Positions 1 through 64,000 of a stretch of DNA of 64,000 bases are shown one piece after another. Within the stretch, counting starts at the first letter, position 1. Each line of letters starts with the position of its first letter. The stretch spans positions 496,001-560,000 of the forward strand of contig NZ_JAFNIH010000019.1 in assembly GCF_019160155.1 (NCBI RefSeq). The letters are read 5' to 3'. The notes under the pieces are model-generated. The model worked only from the letters and a program-made list of their open reading frames with translations. It was not told where the DNA came from and searched no databases. This DNA comes from Pinisolibacter aquiterrae. GTDB lineage: Bacteria > Pseudomonadota > Alphaproteobacteria > Rhizobiales > Ancalomicrobiaceae. The translations under genes and the position numbers were made by a program.

Positions 1-938
1 ATCTCGAGGCCTTCGTCGCCGTCGCCCGCCAGGAGAGCTTCTCCCGCGCCGCCACCCAGATGCGCATCGCCCAATCGGCGCTGAGCCGCCGCGTCGACCG
101 GCTGGAGCATCAGTTGGGCGCCCGTCTCCTGACCCGCCACGGCCGTGGCGTCCGGCTGACCGATGCCGGTCATCTCCTGATGGACCGTTCGCAGGCCTTG
201 ATGCGCGATCTCGCGGCGGTCGAGGCCGACGTCCAGAGCCTCGCCCAGGAGCCGACCGGCCACGTCCGGCTCGCCCTGCCGCCGGCGACCAGCGAGGTCC
301 TGAGCCCGTTGCTGGTGAAGGCCTGCCGGGACGAGTTCCCGCGCATCACCCTGCAGATCCGGGAAGGGTTCAGCGGCGCCATTCACGATTGGCTGCTCGC
401 CGGCGAGGTCGACGTCGCCGTCTTCTACAGCCCCGAGGCGGCGCCGGAACTGGAGATCGTGCCGCTCCTCGACGAACCGCTCTGCGTCGTCGTGCCGGCC
501 GACATGGTGGTGGAGAACGAGGCGGCCTTTCCGGCCCGAGCCCTCGCCGACCTCCCCCTGATCCTGCCCGCGCGCCCTCACAGCCTGCGCCCGGTGGTCG
601 AGCGCTACGCCGCCGACCACGGTTTCCAGCCCCGTGTCGCCTATGAGATCGACGGCATCCGCACGATCCGCGCGCTGATCGCCGCCGGGCTCGGCTGCAC
701 CGTCTTCAGTCATGCCGAGATCGCCGGCGACATCGACGCCGGCGTGGTGAAGGCGATCCCGCTGGACCCGCGTCTGAGCTGGCGGCTGTGCATGGTCCGC
801 AAGACGTCGGCGCGCGCGACCCGCGCCACCGAGGCGGTGAAGGACCTGATCCTCGCCCAGATCTCCGCCCTCCTCGAACGACGCTTCTGGCGCGGCACGC
901 TCCTCGCCGGAGCCCGCCGCGCCGAAACGCGCACCTGA
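1..938 (+). CDS. LysR-family transcriptional regulator (5' end cut by window)
   Basis: This is a DNA-binding activator or repressor of the LysR family. The reading frame is open from the first bases of the window. The residues before the first internal ATG (at 60) continue the winged helix-turn-helix (LEAFVAVARQESFSRAA, then QSALSRRVDRLE), so the true start lies upstream and 60 is not the start. The effector-binding domain follows and ends in a KTSAR stretch. The C-terminal half recalls the Nac/Cbl branch, but the ligand cannot be told. It is separated by 34 bases from the end of the convergent pirin gene. Its target genes are probably upstream of the window. Confidence 0.9.
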   Translation, partial: LEAFVAVARQESFSRAATQMRIAQSALSRRVDRLEHQLGARLLTRHGRGVRLTDAGHLLMDRSQALMRDLAAVEADVQSLAQEPTGHVRLALPPATSEVLSPLLVKACRDEFPRITLQIREGFSGAIHDWLLAGEVDVAVFYSPEAAPELEIVPLLDEPLCVVVPADMVVENEAAFPARALADLPLILPARPHSLRPVVERYAADHGFQPRVAYEIDGIRTIRALIAAGLGCTVFSHAEIAGDIDAGVVKAIPLDPRLSWRLCMVRKTSARATRATEAVKDLILAQISALLERRFWRGTLLAGARRAETRT

Positions 939-972
939 GGCGAGGCACACGTCGCCTCGGATGCCTCTCGCC

Positions 973-1677
973 TCACGGCGCCATGTCGAACAGCAGCACC
1001 TCGGCGTCGTCGATCCCTTCGAGCCGCACCGGCCCGGAGGTGCCGATCGCCACGCCGTCGCCCTCGCCGAGCGTCTCGCCGGCGAAGCGGACCGAGCCGC
1101 GCGCCACGTGGATCCAGCCGCCGCGTCCCGCCGCGATCTCGTGGGTCACGGCCTCGCCGGTGCCGAGGACCGTCGCCCACAGATCGACGTCCTGATGGAT
1201 CGTCACCGACCCGTCGCGCCCGTCACGCGAACCGACCAGACGCAGCCGGCCGCGCTTCTCCTCGGGGGCGAAGAAGGTCTGCTCGTAGCTCGGCGCGATG
1301 CCGTGCGCCTCCGGCATGATCCAGATCTGGAGGAAATGCACCGGCTCGCTGCCGGAGGCGTTGAACTCGGAGTGGCGGATGCCGGTGCCCGCCGACATGC
1401 GCTGCACGTCGCCCGGCCGGATCACCGAGCCGGTGCCGAGGCTGTCGCGATGCTGCAACCCGCCCTCGAGCACATAGGAGACGATCTCCATGTCCTCGTG
1501 CGGATGGGTCGGGAAACCGCCGCCCGCCGCGACCCGGTCGTCGTTGATGACCCGCAACGGGCCGAAACCCATGTGTTCCGGGTCGTAGTAGTGACCGAAG
1601 GAGAAGGTGTGGCGGCTGTCGAGCCAGCCGAAATTCGCCCGGCCGCGATCGGCCGCTCTGCGGATGACGTGCGCCAT
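973..1677 (-). CDS. Pirin family protein
   Basis: A bicupin protein of 234 residues, the usual length for the YhhW/pirin family. The N-terminal cupin carries the iron-ligand pattern HPHEDMEIVSYVLEG, followed by HRDSLGT and GTGIRHSEFN. Members act as quercetinase-like dioxygenases or as redox-responsive regulators, and the substrate here is unknown. The start is the ATG giving MAHVIRRA, because a much longer open frame upstream on this strand overlaps other genes and has no pirin content. The gene is divergent from the LysR gene at 1813 with 135 bases between them, an arrangement typical of a LysR regulator and its target. Confidence 0.9.
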   Translation of the reverse strand: MAHVIRRAADRGRANFGWLDSRHTFSFGHYYDPEHMGFGPLRVINDDRVAAGGGFPTHPHEDMEIVSYVLEGGLQHRDSLGTGSVIRPGDVQRMSAGTGIRHSEFNASGSEPVHFLQIWIMPEAHGIAPSYEQTFFAPEEKRGRLRLVGSRDGRDGSVTIHQDVDLWATVLGTGEAVTHEIAAGRGGWIHVARGSVRFAGETLGEGDGVAIGTSGPVRLEGIDDAEVLLFDMAP

Positions 1678-1812
1678 GATCGGATCCTTTCTCGAGCGGG
1701 CGTCGATGCCCGCGTCTTTCGAAAGCCAATCTAGGTCTTGCCAATCCTCGCGACAATCATCAGCATCGGCGACGCACTGCATCCATTTCGGAACCAATCG
1801 CGAGGTGCCCGC

Positions 1813-2760
1813 ATGGACAAGCTCGAGGCGATGAACGCCTTCGCCCGGGTCGTCGCCCGCGGCAGCTATGCCGAGGCGGCCCGCGCGCTCGGGCTCACGC
1901 GCTCGGCGGTGAGCAAGGCGGTGATGGAGCTCGAGCACCTCCTCGGCGCCCGTCTGCTCGATCGCTCGACCCGCCGCGTCACCCCGACCGAGGCCGGCCT
2001 CGCCTATTACGAACGCTGCCTCGACATCCTCGCCCGGGTCGAGGAGACCGAGGCGCAGGTCTCCCGTCTCCACGACGAACCCCGGGGCGTCCTGAAGATC
2101 AACGCGCCGGTCTCCTTCGGCGTGCTCCATCTCGCCCCCGCCGTCGCCGACTTCATGGCCACGCACCCGGATCTGGCGATCGAACTGGCGCTCACCGATC
2201 GCTTCGTCGACCCGATCGAGGAAGGGGTCGACGTCACCGTCCGCATCGCCCGGCTCGCCGATTCGAGCCTCGTCGCCCGCAGGCTCGCCCCGGCCCGCCG
2301 GGTGATCGTCGCCTCGCCCGAGCATCTCGCCCGATACGGCGCGCCCGCCGCGCCCGAGGATCTCGCCGCCCGCCCCTGCCTCTCTTATGGCCACACCACC
2401 ACGCTGCCGCGCTGGCGGTTGAGCCGGGACGGCGAGACCTTCGACGTCGCCGTCGGCGCCGCCATGTGCTCCAACAACGGTGACGTGCTGCGCCTCGCCG
2501 CGCTCGCCGGACGCGGCCTCACCCTGTTGCCGACCTTCCTGGTCGGCCCCGACATCGCCGCCGGCCGTCTGGTGCCGGTCCTCGACGACACCCCGCCGCC
2601 GGACCTGGGAATCCACGCGCTCTACGCCCCCAACCGCTATCTCGCCGCCAAGACCCGGCTCTTCATCGATTTCCTGGTCGCCCGTTTCGGCCCGGAACCG
2701 CCGTGGGACGCCTTCCGGCGCGCGGTGGGAGCGAACGATCAGGCCGTGCCGTCGCCGTGA
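1813..2760 (+). CDS. LysR-family regulator, CrgA-like, divergent from pirin
   Basis: A 315-residue LysR regulator. The winged helix is at about residues 1-60 ([41 protein letters not shown]), followed by a substrate-binding-like effector domain. The start at [10 protein letters not shown] is chosen over an upstream in-frame ATG because this sequence begins the standard LysR N-terminus. The closest remembered group is the CrgA/YhcS type that often controls divergent oxidoreductase or pirin genes. It probably regulates the pirin gene at 973-1677. Its 3' end overlaps the convergent nikO-like gene by 22 bases. Confidence 0.9.
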
Positions 2761-3479
2761 TCGTGGCCGTGCGCCTCGTCGAGGGCGTGAATGTGCACGT
2801 GGTCGTGGACATGCACGTGGCGATGCAGGCTCGCCGGGCGGACGCGCCCGCCCTCGAGCAGCACCGCCCGCGTCGCCAGACGTTCCAGGAACACCCGATC
2901 GTGCGAGACCAGCACCATCGCCACGTCGAGCCCCGCGAGGATCTCGATCAACCGGGCGAGCCGGGTCTCGTCGAGCCCGGTGGTCGGCTCGTCGAGGAGC
3001 AGCGCCTTCGGCTCCATCGCCAGCACGCAGGCGAGGCTGACCAACCGCTTTTCGCCGCCCGAGAGCCGATGGGTGAGGCGCCGGGCGAGATCGGCGAGGC
3101 CGAGCCGCGTCAGCGTCGCCTCCGCCCGCTCGGTCGCCGCCGCTCGCGTCATCCCGAGATTGAGCGGCCCGAAGGCGACGTCCTCGATCACCGTCGGCGA
3201 GAACAGTTGATCGTCGGGATCCTGGAACAGGAAGCCCGCGCCGATCCGCACCTCGCGGAAGTCGCGCTCGACCCGCCGCTCCGCGCCGAAGGCGACGAGA
3301 CGGCCCGAGCGGATCGTCTCGAGCCCCACCAGCGTGCGCAGCAGCGTCGTCTTGCCGGCGCCGTTGTCGCCGACCAGCGCCAGCCGTTCGCCCGGATCGA
3401 GCCGCAGCGTCACCCCGTCGAGCACCATCCGCCCGGCCCGCGCCACCGCCACCGCGTCGAGTTCGAAGAGCGCGCTCAT
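2739..3479 (-). CDS. nikO: Energy-coupling factor (ECF) nickel transporter ATPase NikO, with histidine-rich tail
   Basis: The cytoplasmic ATPase of a nickel/cobalt ECF transporter, 246 residues. It has all ABC motifs: Walker [11 protein letters not shown]-loop FQDPDDQLF (the DDQ form typical of CbiO/NikO), signature LSGGEKR, Walker [12 protein letters not shown] and switch VSHD. The last 30 or so residues are packed with histidine ([13 protein letters not shown], then HGHDHGD), which looks like a metal-binding or storage tail. Its start overlaps the nikQ stop by four bases (ATGA), so the two are translationally coupled. Nickel rather than cobalt is inferred from the NikK/NikL partners and the hydrogenase locus in the same window. 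Confidence 0.9.
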
Positions 3480-4240
3480 GACGACCGATCCACCACCAGA
3501 ACCGCGAGGAGGACGAGCCCGAGCCCGACCGCGAAGGCGGCGTCGAGACGCGTGAAGCGCCCCTCGTCGACCAGCGCGAAGCGCCCGGCGAAGGCCCGGC
3601 ACCGCATCGCCTCCTCGACCCGCTCGGCCCGTTCGAAGGCCCGGACCAGGAGTTGCCCGATGAAATGGGCGAGCGTCCTGAGCCCGTGCGCGGAAGGCCG
3701 CGCCCGAAACCCGCGCACCCTGAGCGCGTCGTCGAGCCGCCGCGCCTCCGCCGCCACCAGCCCGACCCAGCGCGCCGCGAAGAGCAGGAGATGGACGAGC
3801 TTCTCCGGCATCCCCAGCCGCGCCAGGGCATGACCGAGCCGGATCGGCTCCAATCCACCGATCAGCGTGAAGAGCGCGATCGCCGAGAGATTGACCCGGA
3901 GCACGATCGCCGCCGCGCGCTCGAGCCCCGACTGCGACAGGGCGATCGGCCCGAAGGTCACCACCGCCGGCCCCGGCACGGTGAGCGGCAGGAGCAGCGC
4001 CAGCACCACCAGGAAACCTTCCACATGGGCGAGCCGCCGGGCGAGATCGGCGACACCGACCCCGGCGAGACGCGCGGCGATCAGCGCCACCGGAACGAGA
4101 CCCGCCAGAAGAGGGAGCGAACGCGCCGCGAGCACCACCACGACGACCGCGACGGCGGCGGCGACCCGGGTCCGCGGCTCGAACCGATCGAGCCGTGACC
4201 CTTCGACCGCCGCCTCCGCACACAGAAAGGCCTCGCTCAT
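3476..4240 (-). CDS. nikQ: ECF nickel transporter membrane coupling subunit NikQ (T component)
   Basis: The T component that couples ATP hydrolysis to the substrate-binding membrane subunit, 254 residues with several hydrophobic segments (for example [15 protein letters not shown]). The two cytoplasmic coupling motifs expected in CbiQ/NikQ are visible as [14 protein letters not shown] and [13 protein letters not shown] (the Ala-Arg-Gly-like pattern). It overlaps nikL and nikO by four bases on either side, within a tight operon transcribed nikK-M-L-Q-O. Confidence 0.9.
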
Positions 4241-4866
4241 GCGCGCGGGCCCTCCCGTTCGCGCCGTCGCGCCATGCCCCAGGCACCGAGCCCGGCGAGA
4301 CCGACGATCATGCCGATCCCGCCCATGATGTCGGCGAAGCGCAGCCGCGCCTCCGAGCGTTCCTGCGCCTCGACGAGAGGCTGCAACCGCCGCGCCAGCG
4401 CCCGATCGACCGCCGCCTCGATCTCGGCCGCCGAGACGATCGCGTCGGGACCCCGCGCCACGGCGCCCGGCTTCGCGACCTCCGGCCCCGAGGCCGGCGC
4501 GGCCGCGACCGGCGCCGGTGTCGACGCCGAGGTCGCGCCGACGAACCGATCCGCCGTCACCTCGGCGCGCGTGAAATGCCCGTCGCCGGTGTCGAGGAGC
4601 ACCGTGTAGGCGGCCGGTGCCGGCGCGGTCCAGGCGAAGGCGCCGTTCGCGTCGGTCCGGCCGTCGTGGAGATCCCGGCCGTCGGCGTCGCGGATCTTCA
4701 CGACGACACCCTGCGGCCGGCCGCCGCCGACGAAGAAGCCGTGGCCGGAGACGACCATGCCGTCGACGGTGACGAAGAGCTTCAGCGAATGGGCCGCGAC
4801 CGGGGCCGAGGCGAGCCCGACCGCCACCCAGACGATCACCGCGAGCGGAGTGGACCGGCCGATCAC
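4237..4866 (-). CDS. nikL: NikL-like nickel ECF accessory protein (carboxypeptidase-regulatory-like domain)
   Basis: A 209-residue exported membrane protein. It has a signal peptide at residues 1-25 (ending APVAA), a small beta-rich domain ([26 protein letters not shown]), an alanine/proline-rich linker, a short helical stretch with [16 protein letters not shown], and one C-terminal transmembrane helix near residues 180-200. NikL takes the place of CbiN in NikKMLQO systems. It lies between nikM and nikQ with four-base overlaps on both sides, the position expected for nikL. Sequence identity in this family is low, so the name rests on architecture and context. Confidence 0.8.
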
Positions 4867-5531
4867 GACGCCACCTCGATCGATTCGGCCGCCGGCACCA
4901 CGACCGGAAGCGGCGCCGGCTCGAAGGCCGTCAGCCCCAGAACCTCCGGTTTGACGCGGGCGAGATGGGCGACCAGGACGCCCGTCACCACCGCCTCGAT
5001 CGCCGCCAGCGGCACCTGCGTCGCCACGACCACGCCGAGGCTCGGCACGTAGTCGGGCGAGGAGAGCGCCAACGCCAACGCCATGCCGCCCGCCGTCCCG
5101 GCGACCGCGAGCGCGCCGACGCCGGCGCCGATCGCCACCCGCCCGGCCGTCGAGACCCGCCCGAGCAGCGGCCGCGCCAGAACCCCGAGCACCACGCCCG
5201 GCAGCGCCATGTTCACCGTGTCGACCCCGAGCGTCGAGATCCCGCCGAAGCCGAACATCGTCGCCTGCAGGAGGAGCCCGACGAAGACCGCCGGAAAGGT
5301 CGCGACCCCGAGCACCAGCCCCATCGTGCCGCCCAGCAGGAGATGGATGCTCGACGGACCGATCGGCACCGAGAACAGCGAGCCGACGAAGAACAGCGCC
5401 GCCAGGATCGCCGTCTTCGGCACGTCGCGTTCGTCGATCGCCCTGAGGCCGAGCCCGATCCCCGCCGCCGCGAGGGCGCCACCGCCGATCAGCACGGGAA
5501 GCGACAGGACCCCGTCGGGAATATGAGCCAT
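4863..5531 (-). CDS. nikM: ECF nickel transporter substrate-binding membrane protein NikM (S component)
   Basis: The membrane S component that binds Ni(II), 222 residues, with about seven hydrophobic helices. The N-terminus is MAHIPDGVLS. In the family the N-terminal His of the HIPDG motif and a second His in the first loop are metal ligands, and the latter is visible as SSIHLLLGG. Here an Ala precedes the His, so after Met removal the His would be residue 2, as in proteins starting MHIPDG. It overlaps nikL by four bases and follows nikK by 13 bases. The alternative of cobalt (CbiM) cannot be excluded from sequence alone. Confidence 0.9.
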   Translation of the reverse strand: MAHIPDGVLSLPVLIGGGALAAAGIGLGLRAIDERDVPKTAILAALFFVGSLFSVPIGPSSIHLLLGGTMGLVLGVATFPAVFVGLLLQATMFGFGGISTLGVDTVNMALPGVVLGVLARPLLGRVSTAGRVAIGAGVGALAVAGTAGGMALALALSSPDYVPSLGVVVATQVPLAAIEAVVTGVLVAHLARVKPEVLGLTAFEPAPLPVVVPAAESIEVAS

Positions 5532-5544
5532 CGCACGCCCTCCC

Positions 5545-6351
5545 TCACTTCGACGCCGAGGCGGGCGCGGCGCCCATGTCGGTCGCCTTGACCCAGATCA
5601 GACCACCCCATTCGGTCGCCGCCGGCGAGCCGTCGGGCGCCTTCGCCTCGGGCCCGTCGACCAGCGCGGCGAAGCCCCACCATCCCGCGCGCGGCATCGC
5701 GTGGACGAAGACGCCGTTCGCGTCGGCCCGCGTCACCTGCGTCAGGAAGGCCTCGTTGGGCGCGGCGACCGAACCGTCGTTGACCCATTCCACCTCGACC
5801 TCGGCGAAGGGCACCGGCCGGCCGTCGCGCCGCACGATGCCGCGAAAGACGTCGCCCGCCCAGAGCCCGGTCGGCCGCGTCAGCGGCTCGATCTCCACCG
5901 GCAGGCCGACCGGCTTCGCCCAGCCCTCGCCAGAGGCCCAACCGTCGACGATCACTTTCGCATAGTGGACGATCCATTTCTTCTCCGCCGCCTCCCAATA
6001 GGGCTTCGGCTCGACGAAGAAGGCGACCGCCCCGGGCGCGGCGGCCGTCCAGTCGAAGGTCCAGGCCGACTTGCCGTCGATCGGCTTCGCCTTCAGGCGC
6101 GGCATCAGATCGACGACACCGGCCTCGCCGGAGACGCCGACCCGCACCGGCGCCGCCATCTCCATCACCGGGCCGCGCGCCATCGGATGGGTGAAGACCA
6201 GATCGACGGAGACCGGCCCGCCCTCGGGCAACACGTCGGCGGACGGCAGGATCTCCTGGAAATGCGCCGCCGCCGGCGCCGCCGCGACGAGCGCGAGACC
6301 CGAACCGAGGAGGAGGGAGGCGACGGCGGGGGCGAGAACGGTTCGCATCAT
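5545..6351 (-). CDS. nikK: NikK-like DUF4198 periplasmic nickel-transport protein
   Basis: A 268-residue secreted protein with an N-terminal signal peptide (MMRTVLAPAVASLLLG, cleavage after the AAPAAA region, mature start near HFQEILPS). The rest is the DUF4198 fold, as in NikK proteins encoded with NikMLQO in proteobacteria. Motifs include TFDWTAAAPG and a C-terminal GLIWVKATDMG. It is first in the operon. The start may be the first or second Met. A NikR-like half-site pair lies about 30-57 bases upstream of the start, and the operon is divergent from the TAXI transporter genes. Confidence 0.82.
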   Translation of the reverse strand: MMRTVLAPAVASLLLGSGLALVAAAPAAAHFQEILPSADVLPEGGPVSVDLVFTHPMARGPVMEMAAPVRVGVSGEAGVVDLMPRLKAKPIDGKSAWTFDWTAAAPGAVAFFVEPKPYWEAAEKKWIVHYAKVIVDGWASGEGWAKPVGLPVEIEPLTRPTGLWAGDVFRGIVRRDGRPVPFAEVEVEWVNDGSVAAPNEAFLTQVTRADANGVFVHAMPRAGWWGFAALVDGPEAKAPDGSPAATEWGGLIWVKATDMGAAPASASK

Positions 6352-6380
6352 GGATCTCCGATCGAAAGCGTCGATGCACG

Positions 6381-6408
6381 ATAAGATGATTCTTAAAATT
6401 TGTCATAC
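6381..6408. promoter_or_regulatory. Possible NikR operator upstream of nikK
   Basis: An exact TCATAC half-site at 6403-6408 is preceded, with 16 bases between, by ATAAGA (6381-6386), which matches the GTATGA half-site at four of six positions. The proteobacterial NikR consensus is GTATGA-N16-TCATAC, so spacing and one half fit. It lies just upstream of the nik operon in an AT-rich patch. No nikR gene is in the window, so this stays a candidate. Confidence 0.4.
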
Positions 6409-6478
6409 TCCATTTCCCGGACGGCGCGGGCGATTTCGTCGCAGCCCGGCGCGAGGCCCGGCGCCGCCCCTCGCCGAT

Positions 6479-6507
6479 TTGACGAGGCGGAAGCCCGGCG
6501 TCTAACC
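6479..6507 (+). promoter_or_regulatory. Probable sigma-70-type promoter of the TAXI transporter genes
   Basis: TTGACG at 6479-6484 and CTAACC at 6502-6507 are separated by 17 bases, a good match to alphaproteobacterial housekeeping promoters. It lies 60 bases upstream of the ATG at 6568, and the transcript would carry the AAGGAG ribosome-binding site at 6555-6560. Confidence 0.45.
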
Positions 6508-6567
6508 TCCCCTCGGACCCGTCGGCCGGACCGGCCACGGCCTCGATCGAGGACAAGGAGAACTGCG

Positions 6568-7599
6568 ATGAAGGCGAAGCGCACATTCACCCGTCTGGCC
6601 GCCGCCGCCCTGGGCCTCGCCGGCCTCTTCGGCGCCAGTCTGGTCGGTTCGGGCCTGGTCGAGGCTCAGCAGATGGCCTTCTTCCGCATCGGCACCGGCG
6701 GCACCGCGGGCACCTATTTCCCGATCGGCGGCCTGCTCTCCAACGCGATTTCCAATCCGCCCGGCTCGCGGGAATGCGACAAGGGCGGCTCCTGCGGCGT
6801 GCCCGGCCTGATCGCCACCGCCGTCGCCTCCAACGGCTCGGTCGCCAACATCAACGGCATCGCCTCCGGCGCGCTCGAGAGCGGCCTGACCCAGTCCGAC
6901 GTCGCCTATTGGGCGTGGTCGGGCACCGGCGTCTACGAAGGCAAGCCCAAGGTGGAAGAGCTGCGCGCCATCGCCAATCTCTACCCCGAGACCATCCATC
7001 TGGTCGCCCGCAAGGGGGCCGGCATCAAGACCCCGGCCGACCTCAAGGGCAAGCGCGTCTCGCTCGACGAGCCCGGCTCCGGCACCCTGATCGACGCCCG
7101 CATCGTGCTCGCCGCCTACGGCCTCACCGAGAAGGACGTGAAGCCCGAGTATCTGAAGCCCAACGCCTCCGGTGACCGCCTGCGCGACGGCGCCCTCGAC
7201 GCCTTCTTCTTCGTCGGCGGCTATCCGACCGGCGCCATCGCCGAACTCGCCTCCTCCGCCGGCATCGAACTGGTGCCGATCGCCGGTCCCGAAGCCAAGA
7301 AGATCCTCGCCGACTACAAGTTCTTCGGCCCGGACAAGGTCCCGGCCGGCACCTACAAGGACATCGACGCGGTCGAGACCATCTCCGTCAACGCCCTCTG
7401 GGTGACCTCCGCCAAGCTGCCCGACGATCTGATCTACGGCGTCACCAAGGCGATCTGGAACGACAATTCCCGCAAGCTCCTCGACGCCGGCCACGCCAAG
7501 GGCAAGCTGATCCGCAAGGAGACCGCCCTCGACGGCGTCGGCATCCCGCTCCATCCGGGCGCCGCGAAGTTCTACAAGGAGGTCGGCCTCCTGAAGTGA
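6568..7599 (+). CDS. TAXI family TRAP transporter solute-binding protein
   Basis: The periplasmic solute receptor of a TRAP transporter, 343 residues. The signal peptide is at residues 1-34 (hydrophobic core LAAAALGLAGLFGASLV, cleavage before AQQMAFFRIG). The mature protein opens with IGTGGTAGTYFPIGG, a hallmark of TAXI proteins, and continues with SNGSVANINGI and GLTQSDVAYWAW. The ATG at 6568 is chosen because AAGGAG lies eight bases upstream and the signal peptide starts there; the upstream in-frame ATG would prepend a basic stretch with no signal. The substrate is not evident, though characterised TAXI systems often take dicarboxylates, glutamate or related acids. The permease gene follows after 92 bases. 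Confidence 0.93.
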   Translation: MKAKRTFTRLAAAALGLAGLFGASLVGSGLVEAQQMAFFRIGTGGTAGTYFPIGGLLSNAISNPPGSRECDKGGSCGVPGLIATAVASNGSVANINGIASGALESGLTQSDVAYWAWSGTGVYEGKPKVEELRAIANLYPETIHLVARKGAGIKTPADLKGKRVSLDEPGSGTLIDARIVLAAYGLTEKDVKPEYLKPNASGDRLRDGALDAFFFVGGYPTGAIAELASSAGIELVPIAGPEAKKILADYKFFGPDKVPAGTYKDIDAVETISVNALWVTSAKLPDDLIYGVTKAIWNDNSRKLLDAGHAKGKLIRKETALDGVGIPLHPGAAKFYKEVGLLK

Positions 7600-7691
7600 C
7601 GGCCGTTCCGCCGCGCGACCCGCGCCGCATCTTCGTCGACGGCGCGGGACCCGCGCCGTCGCCTCTCCCGTGAAGACCGATCGGATCCCTC

Positions 7692-9722
7692 ATGTCCCAG
7701 TTCGAATTCGACGAAGCCAAGGCGCGCGAACTGGAGGAGACCTTCGATCCGGAAATCCGCTTCCGCCCGCTCGCGCCGCTCGCCAACGCGCTGGTCGGCG
7801 CGGCGCTGGTCGCGCTGTCGCTCTTTCACTATTGGACCGCCGGTTTCGGTCTCCTGCCCGAACTGATCCATCGCGGCGTCCATCTCGCCTTCGTGCTCGG
7901 CCTCGTCTTCCTGGTGTTCCCGGCCTTCCGGACCGGCGCGGTGGCGAAGTCCTCCGTCCTGATGCCGCTCGGCATTCCGCTGTGGGACTGGGCGCTCTTC
8001 GCCCTCTCCGTCGTCGCCGTGCTGCACGTGCCGATGATCCCGCTCGACGACCTCGCCTTCCGCGTCGGCAATCCGACCCGCGACGACGTGATCTTCGGCG
8101 GCGCCCTGGTGGTGCTGCTGCTCGAGGCGACCCGGCGTACCGTCGGCTGGCCGCTGCCGGTGATCGCCATCACCTTCATGGCCTATGCCCTGTTCGGCCG
8201 CTCGATGCCGGGCATCCTGGTCCATCCCGGCGCGACGCCCGCCCAGCTGATCAATCACCTCTATCTCACCACCCAGGGCATCTACGGCATCGCCCTCGGC
8301 GTGGTCGCGACCTACGTCTTCCACTTCGTGCTCTTCGGCGTCTTCGCCACCCGGATCGGCCTCGGCCAGCTCTTCCTCGACTGCGCCGCCTGGATCGCCG
8401 GCCGCTATGCCGGCGGCCCCGCCAAGGTGTCGATCTTCGGCTCCGCCCTCTTCGGCATGATCTCCGGCTCGTCCGTCGCCAACGCGGTGACCGTCGGCTC
8501 GTTGACGATCCCGATGATGGTGCGCCTCGGCTACAAGAAACACTTCGCCGCCGCCGTCGAATCGACCGCCTCCACCGGCGGCCAGATCACCCCGCCGATC
8601 ATGGGCGCCGCCGCCTTCCTGATGATCGAGTTCCTCGATCTGCCCTATACGACGATCATCCTGGCGGCGATCGTCCCCGCCTTCATGCATTTCCTCGGGG
8701 TCTTCATCCAGGTTCATTTCGAGGCCAAGCGCGACGGTCTGCGCGGGCTCGAGCCGCACGAGATGCCCGACCTCAAGGCCGCCTTCGCCCGCGACTGGCC
8801 GACGGTGATCCCGCTCGTCGGCCTGCTCTACATGCTGTTCTCCGGCTACACGCCCTATCTCGCCGCCTTCACCGGCATCACGCTCGCGGTGCTGATCGGG
8901 CTCTTCAACCCGAAGCGCCGCATGAAGCCGATCGAGATCTTCGAGGGCCTGCGCGACGGCGCCAAATACGCGCTCGCGGTCGGCGTCGCCTCGGCGACCG
9001 TCGGCATCGTCGTGGGCGTGGTGACCCTGACCGGCGTCGGCTTCAAGATCTCCTTCATCGTCACCTCCTCGGCGATGGACCTCGCCCAGCACGTCACCAC
9101 CTGGCTGCCGGTCTGGATCATGTCGGTGAAGACGCTGACGCTGCTCTTCACCCTGGTGCTCACCGCCTTCGTCTGCATCCTGATGGGTTGCGGCATTCCG
9201 ACCACCGCCACCTACATCATCATGGTGACCGTGGCGGCGCCGGCGCTCGGCCTGCTCGGGGTCGAGCCGATCGTCGCCCATTTCTTCGTGTTCTATTTCG
9301 GGGTTCTCGCCGACATCACGCCACCCGTGGCGATCGCCGCCTATGCGGCGGCGGGCATGGCCGGGGCCGATCCGTTCCGCACCGGCAACACCGCCTTCCG
9401 CCTCGCCCTCGGCAAGGCGCTGGTGCCCTTCGTCTTCGTGTTCTCGCCGTCGATGCTCCTGGTCACCAAGAGCTTCTCCTGGCCCGACATGATCCTCGGG
9501 ACCACCGGCTGCATCCTCGGCATCGTGTTCCTGTCGGCCGCCTTCTCGAAATATCTGATCACCCACACCCGCGCCTGGGAGCGGCTCGTCCTGGCCCTCG
9601 CGGCCCTGCTCCTGATCGCGCCGGAGGTGTGGTCGTCGCTCGCCGGTCTCGCCCTCGTCGCCCCGGTCGTCGCCGGGCAGTGGCTGCGCCGCGAGACGCC
9701 GCCGCCCGCCCTGGCGGTGTGA
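7692..9722 (+). CDS. TRAP transporter permease, fused DctQM-type (TAXI partner)
   Basis: A 676-residue inner-membrane protein in which the small (DctQ-like) and large (DctM-like) TRAP permease domains are fused, as is usual for TAXI systems. The N-terminal third has four or so helices and the rest has many. Conserved large-subunit stretches are visible: SGSSVANAVTVGSLTIPMM, ESTASTGGQITPPIMGAAAFLM and MGCGIPTTATYIIMV. It works with the receptor encoded just upstream to import a substrate using a cation gradient. The gene ends five bases before the convergent DUF2202 gene. Confidence 0.93.
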   Translation: MSQFEFDEAKARELEETFDPEIRFRPLAPLANALVGAALVALSLFHYWTAGFGLLPELIHRGVHLAFVLGLVFLVFPAFRTGAVAKSSVLMPLGIPLWDWALFALSVVAVLHVPMIPLDDLAFRVGNPTRDDVIFGGALVVLLLEATRRTVGWPLPVIAITFMAYALFGRSMPGILVHPGATPAQLINHLYLTTQGIYGIALGVVATYVFHFVLFGVFATRIGLGQLFLDCAAWIAGRYAGGPAKVSIFGSALFGMISGSSVANAVTVGSLTIPMMVRLGYKKHFAAAVESTASTGGQITPPIMGAAAFLMIEFLDLPYTTIILAAIVPAFMHFLGVFIQVHFEAKRDGLRGLEPHEMPDLKAAFARDWPTVIPLVGLLYMLFSGYTPYLAAFTGITLAVLIGLFNPKRRMKPIEIFEGLRDGAKYALAVGVASATVGIVVGVVTLTGVGFKISFIVTSSAMDLAQHVTTWLPVWIMSVKTLTLLFTLVLTAFVCILMGCGIPTTATYIIMVTVAAPALGLLGVEPIVAHFFVFYFGVLADITPPVAIAAYAAAGMAGADPFRTGNTAFRLALGKALVPFVFVFSPSMLLVTKSFSWPDMILGTTGCILGIVFLSAAFSKYLITHTRAWERLVLALAALLLIAPEVWSSLAGLALVAPVVAGQWLRRETPPPALAV

Positions 9723-9726
9723 GCGA

Positions 9727-10299
9727 TCAGGCGCTCGCCCGCGGCTCGTCGCGGTGGGTGCCCCAGCGCCGGAACGCCGGCAGATGGCGGCCGCGCGAGG
9801 CCTCCATCAACACCGTGAAGACCGTGACGATCTCGGGGTGATCGGCGACCTTCGGCAACAGATCGTCCTCGTAGAGGGCGACGTTGTCGATCTCGGCGGT
9901 CACCGCGACCTCCGCCGCGCAGGCGATCGTAGCGGGAACCATCGCCCGCATCGCCTCCGAGCCGAGATGCGCGTTGGCCGGCACGGGCACGCCGTGCGCG
10001 GTCAGGATCGCCGCCGGCGCCGCCGCGTGGCGCCGCTCCGTCTCGACGATGCGGGCGAAGGGCAAGGCGCCCGGAAACCGCTCCGGCACCGCCGCGTAAT
10101 AGGCCTCGGCACGATGTTCGTCGTCGAGCGCGGCCAGGACCGCCGCGCGCGCCTCCGCCGAGTGCGGCCGTTCGCCGCGAACCGCCAGGGTCGAGAGGCA
10201 CGCGCCCCCGCCCTCGCCCCCGCGATGTCGATGCCCGCGACCGTGACTACCGCCGCCGCATCCCGGTCCCCGTCCCGCCGTCCGGTTCGTCGCCGCCAT
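9727..10299 (-). CDS. DUF2202-like ferritin-fold protein with His/Gly-rich N-terminus
   Basis: A 190-residue protein. The C-terminal 140 residues form a four-helix ferritin-like domain with acidic/histidine ligand patterns (LDDEHRAEAYYAAV, FARIVETERRHAA, TAEIDNVALYEDDL, TVLMEASRGRHLPAF), as in DUF2202 proteins, whose role is unknown but which probably bind a di-metal site. The first 40 residues are rich in Gly, His, Arg and Cys (GPGCGGGSHGRGHRHRGG). The ATG giving MAATNRTAG is preferred to one 13 codons upstream because a purine-rich GGGCGAG precedes it. The gene is monocistronic, and a large AT-rich palindrome lies about 140 bases upstream. Confidence 0.72.
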   Translation of the reverse strand: MAATNRTAGRGPGCGGGSHGRGHRHRGGEGGGACLSTLAVRGERPHSAEARAAVLAALDDEHRAEAYYAAVPERFPGALPFARIVETERRHAAAPAAILTAHGVPVPANAHLGSEAMRAMVPATIACAAEVAVTAEIDNVALYEDDLLPKVADHPEIVTVFTVLMEASRGRHLPAFRRWGTHRDEPRASA

Positions 10300-10637
10300 G
10301 ACCTCGCCCTTTCTCCGCGCACCTCGGCCCGCCCCCACGCCCCGCCGACCCGGGGAACCCTGCCCGCGCCGGGGCGTTCACCCCCTCGAAAGAGTAGCGC
10401 GCGCACAGTGTCGGCCGATGGGACAGAGGATAGGGACTTAAGTTACATTGTAAATATAACTTGCCAACGAGCCGCCGTGCGCGCTCCCGCCCGCGAGGTC
10501 GCGCCGCCGCGTCGGTTCGCGCCCGCGGGCGAGCGATGCTATGATGCCGGTCGGTCGATCCGATCGGCGGGCGTCGAAGCCGCCGAGCGAAGCGTCGGGT
10601 CGGTCCATCGAAGAAGAGGGAAGGGAGCTTCGCACGC
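10300..10637. promoter_or_regulatory. Divergent intergenic region between DUF2202 gene and tamA
   Basis: These 338 bases carry no convincing gene. They hold the AT-rich palindrome described separately and a possible -10 element TATGAT at 10540-10545 for tamA without a clear -35. A GGGAAGGGAG stretch at 10618-10627 is the likely ribosome-binding site for tamA. Confidence 0.5.
10440..10462. promoter_or_regulatory. AT-rich imperfect palindrome, Rrf2/NsrR-like operator candidate
   Basis: A 23-base dyad with arms AAGTTA (10440-10445) and TAACTT (10457-10462). The two 11-base arms match at nine positions around one central base. The 11-1-11 layout and the AAG...CTT ends resemble NsrR operators (AAGATGYATTT-N-AAATRCATCTT). 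It sits in an otherwise very GC-rich region between divergent genes. No Rrf2 regulator is encoded in the window, so the regulator is a guess. Confidence 0.4.
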
Positions 10638-12587
10638 ATGCGGAATCGGTCGACCACCGATCGCGGAAGAGGAAGGATCGCCGCCACGGCCTCCGTCCCG
10701 CTCGCGCTGGCGATCGCGCTGATCGTGACCGCCGCGCGTCCGGCCGACGCCTTCGATCTCTTCGGCGTCCATCTCTGGGGCGAGAAGGCCGAGCCCGAGG
10801 ATCTCTCCGCCGAGAGCCGGCCCTATTCCGTCGCGGTCACCGTCACCGGCGGCGAAAGCGACGTCGACAAGGCCGTGCGCGAGGCCTCCGCCCTCGCCTC
10901 CGGCGTCGACGGCCGTCCGCCGCCCTCCTCGGCCGCCTTCCTCGCCAAGGCACGCGGCGACTATGCCCGCATCGTCGCCGGCCTGCGCAATCTCGGCCGC
11001 TACGGACCCGAGATCGCGATCGAGGTCCAGGGCCGCCGGGTCGAGGACATCCCACTCGACGCCACCCTGCCGCGCCCGGTCCCGGTGACGATCCGCGTCA
11101 CCCCCGGCCCGCGCTTCACCTTCGGCCGCATCACGCTCGAGAACCGCCCTCCGCTCGACGCCGCGGCGCTCGACGATCCACGTCTCGTCACGCCCGAGCG
11201 CGCCGGCCTGATCGAAGGCGAGACCGCCCGCGCCGACGCCGTCCTCGCCGCCGAGCGCGCCCTGGTCGACGGCTGGAGGCGGCTCGGCCACCCCAAGGCG
11301 AAAGCGACCGAACGCCACCTCGTCGCCCATCACGACCGCTCCACCCTCGACGTCGCGCTCGGCGTCGACCCCGGCCCCGAGGCCCGCTTCGGCCCGGTCC
11401 GAGTGAGCGGCACCGAGCTGATGGACCCCGACTTCGTCGCCGCCCGCGCCGGCATTCCCGAAGGTGAACGCTGGGATCCGATGGCGGTGAAACGCGCCGA
11501 GAAGCGCCTGCGCAAGCTCGACGTCTTCTCCTCGACCCGGCTGGTCGAGGACGAGGCCGTCGCCCCCGACGGCACCCTCGGCCTCGAGGCCAAGGTCGCC
11601 GAGCGCCCGCTCCACGTCTTCGGCTTCGGCGCCTCCTATTCGACCGTCGACGGCGCCGGCCTCGAGGGCTGGTGGCAGCATCGCAACCTGTTCGGCCACG
11701 GCGACCGCCTGCGCTTCGACGCCCGCGTCTCCGGCATCGACACCACCGATCCGCGCGATCTCACCTGGAAGGGCGGCGTCTCTTTCCTGCGCCCCGGCGT
11801 CTTCACCCCGATGACCGACCTGACGGCGGCGCTCGAGGCCTCGCGCGAGGTGCTCGACCCCTATACCCAGGAGACGATCCGCGCCCGCATCGGCCTCGCC
11901 CACGAATTCGCGCCCGAACTCACCGCGAAGGTCGCGGCGAACGTCGAGGTCGACCGTGTCGAGGACGGCTGGGGCCGCCGCGACCTCACCCTGATCAGCC
12001 TGCCGGCCGAAGTCCTCTGGGATCACACCGACGATGCCCTCGCCCCGACCGAGGGGTTCCGCGTCAAGGGCGCGGCCGAGCCGTTCCACGAATTCCGCCT
12101 CGGCGCCTCCGGGGCGATCCTGCGCATCGACACCTCCGCCTATGTGCCGCTCGACGCCGATCGCCGCTTCGTCCTCGCCGGCCGCGCCGCGCTCGCCTCG
12201 ATCGTCGGCGCCGACGCCGACCGCATGCCGGCCGACCGCCTGTTCTTCGCCGGCGGCGGGTCGTCGGTGCGCGGCTTCGCCTATCGCAGCCTCGGCCCGA
12301 GGAACGCGGCCGGCAGTGTGGTCGGCGGCCTGTCGCTCGTCGAGGCCTCGCTCGAGATGCGAATGAAGGTCACCGACACGATCGGTGTCGTCCCCTTCGT
12401 CGATATGGGCGCCGCCGGCCGGAACGCCTCGCCGAACTTCGACGAGGCCCCGCGCTTCGGCGCCGGTGTCGGCCTGCGCTACCACACCGGCCTCGGCGCC
12501 ATCCGCTTCGACGTCGCGACGCCGATCGCGCCGAAGCCGGGCGATCCGAAATTCGCCCTCTACATCGGCCTCGGGGAGAGCTTCTGA
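10638..12587 (+). CDS. tamA: Outer-membrane assembly factor TamA (BamA family)
   Basis: The outer-membrane half of the translocation and assembly module, 649 residues. A signal peptide (residues 1-38, ending ARPADA) is followed by POTRA-type domains to about residue 330 (VTPGPRFTFGRITLENR, VDPGPEARFGPVRVSG, AEKRLRKLDVFSSTRL) and then a 16-strand barrel. The barrel holds the family's loop-6 motif as SSVRGFAYRSLGP at about residue 545 and ends in an aromatic residue (GLGESF), as expected for a BAM client. It is followed at once by tamB with a one-base stop/start overlap (TGATG), the usual pairing. Confidence 0.93.
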   Translation: MRNRSTTDRGRGRIAATASVPLALAIALIVTAARPADAFDLFGVHLWGEKAEPEDLSAESRPYSVAVTVTGGESDVDKAVREASALASGVDGRPPPSSAAFLAKARGDYARIVAGLRNLGRYGPEIAIEVQGRRVEDIPLDATLPRPVPVTIRVTPGPRFTFGRITLENRPPLDAAALDDPRLVTPERAGLIEGETARADAVLAAERALVDGWRRLGHPKAKATERHLVAHHDRSTLDVALGVDPGPEARFGPVRVSGTELMDPDFVAARAGIPEGERWDPMAVKRAEKRLRKLDVFSSTRLVEDEAVAPDGTLGLEAKVAERPLHVFGFGASYSTVDGAGLEGWWQHRNLFGHGDRLRFDARVSGIDTTDPRDLTWKGGVSFLRPGVFTPMTDLTAALEASREVLDPYTQETIRARIGLAHEFAPELTAKVAANVEVDRVEDGWGRRDLTLISLPAEVLWDHTDDALAPTEGFRVKGAAEPFHEFRLGASGAILRIDTSAYVPLDADRRFVLAGRAALASIVGADADRMPADRLFFAGGGSSVRGFAYRSLGPRNAAGSVVGGLSLVEASLEMRMKVTDTIGVVPFVDMGAAGRNASPNFDEAPRFGAGVGLRYHTGLGAIRFDVATPIAPKPGDPKFALYIGLGESF

Positions 12588-15500
12588 TGCGTCACCGCCT
12601 CCTCGCCGGATGCCTTCTCGTCCTGTTTCTCGCCGCGTCGTTCCTCGCCCTCGGCCCGAACGTGCGCGCCGACGAGACCTCCGATCGCTCCTGGCTCGTC
12701 GGTTGGGTCGAGACCACCATCTCCACCCCCGACCGCCAGATCCGCCTCGGCCGCATCGACGGCGCGCTCTCCTCCGACGTCCGCCTCGACGCCATCACCA
12801 TCGCCGATCGCGGCGGCGTCTGGCTGACCATCCGCGACGTCCATCTGGTCTGGAGCCGCGCCGATCTCCTGCGCGGCAAACTCTCCGTCGCCTCGCTCGA
12901 GGCCGCCGCGATCGAAGTCGCCCGCAAGCCCGAGAGCGCCGCCGACACCGAGACCACCGCGACCGAACCGGCCGCCGCCTTCGCGCTCCCCGATCTCCCC
13001 GTCGCCGTCGACGTCGGCCGCATCTCCGTCCCCACGGTCCGCCTCTCCGCCGACGTCGCCGGCCGCCCGACGGTCCTCTCGATCGCCGGGCGCGGCCGCC
13101 TCGCCGACGGCAATCTCGACGTCGACCTCTCGGCCACCCGGATCGAGCCCCAGGGTGGCGCCTTCACTTTGAAGACCACCTATGGCGCGAGCGATCGCCG
13201 CCTCGTCCTCGACCTCTCGCTCGCCGAACCGAAGGGCGGCTTCCTCTCTACCCTGCTGGCGCTGCCGGGCGAGCCGCCGATCGATTTCTCGATCAAGGGC
13301 GCCGCGCCGATCGACGCCTTCGCCGCCGACATCGCCCTTTCCGCCGACGGCAAGCCGCTGCTGGCCGGCACCGCCGTGACCCGGCTCGAGGGCGAGGATC
13401 GCACCTTCGCCGTCGACGTCGCCGGCTCGCTCGAGGACCTCGTCGGCCGGGGCGGCCGGCTCACCGGCGGCGGCAGCGAGCTTCATCTCTTCGCCCGCCG
13501 CGCCGCCGACGGCGCCGTGCGCCTCGACCGCGCGCAGCTGAAGACCGGCGCCGCCGCCTTCGACGCGAGCGGGGCCTGGACGCCGCGCGACACCGGCTCG
13601 ACCCTCGCTCTCGACCGCCTCGCCGTCGGCTGGAAGACCGCCACCCTCGACCTCGCCCGCCCGACCGTGATCACCCTCGCCGACGGTCGCATCGACATCC
13701 CCGCGACCACGTTGCGCCTCGGCCGGAGCGATCGCCGCGCCTTCGGCACCATCGACGTCGCCGGCAGCGCCGCGACCGACCTCGCGCTGAAGGTGACGGC
13801 GCGCGATCTCCCGGTCGGCGTGAGCGCGCTCTTCGTCCCCGACCTCGGCGCCGACGGCGCCGTCGCCGTCGACCTCGCCGTCGGCGGCACCCGCAAGGCG
13901 CCGAGGATCGACTGGCGCGTCACCGGCCGCGACCTCACCCTCGCCGCCACCCGCACCGCCCGCCTCCCCGCCGCGACGCTGACCGCCTCCGGCCTGCTCG
14001 AGGCGAAACGCACCACGCTCGACGCCCGCGTCGGCCTCGGCAGCGGCGCCACGCTCACCGCGCGCGGCGCCCTGCCCTTCGCCGGCACGCGGGCGGAACG
14101 CGACGGCCTGCGTCTCGACGTGACGGCCGAGCGCCTGCCGCTCGCCTTCGCCGCCGCCGTCGCCCCCGGCATCGGCGGGCGCGGCACGCTCTCCGGCACC
14201 GCCGTCGTGACTGGCGCCCTCGACGCGCCGACCGTCGTGTGGAAACTCGCCGGCGACCGCCTCGGCGTCGCCGCCGTCCCCGGCCTCGCCGCCGGCCTCG
14301 CCGCGAACGGCCGCCTCGATCCGACCGGCACCACGCTCGCCGCCACCCTCACCGATCGCGATCGCCTGCGCCTCGTCGCCGAGGGCCGTGTCCCCTTCGG
14401 CGACGGCGCGCTGGCGCTCTCGATCGACGGCAGCGCCGCCGCCGCTCTCGCCGAAGCGGCCTCCCCCGGCCTCGGCGCGCGCGGCCGCGTCACGCTCGCC
14501 GCCACCGTCGCCGGAACCCTCGCCGCGCCGACCGCGACTTGGAAGGTCACCGGCAGCGGCCTCGGCGTCGCCGCGACGCCCGGCCTCGCCGCGGCGCTCA
14601 CCGCCGACGGCCGCCTCGATCGCGACGGCACCACGCTGACCGCGAGCCTGACCGATCGCGACCGCCTGCGCCTCGCCGCCGACGGACGCGTTCCCTTCAC
14701 CGGCGGCGACCTCGCCCTGAAGGTGGTCGGCAACACCTCGCTCGCCCTCGCCGACGCCGCCTTGCGCGAACGCGGCACCCGCGTCGGCGGCCGCGCGACC
14801 CTCGACGTCGCGGTCTCCGGCCCCCTCGCCGCGCCGCGCGCCTCCGGCACGGTCTCCGTCGCCGACGGCACCGTCACCGACCCCGAGACCACCCTGCGGC
14901 TCACCGCGATCTCCGCCCTCGCCCGTCTCGACGGCGACCGGGTCACGCTGGAGCGGTTCCAGGCGACCACCGGCAAGTCGGGCCGCATCGCCGCGCGCGG
15001 CACCGTCGGCCTCGGCGCCGGCCTGCCGGCCGATCTCTCCGTCACCCTCGACGCCGCCCGCCTCGCCGTGGGCGACACCCTGCGCACCGAGATCGGCGGG
15101 TCGCTGCGCCTCACTGGTCCCTTGGCGACCGGGCCGACGCTCAGCGGCCGGCTCGCCCTCGGCCGCACCGAGATCACCATCCCCGAACGCTTCGCCGCCA
15201 ATGCCGCGAGCCTCGGCGTCAAGGACCTCGCCGTCCCGCCCGAGGTGCGCCGCACGCTGGCTCTGGCGAAGCCGAAGGCCCGCAAGACCGGATCGAAGGG
15301 CACGGCGGCGTGGCGCGCCGGCCTCGATCTCACCATCGACGCCCCGTCGCGGCTCTTCGTGCGCGGCCGCGGCATCGACGCCGAACTCGGCGGCACCCTG
15401 CGCGTCACCGGCACCACCGACGCCGTCGTCCCGGTCGGCGCCTTCGAGCTCCGGCGCGGCGCCCTCGACGTGATCGGCCGTCACATCGCCCTCGACAAGG

Positions 15501-16009
15501 GCACGGTGACGCTGACCGGCGATCTCGACCCGACCATCGACTTCCGCGCCACCTCGTCGAGCCGCTCGGTGTCGGTGGTCGCCGAGGTCACCGGCCGCGC
15601 CTCCGACCCCGCCCTCGTCCTGACCTCGACGCCGCAATTGCCGCAGGACGAGGTCCTGGCGCAATTCCTGTTCGGGCGCGGCGTCGCCGACCTCACCGGC
15701 TTCCAGCTGGTGCAACTGGCGAGCGCCGCCGCCCAGCTCGCCGGCGGCCCCTCCGCCCCCGACCTGCTCGGCTCGATCCGCAAATCGACCGGCCTCGACA
15801 CGCTCGGCACCACCACCGATTCCAAGGGCAACGCCGGCCTCCAGGCGGGCCGTTACATCGGCGACCGCATCTTCCTCGGCGTCACCGCCGGCGCCGCCGG
15901 ATCGACCGACGCGACCGTCGATCTCGACGTCACCCGCAACCTCAAACTGCGCGGCCAGACCGGCACCGAGGGCTCCAAGGCCGGCTTCGTCTTCGAGAAG
16001 GAATATTGA
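12587..16009 (+). CDS. tamB: Translocation and assembly module protein TamB (AsmA-like)
   Basis: A 1140-residue inner-membrane-anchored periplasmic protein. It has an N-terminal signal anchor (LLAGCLLVLFLAASFLAL), a long repetitive beta-taco region, and the C-terminal TamB/DUF490 domain. The DUF490 hallmark region is present: LFVRGRGIDAELGGTLRVTG, FELRRGALDVIGRHIALDKGTVTLTG, QLPQDEVLAQFLFGRG and a terminal GFVFEKEY. TamB bridges the envelope and partners TamA in outer-membrane protein insertion or phospholipid transport. The start is the ATG overlapping the tamA stop; a longer open frame upstream is the shadow of tamA. The middle holds a recent-looking tandem duplication. Confidence 0.94.
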   Translation: MRHRLLAGCLLVLFLAASFLALGPNVRADETSDRSWLVGWVETTISTPDRQIRLGRIDGALSSDVRLDAITIADRGGVWLTIRDVHLVWSRADLLRGKLSVASLEAAAIEVARKPESAADTETTATEPAAAFALPDLPVAVDVGRISVPTVRLSADVAGRPTVLSIAGRGRLADGNLDVDLSATRIEPQGGAFTLKTTYGASDRRLVLDLSLAEPKGGFLSTLLALPGEPPIDFSIKGAAPIDAFAADIALSADGKPLLAGTAVTRLEGEDRTFAVDVAGSLEDLVGRGGRLTGGGSELHLFARRAADGAVRLDRAQLKTGAAAFDASGAWTPRDTGSTLALDRLAVGWKTATLDLARPTVITLADGRIDIPATTLRLGRSDRRAFGTIDVAGSAATDLALKVTARDLPVGVSALFVPDLGADGAVAVDLAVGGTRKAPRIDWRVTGRDLTLAATRTARLPAATLTASGLLEAKRTTLDARVGLGSGATLTARGALPFAGTRAERDGLRLDVTAERLPLAFAAAVAPGIGGRGTLSGTAVVTGALDAPTVVWKLAGDRLGVAAVPGLAAGLAANGRLDPTGTTLAATLTDRDRLRLVAEGRVPFGDGALALSIDGSAAAALAEAASPGLGARGRVTLAATVAGTLAAPTATWKVTGSGLGVAATPGLAAALTADGRLDRDGTTLTASLTDRDRLRLAADGRVPFTGGDLALKVVGNTSLALADAALRERGTRVGGRATLDVAVSGPLAAPRASGTVSVADGTVTDPETTLRLTAISALARLDGDRVTLERFQATTGKSGRIAARGTVGLGAGLPADLSVTLDAARLAVGDTLRTEIGGSLRLTGPLATGPTLSGRLALGRTEITIPERFAANAASLGVKDLAVPPEVRRTLALAKPKARKTGSKGTAAWRAGLDLTIDAPSRLFVRGRGIDAELGGTLRVTGTTDAVVPVGAFELRRGALDVIGRHIALDKGTVTLTGDLDPTIDFRATSSSRSVSVVAEVTGRASDPALVLTSTPQLPQDEVLAQFLFGRGVADLTGFQLVQLASAAAQLAGGPSAPDLLGSIRKSTGLDTLGTTTDSKGNAGLQAGRYIGDRIFLGVTAGAAGSTDATVDLDVTRNLKLRGQTGTEGSKAGFVFEKEY
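14221..14760 (+). repeat. Intragenic tandem duplication in tamB, 300-base period
   Basis: The stretch 14221-14520 is repeated in frame at 14521 onward with exactly 300-base spacing. At protein level, LGVAAVPGLAAGLAANGRLD and TLTDRDRLRLVAEGRVPF recur as LGVAATPGLAAALTADGRLD and SLTDRDRLRLAADGRVPF. Identity fades after about 14700. A weaker earlier copy begins near 13900. The repeat extends the beta-taco by about 100 residues. Confidence 0.85.
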
Positions 16010-16040
16010 GCCCGACACCCCGGCCGCATCGCCTTTCTCA

Positions 16041-16050
16041 TGTCTAGACA
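16041..16050. promoter_or_regulatory. HutC-type operator upstream of hutC
   Basis: TGTCTAGACA, a perfect 10-base palindrome, lies 61 bases before the hutC start. It differs by one base from the site at 21253-21262 (TGTCTATACA). This suggests HutC autoregulation. Confidence 0.65.
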
Positions 16051-16110
16051 AAAGGCGAAGCGGCGGTCTAGGCTCATCCCGACAGTGGCCGATCGGGAGG
16101 GCGCCCCACC

Positions 16111-16848
16111 ATGCTGGACGACCTGGAGCCGCTCGACGGCCAAGGCCCGCTGTGGCAGCAGATCCGTCGCGCCCTGATCAAGCCGATCGCCGACGGCCGC
16201 TGGCCGCCCGACACCAAGATTCCCAAGGAGGTCGACCTGATCGAGCGCTGGGGCTCGGCGCGAATGACGGTGCATCGCGCGCTGCGCAGCCTCGCCGCCG
16301 AGGGGCTGGTGGTGCGGAAGCGCCGTTTCGGCACGGTGGTGGCGGCGCGCCCGCCGGAGCGCCCGGTGCTGGAGATCTGGGACATCGGCGCCGAGGTCGC
16401 CCGGTTCGGCGGGGTCTATTCCTTCGAGGTCCTGGCCCGCGCGCGGATCACCGCCGACGACCCGCGCGCCGCCCCGCTCGAGGCCGAGGACGGCACCGCG
16501 ATCGAATGGCTGATGGTCCGTCACTTCGCCGACGGCGAGCCGCTGCAGATCGAGGAGCGGGTGATCAGTCTCGCCGTCGCCCCCGAGGCCGCCGACGAGC
16601 CCTTCGACGAGGTCCCGCCCGGCACCTGGCTGGTCGCCCACGTGCCCTGGACCGACGCCGAACACGTCATCTCCGCCGAGGGCGCCTCGCCGGAGGTAGC
16701 CCGCCTGCTCGACATCGCCCCGGCGACCGCCTGTCTGGTGGTCGAGCGCCGCACCTGGGACCACGGCGCCCCCGTCACCCGCGCCCGCCTCGTCCACCCC
16801 GGCGACAAACGGCGCTTGGTCGGACGCTTTCATTCGGGCACGGACTGA
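16111..16848 (+). CDS. hutC: Histidine-utilisation repressor HutC (GntR/HutC family)
   Basis: A 245-residue repressor. The N-terminal GntR winged helix spans about residues 10-75 (PLWQQIRRALIKPIADGRWPPDTKIPKEVDLIERWGSARMTVHRALRSLAAEGLVVRKR) and the C-terminal UTRA effector domain, which in characterised HutC binds urocanate, covers residues 95-240. The family usually reads SEHELV where this protein has KEVDLI. It heads the histidine locus, and three matching TGT-N4-ACA-like sites lie at 16041, 21253 and 22776, so it probably represses the ABC transporter/Rieske operon, hutF and the hutIHGU operon. Confidence 0.88.
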   Translation: MLDDLEPLDGQGPLWQQIRRALIKPIADGRWPPDTKIPKEVDLIERWGSARMTVHRALRSLAAEGLVVRKRRFGTVVAARPPERPVLEIWDIGAEVARFGGVYSFEVLARARITADDPRAAPLEAEDGTAIEWLMVRHFADGEPLQIEERVISLAVAPEAADEPFDEVPPGTWLVAHVPWTDAEHVISAEGASPEVARLLDIAPATACLVVERRTWDHGAPVTRARLVHPGDKRRLVGRFHSGTD

Positions 16849-16880
16849 GGTCGCTGCAGCGGCACGGTGCCGTGCGGAGG

Positions 16881-17030
16881 TCCTTCATCCTGAGGTGCGA
16901 GCGACGCGAGCCTCGAAGGACGAAGGACCGAGAGGCAGGGCCGGTAACGGCTTCGCGCCTCGAAAGGACCGTACCTCCCGGCCCGTCGTGCTTCGAGGCT
17001 CGGCTTCGCCGGGCGCCTCGGCATGAAGCG
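16881..17030. repeat. Pair of inverted REP-like palindromic elements
   Basis: Two copies of a 40-45 base element lie in opposite orientation: copy A at 16881-16927 (TTCAT-CCTGAGGTGCGAGCG...GCCTCGAAGGACG) and copy B at 16986-17028, whose reverse complement reads TTCATGCCGAGG...GAGCCTCGAAGCACG. Such palindromes are frequent between genes in Hyphomicrobiales genomes. They occupy the space between the convergent hutC and Rieske genes and may terminate transcription from both sides. Confidence 0.7.
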
Positions 17031-17073
17031 CCTCCACCCGCGCCGAATGGGTCGGAACTTCGTACGGTGAGTC

Positions 17074-18126
17074 TCACTCCGCGGCGTCGGACCGCGTGCC
17101 TGCCGTCGCGGCCTTCTCCGCCGCGATCAGTTCGGCGAGCTTGCGCCGGAACCTGAGCGGGCCGGCGTCGAGCGGCAGGTTGATGTTGGGCGAATGCATC
17201 TCGTCCATGCCGATCTGCACCGCCTCCAGGATCACCTTGTCCTCGAGAAAGGCCGCCTTCACCGACGCCTCGAACATCGCGTCGACGGCGGTGTCGCCCG
17301 GCGCGAAATTGCGCATCTGGAACCAGAAATAGCGCGTCCGCTTCTCGTCGATCGGCGTCATGAAGTTGTAGCTGTCCATCAGGAACGCATCGTCGTGCAG
17401 CGGCTTGTCCGGCCCCCCGGTGCCGGCCGGCACGAAGATCGCCTTGATGATGGCATGGCTCGGATGGCGCACCTCGTAGTGCTGCTCGCGGTCGCAGAGG
17501 CCCGAGAACTTGGTGAAGGGCGCGTAGAACGGCGCGATCTCCACCCCGTACATCCAGCGCGAGGCGATCACCCCGTCCTCGGTCGGGCGGGCGCGCACCG
17601 GCACCTCCTCGCAGGCCTCGTTGCCGAAGGAGGTGACGTGGACCCAGGCGACGTGCGAGGGATCGAGCAGGTTGTCGGTGATGAAGCGATAGTCGCAGTC
17701 GACCTCCATCGACCCCGGCCGGGTGCAGCCCCATTCCGGGTCTTCCCAGGTCGGGACCGGGAAGATCGTCGCCGGATCGGCCTTGGCCGGATCGCCGGTC
17801 CACACCCAGGTCAGCCCCCAGCGATCCTCGACCGGATAGGCCCGGACATGGACGTTGCCGGCGAGATTGGGCGTCGCCGGCACCCGGATGCAGGCGCCGG
17901 AACAATCGAACTTGAGGCCGTGATAGCCGCATTCGATGGCGTCGCCGACCACCTTGCCCTTCGACAGCGGCAGCTTGCGATGCGGGCAGGCGTCCTCGAG
18001 CGCCACCGGCGACCCGTCTTCACGGCGGAACAGCACGACGTGACGGCCGAGCATGGTCACCCGGCGCGGGGCCCGGTCGATTTCGGAGGCGATGGCGGCG
18101 ACGTACCAAGCGTTCTCGAGAAACAT
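17074..18126 (-). CDS. Rieske non-heme iron oxygenase, alpha subunit (VanA/NdmA-like)
   Basis: A 350-residue ring-hydroxylating or demethylating oxygenase. The N-terminal Rieske domain has Cys47-Pro-His49 and Cys66-x2-His69 for the [2Fe-2S] cluster. The catalytic domain has the mononuclear iron motif DNLLDPSHVAWVH (Asp151, Asp155, His158, His163). Length and layout fit the VanA group, which includes vanillate O-demethylase and the caffeine N-demethylases. No reductase partner is encoded nearby. It is the last gene of a five-gene minus-strand run behind a HutC site with a histidine-type ABC transporter. A role on a methylated imidazole such as N-methylhistidine is an inference from that context alone. 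Confidence 0.88.
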   Translation of the reverse strand: MFLENAWYVAAIASEIDRAPRRVTMLGRHVVLFRREDGSPVALEDACPHRKLPLSKGKVVGDAIECGYHGLKFDCSGACIRVPATPNLAGNVHVRAYPVEDRWGLTWVWTGDPAKADPATIFPVPTWEDPEWGCTRPGSMEVDCDYRFITDNLLDPSHVAWVHVTSFGNEACEEVPVRARPTEDGVIASRWMYGVEIAPFYAPFTKFSGLCDREQHYEVRHPSHAIIKAIFVPAGTGGPDKPLHDDAFLMDSYNFMTPIDEKRTRYFWFQMRNFAPGDTAVDAMFEASVKAAFLEDKVILEAVQIGMDEMHSPNINLPLDAGPLRFRRKLAELIAAEKAATAGTRSDAAE

Positions 18127-18152
18127 CGGACCCTCCTTCGCGACGGTCGGGA

Positions 18153-18947
18153 TCACAAGAGTCCCGCCGCGCCCCGATCGAGATAGGTGTCGAGGAACTG
18201 ATCGATGCGCGGATGGCGCGGCTTGCCGAACACCTCGCCCGGCGTCCCCTCCACCAGGATCTTGCCCTGGTCGAGGAAGACGATCTTGTGGCCGACGGAA
18301 GCGGCGAAGCCGATCTCGTGGGTGACCACCACCATGGTCATGCCGCCCTCGGCGAGCTTGCGCATGACGTTGAGCACCTCGCCGGTCAGTTCCGGATCGA
18401 GCGAGGACGTCGGTTCGTCGAACAGCATGATCTTCGGCTCGAGCGCCAGGGCGCGGGCGATCGCCACGCGCTGCTGCTGGCCGCCGGAGAGCTCGGAGGG
18501 ATAGTGGGTCGCCCGTTCGGCGAGGCCGACCTCGGCGAGGCGCGCCCGCGCCCGCTCCTCGGCCTCCGCCTTCGACATCCCACGCGCCGTCACCAGCGCC
18601 TCCATGACATTGCCGAGCGCGGTCATGTGCGGCCACAGATTGAACTGCTGGAACACCATGCCGATCTTCGAGCGGACGCCGCGAATGTCGTTCGGCGGCA
18701 GCCGCATGCGGTCGCCGTCGGGGCCGAGGGCGAAGCCGAGCGGCGCCCCGTCGATCTCGATGAAGCCGTCGGTCGCCTCCTCCAGGAAGGCGATGCAGCG
18801 CAGCAACGTCGACTTGCCCGAGCCCGAGGGGCCGAGCAGGCAGGTGACCTCGCCGCGCGCCGCCTCGAGATCGATGCCGGTCAGAACCTCGGTCTTGCCG
18901 AAGCGCTTGACGAGACCCTGGACGCGAATGGCCGGTGCGTTGGTCAT
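18153..18947 (-). CDS. Polar amino-acid ABC transporter ATP-binding protein
   Basis: A 264-residue ATPase of the HisP/GlnQ type. Motifs: Walker A GPSGSGKST, Q-loop FQQFNLWPHMT, signature LSGGQQQR, Walker B IMLFDEPTSSLD and switch VTHE. It drives import by the two permeases encoded just upstream on this strand. The ATG at 18945-18947 overlaps the preceding permease stop by four bases, so longer upstream frames are not needed. The operon lies behind a HutC site and next to hut genes, so histidine, urocanate or a related imidazole is the likely cargo. Confidence 0.92.
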   Translation of the reverse strand: MTNAPAIRVQGLVKRFGKTEVLTGIDLEAARGEVTCLLGPSGSGKSTLLRCIAFLEEATDGFIEIDGAPLGFALGPDGDRMRLPPNDIRGVRSKIGMVFQQFNLWPHMTALGNVMEALVTARGMSKAEAEERARARLAEVGLAERATHYPSELSGGQQQRVAIARALALEPKIMLFDEPTSSLDPELTGEVLNVMRKLAEGGMTMVVVTHEIGFAASVGHKIVFLDQGKILVEGTPGEVFGKPRHPRIDQFLDTYLDRGAAGLL

Positions 18948-19612
18948 GAATGGCTGAACCGATATCTGGAGAAGCGGGCCTCGGCGAGGCGGCCGGCGCG
19001 GCCGCACAGATCGGTGAGGCCCCAGTAGAGGAGCGCGACGATGGTGAAGCTCTCCACGAAGGCATAATGCGCGGTGCCGATCGCCGAGACCTCGAGGGTC
19101 AGTTCCGGCACCGAGATGATCGAGAGGACCGCGGTCTCCTTCAGCATCAGGATGGTCATGTTGACCATCGCCGGCAACACCAGCATCGTCATCTCCGGCA
19201 GCACGATCCGGCGCAGCGTCTGCGCCCGGGTGAAGCCGGCGCAGTCGGCCGCCTCGAGATGGCCCTTGGGGATCGCCTCGAAGCCGGTGCGGAAGATCTC
19301 CGAATAATAGGCGGCGGCATAGACCGAGAGGCCGAACAGCCCGGCCGGGATGTTGTCGAGCGAGAGCCCGATGAACGGCCCGCCGTAATAGAGCAGGAAG
19401 ATCTGCACCAGGAACGGCGTGCCCCGGATCACCTCGACGAAGGCGCGCAGCAGCCAGCCGACCGGCGTCGGCCCCCAGCGCCGGGCGACGGCGATGGCGA
19501 AACCGCCGATCGAGCCGAACACCACCGCGCCGGCCCACACCCCGAGCGTCACGCCGAAGGCGCGCGCGATGTTGGGGACGTTCTCGAGGACGAGGGCGAA
19601 ATCGAAGGTCAT
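18944..19612 (-). CDS. Polar amino-acid ABC transporter permease
   Basis: A 222-residue inner-membrane permease of the HisQM family with about five transmembrane helices. The coupling EAA-loop is visible as AADCAGFTRAQTLRRIVLPEM, and the family's IRGTPFLVQIFLLYYG motif is intact. It forms a heterodimer with the permease encoded at 19609-20250, which it overlaps by four bases. Confidence 0.92.
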   Translation of the reverse strand: MTFDFALVLENVPNIARAFGVTLGVWAGAVVFGSIGGFAIAVARRWGPTPVGWLLRAFVEVIRGTPFLVQIFLLYYGGPFIGLSLDNIPAGLFGLSVYAAAYYSEIFRTGFEAIPKGHLEAADCAGFTRAQTLRRIVLPEMTMLVLPAMVNMTILMLKETAVLSIISVPELTLEVSAIGTAHYAFVESFTIVALLYWGLTDLCGRAGRLAEARFSRYRFSHS

Positions 19613-20250
19613 GCATGCCCCCGCGCGACGCGCCGCTCGAGCACGGTTCCGACTCCGGCGATCACCGCGTTGATGGCGAGATAGATCACCCCGGCCGAGG
19701 CGTAGAGCGGCAACGGCAGGAAGGTCGAGGCGGCGAGATCCTGGGTCATGCGGGTGAGTTCGATCACGCCGACCACCGACACCAGCGACGAGGCCTTGAG
19801 GATCATGATGATCTCGGAGACGAGCGACGGCAGCGTCAGCCGCACCGCGATCGGCAGGCGGATCCTCCGGAAGGTGGCGAAGGCGCCGAGCCCGCACATG
19901 TCGGCCGCTTCCATCAGCCCCTTCGGCACCGCGCCGAAGCCGCCGCGCAGAATCTCCGCCTGATAGGCGGCCGTGCACAGCGCCATGCCGGCGACCGCCG
20001 CCACCTCGCTCGGCACGTCGAGGCCGATCTGCGGCAAGAGGTGATAGATCAGGAGCAGCTGGACCAAGAGCGGCGTGCCGCGAAAGAAGCTGACGAAGAG
20101 CCGTCCGGCGCCGCGCGCCAGCGTGTTCGACGACATCGTCCCGGCGCACACCACCGTCGCCAGGAGGAAGCCGAGCACGATCGACACGACGGAGACGACG
20201 ATCGTCGTCACCGAGGCCTGGAGCAGCAGCAGGAAGAGATCCCAGGACAT
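19609..20250 (-). CDS. Polar amino-acid ABC transporter permease
   Basis: A 213-residue HisQM-family permease, partner of the one at 18944-19612. Motifs: FRGTPLLVQLLLIYHLLP and EAADMCGLGAFATFRRIRLPIAV (EAA loop). About five hydrophobic helices. It follows the solute receptor gene after 110 bases on the same strand. Confidence 0.92.
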   Translation of the reverse strand: MSWDLFLLLLQASVTTIVVSVVSIVLGFLLATVVCAGTMSSNTLARGAGRLFVSFFRGTPLLVQLLLIYHLLPQIGLDVPSEVAAVAGMALCTAAYQAEILRGGFGAVPKGLMEAADMCGLGAFATFRRIRLPIAVRLTLPSLVSEIIMILKASSLVSVVGVIELTRMTQDLAASTFLPLPLYASAGVIYLAINAVIAGVGTVLERRVARGHA

Positions 20251-20360
20251 GGCGGGGGTCGCGTCTCACCGGCCCGATGGCCGCGATGAACTCATGACGA
20301 GCGAGGCCGAGCCTCACGAGAGAAGACGCCCGGCGTCGCCGCCGGGCGCCGAACGAGCGA

Positions 20361-21197
20361 TCACAGCGCCGGGTCGGTGACTTCCGCCGGCGTGTCGAAG
20401 GTGGTGCCGAACCACTTCTCCTGGATCTTGGCCATGCGGCCGTCGGCCTTGATCTTGGCCATGGCCTCGGCCACCGCCTTGTTCAGGCTGGCGTAGGCGG
20501 CGTCCTTGCGCTCCGGGAAGCCGAAATAGGCCTTCACGCCGAAGGCGGGCTTGACCACTTCGAACACGCCCTTCCGCTGCGAGGCGAGGTAGGCGATGTT
20601 CGGCAGCGAGTTGGCGACGGCGACGACGCGGCCGGCAGCGAGATCGGCATAGGCCTCGTTGAAGGAGGGATATTCCTTCGCATCGACCGGCTTCGGCAGC
20701 GTCGCGCCGAACTTCTGGAGCTGGGCGAGCTGGGCCGTCGCCTTGCCGGAACCGACCGCCTTGCCGGCGATGTCCTCGGGCTTCATGATCGAGGTGTCGC
20801 CCGCCTTCTTCAGGAGCGCGACGGTCGCCTCGGCGATCGGCGGCGAGAAGGCGTAGCGCTCGAGGCGCGCCTTGGTGATGGTGGCGGGACCGGCGACGAT
20901 GTCGAACTTGCCGCTCTCGAGACCCGGCAGCACGCCGTCCCAGGGCAGCGCGATCCACTCGATCTTGACACCCATCTCCTTGCCGATCTCGGCGAAGAGG
21001 TCGACGTTGAGGCCGACGTGCTTGCCGGCGTCGATGAAGTCGAACGGCGCGAAGGCGGTCTCGGTGCCGACCTTGAGCACCCCGGCCTTCTTGACGTCGT
21101 CGAGGACGTCGGCCGCGGCGATACCGCCGGCGAGCGCCGAGACCGACACGGCGGCGCCGAGCGCCAGGGTCCAGTTGATGAGCGTACGCCTGTTCAT
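20361..21197 (-). CDS. Polar amino-acid ABC transporter substrate-binding protein
   Basis: The periplasmic receptor, 278 residues, SBP_bac_3 family. Signal peptide at residues 1-28 (MNRRTLINWTLALGAAVSVSALAGG, cleavage near IAAADV). The mature protein begins VLDDVKKAGVLKVGTETAFAPFDF, which is typical of the family, as is WDGVLPGLESGKFDIVAG. The ATG giving MNRRTL is chosen over an ATG 32 codons upstream because it starts the signal peptide. It heads the transporter/Rieske operon, with a HutC site 56 bases before its start. The ligand is probably histidine or a related imidazole compound. Confidence 0.92.
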   Translation of the reverse strand: MNRRTLINWTLALGAAVSVSALAGGIAAADVLDDVKKAGVLKVGTETAFAPFDFIDAGKHVGLNVDLFAEIGKEMGVKIEWIALPWDGVLPGLESGKFDIVAGPATITKARLERYAFSPPIAEATVALLKKAGDTSIMKPEDIAGKAVGSGKATAQLAQLQKFGATLPKPVDAKEYPSFNEAYADLAAGRVVAVANSLPNIAYLASQRKGVFEVVKPAFGVKAYFGFPERKDAAYASLNKAVAEAMAKIKADGRMAKIQEKWFGTTFDTPAEVTDPAL

Positions 21198-21252
21198 GGG
21201 AACGACTCTCCCTTCGGGGTTCGGTGTCCTGCGAGACGAGGCCGAGGGCCTT

Positions 21253-21262
21253 TGTCTATACA
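21253..21262. promoter_or_regulatory. HutC-type operator upstream of the ABC transporter/Rieske operon
   Basis: TGTCTATACA, which on the minus strand reads TGTATAGACA, the HutC-like consensus inferred from the three sites of this locus. It lies 56 bases before the receptor gene, in an AT-rich patch after hutF. Confidence 0.7.
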
Positions 21263-21369
21263 TAATGCTCGCCACGGCGGGGACGGATGTCAACAGCCCT
21301 TTCGAACGGCATCTCTCATCCCTGCATAAAATTCAGGCATAAGCAATTCTTCGTAGAACGGGCAGGCCC

Positions 21370-22737
21370 TCAACCCGCGATCTTGGCGAGCAGGGCGCGC
21401 CACCCGGCCTCGACCCGATCGCGCGCGACGTGACGCCCGTCGACCACCACCCGCCGCCCGCCGGCCCAGACCTCGCGCACCGGGTTTTCGGCGGTGGCGA
21501 AGATCCAGGCGTCGAGCAGCGCGTCGTCACCGCGACCGGCGAGCGCGACGTGATCGGGATCGAGCGCCACGAAATCGGCGCGCGCCCCCACCACCAGACC
21601 GCTCGCGGCCTCGCCCAGCGCCCGCGCGCCGCCCGCCACCGCCGCGTCGAACAGGCTCCGCCCGGTCGAGCGCGGCGGCCGCGCCATGCGGTTGCGCGCC
21701 CGGTCGCGCAGACGCTGCGACTGCTCGAGGAGACGTAATTCCTGCGGCAACGAGATCAGCACGTTGGAATCGCTGCCGACGCCCCAGGCCCCGCCGGCCG
21801 CGTCGTGGTCGACCGCCGGAAAGATCCCGTCGCCGAGATCCGCCTCGGTGATCGGACAGAGCCCGACCACCGCGCCCGAGGCCGCCATCGCCGCCACCTC
21901 GTTCGGCTCGACGTGAGTCGCGTGGATCAGGCACCAGTCGCGATCGACCGCGACCGTGTCGAAGAGATGCTCGACCGGCCGCCGCCCGGTCGCCACCAGA
22001 CAGTCCGCGACCTCGGCCACCTGTTCGGCGATGTGGACATGGATCGGCCCGCCGCGATGGCGCTCCGCGAGCGCCCTCAGTTCCACGTCGTTCACCGCGC
22101 GCAGCGAATGCGGCGCGATGCCGATCCGCCCGCCCTCGAGGGTCGCGACCGCCCGGCCCGCCGCCTCGTGCAGGCGCGCGTAACTCTCGAGATCGCAGAC
22201 GAAGCGCCGCTGCCCCTCGCCGGTCGGCCGATCGCCGAAACCGCCATGGGCATAGAACACCGGCAACAACGTCAACCCGATGCCGGTCGTCTCGGCCGCC
22301 CGCACCACCGCCGCCGACATCTCCGCCGGGTCGTCGTAAGAGCCGCCGTCGGGACGATGATGGACGTAATGAAACTCGGCGACGCCGGTGAACCCGCTCT
22401 CCAGCATCTCGACCTGGGCCAGCGCCGCCAGCACCGCGAGATCGTCCGGCGAGATCGTCCGCGCGAAACGGTACATCTCCTCCCGCCAGGTCCAGAAGTG
22501 ATCGTCCGCCCCGGCGCCGCGCCGCTCGGTCAGCCCGGCGAAACCGCGCTGGAAGGCGTGACTGTGGAGATTGCCGGTGCCGGGGACCACCGCGCCCGCG
22601 ATCCGCGTCGCCGGCGCCCGCCGCTCCGGCGCGGTCGAGGCGTCGACGGCGGTGATCCGCCCACGGTCCCACGCGACGAAGACGTCGCGGCGCCACCCCT
22701 CCGGCGTCAGCGCCAACTCCAACAGGGCCTCACCCAT
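21370..22737 (-). CDS. hutF: Formimidoylglutamate deiminase HutF
   Basis: A 455-residue amidohydrolase-superfamily enzyme that converts N-formimidoyl-L-glutamate to N-formyl-L-glutamate and ammonia, step four of the five-step histidine pathway. Metal ligands are seen in GNLHSHAFQRG (His58, His60), HVHIAEQ and LIHATHVEPNE, and the late aspartate in GSDSNVLIS. The HIAEQ and LCPITEADLGDGIFP stretches separate HutF from guanine deaminases. Its presence with hutG shows that this organism uses the deiminase/deformylase route. It is divergent from hutI, sharing a regulatory region with a HutC site. Confidence 0.94.
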   Translation of the reverse strand: MGEALLELALTPEGWRRDVFVAWDRGRITAVDASTAPERRAPATRIAGAVVPGTGNLHSHAFQRGFAGLTERRGAGADDHFWTWREEMYRFARTISPDDLAVLAALAQVEMLESGFTGVAEFHYVHHRPDGGSYDDPAEMSAAVVRAAETTGIGLTLLPVFYAHGGFGDRPTGEGQRRFVCDLESYARLHEAAGRAVATLEGGRIGIAPHSLRAVNDVELRALAERHRGGPIHVHIAEQVAEVADCLVATGRRPVEHLFDTVAVDRDWCLIHATHVEPNEVAAMAASGAVVGLCPITEADLGDGIFPAVDHDAAGGAWGVGSDSNVLISLPQELRLLEQSQRLRDRARNRMARPPRSTGRSLFDAAVAGGARALGEAASGLVVGARADFVALDPDHVALAGRGDDALLDAWIFATAENPVREVWAGGRRVVVDGRHVARDRVEAGWRALLAKIAG

Positions 22738-22775
22738 CGCGCTCCCTCACGTCGTCGATCGAGGTCGTTCAAATA

Positions 22776-22785
22776 TGTATAGGCA
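22776..22785. promoter_or_regulatory. HutC-type operator between hutF and hutI
   Basis: TGTATAGGCA, one base away from TGTATAGACA (the reverse complement of the site at 21253). It lies 38 bases before hutF and 90 bases before hutI, so it could control both divergent units. Confidence 0.65.
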
Positions 22786-22875
22786 TATTGACAGGAGCCT
22801 CGACCGATCGCAAGCTGAACATGGAACGGGAGCGCCGTCGATCGAAGGCGGCCCCTCCCGCCCGAGGATGCGACC

Positions 22876-24084
22876 ATGACCGCGACGATCGACAGGCTCT
22901 GGACCCACGCCCGCCTCGCCACGATGGCGGCGGATCGCCCCGGCATCGGCCGGATCGACGACGGTGTAGTCGCCGCCCGCGACGGCCGCATCGTCTTCGC
23001 CGGCCCACGCGCCGATCTGCCCGCCGGGCTCACCGTCGCCGAGACGATCGATTGCGGCGGTCGCTGGATCACCCCCGGCCTGATCGACGCCCACACCCAT
23101 CTCGTCTTCGCCGGCAATCGCGCCGACGAATTCGAGGCGCGGCTCGCCGGCGCCACTTATGCCGAGATCGCCGCGAAGGGCGGCGGCATCGCCGCGACCG
23201 TCCGCGCCACCCGCGCCGCCACCGTGGACGACCTGATCGCCACCGCCCTGCCCCGTCTCGATCGCCTCCTCGCCGACGGCGTCACCACGGTCGAGATCAA
23301 ATCCGGCTACGGCCTCGACCTCGAATCCGAGGCGCGCATGCTGCGCGCCGCGCGCCGATTGGGAGAGATCCGCGACGTCCGCGTCGTCACCACCTTCCTC
23401 GGCGCCCATGCGCTGCCGCCCGAAACCACCGATCGCGACGCCCACATCGACCGCGTCGTGGCGATGATCGCGCCGCTCGCCGCCGAGGGCCTGATCGACG
23501 CCGTCGATGCCTTCTGTGAGGGCATCGCCTTCTCGCCCGCCCAAGTCGCCCGCGTCTTCGAGGCCGCCCGCACCCATGGGATCCGGGTCAAGCTCCACGC
23601 CGATCAGCTCTCCGACCTCGGCGCCGCCGCGCTCGCCGCCCGGTTCGACGCGCTCTCCGCCGATCATCTCGAATGGACCGACGAAGCCGGCGTCGCCGCC
23701 ATGGCCGCCTCCGGCACCGTCGCGATGCTGCTGCCCGGCGCCTTCTATTTCCTGCGCGAGACGCGCCGCCCGCCGATCGAGGCCTTCCGCCGCGCGGGCG
23801 TCGCCATGGCGGTCTCGACCGACTGCAATCCCGGCACCTCGCCGATGACCTCGCTGCTGCTCGCCATGAACATGGCCGCGACCTGTTTCTCGATGACCGT
23901 CGAGGAATGCCTCCTCGGCACCACCCGCCATGCCGCCCGCGCCCTCGGCCGCGAGGCCGAGATCGGCACGCTGGAGGCGGGCAAGGCCTGCGATCTGGCG
24001 ATCTGGTCGATCGAGACCCCCGCCGAACTCGTCCAGGGCCTCGGCGCCCTGCCCCTTCACGCCCGCATTCGGAGCGCTCGATGA
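22876..24084 (+). CDS. hutI: Imidazolonepropionase HutI
   Basis: A 402-residue metal-dependent amidohydrolase that opens the ring of 4-imidazolone-5-propionate to give formimidoylglutamate, step three of histidine breakdown. The N-terminal metal motif is [10 protein letters not shown] (His73, His75). Further family segments are [37 protein letters not shown] and the late metal Asp in [10 protein letters not shown]. It is first in the plus-strand operon hutI-H-G-U-CoA transferase-dehydrogenase and overlaps hutH by four bases. Confidence 0.96.
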
Positions 24085-25640
24085 CCGACCCCGTGATCCT
24101 CACCCCCGGCGCCGTCACGCTCGACCAGTGGGCGGCGATCGCCCGTGGCGCCCCCGCCCGTCTCGACCCGGCCGCCTTCCCGGCGATCGAGCGGGGCGCC
24201 GCCGCCGTCGCCGCGATCCTGGCCAAGGGCGCGCCGGTCTACGGCATCAACACCGGCTTCGGCAAACTGGCTTCCGTCCGCATCGACGACGCCGACCTCG
24301 CCAAGCTCCAGCACAATCTGGTGATCTCCCACGCCTCCGGCGTCGGCGAGCCGCTGGCGCCCGCGATCACCCGCCTGATGATGGCGCTGAAGCTCGCCAA
24401 TCTCGGCCAGGGCGCCTCGGGCGTACGCCCCGCCACCGCCCGCCTGCTCGAGGCGATGCTGATGAAGGGCGTGGTGCCGGTCGTGCCGGCTCAGGGCTCG
24501 GTCGGCGCGTCGGGCGATCTCGCGCCCCTCGCCCACATGACCGCCGCGATGATCGGCGTCGGCGAAGCGATCGTCGCCGGCGAGCGTCTGCCGGCGACGC
24601 AAGCCCTCGCCCGCGCCGGTCTGGCGCCGATCGAACTCGGCCCCAAGGAGGGCCTCGCCCTCCTCAACGGCACCCAGTTCTCGACCGCCAACGCCCTCTA
24701 CGCCCTCTTCACGGCGGAACGGCTGCTGCGCACCGGCCTCGTCGCCGGCGCGCTGACCACCGACGCCGCCAAGGGCTCCGACGGGCCCTTCGATCCGCGT
24801 ATCCACGCGCTGCGCCGGCACCCGGGCCAGATCGAGACGGCGGCGGCGCTGCGCGCCCTGATGGCGGGCTCGGCGATCCGCGCCAGCCACACCACCGGCG
24901 ACGACCGCATCCAGGACCCCTATTGCCTGCGCTGCCAGCCCCAGGTGATGGGCGCCGCCCTCGACATCCTGAGGAACGTCGCGGTGACCCTCGGCCGCGA
25001 GGCCGACGGCGTCACCGACAATCCGCTGATCTTCGTCGACCCGGAAGGCGACGCCCACGAGGCGATCTCCGGCGGCAATTTCCACGCCGAGCCGGTCGCC
25101 TTCGCCGCCGACATCGTCGCGTTGGCGCTGTGCGAGATCGGCTCGCTCGCCGAGCGCCGCATCTCGCTCCTGGTCGACCCGGTCTTGTCGCGGTTGCCGG
25201 CCTTCCTCACCCCGCGCCCCGGCCTCAACTCCGGCTTCATGATCCCGCAGGTGACCGCCGCCGCGCTGGTCTCGGAGAACAAGCAGCAGGCCCATCCGGC
25301 CAGCGTCGATTCGATCCCGACCTCGGCCAATCAGGAAGACCACGTCTCCATGGCCGCCCACGGCGCCTACCGGCTCCACCGCATGGCCCGCAACGTCGCC
25401 AACGTCCTGGCGATCGAACTCCTCGCCGCCGCGCAGGGCTGCGACTTCCACGGGCCCCTCGCCTCGTCGGAGGCGCTCGAGCGCGTCCGGGCCGCGATCC
25501 GCGCGCGCGTGCCCGCCCTCGACGACGATCGCTTCTTCGCCCCCGACATCGCATGCGTCGCCGACATGGTGCTCGCCGGCGCCTTCGAGGAGGCCGTCGC
25601 CCCGCTCGCCCTCCCTCGCGTCACGGAGGCCGCCCGATGA
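24081..25640 (+). CDS. hutH: Histidine ammonia-lyase HutH
   Basis: A 519-residue enzyme that deaminates L-histidine to trans-urocanate, the first step of the pathway. The catalytic MIO cofactor arises from Ala143-Ser144-Gly145 in [15 protein letters not shown]. Other conserved stretches are [11 protein letters not shown], the active-site Tyr/Asn region [12 protein letters not shown], and [14 protein letters not shown]. The ATG overlaps the hutI stop (ATGA). Length matches the family. Confidence 0.96.
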
Positions 25641-26461
25641 ACACCCGTCCCGATTGGCTGGTCGTCGAGGAACGCGACGCGCCGTTGATCCTGAGCTTCC
25701 CCCACACCGGCACCGGCCTGCCCGGCGAGTATGAGAGCCGCTTCCGCTCGCCCTGGCTCGCCCGCCGCGACGCCGATTGGCACGTCGAGGCGCTCTATGC
25801 CTTCGCCGCCGGCCTCGGCGCGAGTTTCGTGCGCACCACCGTCTCGCGCTCGGTGATCGACCCGAACCGCGATCCCTCCGGCGTCTCGCTCTATCCCGGA
25901 CAGGCGACGACCGGCCTCTGCCCGACCGAAACCTTCGACGGCGAACCGCTCTACCGCGACGGCGAAGACCCCGGCGCCGACGAGATCGCCGCCCGCCGCA
26001 CGGCCCATTTCGAGCCCTATCACGACGCCCTCGCCGGCCAGATCGCACGCCTGCGGGCGATCCACCCGAAGGTCGTCGTCTACGACTGCCATTCGATCCG
26101 CTCGCGCATCCCGCGTCTCTTCGAGGGCGACCTGCCGCAGTTCAACATCGGCACCAACGCCGGCAGGTCCTGCGACCCGGCGTTGACCGCCGCGATCGAG
26201 GGCCCCTGCGCCGCCTCGGGTCTCGGCCATGTGGTCGACGGCCGCTTCAAGGGGGGCTGGATCACGAGGCACTACGGCCGTCCCGAGACGGGCGTCCACG
26301 CGATCCAGATGGAACTCGCCATGCGCGGCTACCTGCGCGAACCCGCGACGATCGACGCGAGCAACTGGCCCGTCGCCTTCGACCCCTCCTTCGCCGCCCC
26401 CGTCACCACCGTTCTCACCCGCGCCCTCGAGGGCGCGCTCCGCTTCGCCCTGACCGCCTGA
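25637..26461 (+). CDS. hutG: N-formylglutamate deformylase HutG
   Basis: A 274-residue zinc hydrolase that splits N-formyl-L-glutamate into glutamate and formate, the last step of the HutF route. The family pattern is visible as [34 protein letters not shown] and [18 protein letters not shown]. This is the deformylase HutG, not the arginase-like formiminoglutamase of the same name. It overlaps hutH by four bases. Confidence 0.93.
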
Positions 26462-26472
26462 GGCCACGCCCC

Positions 26473-28140
26473 ATGACCCGCATCGACAACGACCGCATCG
26501 TCCGCGCCCCGACCGGCTCCGACATCTCCACCCAGTCGTGGCTGACCGAAGCCGCCATGCGCATGTTGATGAACAATCTCGACCCCGACGTCGCCGAGCG
26601 CCCGTCGGAACTGGTCGTCTACGGCGGCATCGGCCGCGCCGCCCGCGATTGGGAGAGCTTCGACAAGATCGTCGCCACCCTGAAGCGGCTGAAGGACGAC
26701 GAGACCCTGCTGGTCCAGTCCGGCAAGCCGGTCGGCGTCTTCCGCACCCATGCCGACGCCCCGCGCGTGCTCATCGCCAATTCCAACCTCGTCCCCCATT
26801 GGGCGACCTGGGACAAGTTCCACGAGCTCGATCGCAAGGGCCTGATGATGTACGGCCAGATGACCGCCGGGTCGTGGATCTACATCGGCGCCCAGGGCAT
26901 CGTGCAGGGGACCTACGAGACCTTCGTGGAGGCCGGCCGCCGTCACTTCGGCGGTTCGACCAAGGGCAAGTGGATCCTGACCGGCGGCCTCGGCGGCATG
27001 GGCGGCGCCCAACCGCTCGCCGCCACCATGGCCGGCTATTCCTGCATCGCCGTCGAGTGCCAGCCGAGCCGGATCGATTTCCGCCTGCGCACCGGCTATG
27101 TCGACGTCAAGGCCGACACCATCGACGAGGCGATGGCGCTGCTCGAGACGTCGTTGAAAGAGGGCAAGCCGACCTCGATCGCGCTGCTCGGCAACACCGC
27201 CGAGATCCTGCCCGAGATGCGCCGTCGCGGCATCCGCCCCGATCTCGTCACCGACCAGACCTCGGCGCATGATCCGATCAACGGCTATCTCCCCGCCGGC
27301 TGGAGCCTCGACACTTGGTTCGACAGGCGCGAGCGCGATCCGAAGGCGGTCGAGAAGGCCGCCCGCGCCTCGATGGCGGTCCATGTCCAGGCCATGCTCG
27401 ACTGGTGGCACGAGGGCGTGCCGACCGTCGACTACGGCAACAACATCCGCCAGATGGCCTTCGAGGAGGGCGTCACCGACGCCTTCGACTTCCCCGGCTT
27501 CGTGCCGGCCTATATCCGCCCGCTGTTCTGCCGTGGCGTCGGCCCGTTCCGCTGGGCGGCGCTCTCCGGCGACCCCGAGGACATCTACAAGACCGACCAG
27601 AAGGTGAAGGAGCTGATCCCCAACGATCCCCACCTCCACAACTGGCTCGACATGGCGCGCGAGCGCATCCGCTTCCAGGGCCTGCCCGCCCGCATCTGCT
27701 GGGTCGGCCTCGGCGATCGCCATCGTCTCGGCCTCGCCTTCAATGAAATGGTCGCCAAGGGCGAATTGAAGGCGCCGATCGTCATCGGCCGCGATCACCT
27801 CGACAGCGGTTCGGTCGCCTCGCCCAACCGCGAGACCGAGGCGATGATGGACGGGTCGGATGCCGTCTCCGACTGGCCGCTCCTCAACGCGCTCTTGAAC
27901 TGCGCCTCGGGCGCCACCTGGGTCTCGCTCCATCACGGCGGCGGCGTCGGCATGGGCTTCTCCCAGCACGCCGGCATGGTCATCGTCGCCGACGGGACGG
28001 AAGCGGCGGCGAAGCGTCTCGGCCGCGTGCTGTGGAACGACCCGGCCACCGGCGTCATGCGCCACGCCGACGCCGGCTACGAGATCGCCCGCGACTGGGC
28101 GAAGGAAAAGGGCCTCGACCTGCCGGGCATCCTCGGATGA
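26473..28140 (+). CDS. hutU: Urocanate hydratase HutU
   Basis: A 555-residue NAD-dependent hydratase that converts urocanate to 4-imidazolone-5-propionate, step two. Highly conserved blocks are visible: [31 protein letters not shown], the active-site cysteine region [14 protein letters not shown] and [19 protein letters not shown]. Length equals the family norm. It follows hutG by 11 bases, and its stop overlaps the CoA-transferase start (ATGA). Confidence 0.96.
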
Positions 28141-29321
28141 GCGAGACGACGCCCCTCCTCGGCGGACGTCCGCTCGACGGCGTCCGTGTCCTCGACTTCA
28201 CCCGCGTCCTGTCGGGGCCCTACGCCACCTCGCTCCTCGCCGATCTCGGCGCGGAGGTGATCAAGGTCGAGAGCCCCGGCGGCGACGACTATCGCCACGT
28301 CGGCCCGTTCCACGCCGACGGCTCCTCGGCGATCTTCGAGGCGGTCAACCGCGGCAAACGCGGCCTCGTCCTCGATCTCGCCCGTCCCGACCATCGCGCG
28401 ATCGCCCGCGATCTCGCCGTCGGCGCCGACGTGGTGGTGGAGAACTTCCGCCCCGGCGTCGCCGACAAGCTCGGCATCGGCTGGGCGGACCTCTCCCTCC
28501 TCCAGCCGCGTCTGATCCATGCCTCGATCTCCGGCTTCGGCCAGGAGGGGTCGGACGCCCGCCGCCCCGCCTACGACATCGTCGTCCAGGCGATGAGCGG
28601 GCTGATGCACGTCACCGGCGACCCCGAGGGGCCGCCGACGCTGGTCGGCGAATCGATCGCCGACGTCGTCTCCGGCCTCTTCGCCGCGCTCGGCATCGTC
28701 GCCGCTCTCGCCGAACGCGACCGCACCGGGCGCGGCCGCCGGATCGACGTCTCCATGTTCGATTCGCTGATGGCGCTGCAGCCGCTCGTCGTCGCGCGTT
28801 GCCTCGCCACCGGCATCGCGCCGATGCGGGTCGGCAATCGCCACCCCCTCTCCGCCCCCTTTGGCGCCTATGCGGCGAAGGACGGGAGCTTCGTGGTCGC
28901 GGTGCTGAACGAGAAGCTCTTCGCCGCCCTCTGCGCGGTGATGGACCGGCCCGACTGCGCCGCCGATCCGCGCTTCGCGACCGACCCCGACCGTCTCGCG
29001 AACGAGCCGCTCCTGCGCGTCGCGATCGAGGATTGGGCCGACGATTTGAGCGCCGCCGAGGCGGTCGCCCGGCTCGTCGCCGCCGGAGTTCCCGCCGCCG
29101 AGGTCGCCGACACCGCCACCGCGCTCGACGGCGCCGAGGCGCGCGGCCGCCCGATCACTCAGACCGTCGCCCATCCGAGCCTCGGCTCCCTCACCGTGCC
29201 GGAACAGCCGATCCGTTTCTCCGGCGCCCCGCGCGGGGTCTCCGCCCCCGCCCCCCGCCTCGGCGAGCACGGCGCCGCCGTCCTCGAAGACCCCTTCCGC
29301 GCCTGGAGCCCCCGCCGATGA
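28137..29321 (+). CDS. CaiB/BaiF (family III) CoA-transferase embedded in the hut operon
   Basis: A 394-residue family III CoA-transferase. These enzymes move CoA between carboxylic acids through an aspartyl-CoA anhydride. The expected catalytic Asp is in [14 protein letters not shown], and the N-terminal block [27 protein letters not shown] is typical. The substrate is not known from sequence. It is coupled by four-base overlaps to hutU before it and an acyl-CoA dehydrogenase after it, so it should be made together with the histidine enzymes. An imidazole acid such as imidazolepropionate is an inferred substrate; succinyl-CoA:dicarboxylate exchange is an alternative. Confidence 0.9.
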
Positions 29322-30445
29322 GCCGCGCCCATGCCGATGCCGAGATCCTCGCCGGCGTCGAGACCTTCGCCCGCGAGGTGCTCGCCCCCAAGGCCGCCGA
29401 GATCGACGAGACCGCCGTCTTCGCCGGCCTCCATCTCCCCGCCCTCGCCGAGATGGGGCTGATGGGCCTCAACCTGCCGGCCGAGCACGGCGGCCTCGGC
29501 GTCGACGCCTGGACCCTGTTCGAGGCGATCGCCGCCGTCGCCGGCGCCTGCGGCTCCACCGCCTCGATGGTCACCGCCCATTGGCTGGCGACCGATTCGA
29601 TCCTCCACGGCGGCTCGCCGGAGCAGAAGGCGGCGTGGCTGCCGCGCGCCGCTTCCGGCGAGATCCTCGGCGCCTTCGGCCTGACCGAACCCGGCGCCGG
29701 TTCGAACCCCGCCGACATGACCACCCGCGCCATCCGCGAGGGCGACGGCTGGCGCCTGCGCGGCACCAAGCACTTCATCTCCAATGCCGGCGCCGCCGAC
29801 TTCATCGTCGTCTACGCCAAGACCGATCCGGCCGCCGGCGCGCGCGGCATCTCCGCCTTCCTGGTCGAACCGTCGCGGGGCGGCGTGATCATCGGTGGGC
29901 CGGAGCGCACCATGGGCCTCAAGGGCGGTCACGTCTTCGAGGTGGTGCTCGACTGTTTCGTCCCCGACGACCGGCGCCTCGGTCCGGAGGGCTCCGGCTT
30001 CCGCACCGCCCTGAAGACCCTCGACGCCGGCCGGCTCGACATCGCCGCCTGCGCGATCGGCGTCGCCGAGGCCGCCTTCGCCGCCGCCAAGGCCTGGGCC
30101 GGAACCCGCATCGTCGACGGCCATCCGATCGCCGAATTCCAGGGCCTCCAGTGGATGATCGCCGACATGGCGGTCGACCTCGCCGCCGCGCGCGGCCTCG
30201 CCGATGCCGCCACCGGCAAACGCGCCGCCGGCGCGCGCTATTCGACCGAGGCCGCCATGGCCAAGCTCCATGCCTCGGAAATGGCCGGACGCGTCACCGA
30301 CGCCGCCCTCCAGATCCACGGCGGCTACGGCTACACCCGCGACTTTCCCCTGGAGCGCTGGGTCCGCGACGTCCGCATCCTGCGCATCTACGAGGGCTCC
30401 TCGGAGGTCCAGCGCAACATCGTCGCCCGCTTGGTGCTGGGCTGA
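29318..30445 (+). CDS. Acyl-CoA dehydrogenase embedded in the hut operon
   Basis: A 375-residue FAD-dependent acyl-CoA dehydrogenase that introduces an alpha-beta double bond into an acyl-CoA. Conserved blocks: FGLTEPGAGSNPADM, FISNAG, QIHGGYGYTRDFPLER and RIYEGSSEVQRNIVARLVL, in which the Glu of YEGS is the expected catalytic base of short-chain members. It overlaps the CoA-transferase by four bases. With that gene it could turn a saturated acid into its 2-enoyl form, which for imidazolepropionate would be urocanate. No electron-transfer flavoprotein is encoded nearby. Confidence 0.92.
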   Translation: MSRAHADAEILAGVETFAREVLAPKAAEIDETAVFAGLHLPALAEMGLMGLNLPAEHGGLGVDAWTLFEAIAAVAGACGSTASMVTAHWLATDSILHGGSPEQKAAWLPRAASGEILGAFGLTEPGAGSNPADMTTRAIREGDGWRLRGTKHFISNAGAADFIVVYAKTDPAAGARGISAFLVEPSRGGVIIGGPERTMGLKGGHVFEVVLDCFVPDDRRLGPEGSGFRTALKTLDAGRLDIAACAIGVAEAAFAAAKAWAGTRIVDGHPIAEFQGLQWMIADMAVDLAAARGLADAATGKRAAGARYSTEAAMAKLHASEMAGRVTDAALQIHGGYGYTRDFPLERWVRDVRILRIYEGSSEVQRNIVARLVLG

Positions 30446-30558
30446 GCGCCCCGCCCCTCGCGAAAATCGCCGAGACCCCTCTGGACAAATTCGCGCCATG
30501 ACGCAGATTTGAGCAGAGGGCGTCACGGCGGCGACCCGGCCGGAGAGGATGATCGCCC

Positions 30559-31149
30559 ATGAACGTGCTGCGCTTCGCCGACCGCGTCGCCTCCCGTTGG
30601 AAGAACGGCGGCGGCATCACCTGGGAATATGCGGTGCACCCGCCGGGCGCCGGCCTCGACGACTTCTTCTGGCGCATCAGCCGGGCCCGCGTCGTCGGTC
30701 ACGGCGCCTTCTCGGTCTTCCCCGGCATCGACCGCAGCCTGACGGTGGTCGACGGCGACGCCATCGACCTCCTGATGACCGATCGCCGCGTCCGCCTCGA
30801 TCGCACCACTCCGCCCTATCGCTTTCCCGCCGATCAGCCGATCGAATGCCGCGTCCCGACCGGCCCGATCGAGGATCTCAACGTCATGACCCGGCGCGGC
30901 CACTGGACCCATCGCGTCGCCCGCCACGCCGTCACCGGCACGACCCGGATCGACCTCGACGGCGACGTCGGCCTCGTCGTCGCCCTCGCCCGCCTGCGGA
31001 TCGAGACCGAGACCGGCGAGGCCGGCGATCTCGAACCGGGCGACGCCGCCCTGTTCGAGACCGCGACCACGGTCGCGCTCTCGCCGCGCCAGGGCACGGG
31101 CGAGGCGATCGGCATCCGGCTCGACCACGTCGCCCACCCCTGGGCCTGA
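30559..31149 (+). CDS. hutD: HutD/Ves family protein
   Basis: A 196-residue cupin-fold protein. The family signature is at the N-terminus (SRWKNGGGITWEYAV, FWRISRARV, FSVFPGIDRSLTVVDG). In pseudomonads HutD is needed for fast growth on histidine and is thought to moderate pathway flux, possibly by binding formylglutamate; its enzymatic role is unproved. It follows the dehydrogenase after 113 bases and may have its own promoter. A GGAGAGGAT ribosome-binding region precedes the ATG. Confidence 0.88.
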   Translation: MNVLRFADRVASRWKNGGGITWEYAVHPPGAGLDDFFWRISRARVVGHGAFSVFPGIDRSLTVVDGDAIDLLMTDRRVRLDRTTPPYRFPADQPIECRVPTGPIEDLNVMTRRGHWTHRVARHAVTGTTRIDLDGDVGLVVALARLRIETETGEAGDLEPGDAALFETATTVALSPRQGTGEAIGIRLDHVAHPWA

Positions 31150-31156
31150 CGGATCG

Positions 31157-32218
31157 TCAGACCGCCGGCTTCGCCCCGATCGAGGGCGAAAAGACCATCA
31201 GCGACAGGATCTCGAACAGAACCTGCGCCGCCGCATGGGCGGTGTTGGTGGTGGCGTCGTATTGCGGCGCCACTTCCACCACGTCGCCGCCGACGAGGTT
31301 CAGCCCCTTCAGCCCGCGCAGGAACTCGAGCACCTCGCGTGTCGTCAGCCCGCCGACCTCCGGCGTGCCGGTGCCGGGCGCGAACACCGCGTCGAGACAG
31401 TCGACGTCGAAGGAGACGTAGACCGGCGCGTCGCCGACCACGTCCCGCGCCTTCTCGATCAGCGCGGGGATGCCGAGCGCCGGCACCTCCTCGGCGTGAA
31501 CCACGGTCATGCCGCTGTCGTAGGAGAACTCCCAGATGTATTCGGACGCGCCGCGAATACCGATCTGGATGGTCTTGCTCGGATCGACCACGCCCTCGAG
31601 CACCGCCTCGCGGAACGGCCCGCCGTGATGGAACTTGGAGAAGTCGAAGGGACCGCCGGTGTCGCAATGAGCGTCGAGATGGATCAGCGCTACCGGCCGA
31701 TCCTTGCCGAGCGCCTTGAGGATCGGCAGGCTCACCGAATGGTCGCCGCCGACGCCGAGCGGCACCACCCCGGCCGCCACCATCCGGGCGACATAGGCCT
31801 CGATGTCCTGGTGGCACATCTCGAGGCTGTAGCGCGACCGGAAGACGATGTCGCCGACGTCGGCGACGCGCAGGTCCTTGGTCGGCATGCACTTCAGAAA
31901 ATGCTCGTAGGGCCCGATCCGCTCGATCGTGCGCACCGCGCGGGGTCCGAACCGGGCGCCCGGCCGATTGGTGACCCCGAGATCCATCGGCACCCCGTAG
32001 AGCGCCACCTGGAGATCGCCGAAGTCGGGCGCGACCTGATCGATCGGCCGATGCGGCGCGGCGAGGAAGGTCGGCACGCCGATATAGGGCGCGGCCCGGG
32101 TGCCGTCGGGATCGATGAAGGCGGCGGCGATGCGGGCCCGTTCGGGATCGTGAATGACGCCGCCCGAGGCGTCTCCGTATTTGGCGCGCAGGCGGGCGAG
32201 TTCATCGGCATCGAACAT
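31157..32218 (-). CDS. Ureohydrolase (agmatinase / guanidino-acid hydrolase family)
   Basis: A 353-residue arginase-superfamily hydrolase that releases urea from a guanidino compound. The metal motifs are complete: GVGGDHSVSLP, LIHLDAHCDTG and SFDVDCLDAVFAPGTGTPE. The sequence looks like the long agmatinase-annotated group of Rhizobiales. Agmatine, guanidinobutyrate or another guanidine is possible, and specificity cannot be read here. The ATG giving MFDADELARL is chosen with GGAG upstream; an ATG 16 codons earlier is less likely. The hypA gene lies divergently. Because nickel-dependent guanidine hydrolases are encoded beside HypA-like proteins, that activity is a minor alternative. Confidence 0.87.
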   Translation of the reverse strand: MFDADELARLRAKYGDASGGVIHDPERARIAAAFIDPDGTRAAPYIGVPTFLAAPHRPIDQVAPDFGDLQVALYGVPMDLGVTNRPGARFGPRAVRTIERIGPYEHFLKCMPTKDLRVADVGDIVFRSRYSLEMCHQDIEAYVARMVAAGVVPLGVGGDHSVSLPILKALGKDRPVALIHLDAHCDTGGPFDFSKFHHGGPFREAVLEGVVDPSKTIQIGIRGASEYIWEFSYDSGMTVVHAEEVPALGIPALIEKARDVVGDAPVYVSFDVDCLDAVFAPGTGTPEVGGLTTREVLEFLRGLKGLNLVGGDVVEVAPQYDATTNTAHAAAQVLFEILSLMVFSPSIGAKPAV

Positions 32219-32442
32219 GTCGGAGGTCTCCGGTGGCCGGATCGGCGGGACGATGTCGCATCGCACGTCGCGGACGCGCCGCCGTCAAGTCCGCCGGTCG
32301 CGCGGGAGCCCTGCACCGAGCCTCCGAGATCGCCCCACCCCGTGACGGCGGCCTCCGCGCCGAGCGCCCACGTGACAGCGGCGCGCGCCGGGAGTAGGTC
32401 TCGAACGGCCCCGGCCGCCGCGCCGAACTCCGGACACGCGTG

Positions 32443-32784
32443 ATGCACGAACTCTCGCTCTGCCGTTCCATCGCCGATCTCGTCGTCGACGCCGCCACGC
32501 GAGCCGAAGCGGAGAGCGTGACGCGCATCACGCTGGAAATCGGCCTGGGCGCGCCGGTCGAAATCGAAGCGATCCGCTTCTGCATGCCGCTCTGCCTGGA
32601 AGATACTGTCGCCGCCGGCGCTGAACTGGTGATCGAACGGCCTCTTCTCGAGATCCGCTGCGGCGCCTGCGGCACGACTCACGCCGCCACGACCGCGCGC
32701 GCGCCCTGCCCGAGCTGCGGCGCCCTCGCGGGCACGATCCTCTCCGGTCGCCAAATGCGTGTGGTCTCGATCGAGGCGCGCTGA
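32443..32784 (+). CDS. hypA: Hydrogenase nickel-incorporation protein HypA
   Basis: A 113-residue metallochaperone that delivers nickel to [NiFe] hydrogenase large subunits. The N-terminus must be Met-His-Glu for nickel binding, so the ATG at 32443 (MHELSLCRSI) is taken and not the GTG one codon upstream. The zinc domain is visible as CGACGTTHAA...CPSCG (two CxxC pairs). It is the only Hyp maturation gene in the window and lies upstream of the AOR/group 4 hydrogenase gene run, which fits a service role for that enzyme. HypBCDEF would have to be elsewhere. Confidence 0.92.
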   Translation: MHELSLCRSIADLVVDAATRAEAESVTRITLEIGLGAPVEIEAIRFCMPLCLEDTVAAGAELVIERPLLEIRCGACGTTHAATTARAPCPSCGALAGTILSGRQMRVVSIEAR

Positions 32785-32800
32785 TCCCGGCCAGTTCGGC

Positions 32801-32818
32801 CTCCTCCCTTCGGAGGAG
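32801..32818 (+). terminator. Possible terminator hairpin after hypA
   Basis: A perfect seven-base stem CTCCTCC/GGAGGAG with a CTTC loop lies 17 bases after the hypA stop. No U-run follows, so it is only a weak candidate for intrinsic termination. Confidence 0.35.
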
Positions 32819-33238
32819 CGAATACTTCGTGATACTACGTTGTGCTTGGAAGATCATAGAGAAGACTCCCGTCAGGGAACCTCTGCGGCCCGCCCTCACA
32901 AGATGTTGAGTGCACGCCGAATTTTTGAAAAAACCTTGTTTTTCGCGGCGGATGCCAACGAGCCATGCCGCCGCAGCGCATCAAAATGCCGCTTGGTGCA
33001 TTTTCGCATGGCTTGCCTGCAAAACTAATCGCAGAACGAATTCGCCTTTGGAATTAGAATACATCCCAATAAACGAGGATCCGATCACCGAGCAGTCATC
33101 TCACTCACCGCCGATTTCTTGTACGAAAGTACAGATTTGAAGCACTGTATGAGATGAAATCCTCAAAAAGAAGAAAATTCGAATTTTCTGCTTGGTGATT
33201 ACAAAAAGGCAAACCCGGTCACGACGAGAGGTGACACG
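32819..33238. promoter_or_regulatory. Long AT-richer leader region of the AOR/hydrogenase operon
   Basis: These 420 bases are visibly richer in A and T than the rest of the window and carry no convincing gene; an 89-codon open frame at 32759-33028 has no family features and starts inside hypA. They hold several dyads: AAAATGC/GCATTTT at 32983-33004, TGTAC/GTACA with a GAAA loop at 33120-33133, and the perfect palindrome at 33172-33189. GAGAGG lies about 10 bases before the ATG at 33239. I found no convincing sigma-54, FNR or Moco/Tuco element by eye. Confidence 0.5.
33172..33189. promoter_or_regulatory. Perfect 18-base palindrome upstream of the AOR operon
   Basis: AGAAAATTCGAATTTTCT reads the same on both strands and ends 49 bases before the first AOR gene. 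Its length, AT-richness and position suggest a binding site for a dimeric regulator. The regulator is unknown. Confidence 0.5.
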
Positions 33239-33721
33239 ATGGGCATGATGCTGACGATCCACCCGGAAAAATGCACCGGGTGTCGAAATTGCGAGTTGGC
33301 CTGCGCGCTGGAGCACGGAGGCGACTTCCGTATCAAGGCCTCGCGCATCCATGTCTATGCATGGGAGCGCGAGGCGTTTTCGGTCCCGATGATGTGCCAG
33401 CAATGCAGCGACGCGTCCTGCGTCACGGTCTGCATGCCCAAGGCCATGCATCGCAACCCGGCGACCGGGCTGGTCGAGTACGACGCCTCCAAGTGCATCG
33501 GCTGCAAGATGTGCGTTCAGGCCTGTGCCTTCGGCAATGCCGCCTGGGACGCGCTGACCGCGTCGATCCTCAAATGCGACACCTGTGACGGCGATCCGGC
33601 CTGCGCCAAGATCTGCCCGACCGGCGCGCTGGAATGGACCGACGACGATCTCGCCGTGCAGGCGCGCAAGAAATCCTTCGCCACCAAGATCAAGAACGCT
33701 TTCTCGGAGGCTCAGTCATGA
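33239..33721 (+). CDS. 4x[4Fe-4S] electron-transfer subunit of aldehyde oxidoreductase (AorA/HycB-like)
   Basis: A 160-residue polyferredoxin with 16 cysteines in four cluster motifs: Cys12/15/18/22, Cys53/56/61/65, Cys86/89/92/96 and Cys113/116/122/126. This is the pattern of HycB/CooF-type subunits and of AorA, the partner of bacterial tungsten aldehyde oxidoreductase. It would carry electrons from the AOR catalytic subunit, encoded immediately after with a four-base overlap, toward the membrane complex encoded downstream. No signal peptide, so it is cytoplasmic. Confidence 0.9.
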   Translation: MGMMLTIHPEKCTGCRNCELACALEHGGDFRIKASRIHVYAWEREAFSVPMMCQQCSDASCVTVCMPKAMHRNPATGLVEYDASKCIGCKMCVQACAFGNAAWDALTASILKCDTCDGDPACAKICPTGALEWTDDDLAVQARKKSFATKIKNAFSEAQS

Positions 33722-35523
33722 ACGGCTGGATGGGCAAGATCCTCCGGGTCGACCTCGGCTCGGGCAAGATCTCGACGGAACGGTTGGATCCGAAGACGGC
33801 ACGCGACTATCTCGGTGCGCGAGGTCTCGGCACCAAGATCATGTGGGACGAGGTCGATCCGAACGTCGATCCGCTGTCTCCCGAAAACAAGCTGATCTTC
33901 GCGCCGGGTCCCTTCTCCGGCACCTTCGCGCCCTCCTCGGGCCGCTACGACGTCGTCACCAAGGGACCGCTGACCGGCACCATCGCCGCGTCGAATTCCG
34001 GCGGCTCCTTCGGCGCCGAGTTGAAGTTCGCCGGCTGGGACGCGGTGATCCTCGAGGGCAAGGCGGCCAAGCCGACCTGGCTGTCGATCGTCGACGACGT
34101 CGTCGAGCTGCGCGACGCCTCGCGTCTGTGGGGCAAGGACGTACCCGAGACGACCGAGGCGCTCTACGCCGAGGCGAGCGAGGATTCCAAGGTCGCCTGC
34201 ATCGGCCCGGCCGGTGAGAGGATGGTGCTCTTCGCCTCGATCATGAACGAGATGCAGCGCGCCGCCGGCCGCACCGGCGTCGGCGCGGTGATGGGCTCGA
34301 AGAACCTCAAGGCCATCGTGGTCCGCGGTTCCAAGGGCGTGAAGGTCGCCGACAAGGACGCCTTCGTCGCCGCCTGCGGCGAGGCCTCGCGCAAGATCAA
34401 GGAACATCCGGTCGGCGGCACGGGCCTGCGCCTCTACGGCACCAACGTCCTGGTCAACATCCTCAACTCGATCGGCGGCCTGCCCACCAACAACTTCCAG
34501 ACCGGCCATTTCGCCAATGCCGACATGGTCGGTGGCGAGACCCTCGCCGCCAATCAGCTGCAACGCCCGCGCGGCTGCTTCGCCTGCATCATCTCCTGCG
34601 GACGCGGCACCAAGGTCACGAACCCGAAGTACAAGGGCGAGGGCGAAGGTCCCGAATACGAGACCGCCTGGGGCTTCGGCCCGGATTGCGGCATCGACGA
34701 TCTCGATGCGGTGATCAAGGCCAACTACATCTGCAACGAACTCGGCCTCGACACGATCTCCATGGGCGGCACCGTCGCCTGCGCCGTCGAGATGTTCGAC
34801 AAGGGCATCATCACCCTCGAGGACACCGAGGGTCTCGACCTGCGCTCCGGCAATGCCGAGGCCATGGTCGAGGCGGTCCGCCTCACCGGCATCGGCGAGG
34901 GCTTCGGCAAGAAGCTGGCGCTCGGTTCCTACCGGCTCGCCTCGCTCTACGGCCATCCCGAGATGTCGATGACCGCCAAGAAGCAGGAGATGCCGGCCTA
35001 CGAACCGCGCGCGGTTCAGGGCATCGGCCTCAACTACGCCACCAACAATCGCGGCGGCTGTCATGTCCGCGGTTACACGATCAGCCCCGAAGTGCTCGGC
35101 GTTCCCGTCAAATACGACAAGGACGCGACCGAGGGCAAACCGGAACTGGTCGCCATGTTCCAGAACCTCACCGGCGCGATCGACTCGTCGGGGGCCTGCC
35201 TCTTCACCACCTTCGGCATCGGCGCCGACGACTACGCCGCCATGCTGACCGCGCTGACCGGCGTGAAATACACCGGCGACGACTTCGTGAAGTGCGGCGA
35301 GCGCGTCTGGAACCTCGAGCGTCTGTGGAACAACCGCTCCGGCTTCACCGCCGCCGACGACGCGATCCCGGAACGGCTCACCACCGTGCCGATGCCGACC
35401 GGCCCCTCCAAGGGCGCGGTCAGCCACGTCAAGGAGATGATGCCCCACTACTACGCGGTGCGCGGCTGGGACGCCGAGGGCCGGCCGACGCCCGAAAAGC
35501 TCGCCGAGCTCGAACTCGCCTGA
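33718..35523 (+). CDS. Tungsten-dependent aldehyde:ferredoxin oxidoreductase catalytic subunit
   Basis: A 601-residue AOR-family enzyme that oxidises aldehydes to acids (or reduces acids when driven) using a bis-tungstopterin and one [4Fe-4S] cluster. The cluster ligands are Cys287, Cys290, Cys294 (GCFACIISCGRG) and Cys494 (DSSGACLF), almost the same numbering as the Pyrococcus furiosus enzyme. The active-site Glu313 (GPEYET) and His449 (GGCHVRG) positions are also kept. The N-terminal GWMGKILRVDLGSG and RGLGTKIMWDE are typical. The ATG overlaps the preceding ferredoxin stop. In Aromatoleum AOR the partners are AorA, AorC (FAD), a ferredoxin and a MoaD-like AorE; here no FAD subunit is present and a hydrogenase follows instead. 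Confidence 0.95.
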   Translation: MNGWMGKILRVDLGSGKISTERLDPKTARDYLGARGLGTKIMWDEVDPNVDPLSPENKLIFAPGPFSGTFAPSSGRYDVVTKGPLTGTIAASNSGGSFGAELKFAGWDAVILEGKAAKPTWLSIVDDVVELRDASRLWGKDVPETTEALYAEASEDSKVACIGPAGERMVLFASIMNEMQRAAGRTGVGAVMGSKNLKAIVVRGSKGVKVADKDAFVAACGEASRKIKEHPVGGTGLRLYGTNVLVNILNSIGGLPTNNFQTGHFANADMVGGETLAANQLQRPRGCFACIISCGRGTKVTNPKYKGEGEGPEYETAWGFGPDCGIDDLDAVIKANYICNELGLDTISMGGTVACAVEMFDKGIITLEDTEGLDLRSGNAEAMVEAVRLTGIGEGFGKKLALGSYRLASLYGHPEMSMTAKKQEMPAYEPRAVQGIGLNYATNNRGGCHVRGYTISPEVLGVPVKYDKDATEGKPELVAMFQNLTGAIDSSGACLFTTFGIGADDYAAMLTALTGVKYTGDDFVKCGERVWNLERLWNNRSGFTAADDAIPERLTTVPMPTGPSKGAVSHVKEMMPHYYAVRGWDAEGRPTPEKLAELELA

Positions 35524-35587
35524 GCCCGATCCCTCCGATCGGACGTGGGATCCCCCACGCCCGATCGGCTCATCCCGGGAGAACACG

Positions 35588-35860
35588 ATGAAGGTCCGTT
35601 ATTTCGCCCTGCTGCGCGAAGCCACGCACAAGCGGGAGGAGGAATGGACCCGCCCCGCTCCCGACGTCCGTACCCTCGTCAACGACCTCGTCGCCCTCTA
35701 CGGCGAACCCTTCGCCAAATGGGTGATGAAGGACGGCGACCTCTACGGCTTCACCGCGATCCTGCTCGACGGCAAGGACGTGCGCGGCCGCGGAGGTCTC
35801 GACTGTTCGCTCGAGGGTGTCGCCGAAGTCGACATCTTCCCTCCGCTCGCCGGAGGTTGA
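35588..35860 (+). CDS. MoaD/ThiS-like sulfur-carrier protein (AorE-like)
   Basis: A 90-residue ubiquitin-fold protein ending in the required Gly-Gly (FPPLAGG). It starts MKVRYFALLREAT as in MoaD. Such proteins supply sulfur for the pyranopterin dithiolene, and dedicated copies accompany tungsten AOR genes (AorE in Aromatoleum). Its place between the AOR gene and the hydrogenase genes supports a cofactor role for this AOR. It is followed by the first membrane subunit after 13 bases. Confidence 0.88.
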   Translation: MKVRYFALLREATHKREEEWTRPAPDVRTLVNDLVALYGEPFAKWVMKDGDLYGFTAILLDGKDVRGRGGLDCSLEGVAEVDIFPPLAGG

Positions 35861-35873
35861 AGGAGCCCGTTCC

Positions 35874-37730
35874 ATGGACCCGGTCACCCTGCCCGTGCTC
35901 GCCCTACTCGCCGGCGCCGGCTTGCAACTCGTTCTGGCGCCCTGGCTGTCGCCGCTCGCCAAGGGGCGGCTCGCCGCCCTCGCCGCCGCGCTCGCCTTCG
36001 CCGCCGCGCTGGCGCTCCTGCCCGCGACCATGCACGGCGACGTGCTCACGGCCACGCTCACCCCGGTCTGGGACGCCGACACCGCGGTCACTTTCCGCGT
36101 CGACGGCCTCGCCGCGCTCTTCACCCTGATGGGCACCGCCGCCGGCACCGCGATCCTGATCTTCTCGATCCGCTACATGGCCGACGAGCCGCAGGGGCTC
36201 ACCCGTTTCTACACGATCATGCTGGTCTTCGTGGCCGGCCTTCTGGTGCTCGGCTCCGCCGCCGATCTCCTGATCGCCTATGTCGCCTGGGAAGTGATCG
36301 GGCTCTGCTCCTACACCCTGGTCGGCTTCTGGTATCGCCAGAAGGCGGCCGTCGACGGCGCCCGCAAGGTGTTGGTCATCACCCATCTCGCCGGCTACGG
36401 CTTCCTGGTGGCGATCGTCCTCCTCCAGCTGCGCACCGGCACCCTCGACTGGGCCGATCCGAAGCTCGCGGCCGGCTTCACCACCGGCGTCGCGGCGCTG
36501 ATGATCGTCTCGGCGATGGCCAAGTCGGTGATGTTCCCGCTCCACACCTGGATCCCCGAGGCGATGAACGCCCCGACCCCGGTCTCGGCGCTGCTGCATT
36601 CCGCCTGTTACGTCAAGGCCGGCGTCTATCTGATCGCCCGCATGTATTCGATCGGCCCGTGGACCCCCGAGCTCGGCGGCCCGCTGGCGATCGTCGCGAG
36701 CGTGACCATCCTGGTCGGCGTGATCTTCGCCCTCAAGCAGACCGATCTGAAGCGCCTGCTCGCCTTCCACACCGTCAGCCAGCTCGGCTACATCGTCGGC
36801 GGTCTCGCCATCGGCACCGCCTGGGGCATCGCCGCCGGCCTCTTCTACACGCTGAGCCACGCCCTCTTCAAAGGCACGCTCTTCATGGTCGCCGGCTCCG
36901 TCCAGCACGCCACCGGCACCCGTGACCTGACCCGCCTCGGCGGCCTCTCCTCGGTCATGCCCTGGACCACCAAGATCTGGATCGTCGCCGCCGCGGCCAT
37001 CGCCGGCGTGCCGCTCACCAACGGCTTCGTCGCCAAGTGGCTGCTGTTCGGCGCCGCGCTCGACAAGGGCTGGCTGTTCCTGCTCGCCGCCGGCTGGATC
37101 GGCTCGATCCTCACCGCCTTCTCCTTCCTCAAGGCCACAGTCAACGTCTTCTACGGCGCCATGCCGGTCGAACTGGCCCGCGCCCAGGCCCGTCACGAGC
37201 TGCACGAGGCCTCGCCCAGCATGCTGATCGGCATGGGTCTCATGGCCGCCGGCTGCGTCGTCTTCGGTCTCGCCCCGCAGCTGATGATGGACGCGATCGT
37301 CGCCCCCGCCGTCGCCGGCCTCGGCTTCACCCCCGACGTCGCCACCTCCTGGGGCGGCATCGCCACCGGACGCGGCGCCATCGGCCTCACCGTCGGCGCC
37401 ACCCTGGTCGCCGCCGCGCTGGCCATGGGCTGGATCGTCTGGCGGCTCGCCGACGCCCCGACGCGCGCCACCGTCGCGGTCTTCACCGGCGGCGAACCGC
37501 TGCCGGCCGGCGACCGCCCCGGCGCCGTCGACTTCGCCGGCATGGCCGAGGACGCCTTCCATCCGGTCTACGGCGTCGACCCCGATCCGCTCTGGCTCGG
37601 CATCTGGTCGCGCGCCGGCCGGGTCGCGACGGGAACGCGGAACGCGTTCGCTCCTCTCCTCGAACGTCGTCCCGCGCTCCTGATCCTCCTCGCCACCCTG
37701 GCCGTGGCCGCAACGCTCGCGCTCGGTTGA
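35874..37730 (+). CDS. Group 4 hydrogenase proton-pumping membrane subunit (NuoL/HyfB/CooM-like)
   Basis: A 618-residue antiporter-like membrane subunit with about 14-16 helices. The proton-pathway residues are present: Glu in AYVAWEVIGLCSY, Lys in AKSVMFPLHTWIPEAMNAPTPVSALLHSACYVKAGVYLIARM, and the Lys/His region KQTDLKRLLAFHTVSQLGYI and TLSHALFKGTLFM. The ATG at 35874 has GAAGGAG upstream and is preferred to a frame opening inside the MoaD gene. It would pump H+ or Na+ coupled to electron flow to the nickel site. Confidence 0.92.
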   Translation: MDPVTLPVLALLAGAGLQLVLAPWLSPLAKGRLAALAAALAFAAALALLPATMHGDVLTATLTPVWDADTAVTFRVDGLAALFTLMGTAAGTAILIFSIRYMADEPQGLTRFYTIMLVFVAGLLVLGSAADLLIAYVAWEVIGLCSYTLVGFWYRQKAAVDGARKVLVITHLAGYGFLVAIVLLQLRTGTLDWADPKLAAGFTTGVAALMIVSAMAKSVMFPLHTWIPEAMNAPTPVSALLHSACYVKAGVYLIARMYSIGPWTPELGGPLAIVASVTILVGVIFALKQTDLKRLLAFHTVSQLGYIVGGLAIGTAWGIAAGLFYTLSHALFKGTLFMVAGSVQHATGTRDLTRLGGLSSVMPWTTKIWIVAAAAIAGVPLTNGFVAKWLLFGAALDKGWLFLLAAGWIGSILTAFSFLKATVNVFYGAMPVELARAQARHELHEASPSMLIGMGLMAAGCVVFGLAPQLMMDAIVAPAVAGLGFTPDVATSWGGIATGRGAIGLTVGATLVAAALAMGWIVWRLADAPTRATVAVFTGGEPLPAGDRPGAVDFAGMAEDAFHPVYGVDPDPLWLGIWSRAGRVATGTRNAFAPLLERRPALLILLATLAVAATLALG

Positions 37731-37748
37731 GCCTCGAAGGACACCGTC

Positions 37749-38951
37749 ATGGTCTCGCCCACGCTCACCCTTCCCCCCTTCGCCCTGCCGCTCGCGGTGG
37801 GCCTCGCCGGCGCCCTTCTCGCCGTCGCCCTCGGCGGCCGGAACAAGGCATGGTGGGGGGCGGCGATCCTCCTGGTCGCCACCGCCGTCGCCGCCCGTCT
37901 CGTCGGTCATTCCGCGCTCGGCGCCACCCTCGGCGCGGCGAGTGAACTCGCCGCCCTCGCCCTCGTCGCCGCCTCCGGCACGAGGGACGCCCCCGCCGCC
38001 ACCCGCACCTTCGCCCTCGCCCTGGTGCCGGCGATCGTCGCCGTCGGCGCCGGCCTGACCCTGATCCGGCTCGGCCATCTCCGCCCGGCCGCGCCTTGGG
38101 ACACCATCGCCGTCGGCCTCCTGATGCTCGGCTTCGCGCTCAAGTTGGCGCTGGTGCCGCTCTATTTCTGGCTGCCGGTCGTCGCCCGCGCGGTTCCCGC
38201 CGTCTCGCTGGTGCTGATCGTCGGCGTCGTCGACACCGGCGTCCTCGCCGATCTCGCCGAACTCGCGCAGGTCGCGCCCTGGATCCTCGCCGATCACCTC
38301 GCGCCCTGGACGGTGCTGGCGGCGGCCTCGCTCCTCGGCGGCGTCGCCCTGGCGATCGCCGAGACCGACCTCAAGACCATCCTCGTCTTCACCGGCGTCG
38401 CCGATGCCGGGCTGATCCTGCTCGGTCTCCTCACCGTCGATCCGGTCTCCCAGACCGGCGCGAGCCTCGGCCTCGTCGGCAAGGCGCTGGCCGACACCGC
38501 GCTCTTCGGCGCCGTCGCCTGTGGCGAGGCCGCCCTCGGCCGGCCGCTCTCGATCGCCACGACCCGCGGCCTCGCCGGTCGCCTGCCGGTGGCGAGCGCG
38601 GTCTTCATGGTCGGCGCCGGCGCCCTCGTCGGCCTGCCCCCCTCGCTCGGCTTCTCCGCCCATTGGCGCCTCTTCCGCACCGCCGAGGTGGTCGGTGGGC
38701 CGGTGATGGTCACCCTGGTCTTCGTCGCCGTCGCCGCTCTCCTTCTGGTGATGGTGCGCGCCCTCCACCGCGTCTGGCTCGGCCCCGCCGAGACCGAGAC
38801 GCCCGCCCCGCCCGCGCCCGTCGCCGCCCGCGTCGTGCTGATCGTCACCGCGCTCGCGATCGTCGCTTCCGGCCTCGTTCCGCGGATCTTCGAGGTGCCC
38901 ACCGAAATGCCGTCCCACGCTCTCGCTCTCGTCGAAGGAACCGCGCCATGA
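37749..38951 (+). CDS. Short second antiporter-like membrane subunit (NuoN/HyfF-like, divergent)
   Basis: A 400-residue membrane protein with about 11-12 helices, shorter than the usual 450-500 residues of NuoN/HyfF. It keeps the key Lys motif in LGFALKLALVPLYFWLPVVARAVPAVSLVLIVG and the second one in AETDLKTILVFTGVADAGLIL, plus Glu in AASELAALAL, so it could conduct protons. The rest is hard to align by eye. Coo hydrogenase of Rhodospirillum has only one such subunit, so this second channel is a point of difference. It overlaps the small-subunit gene by four bases. Confidence 0.82.
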   Translation: MVSPTLTLPPFALPLAVGLAGALLAVALGGRNKAWWGAAILLVATAVAARLVGHSALGATLGAASELAALALVAASGTRDAPAATRTFALALVPAIVAVGAGLTLIRLGHLRPAAPWDTIAVGLLMLGFALKLALVPLYFWLPVVARAVPAVSLVLIVGVVDTGVLADLAELAQVAPWILADHLAPWTVLAAASLLGGVALAIAETDLKTILVFTGVADAGLILLGLLTVDPVSQTGASLGLVGKALADTALFGAVACGEAALGRPLSIATTRGLAGRLPVASAVFMVGAGALVGLPPSLGFSAHWRLFRTAEVVGGPVMVTLVFVAVAALLLVMVRALHRVWLGPAETETPAPPAPVAARVVLIVTALAIVASGLVPRIFEVPTEMPSHALALVEGTAP

Positions 38952-39448
38952 GCCTTCTCGATCGCGTCCTGTCGATCGCGCGTCGCAAGTCGCCTTGGGT
39001 CTGCCGGATCAACGCCGGGTCCTGCAACGGTTGCGACATCGAGGTGACGCCGCTGCTCACCCCGCGCTACGACGCCGAGCAGATCGGCGTCCAGGTCCAC
39101 GGAACCCCGAAACACTGCGACATCCTGCTGGTCTCCGGCACGCTCACCGTGCGCTCCCGCGCCGCCGTCCTGTCGATGTGGGATCAGATGCCCTCGCCGA
39201 AGGCGGTCGTGGCGATCGGCTCGTGCCCGTCGAGCGGCAACGTCTTCGCCGAGAGCCCGATGGTGCTCGGCTGCTCGCTCGACACGATCGTGCCGGTCGA
39301 CGTCTGGGTGCCCGGCTGCCCGCCGCGCCCCCAGCAGATCCTCGACGGAATCGTCGAGGCCGCCCGCCTCCTCGGCGAGGGCGCGACCCGTGACCAGCTC
39401 GCCGCCCGCGACGCCGCGCGGCCCGAACTCGAGAAGGTGGCGTCATGA
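38948..39448 (+). CDS. Group 4 [NiFe] hydrogenase small subunit (NuoB/HycG/CooL-like)
   Basis: A 166-residue subunit holding one proximal [4Fe-4S] cluster. The four ligands are Cys26, Cys29 (GSCNGCDIE), Cys93 (GSCPSSG) and Cys124 (PGCPPRP), as in complex I NuoB and group 4 hydrogenases. It passes electrons between the ferredoxin-like subunit and the nickel site. The true start is MSLLDRVLSI, which overlaps the preceding stop (ATGA). No Tat signal, as expected for a cytoplasmic-facing complex. Confidence 0.93.
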   Translation: MSLLDRVLSIARRKSPWVCRINAGSCNGCDIEVTPLLTPRYDAEQIGVQVHGTPKHCDILLVSGTLTVRSRAAVLSMWDQMPSPKAVVAIGSCPSSGNVFAESPMVLGCSLDTIVPVDVWVPGCPPRPQQILDGIVEAARLLGEGATRDQLAARDAARPELEKVAS

Positions 39449-40353
39449 CCCCGTTTCTCGCCTACGCCCTCGCCTTCCTGGTCTGGCCGGGCCTCCTCGT
39501 CGCCGCCCCGCTCGCTTGGTTCGAACTGTGGCTGATGCGCAAGGCGTTGGCCAAACTCCAGGGCCGCAGGGGTCCGCCCCTGTTCCAGCCCTTCTTCGAC
39601 TGGGTCAAGCTGATGGGCAAGCGCACCGTCATCCCCGAGGGCGTGCCGCGCGCCGCCTTCGTCGCTCTGCCGGTGATCGCGCTCGCCTCGATCGCCGCCG
39701 CGCTCGTCGTGATGCCGGTGCCCGGCAATCCGGCGCCTCGGCTCCCCGGCGACGTCGTGCTGCTGCTCTATCTGCTCGAGGTCCCGGTGCTGTGCGAGGT
39801 GCTCGCCGGCTACGTCGGCCGCTCGGTCTACGGCGAGGTCGGCGCCATGCGCGAAGCGCTGATGTCGCTCGCCTACAATCTGCCCTTCCTCGCCTCGGTC
39901 ATCGCCATGGCGGAATGGGCCGGCAGTTTCGATCTGCGCACCCTCGCCGCCGCCCCCTTCGGCCTCGTCCACGTCGTCGCCGGTGCCGCCTTCCTGCTCG
40001 CCCTGCCGGCGCGGCTGAAGTCGAACCCTTTCTCCATCGCCAACGCCGAGCACGAGATCGTCGCCGGCGGCCTGATCGAATATTCCGGCCCGCTGCTCGG
40101 CCTGTTCGAACTCGCCCACGCGCTGGAGATCGTCGTCCTGACCGAACTCTTCGTGATCTTGTTCGTGCCGATGCCGGCCGCCCCGCTCGCCGCCCTGGTG
40201 GTGTGGGTCGCCGTCGGTCTGGCGCTGTTGATGGGCCTCACCCTGCTCGCCGCCACCACGGCGCGGCTGCGGCTCGCCCAGGCCTTCCGGTTCTACTGGG
40301 TGTGGGGCGGCGCGATGTCGGTCGCCGCGCTCGCCGCCGGCCTCGCCCGCTGA
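39445..40353 (+). CDS. Group 4 hydrogenase membrane anchor subunit (NuoH/HycD/CooK-like)
   Basis: A 302-residue membrane protein with about eight helices. Family blocks: LQGRRGPPLFQPFFDWVKLMGK near residue 40, the acidic loop VYGEVGAMREALMSLAYNLP, and NPFSIANAEHEIVAGGLIEYSGPLLGLFELAHALE. It links the hydrophilic arm to the antiporter-like subunits. It overlaps the small-subunit stop by four bases. Confidence 0.93.
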   Translation: MTPFLAYALAFLVWPGLLVAAPLAWFELWLMRKALAKLQGRRGPPLFQPFFDWVKLMGKRTVIPEGVPRAAFVALPVIALASIAAALVVMPVPGNPAPRLPGDVVLLLYLLEVPVLCEVLAGYVGRSVYGEVGAMREALMSLAYNLPFLASVIAMAEWAGSFDLRTLAAAPFGLVHVVAGAAFLLALPARLKSNPFSIANAEHEIVAGGLIEYSGPLLGLFELAHALEIVVLTELFVILFVPMPAAPLAALVVWVAVGLALLMGLTLLAATTARLRLAQAFRFYWVWGGAMSVAALAAGLAR

Positions 40354-40363
40354 GGAGGATGCC

Positions 40364-40915
40364 ATGAGCATGTTGCAGACCGTCCTCGCCAATCTCTTCG
40401 CCCCGTCGCGCACCCGCGCGCCGGGCGACCAACCCCCCGTCCCCGCCGGCTTGCGCGGCTTCCTCGCCCATGACGCGGCGCTGTGCACCGGCTGCGGCAC
40501 CTGCGCCCACGTCTGCGCGCCCGCCGCCATCGCGGTCACCCGCGAGAACGAGCGCACCCTCGCCTGGACCTGGGGCTCCGGCTCCTGCTCCTTCTGCGGC
40601 CTGTGCGAGATCTGGTGTCCGACCCATGCCATCACCATGAAGGACGAGGTCGCCGGCGCCGCCCTGAACGGCCGTCAGGTCGGCCTGCGCGACGAGATCG
40701 CGCTGATCCCCTGCCCGCGTTGCGGCCGGCCGCATGTTCCGCTCCCCGCCTCGGTCCAGTCGGACATGTTGGGCGGCGCCCTGTCCGGCACCGCGCTCGC
40801 GGAGAAGGATCTCTGCGAGGATTGCCGCCGCCGCATGACCAGCGAACGCATCCGCGACGGGTTCCTCGGACCGAAGGTCTGCGGCACCCCCGCGATCGAG
40901 GAGGCCAAGCCGTGA
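40364..40915 (+). CDS. Group 4 hydrogenase 2x[4Fe-4S] subunit (NuoI/HyfH/CooX-like) with extra CxxC pairs
   Basis: A 183-residue iron-sulfur subunit. Two [4Fe-4S] motifs: Cys41/44/47/51 (CTGCGTCAHVC) and Cys75/78/81/85 (CSFCGLCEIWC). The C-terminal third carries two further CxxC pairs, Cys117/120 (CPRCGRPH) and Cys151/154 (CEDCRRR), which look like a zinc-ribbon or rubredoxin-like knuckle. It is the expected docking point for the polyferredoxin subunit encoded at 33239. It overlaps the next gene by four bases (GTGA). Confidence 0.92.
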   Translation: MSMLQTVLANLFAPSRTRAPGDQPPVPAGLRGFLAHDAALCTGCGTCAHVCAPAAIAVTRENERTLAWTWGSGSCSFCGLCEIWCPTHAITMKDEVAGAALNGRQVGLRDEIALIPCPRCGRPHVPLPASVQSDMLGGALSGTALAEKDLCEDCRRRMTSERIRDGFLGPKVCGTPAIEEAKP

Positions 40916-41361
40916 CCCACACCGACCTCCTCGCCCGCCTCGCCGATCTGCCCGGCGTCGAACGGGTCGCCGACGGCGCCAACGGCATCCGCGCCGACGC
41001 CCCCTTCCTCGACGTCGACGCGCTCGCCGACGCCTTGCCGGCGCTCGGTCTGCGCCTCGGCACCATCACCGGCATTCCGCTCGGCCCCGACGGCGAGACG
41101 GCGATCATCTACCATTTCGTCGCCCACGACCGGATCGTCGACGTCGCCACCGTCACCCGCAACAACGCCATCGCCTCGCTGGCACCGCGCCTGCGCCCCG
41201 CCTCCTGGGCCGAACGCGAGATCCACGATCTCTTCGACGTGGATTTCCTCGGCCACCCGAACCTCGCCCCCCTGATGCGACCCGAGGGCTACGCCACCGG
41301 CATGATGCGCGCGCCGATGTGCGCCGCGCGCCGCCCGGCGCCGCCGTCCAATCCGGAGTGA
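40912..41361 (+). CDS. Group 4 hydrogenase subunit, NuoC/CooU-like
   Basis: A 149-residue homologue of complex I NuoC. The family core near the C-terminus is visible as ASWAEREIHDLFDVDFLGHPNLAPLMRPEGY. The start is the GTG that overlaps the stop of the preceding iron-sulfur gene; no ATG is available there. It is a structural subunit next to the large subunit and is separate here, as CooU is, not fused to the large subunit as in HycE. Confidence 0.9.
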   Translation: MTHTDLLARLADLPGVERVADGANGIRADAPFLDVDALADALPALGLRLGTITGIPLGPDGETAIIYHFVAHDRIVDVATVTRNNAIASLAPRLRPASWAEREIHDLFDVDFLGHPNLAPLMRPEGYATGMMRAPMCAARRPAPPSNPE

Positions 41362-41368
41362 ACCCGCC

Positions 41369-42448
41369 ATGGCCTTCACCATTCCCGTCGGTCCCTACCA
41401 TCCCGCCCTCGAGGAGCCGTTCAAGGTCAGCGCGACCTGCGACGGCGAGATCATGCGTTCCGCCGAGATCCAGGTCGGCTTCTCCTTCCGCGGCATCGAG
41501 CTGCTCGCCCAGAAGCGCAACTGGACCGAGGCGATCACCCTGGTCGAGCGGGTCTGCGGCATCTGCTCCAACACCCACGCCATGACCTTCTGCATGGCGG
41601 CCGAGAAGATCGCCGGCATCACCGTGCCGAAGCGGGCGCAATACGTCCGCACCATCGTCGCCGAACTCGAACGCCTCCATTCCCACCTCCTGTGGGCCGG
41701 CGTCGGCGCCGAGGACATCGGCTTCCACTCGCTGTTCATGGAGGTCTATCAGGCCCGCGAGAAGGTCATGGACCTGCTCGAGGCGATCACCGGCAACCGC
41801 GTCAACTACGGCATGAACCGCATCGGCGGCATCAATCGCGACATCCCCGACCCGGCGATCCATCGCGGCGCCCTCGATGCGCTGAAGGGCGCGCTGACCG
41901 ACGTCGTCGTCCCCGCCTTCACCCAGAACCCGACCGCCCGCGCCCGCCTGATCGGCATCGGCCCGCTCTCCCGCGAACAGGCGATCGAATGGGCCGTGGT
42001 CGGCCCGGTGGCGCGGGCCTCCGGTGTCGACATGGACGTCCGTCGCGACGAGCCCTATCTCGTCTACGACGAACTCGACTTCCGCCCGTCGCTGCGCAAC
42101 GACTGCGACGTCTTCGCCCGCGTCGTCGTCCGCGTCGAGGAGATGCTGGAGAGCATCCGCCTGATCGAGGCGGCGCTCGAGAAGATGCCGGCGGGACCGA
42201 TCGCCGCGACCGAGGGCTGGGCCGAGATCCCGCCCGGCGAGACCACGGTGCGCATCGAGGCGCCGCGCGGCGAGGTGCTCTATCACGTCGTCTCCGACGG
42301 CGGCGAGACCCCCGCCCGCGTCAAGATCCGCACACCCTCCTTCGTCAACATCCCGGCGATCGAGGCGATGGTGCCGGGCCAGCAGCTCGCCGACCTCGCC
42401 ATCATCCAGGCCTCGGTCGATCCCTGCATCTCCTGCACCGATCGCTGA
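41369..42448 (+). CDS. Group 4 [NiFe] hydrogenase large (catalytic) subunit (NuoD/CooH-like)
   Basis: A 359-residue catalytic subunit. Unlike complex I NuoD it keeps all four nickel ligands: Cys63 and Cys66 in ERVCGICSNTH and Cys353 and Cys356 in VDPCISCTDR. This supports genuine H2 chemistry, not a hydrogenase-related (Ehr) complex. The protein ends exactly at CTDR, the place where a C-terminal peptide is normally cleaved after nickel insertion, so there is no extension and no maturation protease is required, as reported for CooH. It is the last gene of the run and is followed at six bases by a long hairpin. Confidence 0.94.
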   Translation: MAFTIPVGPYHPALEEPFKVSATCDGEIMRSAEIQVGFSFRGIELLAQKRNWTEAITLVERVCGICSNTHAMTFCMAAEKIAGITVPKRAQYVRTIVAELERLHSHLLWAGVGAEDIGFHSLFMEVYQAREKVMDLLEAITGNRVNYGMNRIGGINRDIPDPAIHRGALDALKGALTDVVVPAFTQNPTARARLIGIGPLSREQAIEWAVVGPVARASGVDMDVRRDEPYLVYDELDFRPSLRNDCDVFARVVVRVEEMLESIRLIEAALEKMPAGPIAATEGWAEIPPGETTVRIEAPRGEVLYHVVSDGGETPARVKIRTPSFVNIPAIEAMVPGQQLADLAIIQASVDPCISCTDR

Positions 42449-42454
42449 TATCGA

Positions 42455-42491
42455 GTTCACGACGTTTCGATCTCTTCGAAACGTCGTGAAC
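42455..42491 (+). terminator. 15-base perfect hairpin closing the AOR/hydrogenase operon
   Basis: GTTCACGACGTTTCG at 42455-42469 pairs perfectly with 42477-42491 around a seven-base loop. It starts seven bases after the stop of the hydrogenase large subunit. There is no U-run, so it may act as an mRNA-stabilising structure or attenuated terminator. The remaining intergenic sequence to 42734 holds a second GC-rich hairpin (GACCCC/GGGGTC near 42667-42690) and no gene. Confidence 0.6.
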
Positions 42492-42734
42492 GAAGGCGAG
42501 CCCGACCGGGTGTCGGCCGGTCAGGCCGTGGCGCTCAAGAAGTTCGGACGAGTCCGAATTTCATGAGCCGAGTATGAGAGTGATCCGTGGACGGCCGGCG
42601 CCCTCGCCCCGCGCCCCGTCGCGAAGCGCCCGCCCGCGCATGCGCCCCATGCGTGGACGGGCGTTGACCCCGAGGGCGCTCCGGGGTCCATGGTCCGACC
42701 GCTCGGCCTTCCGGCCCGCGCCTCGGAGACCGCC

Positions 42735-43949
42735 ATGGAACGCCCCGCCCCGGCCGCGAAGCCGTCGATCTCGCGCCTGCGCCTCGCTCTGGTGCTGGGC
42801 TCGCTCGCCGCCTTCGGCCCCTTCTCGATCGACATGTATCTGTCGGGCTTTCCCGCCATCGCGACCGATCTCGGCACCGATGTCGGCTCGGTCCAGTTCA
42901 CCCTGTCGATCTTCTTCTTCGGCATGGCCGCCGGGCAGTTGATCTATGGGCCCCTCGCCGACCGGCTCGGCCGCCGTGGCCCCCTTCTCTTCGGCGCGGC
43001 GCTCTTCACGCTTTCGTCGGCGCTGATCGCCTTCGCCCCCGACGTCGCCACCATGACGGTGCTGCGCCTCGCCCAGGCGCTCGGCGGCTGCGCCGGCATG
43101 ATCATCGGCCGCGCCGTGGTCCGCGATCTCTTCGATCTGAAGGACGCCGCCTCCTTCATCACCCAGTTGATGCTGGTGCAGGGCCTCGCCCCGGTGATCG
43201 CGCCTCTGCTCGGCGCCTGGATCCTGACCGCCTTCGGCTGGCGCGCGGTCTTCGTCGTGCTGGCGGTGATGGGCGCCGGATCGTTCCTCGCCGTCCGCTT
43301 CGGCCTGCCCGAGACGCTGCCGGCCGAGCATCGCCGCCGCGAGCCGATCGCCGATCTCGGCCGGGTCTTCGTCGATCTCTTGCGCAATCGCGCCTTCCTG
43401 GCGCCGACGCTGGCCGTCGCCACCGCCTTCTCGGCCCTCTTCTCCTATCTGAGTGCCTCGCCGCACGTGTTGATGACCGTCCACGGCGTCTCGCAACAGA
43501 CCTACGGCTGGCTGTTCGGCCTCACTGCCTCGGGCATGATCGTCGTCGCCCAGGCGAACCGCGTGTTCCTGCGCCTCGCCACGCCGAAGACGGTGTTTCG
43601 CCTCACCATCGCCGTCGCCTTCGCCGAGGCGCTCTGGCTGAACCTCGTCGCCGACACGAGCTCGCTGGTGGTCTTCATGATCCCGTTGGCGCTCGGCCTG
43701 ACCCTGATCCCGCTGATCGGCGCCAACGGCACCGCGCTCGCCATGGCGGCGAGCGGCCGCCACGCCGGATCCGCTTCCTCGATCCTCGGCGCCCTGCAAT
43801 TCGGCCTCGGCACCGCCGTCAGCGCCGCGCTCGGCCTCTTCCACGACGCCACCGCCCGGCCGCTGACGCTGGCGATCCTCGCCGCCACCGGCCTCGCCGC
43901 CGTTGTGATGACCCTCGACGCTCTCGCCGAACGCCCGCGGCCCCGGTGA
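42735..43949 (+). CDS. Bcr/CflA family multidrug efflux MFS transporter
   Basis: A 404-residue major-facilitator exporter with 12 predicted helices. Signs of the Bcr/CflA group: LAAFGPFSIDMYLSGFPAIATDLG in helix 1, GQLIYGPLADRLGRRGPLL (MFS motif A) and QALGGCAGMIIGRAVVRDLF. The ATG giving MERPAPAAKP is chosen over one 15 codons upstream because CGGAGA precedes it and the extra residues are atypical. Substrates cannot be inferred. It is not obviously linked to either neighbour cluster. Confidence 0.9.
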   Translation: MERPAPAAKPSISRLRLALVLGSLAAFGPFSIDMYLSGFPAIATDLGTDVGSVQFTLSIFFFGMAAGQLIYGPLADRLGRRGPLLFGAALFTLSSALIAFAPDVATMTVLRLAQALGGCAGMIIGRAVVRDLFDLKDAASFITQLMLVQGLAPVIAPLLGAWILTAFGWRAVFVVLAVMGAGSFLAVRFGLPETLPAEHRRREPIADLGRVFVDLLRNRAFLAPTLAVATAFSALFSYLSASPHVLMTVHGVSQQTYGWLFGLTASGMIVVAQANRVFLRLATPKTVFRLTIAVAFAEALWLNLVADTSSLVVFMIPLALGLTLIPLIGANGTALAMAASGRHAGSASSILGALQFGLGTAVSAALGLFHDATARPLTLAILAATGLAAVVMTLDALAERPRPR

Positions 43950-44008
43950 CATGCTCGGAGTGACCCTCGGACCCGACGGGAATCACCGGCCGGAATCCGG
44001 GCCTCCCG

Positions 44009-45706
44009 TCACCCCATCCACTGGCTGACCGGCGCCGCCGCGTCCTGCAGCGGCTGGCTGATCACGTCGATCACCACCGGCCCGTCGTGGGCGATCGCCG
44101 CGCGCAGGGTCTCGCCCAGCGCCGCCGGATCCTCGACCCGGTGGGCGGTGACCCCATAGGCCCGCGCGATCGCGGCATGATCGGTGCGGGTGAAGTCGAC
44201 CGAGAAATAGCGCGCGTCGTAGCCCGCCTTCTGGCTCGCCTTGATCCAGCCGAACACCGCGTTGGAGACGACGATCATCACGATCGGCACCTTCAGCCGG
44301 GCGATCGTCTCGAGTTCGCCGACGGTGAAGCCGAAGCTGCCGTCGCCCATGATCGCCACCACCTTGGCCTCGGGACGGCCGATCGCCGCCCCCGTCGCCG
44401 CCGACATCGACCAGCCGAGCGCGCCGTGGGCACGGTTGGTGAGGAAGTGCCGGCCGGCGCGCGGCAGTTCGAAATAGGCCGAGACATAGGGACACGGCGT
44501 GCCCGGATCGGCGACCACGATCGCATCCGCCGGCAGCGCGGCGCGCAACTCGCGGATCAGGCGCTCCGGCCGGATCGGCCGTTCGTCGCCGTCGGCGATC
44601 GCGTGGAACGCCGACCACTTCGCCTCCTTCGCGAGGGCGACCGAGGCGCGCCCCTCCCCGGAGCGCTCGCCGCGCCCCTTCAGCCGATCCGCGACCGCGA
44701 CCCCGAGCGCCTCGAGCCCGAGCCGGGCGTCGCCGACCAGCGCCACGTCGGTGCGGTAGTTGACCGCGATCACGGCGGGGTCGACGTCGAGATGGACGAC
44801 GATCGCTCCCGGCCCGGGATGGCGCCAATGTTCCGTCGAGGTCGAGCCGGCCCGGCAGCCGACGATCACCACCAGATCGGCCGCGTCGATCACCGCGCGC
44901 GTGGCGAGCACGCCGCCGTTGGAGCCGACCACGCCGGCGGCGAGCGGATGGGTCTCCGCGATCGCGCCCTTGCCCGAGACGGTGGTCGCCACCGGCGCGT
45001 CGAGCGCCTCCGCCAACGCGGCGAGCGCATCCATGGCCCCGGCCGCGAGCACGCCGCCGCCGACCAGGAACACCGGCCGCCGCGCCGCGACCATCAACGC
45101 CGCCGCCCGTTCCACCTCGTCCGGCGCCGGCACCGAGCGCCAGGCCGGCCAGGTCCCGTGTTCGGGCTGGCCCCAGATCTCCGCCTCCGGCACCGCTCCG
45201 GTCTGGACGTCGAAGGGAAGGCCGATGTGCGCCGAGCCCGGCTTGCCCGTGGTCATCGCGCGAAACGCCGCCCTGAGCGCCTTGGGCACGTCGGCGGAGC
45301 GATCGAGCACCGTGTTCCACTTGGTCAGCGGCCGATAGAGGCTCTGCTGGTCGAGCTCGGTCAGCGGGAAGCGACCGCGCGAGGCGACCGACACGTCCGA
45401 GGTGATGCCGAGGATCGGCACCGAGGATTCGTTCGCCTCGACGATGCCCGGCAGGAGATAGGTCGCGCCACCGCCGCTCGGCCCCTCGCACACGCCGACC
45501 TTGCCGGTGACCCGGGCGTAACCATCGGCCATGTAGGCGGCGGAACGCTCGTCGCGGGTGAGCACGTGGCGGATGCCGCGCCCGTCGCGATACATCGCGT
45601 CGTAGAGCGGCAGACTGGTGTCGCCGCACAGACCGAAGACGGTGCGAACCCCGTGGAGTTCGAGCATCCGCAACAGCGCTTCGGCCCCGCTCGCCTCGTT
45701 GCTCAT
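44009..45706 (-). CDS. Thiamine-diphosphate-dependent enzyme, acetolactate-synthase-like
   Basis: A 565-residue ThDP enzyme with the three usual domains. The activating Glu is in VLTRDERSAAYMADGYAR, and the ThDP/Mg motif is GDGSFGFTVGELETIARLKVPIVMIVVSN. It resembles the large subunit of acetolactate synthase, but no small subunit is present, and relatives include decarboxylases, carboligases and acetyltransferases. It lies at the end of a catabolic region with a TRAP transporter and a 5-oxoprolinase-like enzyme. A palindrome 30-43 bases upstream is shared with the oxidoreductase gene at 50129, which suggests co-regulation. The reaction is not known. Confidence 0.8.
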   Translation of the reverse strand: MSNEASGAEALLRMLELHGVRTVFGLCGDTSLPLYDAMYRDGRGIRHVLTRDERSAAYMADGYARVTGKVGVCEGPSGGGATYLLPGIVEANESSVPILGITSDVSVASRGRFPLTELDQQSLYRPLTKWNTVLDRSADVPKALRAAFRAMTTGKPGSAHIGLPFDVQTGAVPEAEIWGQPEHGTWPAWRSVPAPDEVERAAALMVAARRPVFLVGGGVLAAGAMDALAALAEALDAPVATTVSGKGAIAETHPLAAGVVGSNGGVLATRAVIDAADLVVIVGCRAGSTSTEHWRHPGPGAIVVHLDVDPAVIAVNYRTDVALVGDARLGLEALGVAVADRLKGRGERSGEGRASVALAKEAKWSAFHAIADGDERPIRPERLIRELRAALPADAIVVADPGTPCPYVSAYFELPRAGRHFLTNRAHGALGWSMSAATGAAIGRPEAKVVAIMGDGSFGFTVGELETIARLKVPIVMIVVSNAVFGWIKASQKAGYDARYFSVDFTRTDHAAIARAYGVTAHRVEDPAALGETLRAAIAHDGPVVIDVISQPLQDAAAPVSQWMG

Positions 45707-45735
45707 GATGTGCCCCTCGCCCTTCGTCGGTTGTT

Positions 45736-45749
45736 ATTCAGACCTGTAT
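45736..45749. promoter_or_regulatory. Shared operator candidate upstream of the ThDP enzyme
   Basis: ATTCAGACCTGTAT is an imperfect palindrome (10 of 14 positions symmetrical). Its reverse complement matches ATGCAGGTCTGAAT at 50095-50108, upstream of the DadA-like gene, at 12 of 14 positions. A second TATTCAGG copy at 45748-45754 makes a direct repeat here. The GntR regulator at 52164 is the natural candidate binder. Confidence 0.5.
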
Positions 45750-45850
45750 TCAGGCTAGGACGCGCCGCCGCCGCTGTCAACGAGGCCGGCGGAAACCCGT
45801 CCTCGACGACACGGTCGCTCGAAGAGAGCTTTCGAAAGGAACGCGTCTTC

Positions 45851-45895
45851 CCTTCTCCCCATGCGGGAAAAGGTGCCCGAAGGGCGGACGAGGGG
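45851..45895. repeat. REP-like intergenic palindrome
   Basis: The stretch CCTTCTCCCC-ATGCGGG-AAAAGGTGCCCGAAGGGCGGA ending ACGAGGGG has the form of the dispersed palindromic repeats common in Hyphomicrobiales genomes. It lies in the 242-base gap between the ThDP enzyme and the BASS-like carrier, where no gene is seen. Confidence 0.55.
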
Positions 45896-45948
45896 TTCGC
45901 CGGGCGTCCACGCCCGGCGCGGCCGGCATCGCCGAACGGCCCACGCCC

Positions 45949-46899
45949 TCAGCCGTCGCTCTCCTGCCCCGCCCAGCGGTGAAACCCGGCGAGAAGCAGC
46001 GGCGTCAGATACATCGGCAGCTGATAGCAACCGACGAACAACATGATCGGATCGGTCACCGCCGCCGGCAGCGCGGTCAGGAGCAGCACGAAGTTGCGGT
46101 TGCCGGTGGCGATGCCGATCGCCGGGGCGGCACTCCGCCGGCCGAGCCGGCGACAGACCAGCCCACCGGCGATCTGGAAGCCGAAATTGGCGAGGAAGGC
46201 GGCGACCGCGCTCGCGCCCGCCGCCCGAGGATCGACCCGGATCGCCGTCCCGACCGCCTCCATCAGGCCGATCACCAGAACCGTCATCACCAGCGCCGAC
46301 GCGCCGTCGATCGCCGCCACCCGCTCGCGCGTCGGATGGGGCGCGACGAAGGCGCGGATCGAGAAGCCGACCACCGCCGCCACCGCGATCAGACCGGCGA
46401 GCCGGAGCGCCGCCGGCACCACCGCGAGTGGATCGCCGAGCGCGCCGGAGGCGAGGAACACCGGCACCACGGTGAGCGGCAGGAGACCCGTCGCCACCAC
46501 CAGCAGGCGGAGCGCCGGCGCCGGATCGCCGCCGACGAGAATGGTGAGATTGGGCACGCCGGCGACCGGCGCCGTCGCCGTCATGATCACCAGCGCCAGG
46601 GCGAGCGGCCCGGAGAGCCCGAACCCGTGCTCGATCCCGATCACCACGAGCGGCATCCCCACCTGCAGGATCGCCACCACCAGGAGGGTCCGAGCGAGGG
46701 CGTCGAACGCGCCCCAGGCGGCGCGCACGCCGATGCGATAGGCCGAGAAGGCGAGCAGGATCGCCACCAGCCAGCCGATGTGCGGCCGGATCGCCCCTGC
46801 CGCCGCCGGCGAGGCGAGACCGATCACCAGCCCCGCCACCAGCACCAGCCGGCCGTGACGGGCGATCGCTCCGAGCGCGGACCCGATCACGCCGATCAA
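45949..46899 (-). CDS. BASS/ACR3-like transporter
   Basis: A membrane protein of about 316 residues with nine to ten helices. It resembles the bile acid:sodium symporter superfamily (ATAPVAGVPNLTILVGGD and AIGIATGNRNFVLLL are the two family-like blocks). The start is uncertain: a TTG at 46899 overlaps the dctM stop (TTGA) and a GTG lies three codons later; no ATG fits. It is last in the TRAP operon. The substrate may be the same organic acid or a product of it, but this is not shown by the sequence. Confidence 0.72.
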   Translation of the reverse strand: MIGVIGSALGAIARHGRLVLVAGLVIGLASPAAAGAIRPHIGWLVAILLAFSAYRIGVRAAWGAFDALARTLLVVAILQVGMPLVVIGIEHGFGLSGPLALALVIMTATAPVAGVPNLTILVGGDPAPALRLLVVATGLLPLTVVPVFLASGALGDPLAVVPAALRLAGLIAVAAVVGFSIRAFVAPHPTRERVAAIDGASALVMTVLVIGLMEAVGTAIRVDPRAAGASAVAAFLANFGFQIAGGLVCRRLGRRSAAPAIGIATGNRNFVLLLTALPAAVTDPIMLFVGCYQLPMYLTPLLLAGFHRWAGQESDG

Positions 46900-48206
46900 C
46901 CCGGCGCCAGGGTCAGATGATCGGGCAGCCAGGTCGCGAGATCCGGCACCAGGATCATCACGAAGACCATGGCGACCATGATCAGGAACATCGGGAAGGC
47001 GGCCTTGGCGACGAAGCCCATCTGATGGCCGGTCATACCCTGCATGACGAAGAGGTTGAACCCGACCGGCGGAGTGATCTGCGCCATCTCGACGACGAGC
47101 ACGATGAAGACGCCGAACCAGATCACGTCGATACCGACCGAGCGGATCATCGGCTCGATGATCGAGATCGTCAGCACCACCGAGGAGATCCCGTCGAGGA
47201 AGCAGCCGAGGACGATGTAGAAGACCAGCAGCGCCATCAGCAGCTGGAACTTGCTGAGGCCGAGCGAGCCGATCCATTCCGCGAGCAGGCGCGGCAGGCC
47301 GGTGAAGCCCATCGCCATCGACAGGAAGGCGGCGCCGCACAGAATGAGCGCGATCATCGCCGAGGTCCGCGTCGCCCCCATCAGGCTGGCGAGGAAGGAC
47401 TTGGCGTCGAGCGAGCCCTGGAGGGCGGCGAGCGTCAGGGACCCGAGCACACCGATCGCCGCCGCCTCCGTCGCCGTGGCGAGACCGGCGTACATCGACC
47501 CGATCACCGCGATGATCAGCAGGATCACCGGCACGAGGAAGCGCGAGGCCGCGACCTTCTCGGCGAAGGAGATCTTCGGCTCCGGCGTCGGCGCGTAGTC
47601 CTTCGCGAGCTTCGCCCAGATCACCAGATAGGCCATGAACATCGCCGCCAGGACGAGGCCCGGCAGAATGCCGGCCATGAACAGCTTGGTGATCGATTCG
47701 TTGATGGTGACGCCGTAGACGATCAGCGTCAGCGACGGCGGGATCATCAGCCCCAGCGTCGCCGCGCCGGCGAGCGTGCCGATCACCATGCGCTCGGGAT
47801 AGCCGCGCTTCTTCAGCTCCGGCACGGTCATCTTGCCGACCGTGGTCAGCGTCGCCGCCGAGGAGCCGGAGACCGCCGCGAAGATGGTGCAGCCGACGAT
47901 GTTGGTGTGGAGGAGCCCGCCCGGCAGCCGCGCCATCCACGGCGCCAGCCCCTTGAACATGTCCTCCGACAGCCGCGTCCGGAACAGGATCTCGCCCATC
48001 CAGATGAAGAGCGGCAAGGCGGTGAGCGACCACGACGAGGCCGACGACCACATCGCGGTGATCATCGCGTCGCCGACCGGCCGCGCCGTGAAGAGCGCCA
48101 TCCCGACGAAGGCGACGCCGACCAGCGCCAACCCGACCCACACCCCCGTGCCGAGCAGGAAGAACAGGACGACGAGGAACAGTCCGGCGAATTCGACCTG
48201 TTCCAT
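46896..48206 (-). CDS. TRAP transporter large permease (DctM)
   Basis: A 436-residue inner-membrane protein of the DctM family with about 12 helices. Family blocks: SGSSAATLTTVGKMTVPELKKRGY, LAGAATLGLMIPPSLTLIVYG, and ITPPVGFNLFVMQGMTG. It forms the channel-like part of a DctPQM importer. It is followed by the BASS-like gene with a four-base overlap and is preceded by dctQ by three bases. Confidence 0.94.
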   Translation of the reverse strand: MEQVEFAGLFLVVLFFLLGTGVWVGLALVGVAFVGMALFTARPVGDAMITAMWSSASSWSLTALPLFIWMGEILFRTRLSEDMFKGLAPWMARLPGGLLHTNIVGCTIFAAVSGSSAATLTTVGKMTVPELKKRGYPERMVIGTLAGAATLGLMIPPSLTLIVYGVTINESITKLFMAGILPGLVLAAMFMAYLVIWAKLAKDYAPTPEPKISFAEKVAASRFLVPVILLIIAVIGSMYAGLATATEAAAIGVLGSLTLAALQGSLDAKSFLASLMGATRTSAMIALILCGAAFLSMAMGFTGLPRLLAEWIGSLGLSKFQLLMALLVFYIVLGCFLDGISSVVLTISIIEPMIRSVGIDVIWFGVFIVLVVEMAQITPPVGFNLFVMQGMTGHQMGFVAKAAFPMFLIMVAMVFVMILVPDLATWLPDHLTLAPG

Positions 48207-48209
48207 GCC

Positions 48210-48743
48210 TCACTCCAGCGGGATCTGGTCGGAGGTCTCGGCCCGCACGCCGTGACGGCCGGTGGCGACGAGACGCACCCAATTGTCGAGGAAGGCGAGC
48301 GCCAGCAGGATCGCCCCGGCCGCCATCGCGGTCTGCGGGATCCACAGGGGCGTCGCGTCGAGCCCCTGGCTGAGATCGCCGAGCTTGCGCGACCACCACA
48401 CCGTCTTGCAGGCGTACCAGGCGATGTAGGTCGCGATCACCGAACCGACGCCGAAGGCCCAGATCTCCGCCCAGCGCCCGCCGCGACGCCCGAGCAGCGA
48501 ATGCAGCATGGTCACGCGGATGTGGTAGCCGTGGTTGAGCGCCGCCGCGAAGGCGAGGAACGACGAGGCCGCCATCAGATAGCCGGCATAGTCGGTCGAG
48601 CCGCGCAGCGACTGCCCCGACCAGCGGGCGATCATCTGCGCGACGATGATCGCGAAGACCCCGAACAACGACAGCGCCGCGAGCGCCGCCGCCGTCTTGT
48701 AGAGTCCGTCGAGGACGAAACGAAACACCCGGGCGATCGCCAT
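48210..48743 (-). CDS. TRAP transporter small permease (DctQ)
   Basis: A 177-residue membrane protein with four helices, typical of DctQ. The pattern SLRGSTDYAGYLMAASSFLAFAAALNHGYHIRVTML is characteristic. The ATG giving MAIARVFRF is preferred over an upstream TTG because an AAAGG sequence precedes it. It lies between dctP and dctM. Confidence 0.9.
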   Translation of the reverse strand: MAIARVFRFVLDGLYKTAAALAALSLFGVFAIIVAQMIARWSGQSLRGSTDYAGYLMAASSFLAFAAALNHGYHIRVTMLHSLLGRRGGRWAEIWAFGVGSVIATYIAWYACKTVWWSRKLGDLSQGLDATPLWIPQTAMAAGAILLALAFLDNWVRLVATGRHGVRAETSDQIPLE

Positions 48744-48827
48744 CCGGTGCCTTTCACGCAAACGAGACGACGGGACCCGCGCGGAGCGAGAGACGCCCCG
48801 CCCGCGCGATGCCCGATCGCGTCGCGA

Positions 48828-49802
48828 TCACTTCGAATAAGCGTCGACGATCGCCTTGCCGGCGGCGCCGGCCTTGGCTTCCCATTCGCCGGTCATGGTC
48901 TTGCCGTAGCCGTCGAGCTCGCTCTTGAGCTGGGCGCCGGGGGCGGAGACCGTCATCTTGTTGGCGGCGAGGGCGTCGATGTACTTCTGCGTCAGCGCCT
49001 TGGCCTGGGCGAGGCCGGAGGCCGCCGCCGTGTCGCCGCAGGTCTTCACCGCCGCCTTCTCGCTCGCGGAGAGCTTGTCGAAGGAATCCTTGTTGGCGAA
49101 GATCACGTTGCGCGGCAGCCACGCGTCGACGGTGTAGAAGTGGGTCATGTATTCCCACGCCTTGACGTCGAAGCCGGTCGAACCCGACGAGATGAAGCTG
49201 TCGGCGACGCCGGTCGCCAGCGCCTGGGAGAGGTCGGCCGCCTCGATCTGCACCGGGATCATGCCCGAGAGCTCGGCGATGCGCGCCGTCGCGACCGAAT
49301 AGGAGCGGAACTTCACGCCCTTCAGATCGGCGACCGAATTGACCGCCTTCTTGGTGTAGAGCCCCTGCGGCGGCCACGGCACGGCATAGACGTAGACGAG
49401 GTTCTGGCTGGCGAGCAGCTTCTCCAGCTCCGGCAGCGCCGCCTTCCAGAGCTTCTCGGACGCCTCGAAGCTCGACGCCAGGAAGGGGATGGAATCGACA
49501 CCGAAGAGCGGGTTCTCGTTGGCATGCGCCGAGATCAGGCGCTCGCCGATCGGCGCCTGTCCGGTCTGGACCGCGCGCTTGATGTCGTTGCCCTTGAAGA
49601 GGGCGCCGTTGGGGTGGACGGTGATGTCGAACTTGCCCGCGGTCGCGCCCTTGACGCAGGCGGCGAAGGCGACCGCCGTCTCGGTGTGGTAGTTCGACGC
49701 CGGATAGGCGGTCGGCATGTCCCACCCCTCGGCGCGCGCGGCGCCCGCCGCCAGGACCTGAGCCGCGGCCACCACCGCGAAACCGACCGTCGATGCCTTC
49801 AT
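48828..49802 (-). CDS. TRAP transporter solute receptor (DctP)
   Basis: A 324-residue periplasmic receptor. The signal peptide is at residues 1-24 (MKASTVGFAVVAAAQVLAAGAARA). The mature protein has DctP-family features, such as KRAVQTGQAPIGERLIS, GVKFRSYSVATARIAELSGMIPV and GVADSFISSGSTGFDVKAWEYM. The Arg in FRSYS is the usual carboxylate clamp, so an organic or amino acid is likely. The ATG giving MKAST is chosen because it starts the signal peptide. It heads the dctPQM-BASS operon. Confidence 0.92.
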   Translation of the reverse strand: MKASTVGFAVVAAAQVLAAGAARAEGWDMPTAYPASNYHTETAVAFAACVKGATAGKFDITVHPNGALFKGNDIKRAVQTGQAPIGERLISAHANENPLFGVDSIPFLASSFEASEKLWKAALPELEKLLASQNLVYVYAVPWPPQGLYTKKAVNSVADLKGVKFRSYSVATARIAELSGMIPVQIEAADLSQALATGVADSFISSGSTGFDVKAWEYMTHFYTVDAWLPRNVIFANKDSFDKLSASEKAAVKTCGDTAAASGLAQAKALTQKYIDALAANKMTVSAPGAQLKSELDGYGKTMTGEWEAKAGAAGKAIVDAYSK

Positions 49803-49918
49803 CACGACCACTCCTTCGAAACCAGGGGACGTCTCATGCGGGCGCGTTCGATCTCGCGCCGAAGGCTGCCCGCGTCGAATGCTTCGTTTCACCGCGATTT
49901 CGAGAAAAAGACTTTCCC

Positions 49919-49937
49919 GATCGGCTGTATACCGATC
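49919..49937. promoter_or_regulatory. Inverted repeat upstream of the dctPQM operon
   Basis: GATCGG at 49919-49924 and CCGATC at 49932-49937 with seven bases (CTGTATA) between. It may be a regulator site for the TRAP operon. It does not match the palindrome shared by 45736 and 50095. Confidence 0.35.
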
Positions 49938-50094
49938 ATGATGCAAATGGACCGACCGTCAAGACGAATTATCGCTCTCCCCTGCCTCGATCCTGCGCAA
50001 GGCCTGGGCACGCCTCTTCTCGCCGCACGCGGCATCCCCGATCCGCCCGCGGCGGGGATTGCATCGCCGCGAGAATGGATGTCATCTGATGGGA

Positions 50095-50108
50095 ATGCAG
50101 GTCTGAAT
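50095..50108. promoter_or_regulatory. Shared operator candidate upstream of the DadA-like gene
   Basis: ATGCAGGTCTGAAT, whose reverse complement is nearly the same as the site at 45736-45749. The downstream flank (ATAC here, ATAA there on the matching strand) is also similar. It would overlap the core promoter of the oxidoreductase-racemase-GntR operon. Confidence 0.5.
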
Positions 50109-50128
50109 ACGAAGTGGAGAACGCCGTC

Positions 50129-51403
50129 ATGGCGGAACGGGTCGTCGTCGTCGGAGCCGGAGCGGTGGGCGCCGCGATCGCCCTCGAGGCGCAGGCGCGC
50201 GGCCTCGCGGTCACGCTGGTGGAGCCCGGCCCGCCCGGCGGCGATCAGGCCGCGAGTTTCGGCAACGCCGCCTGGATCTCGCTGCAGTCGGTGATCCCGC
50301 CGTCCGAACCCGGCGTCTGGAAGAAGATCCCCGGCTATCTCCTCGACCCGCTCGGTCCCCTGGCGATCCGCCCGCTGCACATGCCCGGCATCGCGCCCTG
50401 GCTCCTGCGCTACATGGCCGCCGGCTGGACGCCGGCGCGGATCGCCGCGATCGCCCGCATCCTGCGCCCGCTCCTCGCCGAGGCGCCCGACCTCCACCGC
50501 GCCCTGGCGCGGGACGCCGGCGTCCCCGAACTGATCGCCGGGGGCGGCCTGATGCACGTCTGGAAGGATCGCGCCGGCTTCGAGGCCGAGGCGACCACCT
50601 GGGGCGTGCGCCGCGCCGTCGGCATCGAATGGGACGAAGTCGAAGGTGAGGCCCTGCGCGCCCTCCAGCCCGATCTTTCGCCCGACTATCGCTTCGCCGT
50701 CCGGGTCGGCGACAGCGCCCATTGCCGCGATCCCGGCGGCTACGTCGCCGCCCTCGTCGCCCACGCCGAACGGCGCGGCGCCGGTGTGGTGAAGGCCCGC
50801 GCCGTCGACTTCACCTTCTCCGGCGGACGCTTGACCGGCGTCGTCACCGAGGCCGGCACCATCCCGGCCGAACGCGCGGTGATCGCCGCCGGCATCCGCT
50901 CCACCGATCTCGCCGTCCGGCTCGGCCTGCGCGTGCCGATGGAGAGCGAGCGCGGCTATCACGTTCAGTTCGAGGGGCTCGACCTCGGCCCGGTCCCGCC
51001 GGTGATGATCCAGGACCGCAAGGTCGCGATCACCCGCCTCGCCACCGGCCTGCGCGTCGCCGGTCAGGTCGAGCTCGCCGGCGTCGACGCGCGCGCGAAC
51101 TGGCGCCGCGCCGAGGTCCTGAAGACCCATCTCCTCGCCGTCTTCCCCGGCCTCGCCGAGGCGATCCGCTCCGCCCGCGCCGTGCCCTGGCTCGGCCATC
51201 GCCCGAGCACCCCGGACGGGCGCCCGGTGATCGGCCGCTCGCCCCACCCCGACGTGCTCGTCGCCTATGGCCACGGCCACATCGGTCTCGCCAGCGCTCC
51301 GAGGACCGGCCGCATCGTCGCCGATCTCCTCGTCGGACGCGCGCCGGAGATCGCGCTCGACGGCTTCTCGCCCGCCCGCTTCGACGGTTTCGGAGGCATC
51401 TGA
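50129..51403 (+). CDS. FAD-dependent oxidoreductase, D-amino-acid dehydrogenase (DadA)-like
   Basis: A 424-residue flavoprotein of the DAO family. The N-terminal FAD fold is VVVVGAGAVGAAIALEAQARGLAVTLVE and the C-terminal block is SYGHGHIG-like (VAYGHGHIGLASAPRTGRIVADLL). The ATG at 50129 has GGAG upstream; a GTG five codons earlier is possible. DadA-like enzymes oxidise D-amino acids to 2-oxo acids at the membrane. It is the first gene of an operon with a racemase-like gene (one-base overlap) and a GntR regulator. Confidence 0.88.
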   Translation: MAERVVVVGAGAVGAAIALEAQARGLAVTLVEPGPPGGDQAASFGNAAWISLQSVIPPSEPGVWKKIPGYLLDPLGPLAIRPLHMPGIAPWLLRYMAAGWTPARIAAIARILRPLLAEAPDLHRALARDAGVPELIAGGGLMHVWKDRAGFEAEATTWGVRRAVGIEWDEVEGEALRALQPDLSPDYRFAVRVGDSAHCRDPGGYVAALVAHAERRGAGVVKARAVDFTFSGGRLTGVVTEAGTIPAERAVIAAGIRSTDLAVRLGLRVPMESERGYHVQFEGLDLGPVPPVMIQDRKVAITRLATGLRVAGQVELAGVDARANWRRAEVLKTHLLAVFPGLAEAIRSARAVPWLGHRPSTPDGRPVIGRSPHPDVLVAYGHGHIGLASAPRTGRIVADLLVGRAPEIALDGFSPARFDGFGGI

Positions 51404-52143
51404 TGACCACCCCCGCACCCGTCGGCCCGATCGCCCGCGGCGGCAAGGCGCTCTACGGCGCCCCCCTCGGCATCCTCATGCTCGAGGCGCGCTTTCCGCG
51501 CATCTTCGGCGACATGGGCAATGCCGCGACCTGGCCCTTCCCGGTGCTCTACCGGGTGGTGCGCGGCGCGAGCCCGGAGAAGGTGGTGCTGAAGGGCGCG
51601 GCCGGCCTCTTGCCCGATTTCGTCGAGGCGGCGCGCGATCTCGTCTCGCTCGGCGCCGAGGCGATCACCACCAATTGCGGCTTCCTCGCCCTGTTCCAGA
51701 AGGAGCTGGCCGAAGCCGTCGGCGTTCCGGTCGCCACCTCCTCGCTCATGCAGATCCCCTGGGTCCAGGCGACCCTGCCGCCGGGCAGGCGCGTCGGCGT
51801 CGTCACCGTCTCGGCGGCGACCCTGACGCCCGCCCATCTCGAGGCCGTCGGCGTGCCGCTCGACACGCCGGTCGCCGGCACCGAGGGCGGCTGCGAGTTC
51901 TTCCGCGTGCTCATCACCGCCGAGAAGGACGACATGGACGTCGGTCTGGCCGAAGCCGACATTCTCGCCGCCGGGCGCGATCTCGTCGCCCGCCACCCGG
52001 AGGTCGGCGCGATCGTGCTCGAATGCACCAACATGCCACCCTATGCGGCGGCGCTGGCCGCCGAGCTGGGCCTTCCCGTCTACGACGTCTATTCGATGAT
52101 CACCTGGTTTCACGCAGGACTGCGGCCGCGCGTGTTCCGATGA
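51403..52143 (+). CDS. Asp/Glu/hydantoin racemase-superfamily protein
   Basis: A 246-residue protein. The two catalytic cysteines expected of the superfamily are visible in [13 protein letters not shown] and [12 protein letters not shown]. It could epimerise a hydantoin or amino acid. Its neighbours (DadA-like oxidase, 5-oxoprolinase/hydantoinase) fit such a role. It overlaps the oxidoreductase stop by one base, and the GntR gene follows at once. Confidence 0.85.
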
Positions 52144-52163
52144 ACCGGCCTCGGGAGGGGACG

Positions 52164-52853
52164 ATGGACGAGACACCCGACAGCATCGTCGACCGCGTCT
52201 ACGAAGAGCTCAAGGCGATGACCGTCGCCTACGGCTTCCGCCCCGGCGAGCGCATCAACGAGGGCCGCATCGCCACCCGGCTCGGGGTCTCGCGCACGCC
52301 GCTGCGCGAGGCGCTCAACCGCCTGAAGACGGAAGGGTTCCTGCGCTTCACCCCCGGCAAGGGCTTCTTCTGCCGCGAGCTCGACCCGCGCGAGATCTTC
52401 CAGCTCTACGAACTGCGCAAGGCGCTCGAACTCGCCGCCGTCCCGCTCGCCGTCGCCCGCGCCCGCGACGAGGAGATCGCCGATCTCGCCGCCTTTCTCG
52501 ACGCCACCGGCCCGGAGGACGGCGACCGCAGCATGGCCGAACTGACCGATCTCGACGAGACGTTCCACCATCGCCTGATCGCGCTCGCCCGCAACGACGA
52601 GATGGCCCGCGTCCTCGACAACGTCAACGCCCGCATCCGCTTCGTGCGCTGGATCGACATGGGCGCCGGCGGCCGCCCGGCGACGCAGGGCGAACACCGC
52701 GCCGTGGTCGCCGCGCTCGCCGCCCGCGACGCCGCCGCCGCCATCGCCGTGCTCGAGACCCACATCGATCGCCGGCTCGACCAGATCACCGCCGCGATCC
52801 GCGAAGGCCTCGCCCAGATCTATCTGCAACCCCATCTCGACGCCGCCCCGTGA
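52164..52853 (+). CDS. GntR-family (FadR/FCD) transcriptional regulator
   Basis: A 229-residue regulator. The winged helix is at residues 1-75 ([54 protein letters not shown]), and the FCD effector domain follows, with metal-ligand-like [11 protein letters not shown] and [13 protein letters not shown]. The ATG at 52164 has a strong GGGAGGGG ribosome-binding site; an ATG at 52140 overlapping the racemase stop is the alternative. It is probably the local regulator of the cluster, binding the palindromes at 45736 and 50095. Confidence 0.92.
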
Positions 52854-52870
52854 GACGATCCGAGGACGCC

Positions 52871-56509
<3,639 letters not shown>

Positions 56510-56587
56510 GGCGCGGGGCCGCGCCTCGCCGCCCTTGCCAAAACCGTCCGCTCCGAGCAGGATCCCGCTCCCATTCCGGAGCGTCCC

Positions 56588-57205
56588 ATGGAACCGACCA
56601 CCCTTCTCGCCTTCACCGTCGCCCTCACCATCGCCGCGATGGTGCCGGGACCGGGGATGACGGCGCTCGTCGCCCGCGCGCTGGCGGTCGGCTTCTGGGG
56701 CACCGTGCCGATGATCTTCGGCATGATCGCCGGCGATCTGGTGTTCCTCAGCTGTGCCGCCCTCGGCATGGCAGCCCTCGCCGCGACCTTCGCCACCGTC
56801 TTCACCGTGGTGAAGTTCGCCGGCGCCGCCTATCTCCTGTGGCTCGGTTGGCAGCTCTGGACCGCGCCGGCCCACACGGACGCCGTTGCCGCCACACGTG
56901 CGCCGTCGCACTCGCCCGGACGGGTCTTCCTCGGCGGACTGACGCTGACGCTCGGCAATCCCAAGACGATCATCTTCTACATGGCGCTGCTGCCGACCGT
57001 GGTCGACCTCACCTCGCTCACCCCTCTCGGCTTCGTCGAGCTGGTGGCGATCGTCTTCGTCGACCTCACCGTGGTCGGCGCGGCCTATGCCGCCCTCGCC
57101 GCCCGCGCCCGCGACTTCTTCCGCGACGCCTCCGCCCGTCGCATCCTCGACCGCACCGCCGGCGCGATGATGGCCGGGGCCGCGGTCGCCGTCGCCACCC
57201 GCTGA
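56588..57205 (+). CDS. LysE-family amino-acid exporter
   Basis: A 205-residue membrane protein with five to six helices. The LysE/RhtB signature lies at the N-terminus (MVPGPGMTALVARALAVGFWGTVPMIFGMIAGDLVF) and again at TLTLGNPKTIIFYMALLPT. It exports an amino acid or derivative. It may relieve excess product of the preceding oxoprolinase (glutamate or an analogue), but that is inferred from position only. Confidence 0.9.
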   Translation: MEPTTLLAFTVALTIAAMVPGPGMTALVARALAVGFWGTVPMIFGMIAGDLVFLSCAALGMAALAATFATVFTVVKFAGAAYLLWLGWQLWTAPAHTDAVAATRAPSHSPGRVFLGGLTLTLGNPKTIIFYMALLPTVVDLTSLTPLGFVELVAIVFVDLTVVGAAYAALAARARDFFRDASARRILDRTAGAMMAGAAVAVATR

Positions 57206-57320
57206 GATCGCCCACGGCGGAAGATGCGCCGAATCGCCCGCCCGCCACGCCGCCGACGCGAATTCGCCCACATCTCATGTCTTTGTATTTCAATCGGTTT
57301 CGATCGCCGCTTCGGCGCGT

Positions 57321-59826
<2,506 letters not shown>

Positions 59827-59844
59827 CGGCGACGATCGTTTGCG

Positions 59845-59888
59845 ACGAAGAGGGCGGCCGATCCTCCGATCGGCCGCCCTCTTCGTTT
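59845..59888 (+). terminator. Intrinsic terminator after gyrB
   Basis: A 19-base perfect stem (59845-59863 with 59868-59886) with a CTCC loop, rich in GC, followed by a short T-run (TTT at 59886-59888). Because it is symmetrical, it may also serve the convergent gene at 59903-60733. Confidence 0.85.
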
Positions 59889-59902
59889 CGGTGCCCCGTC
59901 GC

Positions 59903-60733
59903 TCACTCGGCCAGTCCGAGCCCGACCAGATGGTCGACGCCCTTCATCAGGTTCGCCTGATCCTTGACCTCGACCAGAAGACGCGGCGTGTCGCACCAGT
60001 CGGCGAAGGCCTTGAACACCGACGGCCAGCGGATCGTCCCCTCGCCCGGCAGCCAATGACGATCGGCATGGCCGTCGGCGTCCTGGACGTGGACATGGGC
60101 GAGCATCTCGCCCGCCGCGCGGACGTAATAGTCGACCGGCGGCGCGCCGGTGGAATGATGGGCGTAATGGGCGTGGCCGACGTCGATCGACACCCGCACC
60201 GCCGCGCTGTCGAAGGATCGCGCCAGCGCGACCCGATCATGCGGATCCTTGTCCTCGATGTTCTCGATCACCAGGACGCAGCCGATCTCTTCCGCCCGCG
60301 TCACCACCGGAGCGAGGGTCGCGTGAGCGCGCTCGACGATGCCCTCGCGGCCGCGCCTGTTGTAGTCGAGATTGTTGGCGTCCCAGGTCGTGTAGGGCGA
60401 ATGGATCACCATCTGCGTCGCCCCGATCGCCTCGACCGCGTCGAGCCCCTGCATCAGCCGCCGGGTCACCACCGCGCGGACGTCGGGATCCTCGCTGTCG
60501 ATGGAGAAGCCCCAGAACGGTCCGTGGATGCCGAGCCGGCCGGTGTAGCCGTCGAGCACCCGCCGCGTCCGCGCCGCCCGATCGCGCCAGTCGCCGTCGA
60601 GCACCGAGGCCTCGAAGAATTCCTGGAGCTCCAAGTCGCGCTGACGCTCGAACAGCCAGTCGCGATGCCGTTCGACCATGTCGAGCGAGAGCGCCGCGCC
60701 GATGAGCGGCAGCGGGCGGGAGGGAAGAGTCAT
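59903..60733 (-). CDS. Sugar phosphate isomerase/epimerase-like TIM barrel protein
   Basis: A 276-residue protein of the AP_endonuclease_2/xylose-isomerase-like superfamily. Metal-ligand segments of this fold are visible as MVIHSPYTTWD, VLVIENIEDKDPHD, SIDVGHAHYAHH, HVHVQDADGHADRHWLPGEGTI and LLVEVKD. The substrate cannot be told, and no related sugar genes are adjacent. It is convergent with gyrB and divergent from the phn operon. Confidence 0.85.
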   Translation of the reverse strand: MTLPSRPLPLIGAALSLDMVERHRDWLFERQRDLELQEFFEASVLDGDWRDRAARTRRVLDGYTGRLGIHGPFWGFSIDSEDPDVRAVVTRRLMQGLDAVEAIGATQMVIHSPYTTWDANNLDYNRRGREGIVERAHATLAPVVTRAEEIGCVLVIENIEDKDPHDRVALARSFDSAAVRVSIDVGHAHYAHHSTGAPPVDYYVRAAGEMLAHVHVQDADGHADRHWLPGEGTIRWPSVFKAFADWCDTPRLLVEVKDQANLMKGVDHLVGLGLAE

Positions 60734-60856
60734 GGGCGCGGAACCTTTCCGGAGAGAGCGTCGAAGCCTCTCCCTTCCCTCTTTTCCGTCTCGAGACGAT
60801 GACGCGCCGCGCCGAGAGCGACGGCCCTCGCCGCCGCGATCACGGCCTTCGCGGCA

Positions 60857-60874
60857 TCGTCATAAAACCGTAGC
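60857..60874 (+). promoter_or_regulatory. Possible Pho box upstream of phnC
   Basis: TCGTCAT-AAAA-CCGTAGC at 60857-60874 matches the rhizobial Pho-box pattern CTGTCAT-N4-CTGTCAT well in the first half and spacer but only three of seven in the second half. A further TCGTCAT occurs at 60892. It lies about 100 bases before phnC. PhoB control of phnCDE is known in relatives; the site itself is tentative. Confidence 0.35.
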
Positions 60875-60972
60875 CCCCGCCCGCTAAGCCCTCGTCATCG
60901 ACTTCTTCCCTCGGACCCGTCGGCGCGAGCCGATGACCCGGGCACGTGACGCGTGCCCGGCAGGAGACGGCC

Positions 60973-61800
60973 ATGCTCACGATCGAGCGCCTGACCCGCC
61001 GCTTCGGTGACTTCGTCGCCGTCGACGGCGTCGACCTCGAGATCCCCACCGGCCAGATGGTCGGTGTCATCGGCCGTTCCGGCGCCGGCAAATCGACCCT
61101 GCTGCGCATGATCGACCGCCTGATCGAACCGAGCGCCGGCTCGATCCGTTTCGAGGGCCGCGACGTCACCGCGCTGAAGGGCGCGTCGCTGCGTCATTGG
61201 CGCCGCGACTGCGCCATGGTGTTCCAACAGTTCGCCCTGGTCGACCGCCTCGACGTGCTCACCAACGTGATGATGGGCCGGCTCGACCACATGCCGGAAT
61301 GGCGCTCGCTGATGAAACTGTGGTCGGGCGACGACAAGGCGATCGCACTGTCCGCGCTCGAGCTCTTCGACATCGGCGACCTCGCCGCCAATCGCGCAGG
61401 CAGCCTCTCCGGCGGCCAGCAGCAGCGCGTGGCGATCGCCCGCGCCCTGGTGCAGGAGCCGCGCGTGATTCTCGCCGACGAACCGATCGCCTCGCTCGAT
61501 CCGCGCAACACCCGCCTCGTCATGGACGCGCTGCTTCGGGTGAACCGCGATTTCGGCATCACCGTCCTGACCAATCTTCACTCGATCGATCTCGCCAAAC
61601 GCTACTGCGACCGGCTGATCGGCATGAAGGCGGGCCGCGTCGTCTTCGACGGCACGCCCCGCGACCTCACCGACGCCGCGGTGCGCGAACTCTACGGGCT
61701 CGAGGCCGCCGACGTCGTCGAGATCCCGGCGGCCGGCGACCCCACGCCCGACCAGATCAAGGCGGCCTGGGACGCCGCCCATGCCCGCGAGCCGGTCTGA
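60973..61800 (+). CDS. phnC: Phosphonate ABC transporter ATP-binding protein PhnC
   Basis: A 275-residue ATPase. Motifs: Walker [11 protein letters not shown]-loop [21 protein letters not shown] (typical of PhnC), signature LSGGQQQR, Walker [14 protein letters not shown] and switch NLHS, which replaces the usual His-region pattern as in PhnC. The ATG giving [11 protein letters not shown] has AGGAGA upstream and is preferred over one nine codons earlier. It powers phosphonate (or phosphate ester) uptake with PhnD and the two PhnE proteins. Confidence 0.94.
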
Positions 61801-61863
61801 GGACGCCATCCAGACATCCGGGCGGCCGGGCGGCCGCCGGACCATCCCAAGAGGAGCACTCCC

Positions 61864-62778
61864 ATGTTCGACCGTCGTTCCGTCCTCGGCCTGATGGCCG
61901 GCGCCGCCGCCTTCTCCATCCCCGGCGCCCGCGCCGCCGACGACTGGAAGGCCAAGTATCCCGAGCTGATCTTCGGCAAGATCCCGGACGAGAACGCCTC
62001 CGGCGTCACCGACCGCTATCAGCCTCTGATGGACTTCCTCTCCAAGGAACTGGGCGTGAAGGTCACGCTCCGCATCGCCCAGGACTATGCGGCGGTCATC
62101 GAGGGCCAGCGCGCCGGTCAGATCCACATCGGCTATTACGGCCCGGCTTCCTATGCCCGCGCCACCATGGTCGGCGCCAAGATCGAGCCCGTCGCCATCG
62201 AGGTGAACTCGGACGGCACCAAGGGCTACTACTCCGTCTTCTACGTGAAGAAGGACAGCCCCTATCAGAAGATCGAGGACCTCAAGGGCAAGAACCTCGG
62301 CCTCGTCGATCCGAACTCGACCTCCGGCTTCAACGTGCCGCGCTACTCGCTCGACAAGATGGGCATCAACCCGGAGGAGTTCTTCGCCAAGGTGGTCAAC
62401 ACCGGCAGCCATGAGAACGCGATCATCGCGCTCCAGCAGGGCACCGTCGACGTCGCCGCCAACTGGTGGAACGACGAGAACGAGTCGAACCTGATGCGCA
62501 TGCAGCGCAAGAACATGGCGAAGTACGACGACTTCCGCATCATCTTCAAGTCCGAGCAGATCGTGAACTCGCCGATCGCCATGCTCTCCGACATGCCGGC
62601 CGACGCCAAGAAGGCGATCGCCGCCGCGATCCTCGCCTTCCCGGTCAAGGAGCCGGAAGCCTTCAAGAAGCAGACCGACGGCAAGCAGCTGCCCTGGCAG
62701 CCGATCACCCACGAGGCCTATCTGCCGATCGTGGCGCTGAACAAGTTCGTCGACAACCTGCGCAAGAAGAAGAGCTGA
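61864..62778 (+). CDS. phnD: Phosphonate ABC transporter substrate-binding protein PhnD
   Basis: A 304-residue periplasmic receptor with a twin-Arg-like N-terminus (MFDRRSVLGLMAGAAAFSIPGARA) as signal peptide. PhnD features: GKIPDENASGVTDRYQPLMDFLSKELGVKV, IHIGYYGPASYARA, and GLVDPNSTSGFNVPRY, in which the Ser/Thr cluster binds the phosphonate. AAGAGGAG lies upstream of the ATG. It sits between phnC and phnE1. Confidence 0.94.
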   Translation: MFDRRSVLGLMAGAAAFSIPGARAADDWKAKYPELIFGKIPDENASGVTDRYQPLMDFLSKELGVKVTLRIAQDYAAVIEGQRAGQIHIGYYGPASYARATMVGAKIEPVAIEVNSDGTKGYYSVFYVKKDSPYQKIEDLKGKNLGLVDPNSTSGFNVPRYSLDKMGINPEEFFAKVVNTGSHENAIIALQQGTVDVAANWWNDENESNLMRMQRKNMAKYDDFRIIFKSEQIVNSPIAMLSDMPADAKKAIAAAILAFPVKEPEAFKKQTDGKQLPWQPITHEAYLPIVALNKFVDNLRKKKS

Positions 62779-62878
62779 TCCCGACCCGTCCGACGGTCCG
62801 CCGCCTCGCGCGGACCGTCGGGCGCCCCTTCGCGGACCCGCGCCCCTCGGCGCGGGCCCTCCGATCCGGACGAGAGAG

Positions 62879-63775
62879 ATGCCGACGACCATCCCCCGCC
62901 TCGCCGACGACCGGCTCGAGCCGCTCGCGCGCGCCTATGCCGACGCCGAGCAGGACCGCCGCCGCAAGACCCTGACCGGGTTCGCCGTGCTCCTCGTCCT
63001 CGTCGTCCTCGCCGCCCTCGTCGCCGACGTCGATCTGCCGAAGTTCTTCGGCCATCTCGACGCGATCGGCAGCTACGTCGACCGTCTCGCCCGTTTCGAC
63101 AGCGGCGACCACATCGGCGAGATCGTCCTCACTCATCCAGGCGAATGGATGTGGGGCCTGAAGCGCTGGTTCCGGCTGCTCTTCGAGACCCTGCTGATGG
63201 CCTATGCCGGGACGCTCCTCGGCGCCGTCGGCGGCTTCGTCCTGTGCTTCTTCGCCGCGCGCAATCTCGCCCGCTCCGAGACGACGCGTTGGCTCGCCGC
63301 GCGCTGGCTCGAGTTCTGCCGCACGGTTCCCGACCTCGTCTTCGCGCTGATCTTCGTCTACGCCTTCGGCCTCGGCGCCATGCCGGGCGTGCTCGCCATC
63401 GCCGTCCATACGACCGGCGCGCTCGGCAAGCTCTTCACCGAGGTCGTCGAGAACGTCGACATGAAGCCGGTCGAGGGCACCACCGCCGCCGGCGGATCCT
63501 GGGTCCAGACCATCCGCTTCGCGGTGCTGCCGCAGATCCTGTCGAATTTCGCCAGCTACGCCCTGCTGCGCTTCGAGGTCAACGTGCGCGGCGCCGCGGT
63601 GATGGGCTTCGTCGGCGCCGGCGGCATCGGCCTCGATCTGATGGAGGCGATCCGCAAGTTCTATTACGCCGACGTCTCGGCCATGCTGGTCCTGATCATC
63701 GCCGCCGTCATGCTGATCGACTACGGCACCGAGGCGCTCCGCCATCGCCTGATCGGCCGGGAGACCGCACGATGA
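62879..63775 (+). CDS. phnE: Phosphonate ABC transporter permease PhnE1
   Basis: A 298-residue permease with about six helices. The PhnE pattern is visible as RLLFETLLMAYAGTLLGAVGGFVLCFFAARNL, CRTVPDLVFALIFVYAFGLGAMPGVLAIAVHTTGALGKLFTEVVENVD and the coupling loop GGSWVQTIRFAVLPQILSNFASY. It overlaps the next phnE by four bases and dimerises with it. Confidence 0.94.
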   Translation: MPTTIPRLADDRLEPLARAYADAEQDRRRKTLTGFAVLLVLVVLAALVADVDLPKFFGHLDAIGSYVDRLARFDSGDHIGEIVLTHPGEWMWGLKRWFRLLFETLLMAYAGTLLGAVGGFVLCFFAARNLARSETTRWLAARWLEFCRTVPDLVFALIFVYAFGLGAMPGVLAIAVHTTGALGKLFTEVVENVDMKPVEGTTAAGGSWVQTIRFAVLPQILSNFASYALLRFEVNVRGAAVMGFVGAGGIGLDLMEAIRKFYYADVSAMLVLIIAAVMLIDYGTEALRHRLIGRETAR

Positions 63776-64000
63776 CCGAAACGACCCTCGGCGCCGGGGC
63801 GCTCGCCGGCACCCGCCGCATCCGCTCCGCGCTCGGCCCCGCCGCGCTCGCCAATCGCCCCGCGCTCGAGAAACGCCACCCCGAGATCTTCGCGGGATCT
63901 CGCGCCCGCCGCTTCGGCGCGGTGGCGATCGCGGTCGCGCTGGTGGGTCTCCTGCTCCTCGCCTTCTGGCGGCTCGACTTCTCCCTCGGGCGCATCGGCA
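63772..64000 (+). CDS. phnE: Second phosphonate permease PhnE2 (3' end cut by window)
   Basis: Only the first 76 codons are in the window. The ATG overlaps the stop of phnE1 (ATGA). The visible part (EKRHPEIFAGSRARRFGAVAIAVALVGLLLLAFWRLDFSLGRIG) matches the N-terminus of the second PhnE found after phnE1 in rhizobial phnCDE1E2 operons, with one helix before the cut. Confidence 0.88.
   Translation, partial: MTETTLGAGALAGTRRIRSALGPAALANRPALEKRHPEIFAGSRARRFGAVAIAVALVGLLLLAFWRLDFSLGRIG

Follow-up and report, generated by a model that had tools for sequence, protein, structure and literature searches.

Within the window, the 64,000-nucleotide stretch of the Pinisolibacter aquiterrae genome analysed here, positions 17074..18126 of the reverse strand encode a Rieske non-haem iron oxygenase of the VanA_C type (350 aa, ATG start), a member of a hut-associated subfamily and referred to below as RO. 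As the first-pass annotation had described, it is the last gene of a run starting with a receptor. The run lies on one strand in the order receptor-permease-permease-ATPase-RO, and comprises a family-3 periplasmic receptor (SBP_bac_3; 20361..21197, 278 aa), two ABC permeases (19609..20250, 213 aa, and 18944..19612, 222 aa) and an ABC transporter ATPase of the polar amino acid type (18156..18947, 264 aa). Each permease gene overlaps the gene that follows it by 4 bp. No NCBIfam receptor model scored above its cut-off for the receptor, which thus provides no ligand information. No reductase gene, VanB-type included, was found in the window, in line with the earlier expectation that RO would need a shared one.

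The run is flanked by genes for the HutC repressor (GntR/UTRA; 16111..16848, forward strand; TIGR02018, 270 bits against a cut-off of 220) and the formimidoylglutamate deiminase HutF (21370..22737, reverse strand; TIGR02022, above cut-off). The hut locus is complete and continues on the forward strand with the imidazolonepropionase HutI (22876..24084; TIGR01224, above cut-off), the histidine ammonia-lyase HutH (24081..25640; by homology to hut loci), the N-formylglutamate deformylase HutG of the COG3741 type (25637..26461) and the urocanate hydratase HutU (26473..28140). A family III CoA transferase gene (28137..29321) overlaps hutU by 4 bp and is itself overlapped by 4 bp by an acyl-CoA dehydrogenase gene (29318..30445), both on the forward strand and proposed to form an imidazolepropionate branch. 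This pair also adjoins hutU in L166 and is found elsewhere in the cluster in L175.

A HutC-type site had been reported ahead of the run, and we located it as the HutC-like operator TGTCTATACA at 21253..21262, 55 bp ahead of the receptor gene, its last base coinciding with the end coordinate given in the first-pass annotation. Another operator, TGTCTAGACA, lies upstream of hutC at 16041..16050, and these two are the only matches to the pattern TGTNTANACA in the window, compared with none in 100 shuffles. A degenerate site with one mismatch, TGTATAGGCA, was read from the sequence between hutF and hutI (22776..22785). The HutC consensus footprinted in Pseudomonas is TGTA-N2-TACA (PMC12977541). 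Across the 4.9-Mb genome, TGTMTAKACA matches three times: at the ABC-RO promoter, before hutC and at one unrelated place (C58:83108), which lies near a primase gene without hut context and was taken as a chance match. The operator upstream of the receptor gene is also kept in the relatives L001, L005 and L007, and in Hoeflea alexandrii, where the ABC-RO genes have no hut neighbours, the sole perfect site of the 5.5-Mb genome precedes them. With a HutC-type operator at its promoter, assignment of the ABC-RO operon to the histidine (HutC) regulon is well supported by sequence, and the earlier placement of RO in that regulon is borne out by the operator matches and by class-wide hut linkage.

This linkage was assessed in an even draw of 385 genomes of the class, that of P. 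aquiterrae among them. The RO subfamily was detected in seven (six besides our own genome), all of which encode HutH, compared with 97 of the 385 genomes overall, about a quarter (Fisher p = 2e-4). In six of the seven (five of six leaving out our own genome), HutH lies 1.1-12.3 kb from RO, with a linkage p of about 4e-11 under a uniform-position model. RO follows hutU directly in L178, only 4 bp separate the hutU stop from the RO start in L176, and RO is found between hutF and hutH in L055, L062 and L070. Hut-linked RO occupies about seven separate placements in the tree, with at least 10 changes. The association is therefore far above chance, and an accidental neighbourhood of RO and hut is ruled out by the class-wide draw together with the repeated embedding in hut operons. 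Judging from their sequences, many bacteria carry a hut-associated RO inside or beside their histidine-degradation genes, under the same switch. Weighing against the reading favoured below, five genomes of the same order (G003, G009, G049, G050 and G052) have HutH but carry RO elsewhere.

RO was assigned to the VanA_C branch of the Rieske non-haem iron oxygenases on its Pfam domains (Rieske, 7e-23; VanA_C, 2e-44; profile search), its CxH...CxxH motif with the Rieske ligands C47/H49/C66/H69, and its two-histidine, one-aspartate iron ligands H158/H163/D296. The AlphaFold2 model (pLDDT 93.4) matches dicamba monooxygenase (TM 0.88), followed among the best PDB folds by the guaiacol O-demethylase oxygenase (PDB 7qwt; TM 0.87). 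Dicamba monooxygenase, DdmC (PDB 3gb4, 3gke), demethylates by monooxygenation and shares the fold and the Rieske and iron ligands, but is only 30% identical to RO and lacks its histidine-regulon setting; the guaiacol enzyme, also a demethylase, is 29% identical and has a different pocket. In DdmC, the residues that contact dicamba are N230, H251 and W285; RO has I227, N254 and S288 at these positions and Q270 in place of S267, with the alignment gapped around W285, and so does not preserve the dicamba contacts. W285 is the gate of dicamba monooxygenase named in PMC13288931.

The earlier label of VanA/NdmA-type holds in its first half only. VanA, which works with VanB, has the VanA_C domain, a size similar to that of RO and the same need for a reductase, although RO is only 36-37% identical to the VanA/VanB-type pairs L139 and L082 (references chosen by type, not assayed enzymes), neither groups with them nor shares their pocket, and replaces the VanA-type W, I, V and F by Y201, Y217, S252 and Q270. 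NdmA and NdmB are Rieske oxygenases as well and take N-methyl groups off an N-heterocycle, but they are 21-23% identical to RO (TM up to 0.77) and match it in sequence only over the N-terminal half, with no close full-length relationship. The betaine-type enzymes (Stc2, GbcA, CntA), also suggested as relatives, proved distant: in the sequence search, CntA reached 46 bits over the Rieske part only, and Stc2 was absent from the matches listed. HpxD, annotated as a Rieske purine hydroxylase, is another distant relative with an N-heteroaromatic substrate, differing in its locus, its VanB-family partner and its 29% identity. In a quick tree, the RO subfamily forms its own clade, apart from the vanillate, dicamba, guaiacol and xanthine enzymes, its exact sister not being fixed because of the long outgroup branches. 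Within the subfamily, Y201, Y217, S252 and Q270 are invariant (100%) and N254 is nearly so (97%), and the pocket is alike in hut-linked and unlinked members.

The known HutC regulon comprises the HutC repressor, hut enzymes and ABC importers such as HisXYZ, and the text of a survey of it across 113 genomes with HutC mentions no oxygenase (PMC5343134). Our literature search, with most subscription journals outside it, returned nothing relevant on a Rieske enzyme in hut or on bacterial methylhistidine catabolism, and in the literature searched this hut-associated subfamily of the VanA/dicamba-monooxygenase type is so far undescribed.

Several gene families recur beside RO. In many relatives a reductase is the next gene, and Shinella and Microvirga have such a pair; other partners include Zn amide hydrolases (DUF2817 or AstE/AspA, with DUF2817 also found fused to the importer ATPase), dipeptide ABC transporters, a HisC-like aminotransferase, an FAD-linked 2-hydroxyacid dehydrogenase and sarcosine-oxidase-like complexes. 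In one Polaromonas genome, the SoxB/SBP promoter carries a HutC-like site. The hydrolase, dipeptide-transporter and sarcosine-oxidase partners would suit an amino acid substrate in methylated or conjugated form. To judge from the CoA transferase, acyl-CoA dehydrogenase, aminotransferase and hydroxyacid dehydrogenase partners, such loci may also process histidine relatives that carry no methyl group, which counts against that reading.

Family, operon structure, operator, hut association, separate clade and conserved pocket are established at the sequence level; N-demethylation, its substrate, the import specificity and the reductase identity are what we infer. The best-fitting reading, to which we give roughly even odds (about 0.5), is that RO is an N-demethylase of ring-methylated histidine that feeds the Hut pathway, and the methylhistidine or methylurocanate named earlier is a plausible substrate. 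Under HutC, the ABC-RO operon would be derepressed together with the hut genes, and the ABC system would import histidine and probably N-methylated or conjugated forms, or may simply be a histidine importer. With electrons from a reductase whose gene would lie at another place in the genome, RO would hydroxylate the imidazole N-methyl group of pi- or tau-methylhistidine, and the product would lose formaldehyde to give free histidine for HutH-HutU-HutI-HutF-HutG. That the nearest folds to the model are demethylases counts in favour of such a role, although neither the residues nor the partner genes amount to proof of an N-methyl substrate.

An unlikely alternative, yet one with neighbours to suggest it, is that RO hydroxylates or desaturates a histidine relative whose ring bears no methyl group (such as imidazolepropionate, imidazolelactate or a thio- or oxo-imidazole), the product entering Hut at urocanate or histidine. 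The CoA transferase and acyl-CoA dehydrogenase, like the aminotransferase and hydroxyacid dehydrogenase, point to such side entries, and HpxD offers a distant precedent as an annotated hydroxylase; these partner enzymes, however, would already process such compounds without an oxygenase, and the nearest structures are those of demethylases. A substrate that carries its methylation at the alpha nitrogen (hercynine or N-alpha-methylhistidines) is rather improbable; RO would then take one methyl group and sarcosine-oxidase-like complexes the rest. One branch has SoxA/SoxB neighbours, whose promoter bears a HutC-like site in L055, and in L039 and its kin L044 and L049 RO is accompanied by a HAL-like lyase and by another Rieske gene, which is GbcA-like, but the betaine-type Rieske enzymes form another branch and no close Sox homologue was found in the window's hut locus.

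Creatinine or another N-methyl-imidazolone, with the hut linkage reflecting co-use of animal nitrogen waste, is very improbable: creatininase-family and sarcosine-oxidase neighbours do occur in the Comamonadaceae/Rhodobacteraceae branch, but the creatininase-like protein scores 87 bits, far below the creatininase cut-off of 235, most loci lack genes of either type, and both the embedding between hutF and hutH and the HutC control would be left unexplained. Least credible of all is a vanillate-like aromatic O-demethylase placed beside hut by accident. The VanA_C family and the O-demethylases among the nearest structures speak for it, whereas repeated independent hut linkage, HutC control and a VanA/VanB-like pair already present on contig C33 of this genome speak against it; clustering with lignin O-demethylases, which would have undermined the first-pass annotation, was not seen, and a lignin-type identity was rejected on clade and pocket. 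Ring demethylation itself does not call for the sarcosine-oxidase, creatininase-like and HD-protein partners seen in one branch, a point against the favoured reading.

Methylated histidine occurs in meat and muscle. Among the major end products of muscle metabolism in animals are methylhistidines and anserine, which serve as markers of diet and muscle breakdown. The literature found names no bacterial genes for ring-methyl removal from methylhistidine. If RO is indeed a ring N-demethylase, one gene family would mark bacteria able to use methylhistidines or anserine, the classic histidine pathway would gain a step, and an N-demethylase for an imidazole ring would be supplied. More tentatively, and at somewhat less than even odds, histidine catabolism may have an accessory branch that is widespread. 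In it, a hydrolase linked or even fused to the importer would free ring-methylated histidine from anserine and similar conjugates, and a hut-regulated Rieske N-demethylase would pass it into Hut beside imidazolelactate and imidazolepropionate entries. Even with another histidine relative as substrate, a Rieske oxygenase that has entered hut operons repeatedly would be a new and directly testable pathway element. On plasmids, too, RO is accompanied by hut genes, and there it has a reductase of its own.

The window contains a full hut locus, in which HutC (16111-16848, plus strand), HutF (21370-22737, minus strand) and the HutI of a plus-strand HutI-HutH-HutG-HutU run (22876-28140) exceeded their curated cut-offs. 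Between HutC and HutF, the minus strand carries, in this order, a family-3 periplasmic receptor (20361-21197), two permeases, an ATPase and a Rieske oxygenase (17074-18126). The permease and ATPase genes overlap by 4 bp, and a 29 bp gap precedes the oxygenase gene. One HutC-like site, TGTCTATACA, is located at 21253-21262, 55 bp ahead of the receptor start codon, and another, TGTCTAGACA, at 16041-16050, upstream of hutC. These are the only two matches to the pattern TGTNTANACA in the 64 kb, with none in 100 shuffles, and TGTMTAKACA occurs at only three places in the entire 4.9-Mb genome, the third adjoining a primase gene. Both window sites are close variants of the footprinted Pseudomonas HutC consensus, TGTA-N2-TACA (PMC12977541). 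The stretch between hutC and the oxygenase gene (16849-17073) is intergenic and, by eye, contains inverted-repeat-like sequence.

A HutC-like site upstream of the same receptor gene was also detected in relatives. In Hoeflea alexandrii, the ABC-oxygenase operon lies far from the hut genes, and the sole perfect TTGTMTAKACAA of 5.5 Mb sits 82 bp upstream of the receptor. Among other Hoeflea loci, a site was present in L007 and, with one mismatch, in L008; none was found in L006. The Polaromonas loci (L055/L167) have such sites at the SoxB/receptor promoter and, with one mismatch each, at hutC and at a creatininase-like gene. The stretch of L167 at 8997-18791, next to the hut operon, holds genes labelled HD and CMD besides sarcosine-oxidase-like and creatininase-like ones; HutC-like sites occur at two promoters there.

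A scan of genome contigs yielded 80 relatives of the oxygenase. Among the 79 loci of at least 9 kb encoding a subfamily member (at least 45% identity to the window protein), HutH was found in 15 and a hut catabolic gene in 17, the window included; Microvirga massiliensis joins them once its locus is extended. Because the contig scan could be biased, 385 genomes of the class were drawn evenly. The subfamily was present in seven, all of which encode HutH, vs 97 of the 385 overall (Fisher p = 2e-4 with the own genome left out). In six of them the oxygenase and HutH genes are 6.0, 1.1, 1.2, 2.5, 12.3 and 2.7 kb apart (linkage p about 4e-11 under a uniform model, own genome left out), and in the seventh they are on different contigs. 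Likewise, all ten same-order genomes with the oxygenase encode HutH, located elsewhere in five (G003, G009, G049, G050 and G052). The arrangement varies: the oxygenase gene follows hutU in L178 and, 4 bp on, in L176, is placed between hutF and hutH in L055, L062 and L070, and adjoins hutC in the window group. Plasmids of Paracoccus yeei and Mameliella alba carry it with HutC and HutI/HutF or HutU/G/H, adding a dipeptide ABC transporter, an aminotransferase, an FAD-linked oxidase and a reductase. In the tree, hut-linked members appear at about seven places, with at least 10 changes of hut label.

The 350-residue protein combines Rieske and VanA_C domains with a complete set of metal ligands. 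Its AlphaFold2 model (mean pLDDT 93.4) best matches dicamba monooxygenase (TM 0.88, 30% identity), followed by guaiacol O-demethylase (TM 0.87), with NdmA at TM 0.77. The subfamily forms a supported clade (SH-aLRT 99), outside which fall VanA/VanB-type pairs, dicamba monooxygenase, the guaiacol enzyme and HpxD; given the long outgroup branches of this quick tree, only its separateness is claimed. At positions aligned with the dicamba pocket, Y201, Y217, S252 and Q270 are invariant and N254 is 97% conserved, whereas VanA-type proteins have W, I, V and F at the first four. This constancy in hut-linked and unlinked members alike suggests one substrate class.

An adjacent ferredoxin-type reductase was detected at 25 of the 79 loci and a LysR regulator at 30; many non-embedded members have such neighbours. 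Most hut-embedded members lack an adjacent reductase, and no reductase gene was found in the 64-kb window. Candidates elsewhere in the genome lie beside a VanA-like oxygenase (contig C33) and beside another Rieske gene.

For VanA-type oxygenases whose function is known, the usual reaction is demethylation or hydroxylation of an aromatic acid. Since this one sits inside hut and is predicted to be under HutC, its simplest job would be to convert a compound unusable by HutH into histidine or a Hut intermediate, and it very probably acts on some histidine derivative. Ring-N-methylhistidine, from muscle proteins, anserine and balenine, is the common natural compound of this kind, and we put the probability of ring N-demethylation, with this inferred substrate, at about 0.5. 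Anserine and balenine would require an amide hydrolase, like the Zn hydrolases near the oxygenase: DUF2817 proteins at 17 loci and recurrent AstE/AspA-type enzymes. On plasmids of Shinella, Mesorhizobium and Rhizobium the importer ATPase is fused to DUF2817, and a Pseudomonas fragi plasmid (meat isolate) combines LysR, a HisQ-type importer, DUF2817, oxygenase and reductase. Further partners are dipeptide ABC transporters, PhyH, sarcosine-oxidase subunits, a HisC-like aminotransferase, a GlcD-like oxidase and a creatininase-like protein, which scored far under the creatininase cut-off. The sarcosine-oxidase subunits would fit because pi-methylhistidine passing unaltered through Hut would yield the secondary amine N-methylglutamate. 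Side entries may explain other partners, with imidazolelactate entering via oxidase and aminotransferase, and imidazolepropionate via CoA transferase and acyl-CoA dehydrogenase.

In a literature search of incomplete coverage, neither a Rieske oxygenase in hut nor a bacterial methylhistidine demethylase was found, and the text of a HutC regulon survey of 113 genomes names no oxygenase (PMC5343134). We propose a new pathway role for a known enzyme family.

The two genes downstream of hutU and in one run with it (28137-30445, plus strand; 4-bp overlap) encode a class III CoA transferase and an acyl-CoA dehydrogenase. They recur near hut and the oxygenase in L166 and L175, adjoin the oxygenase in L133, and are a candidate imidazolepropionate-to-urocanate route. 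An agmatinase-family ureohydrolase above the TIGR01230 cut-off (31196-32086, minus strand) is also near the hut locus, and a relative adjoins the oxygenase in Hoeflea. The DUF2817 fusions, to amino-acid-type ABC ATPases (L123:11446-13410, L132:11283-13253 and L134:10181-12148, all on plasmids), adjoin the oxygenase and the remaining importer genes. In the gammaproteobacterial loci L039, L044 and L049, a histidine-ammonia-lyase-like enzyme and a second, GbcA-like Rieske gene adjoin the oxygenase, beside which a large TonB-receptor-like protein was recognized by reading rather than by family search. A related oxygenase group (37-42% identity; L137 and L138) adjoins 6-hydroxynicotinate reductase and molybdopterin enzymes, and possibly belongs to an N-heteroaromatic acid pathway.
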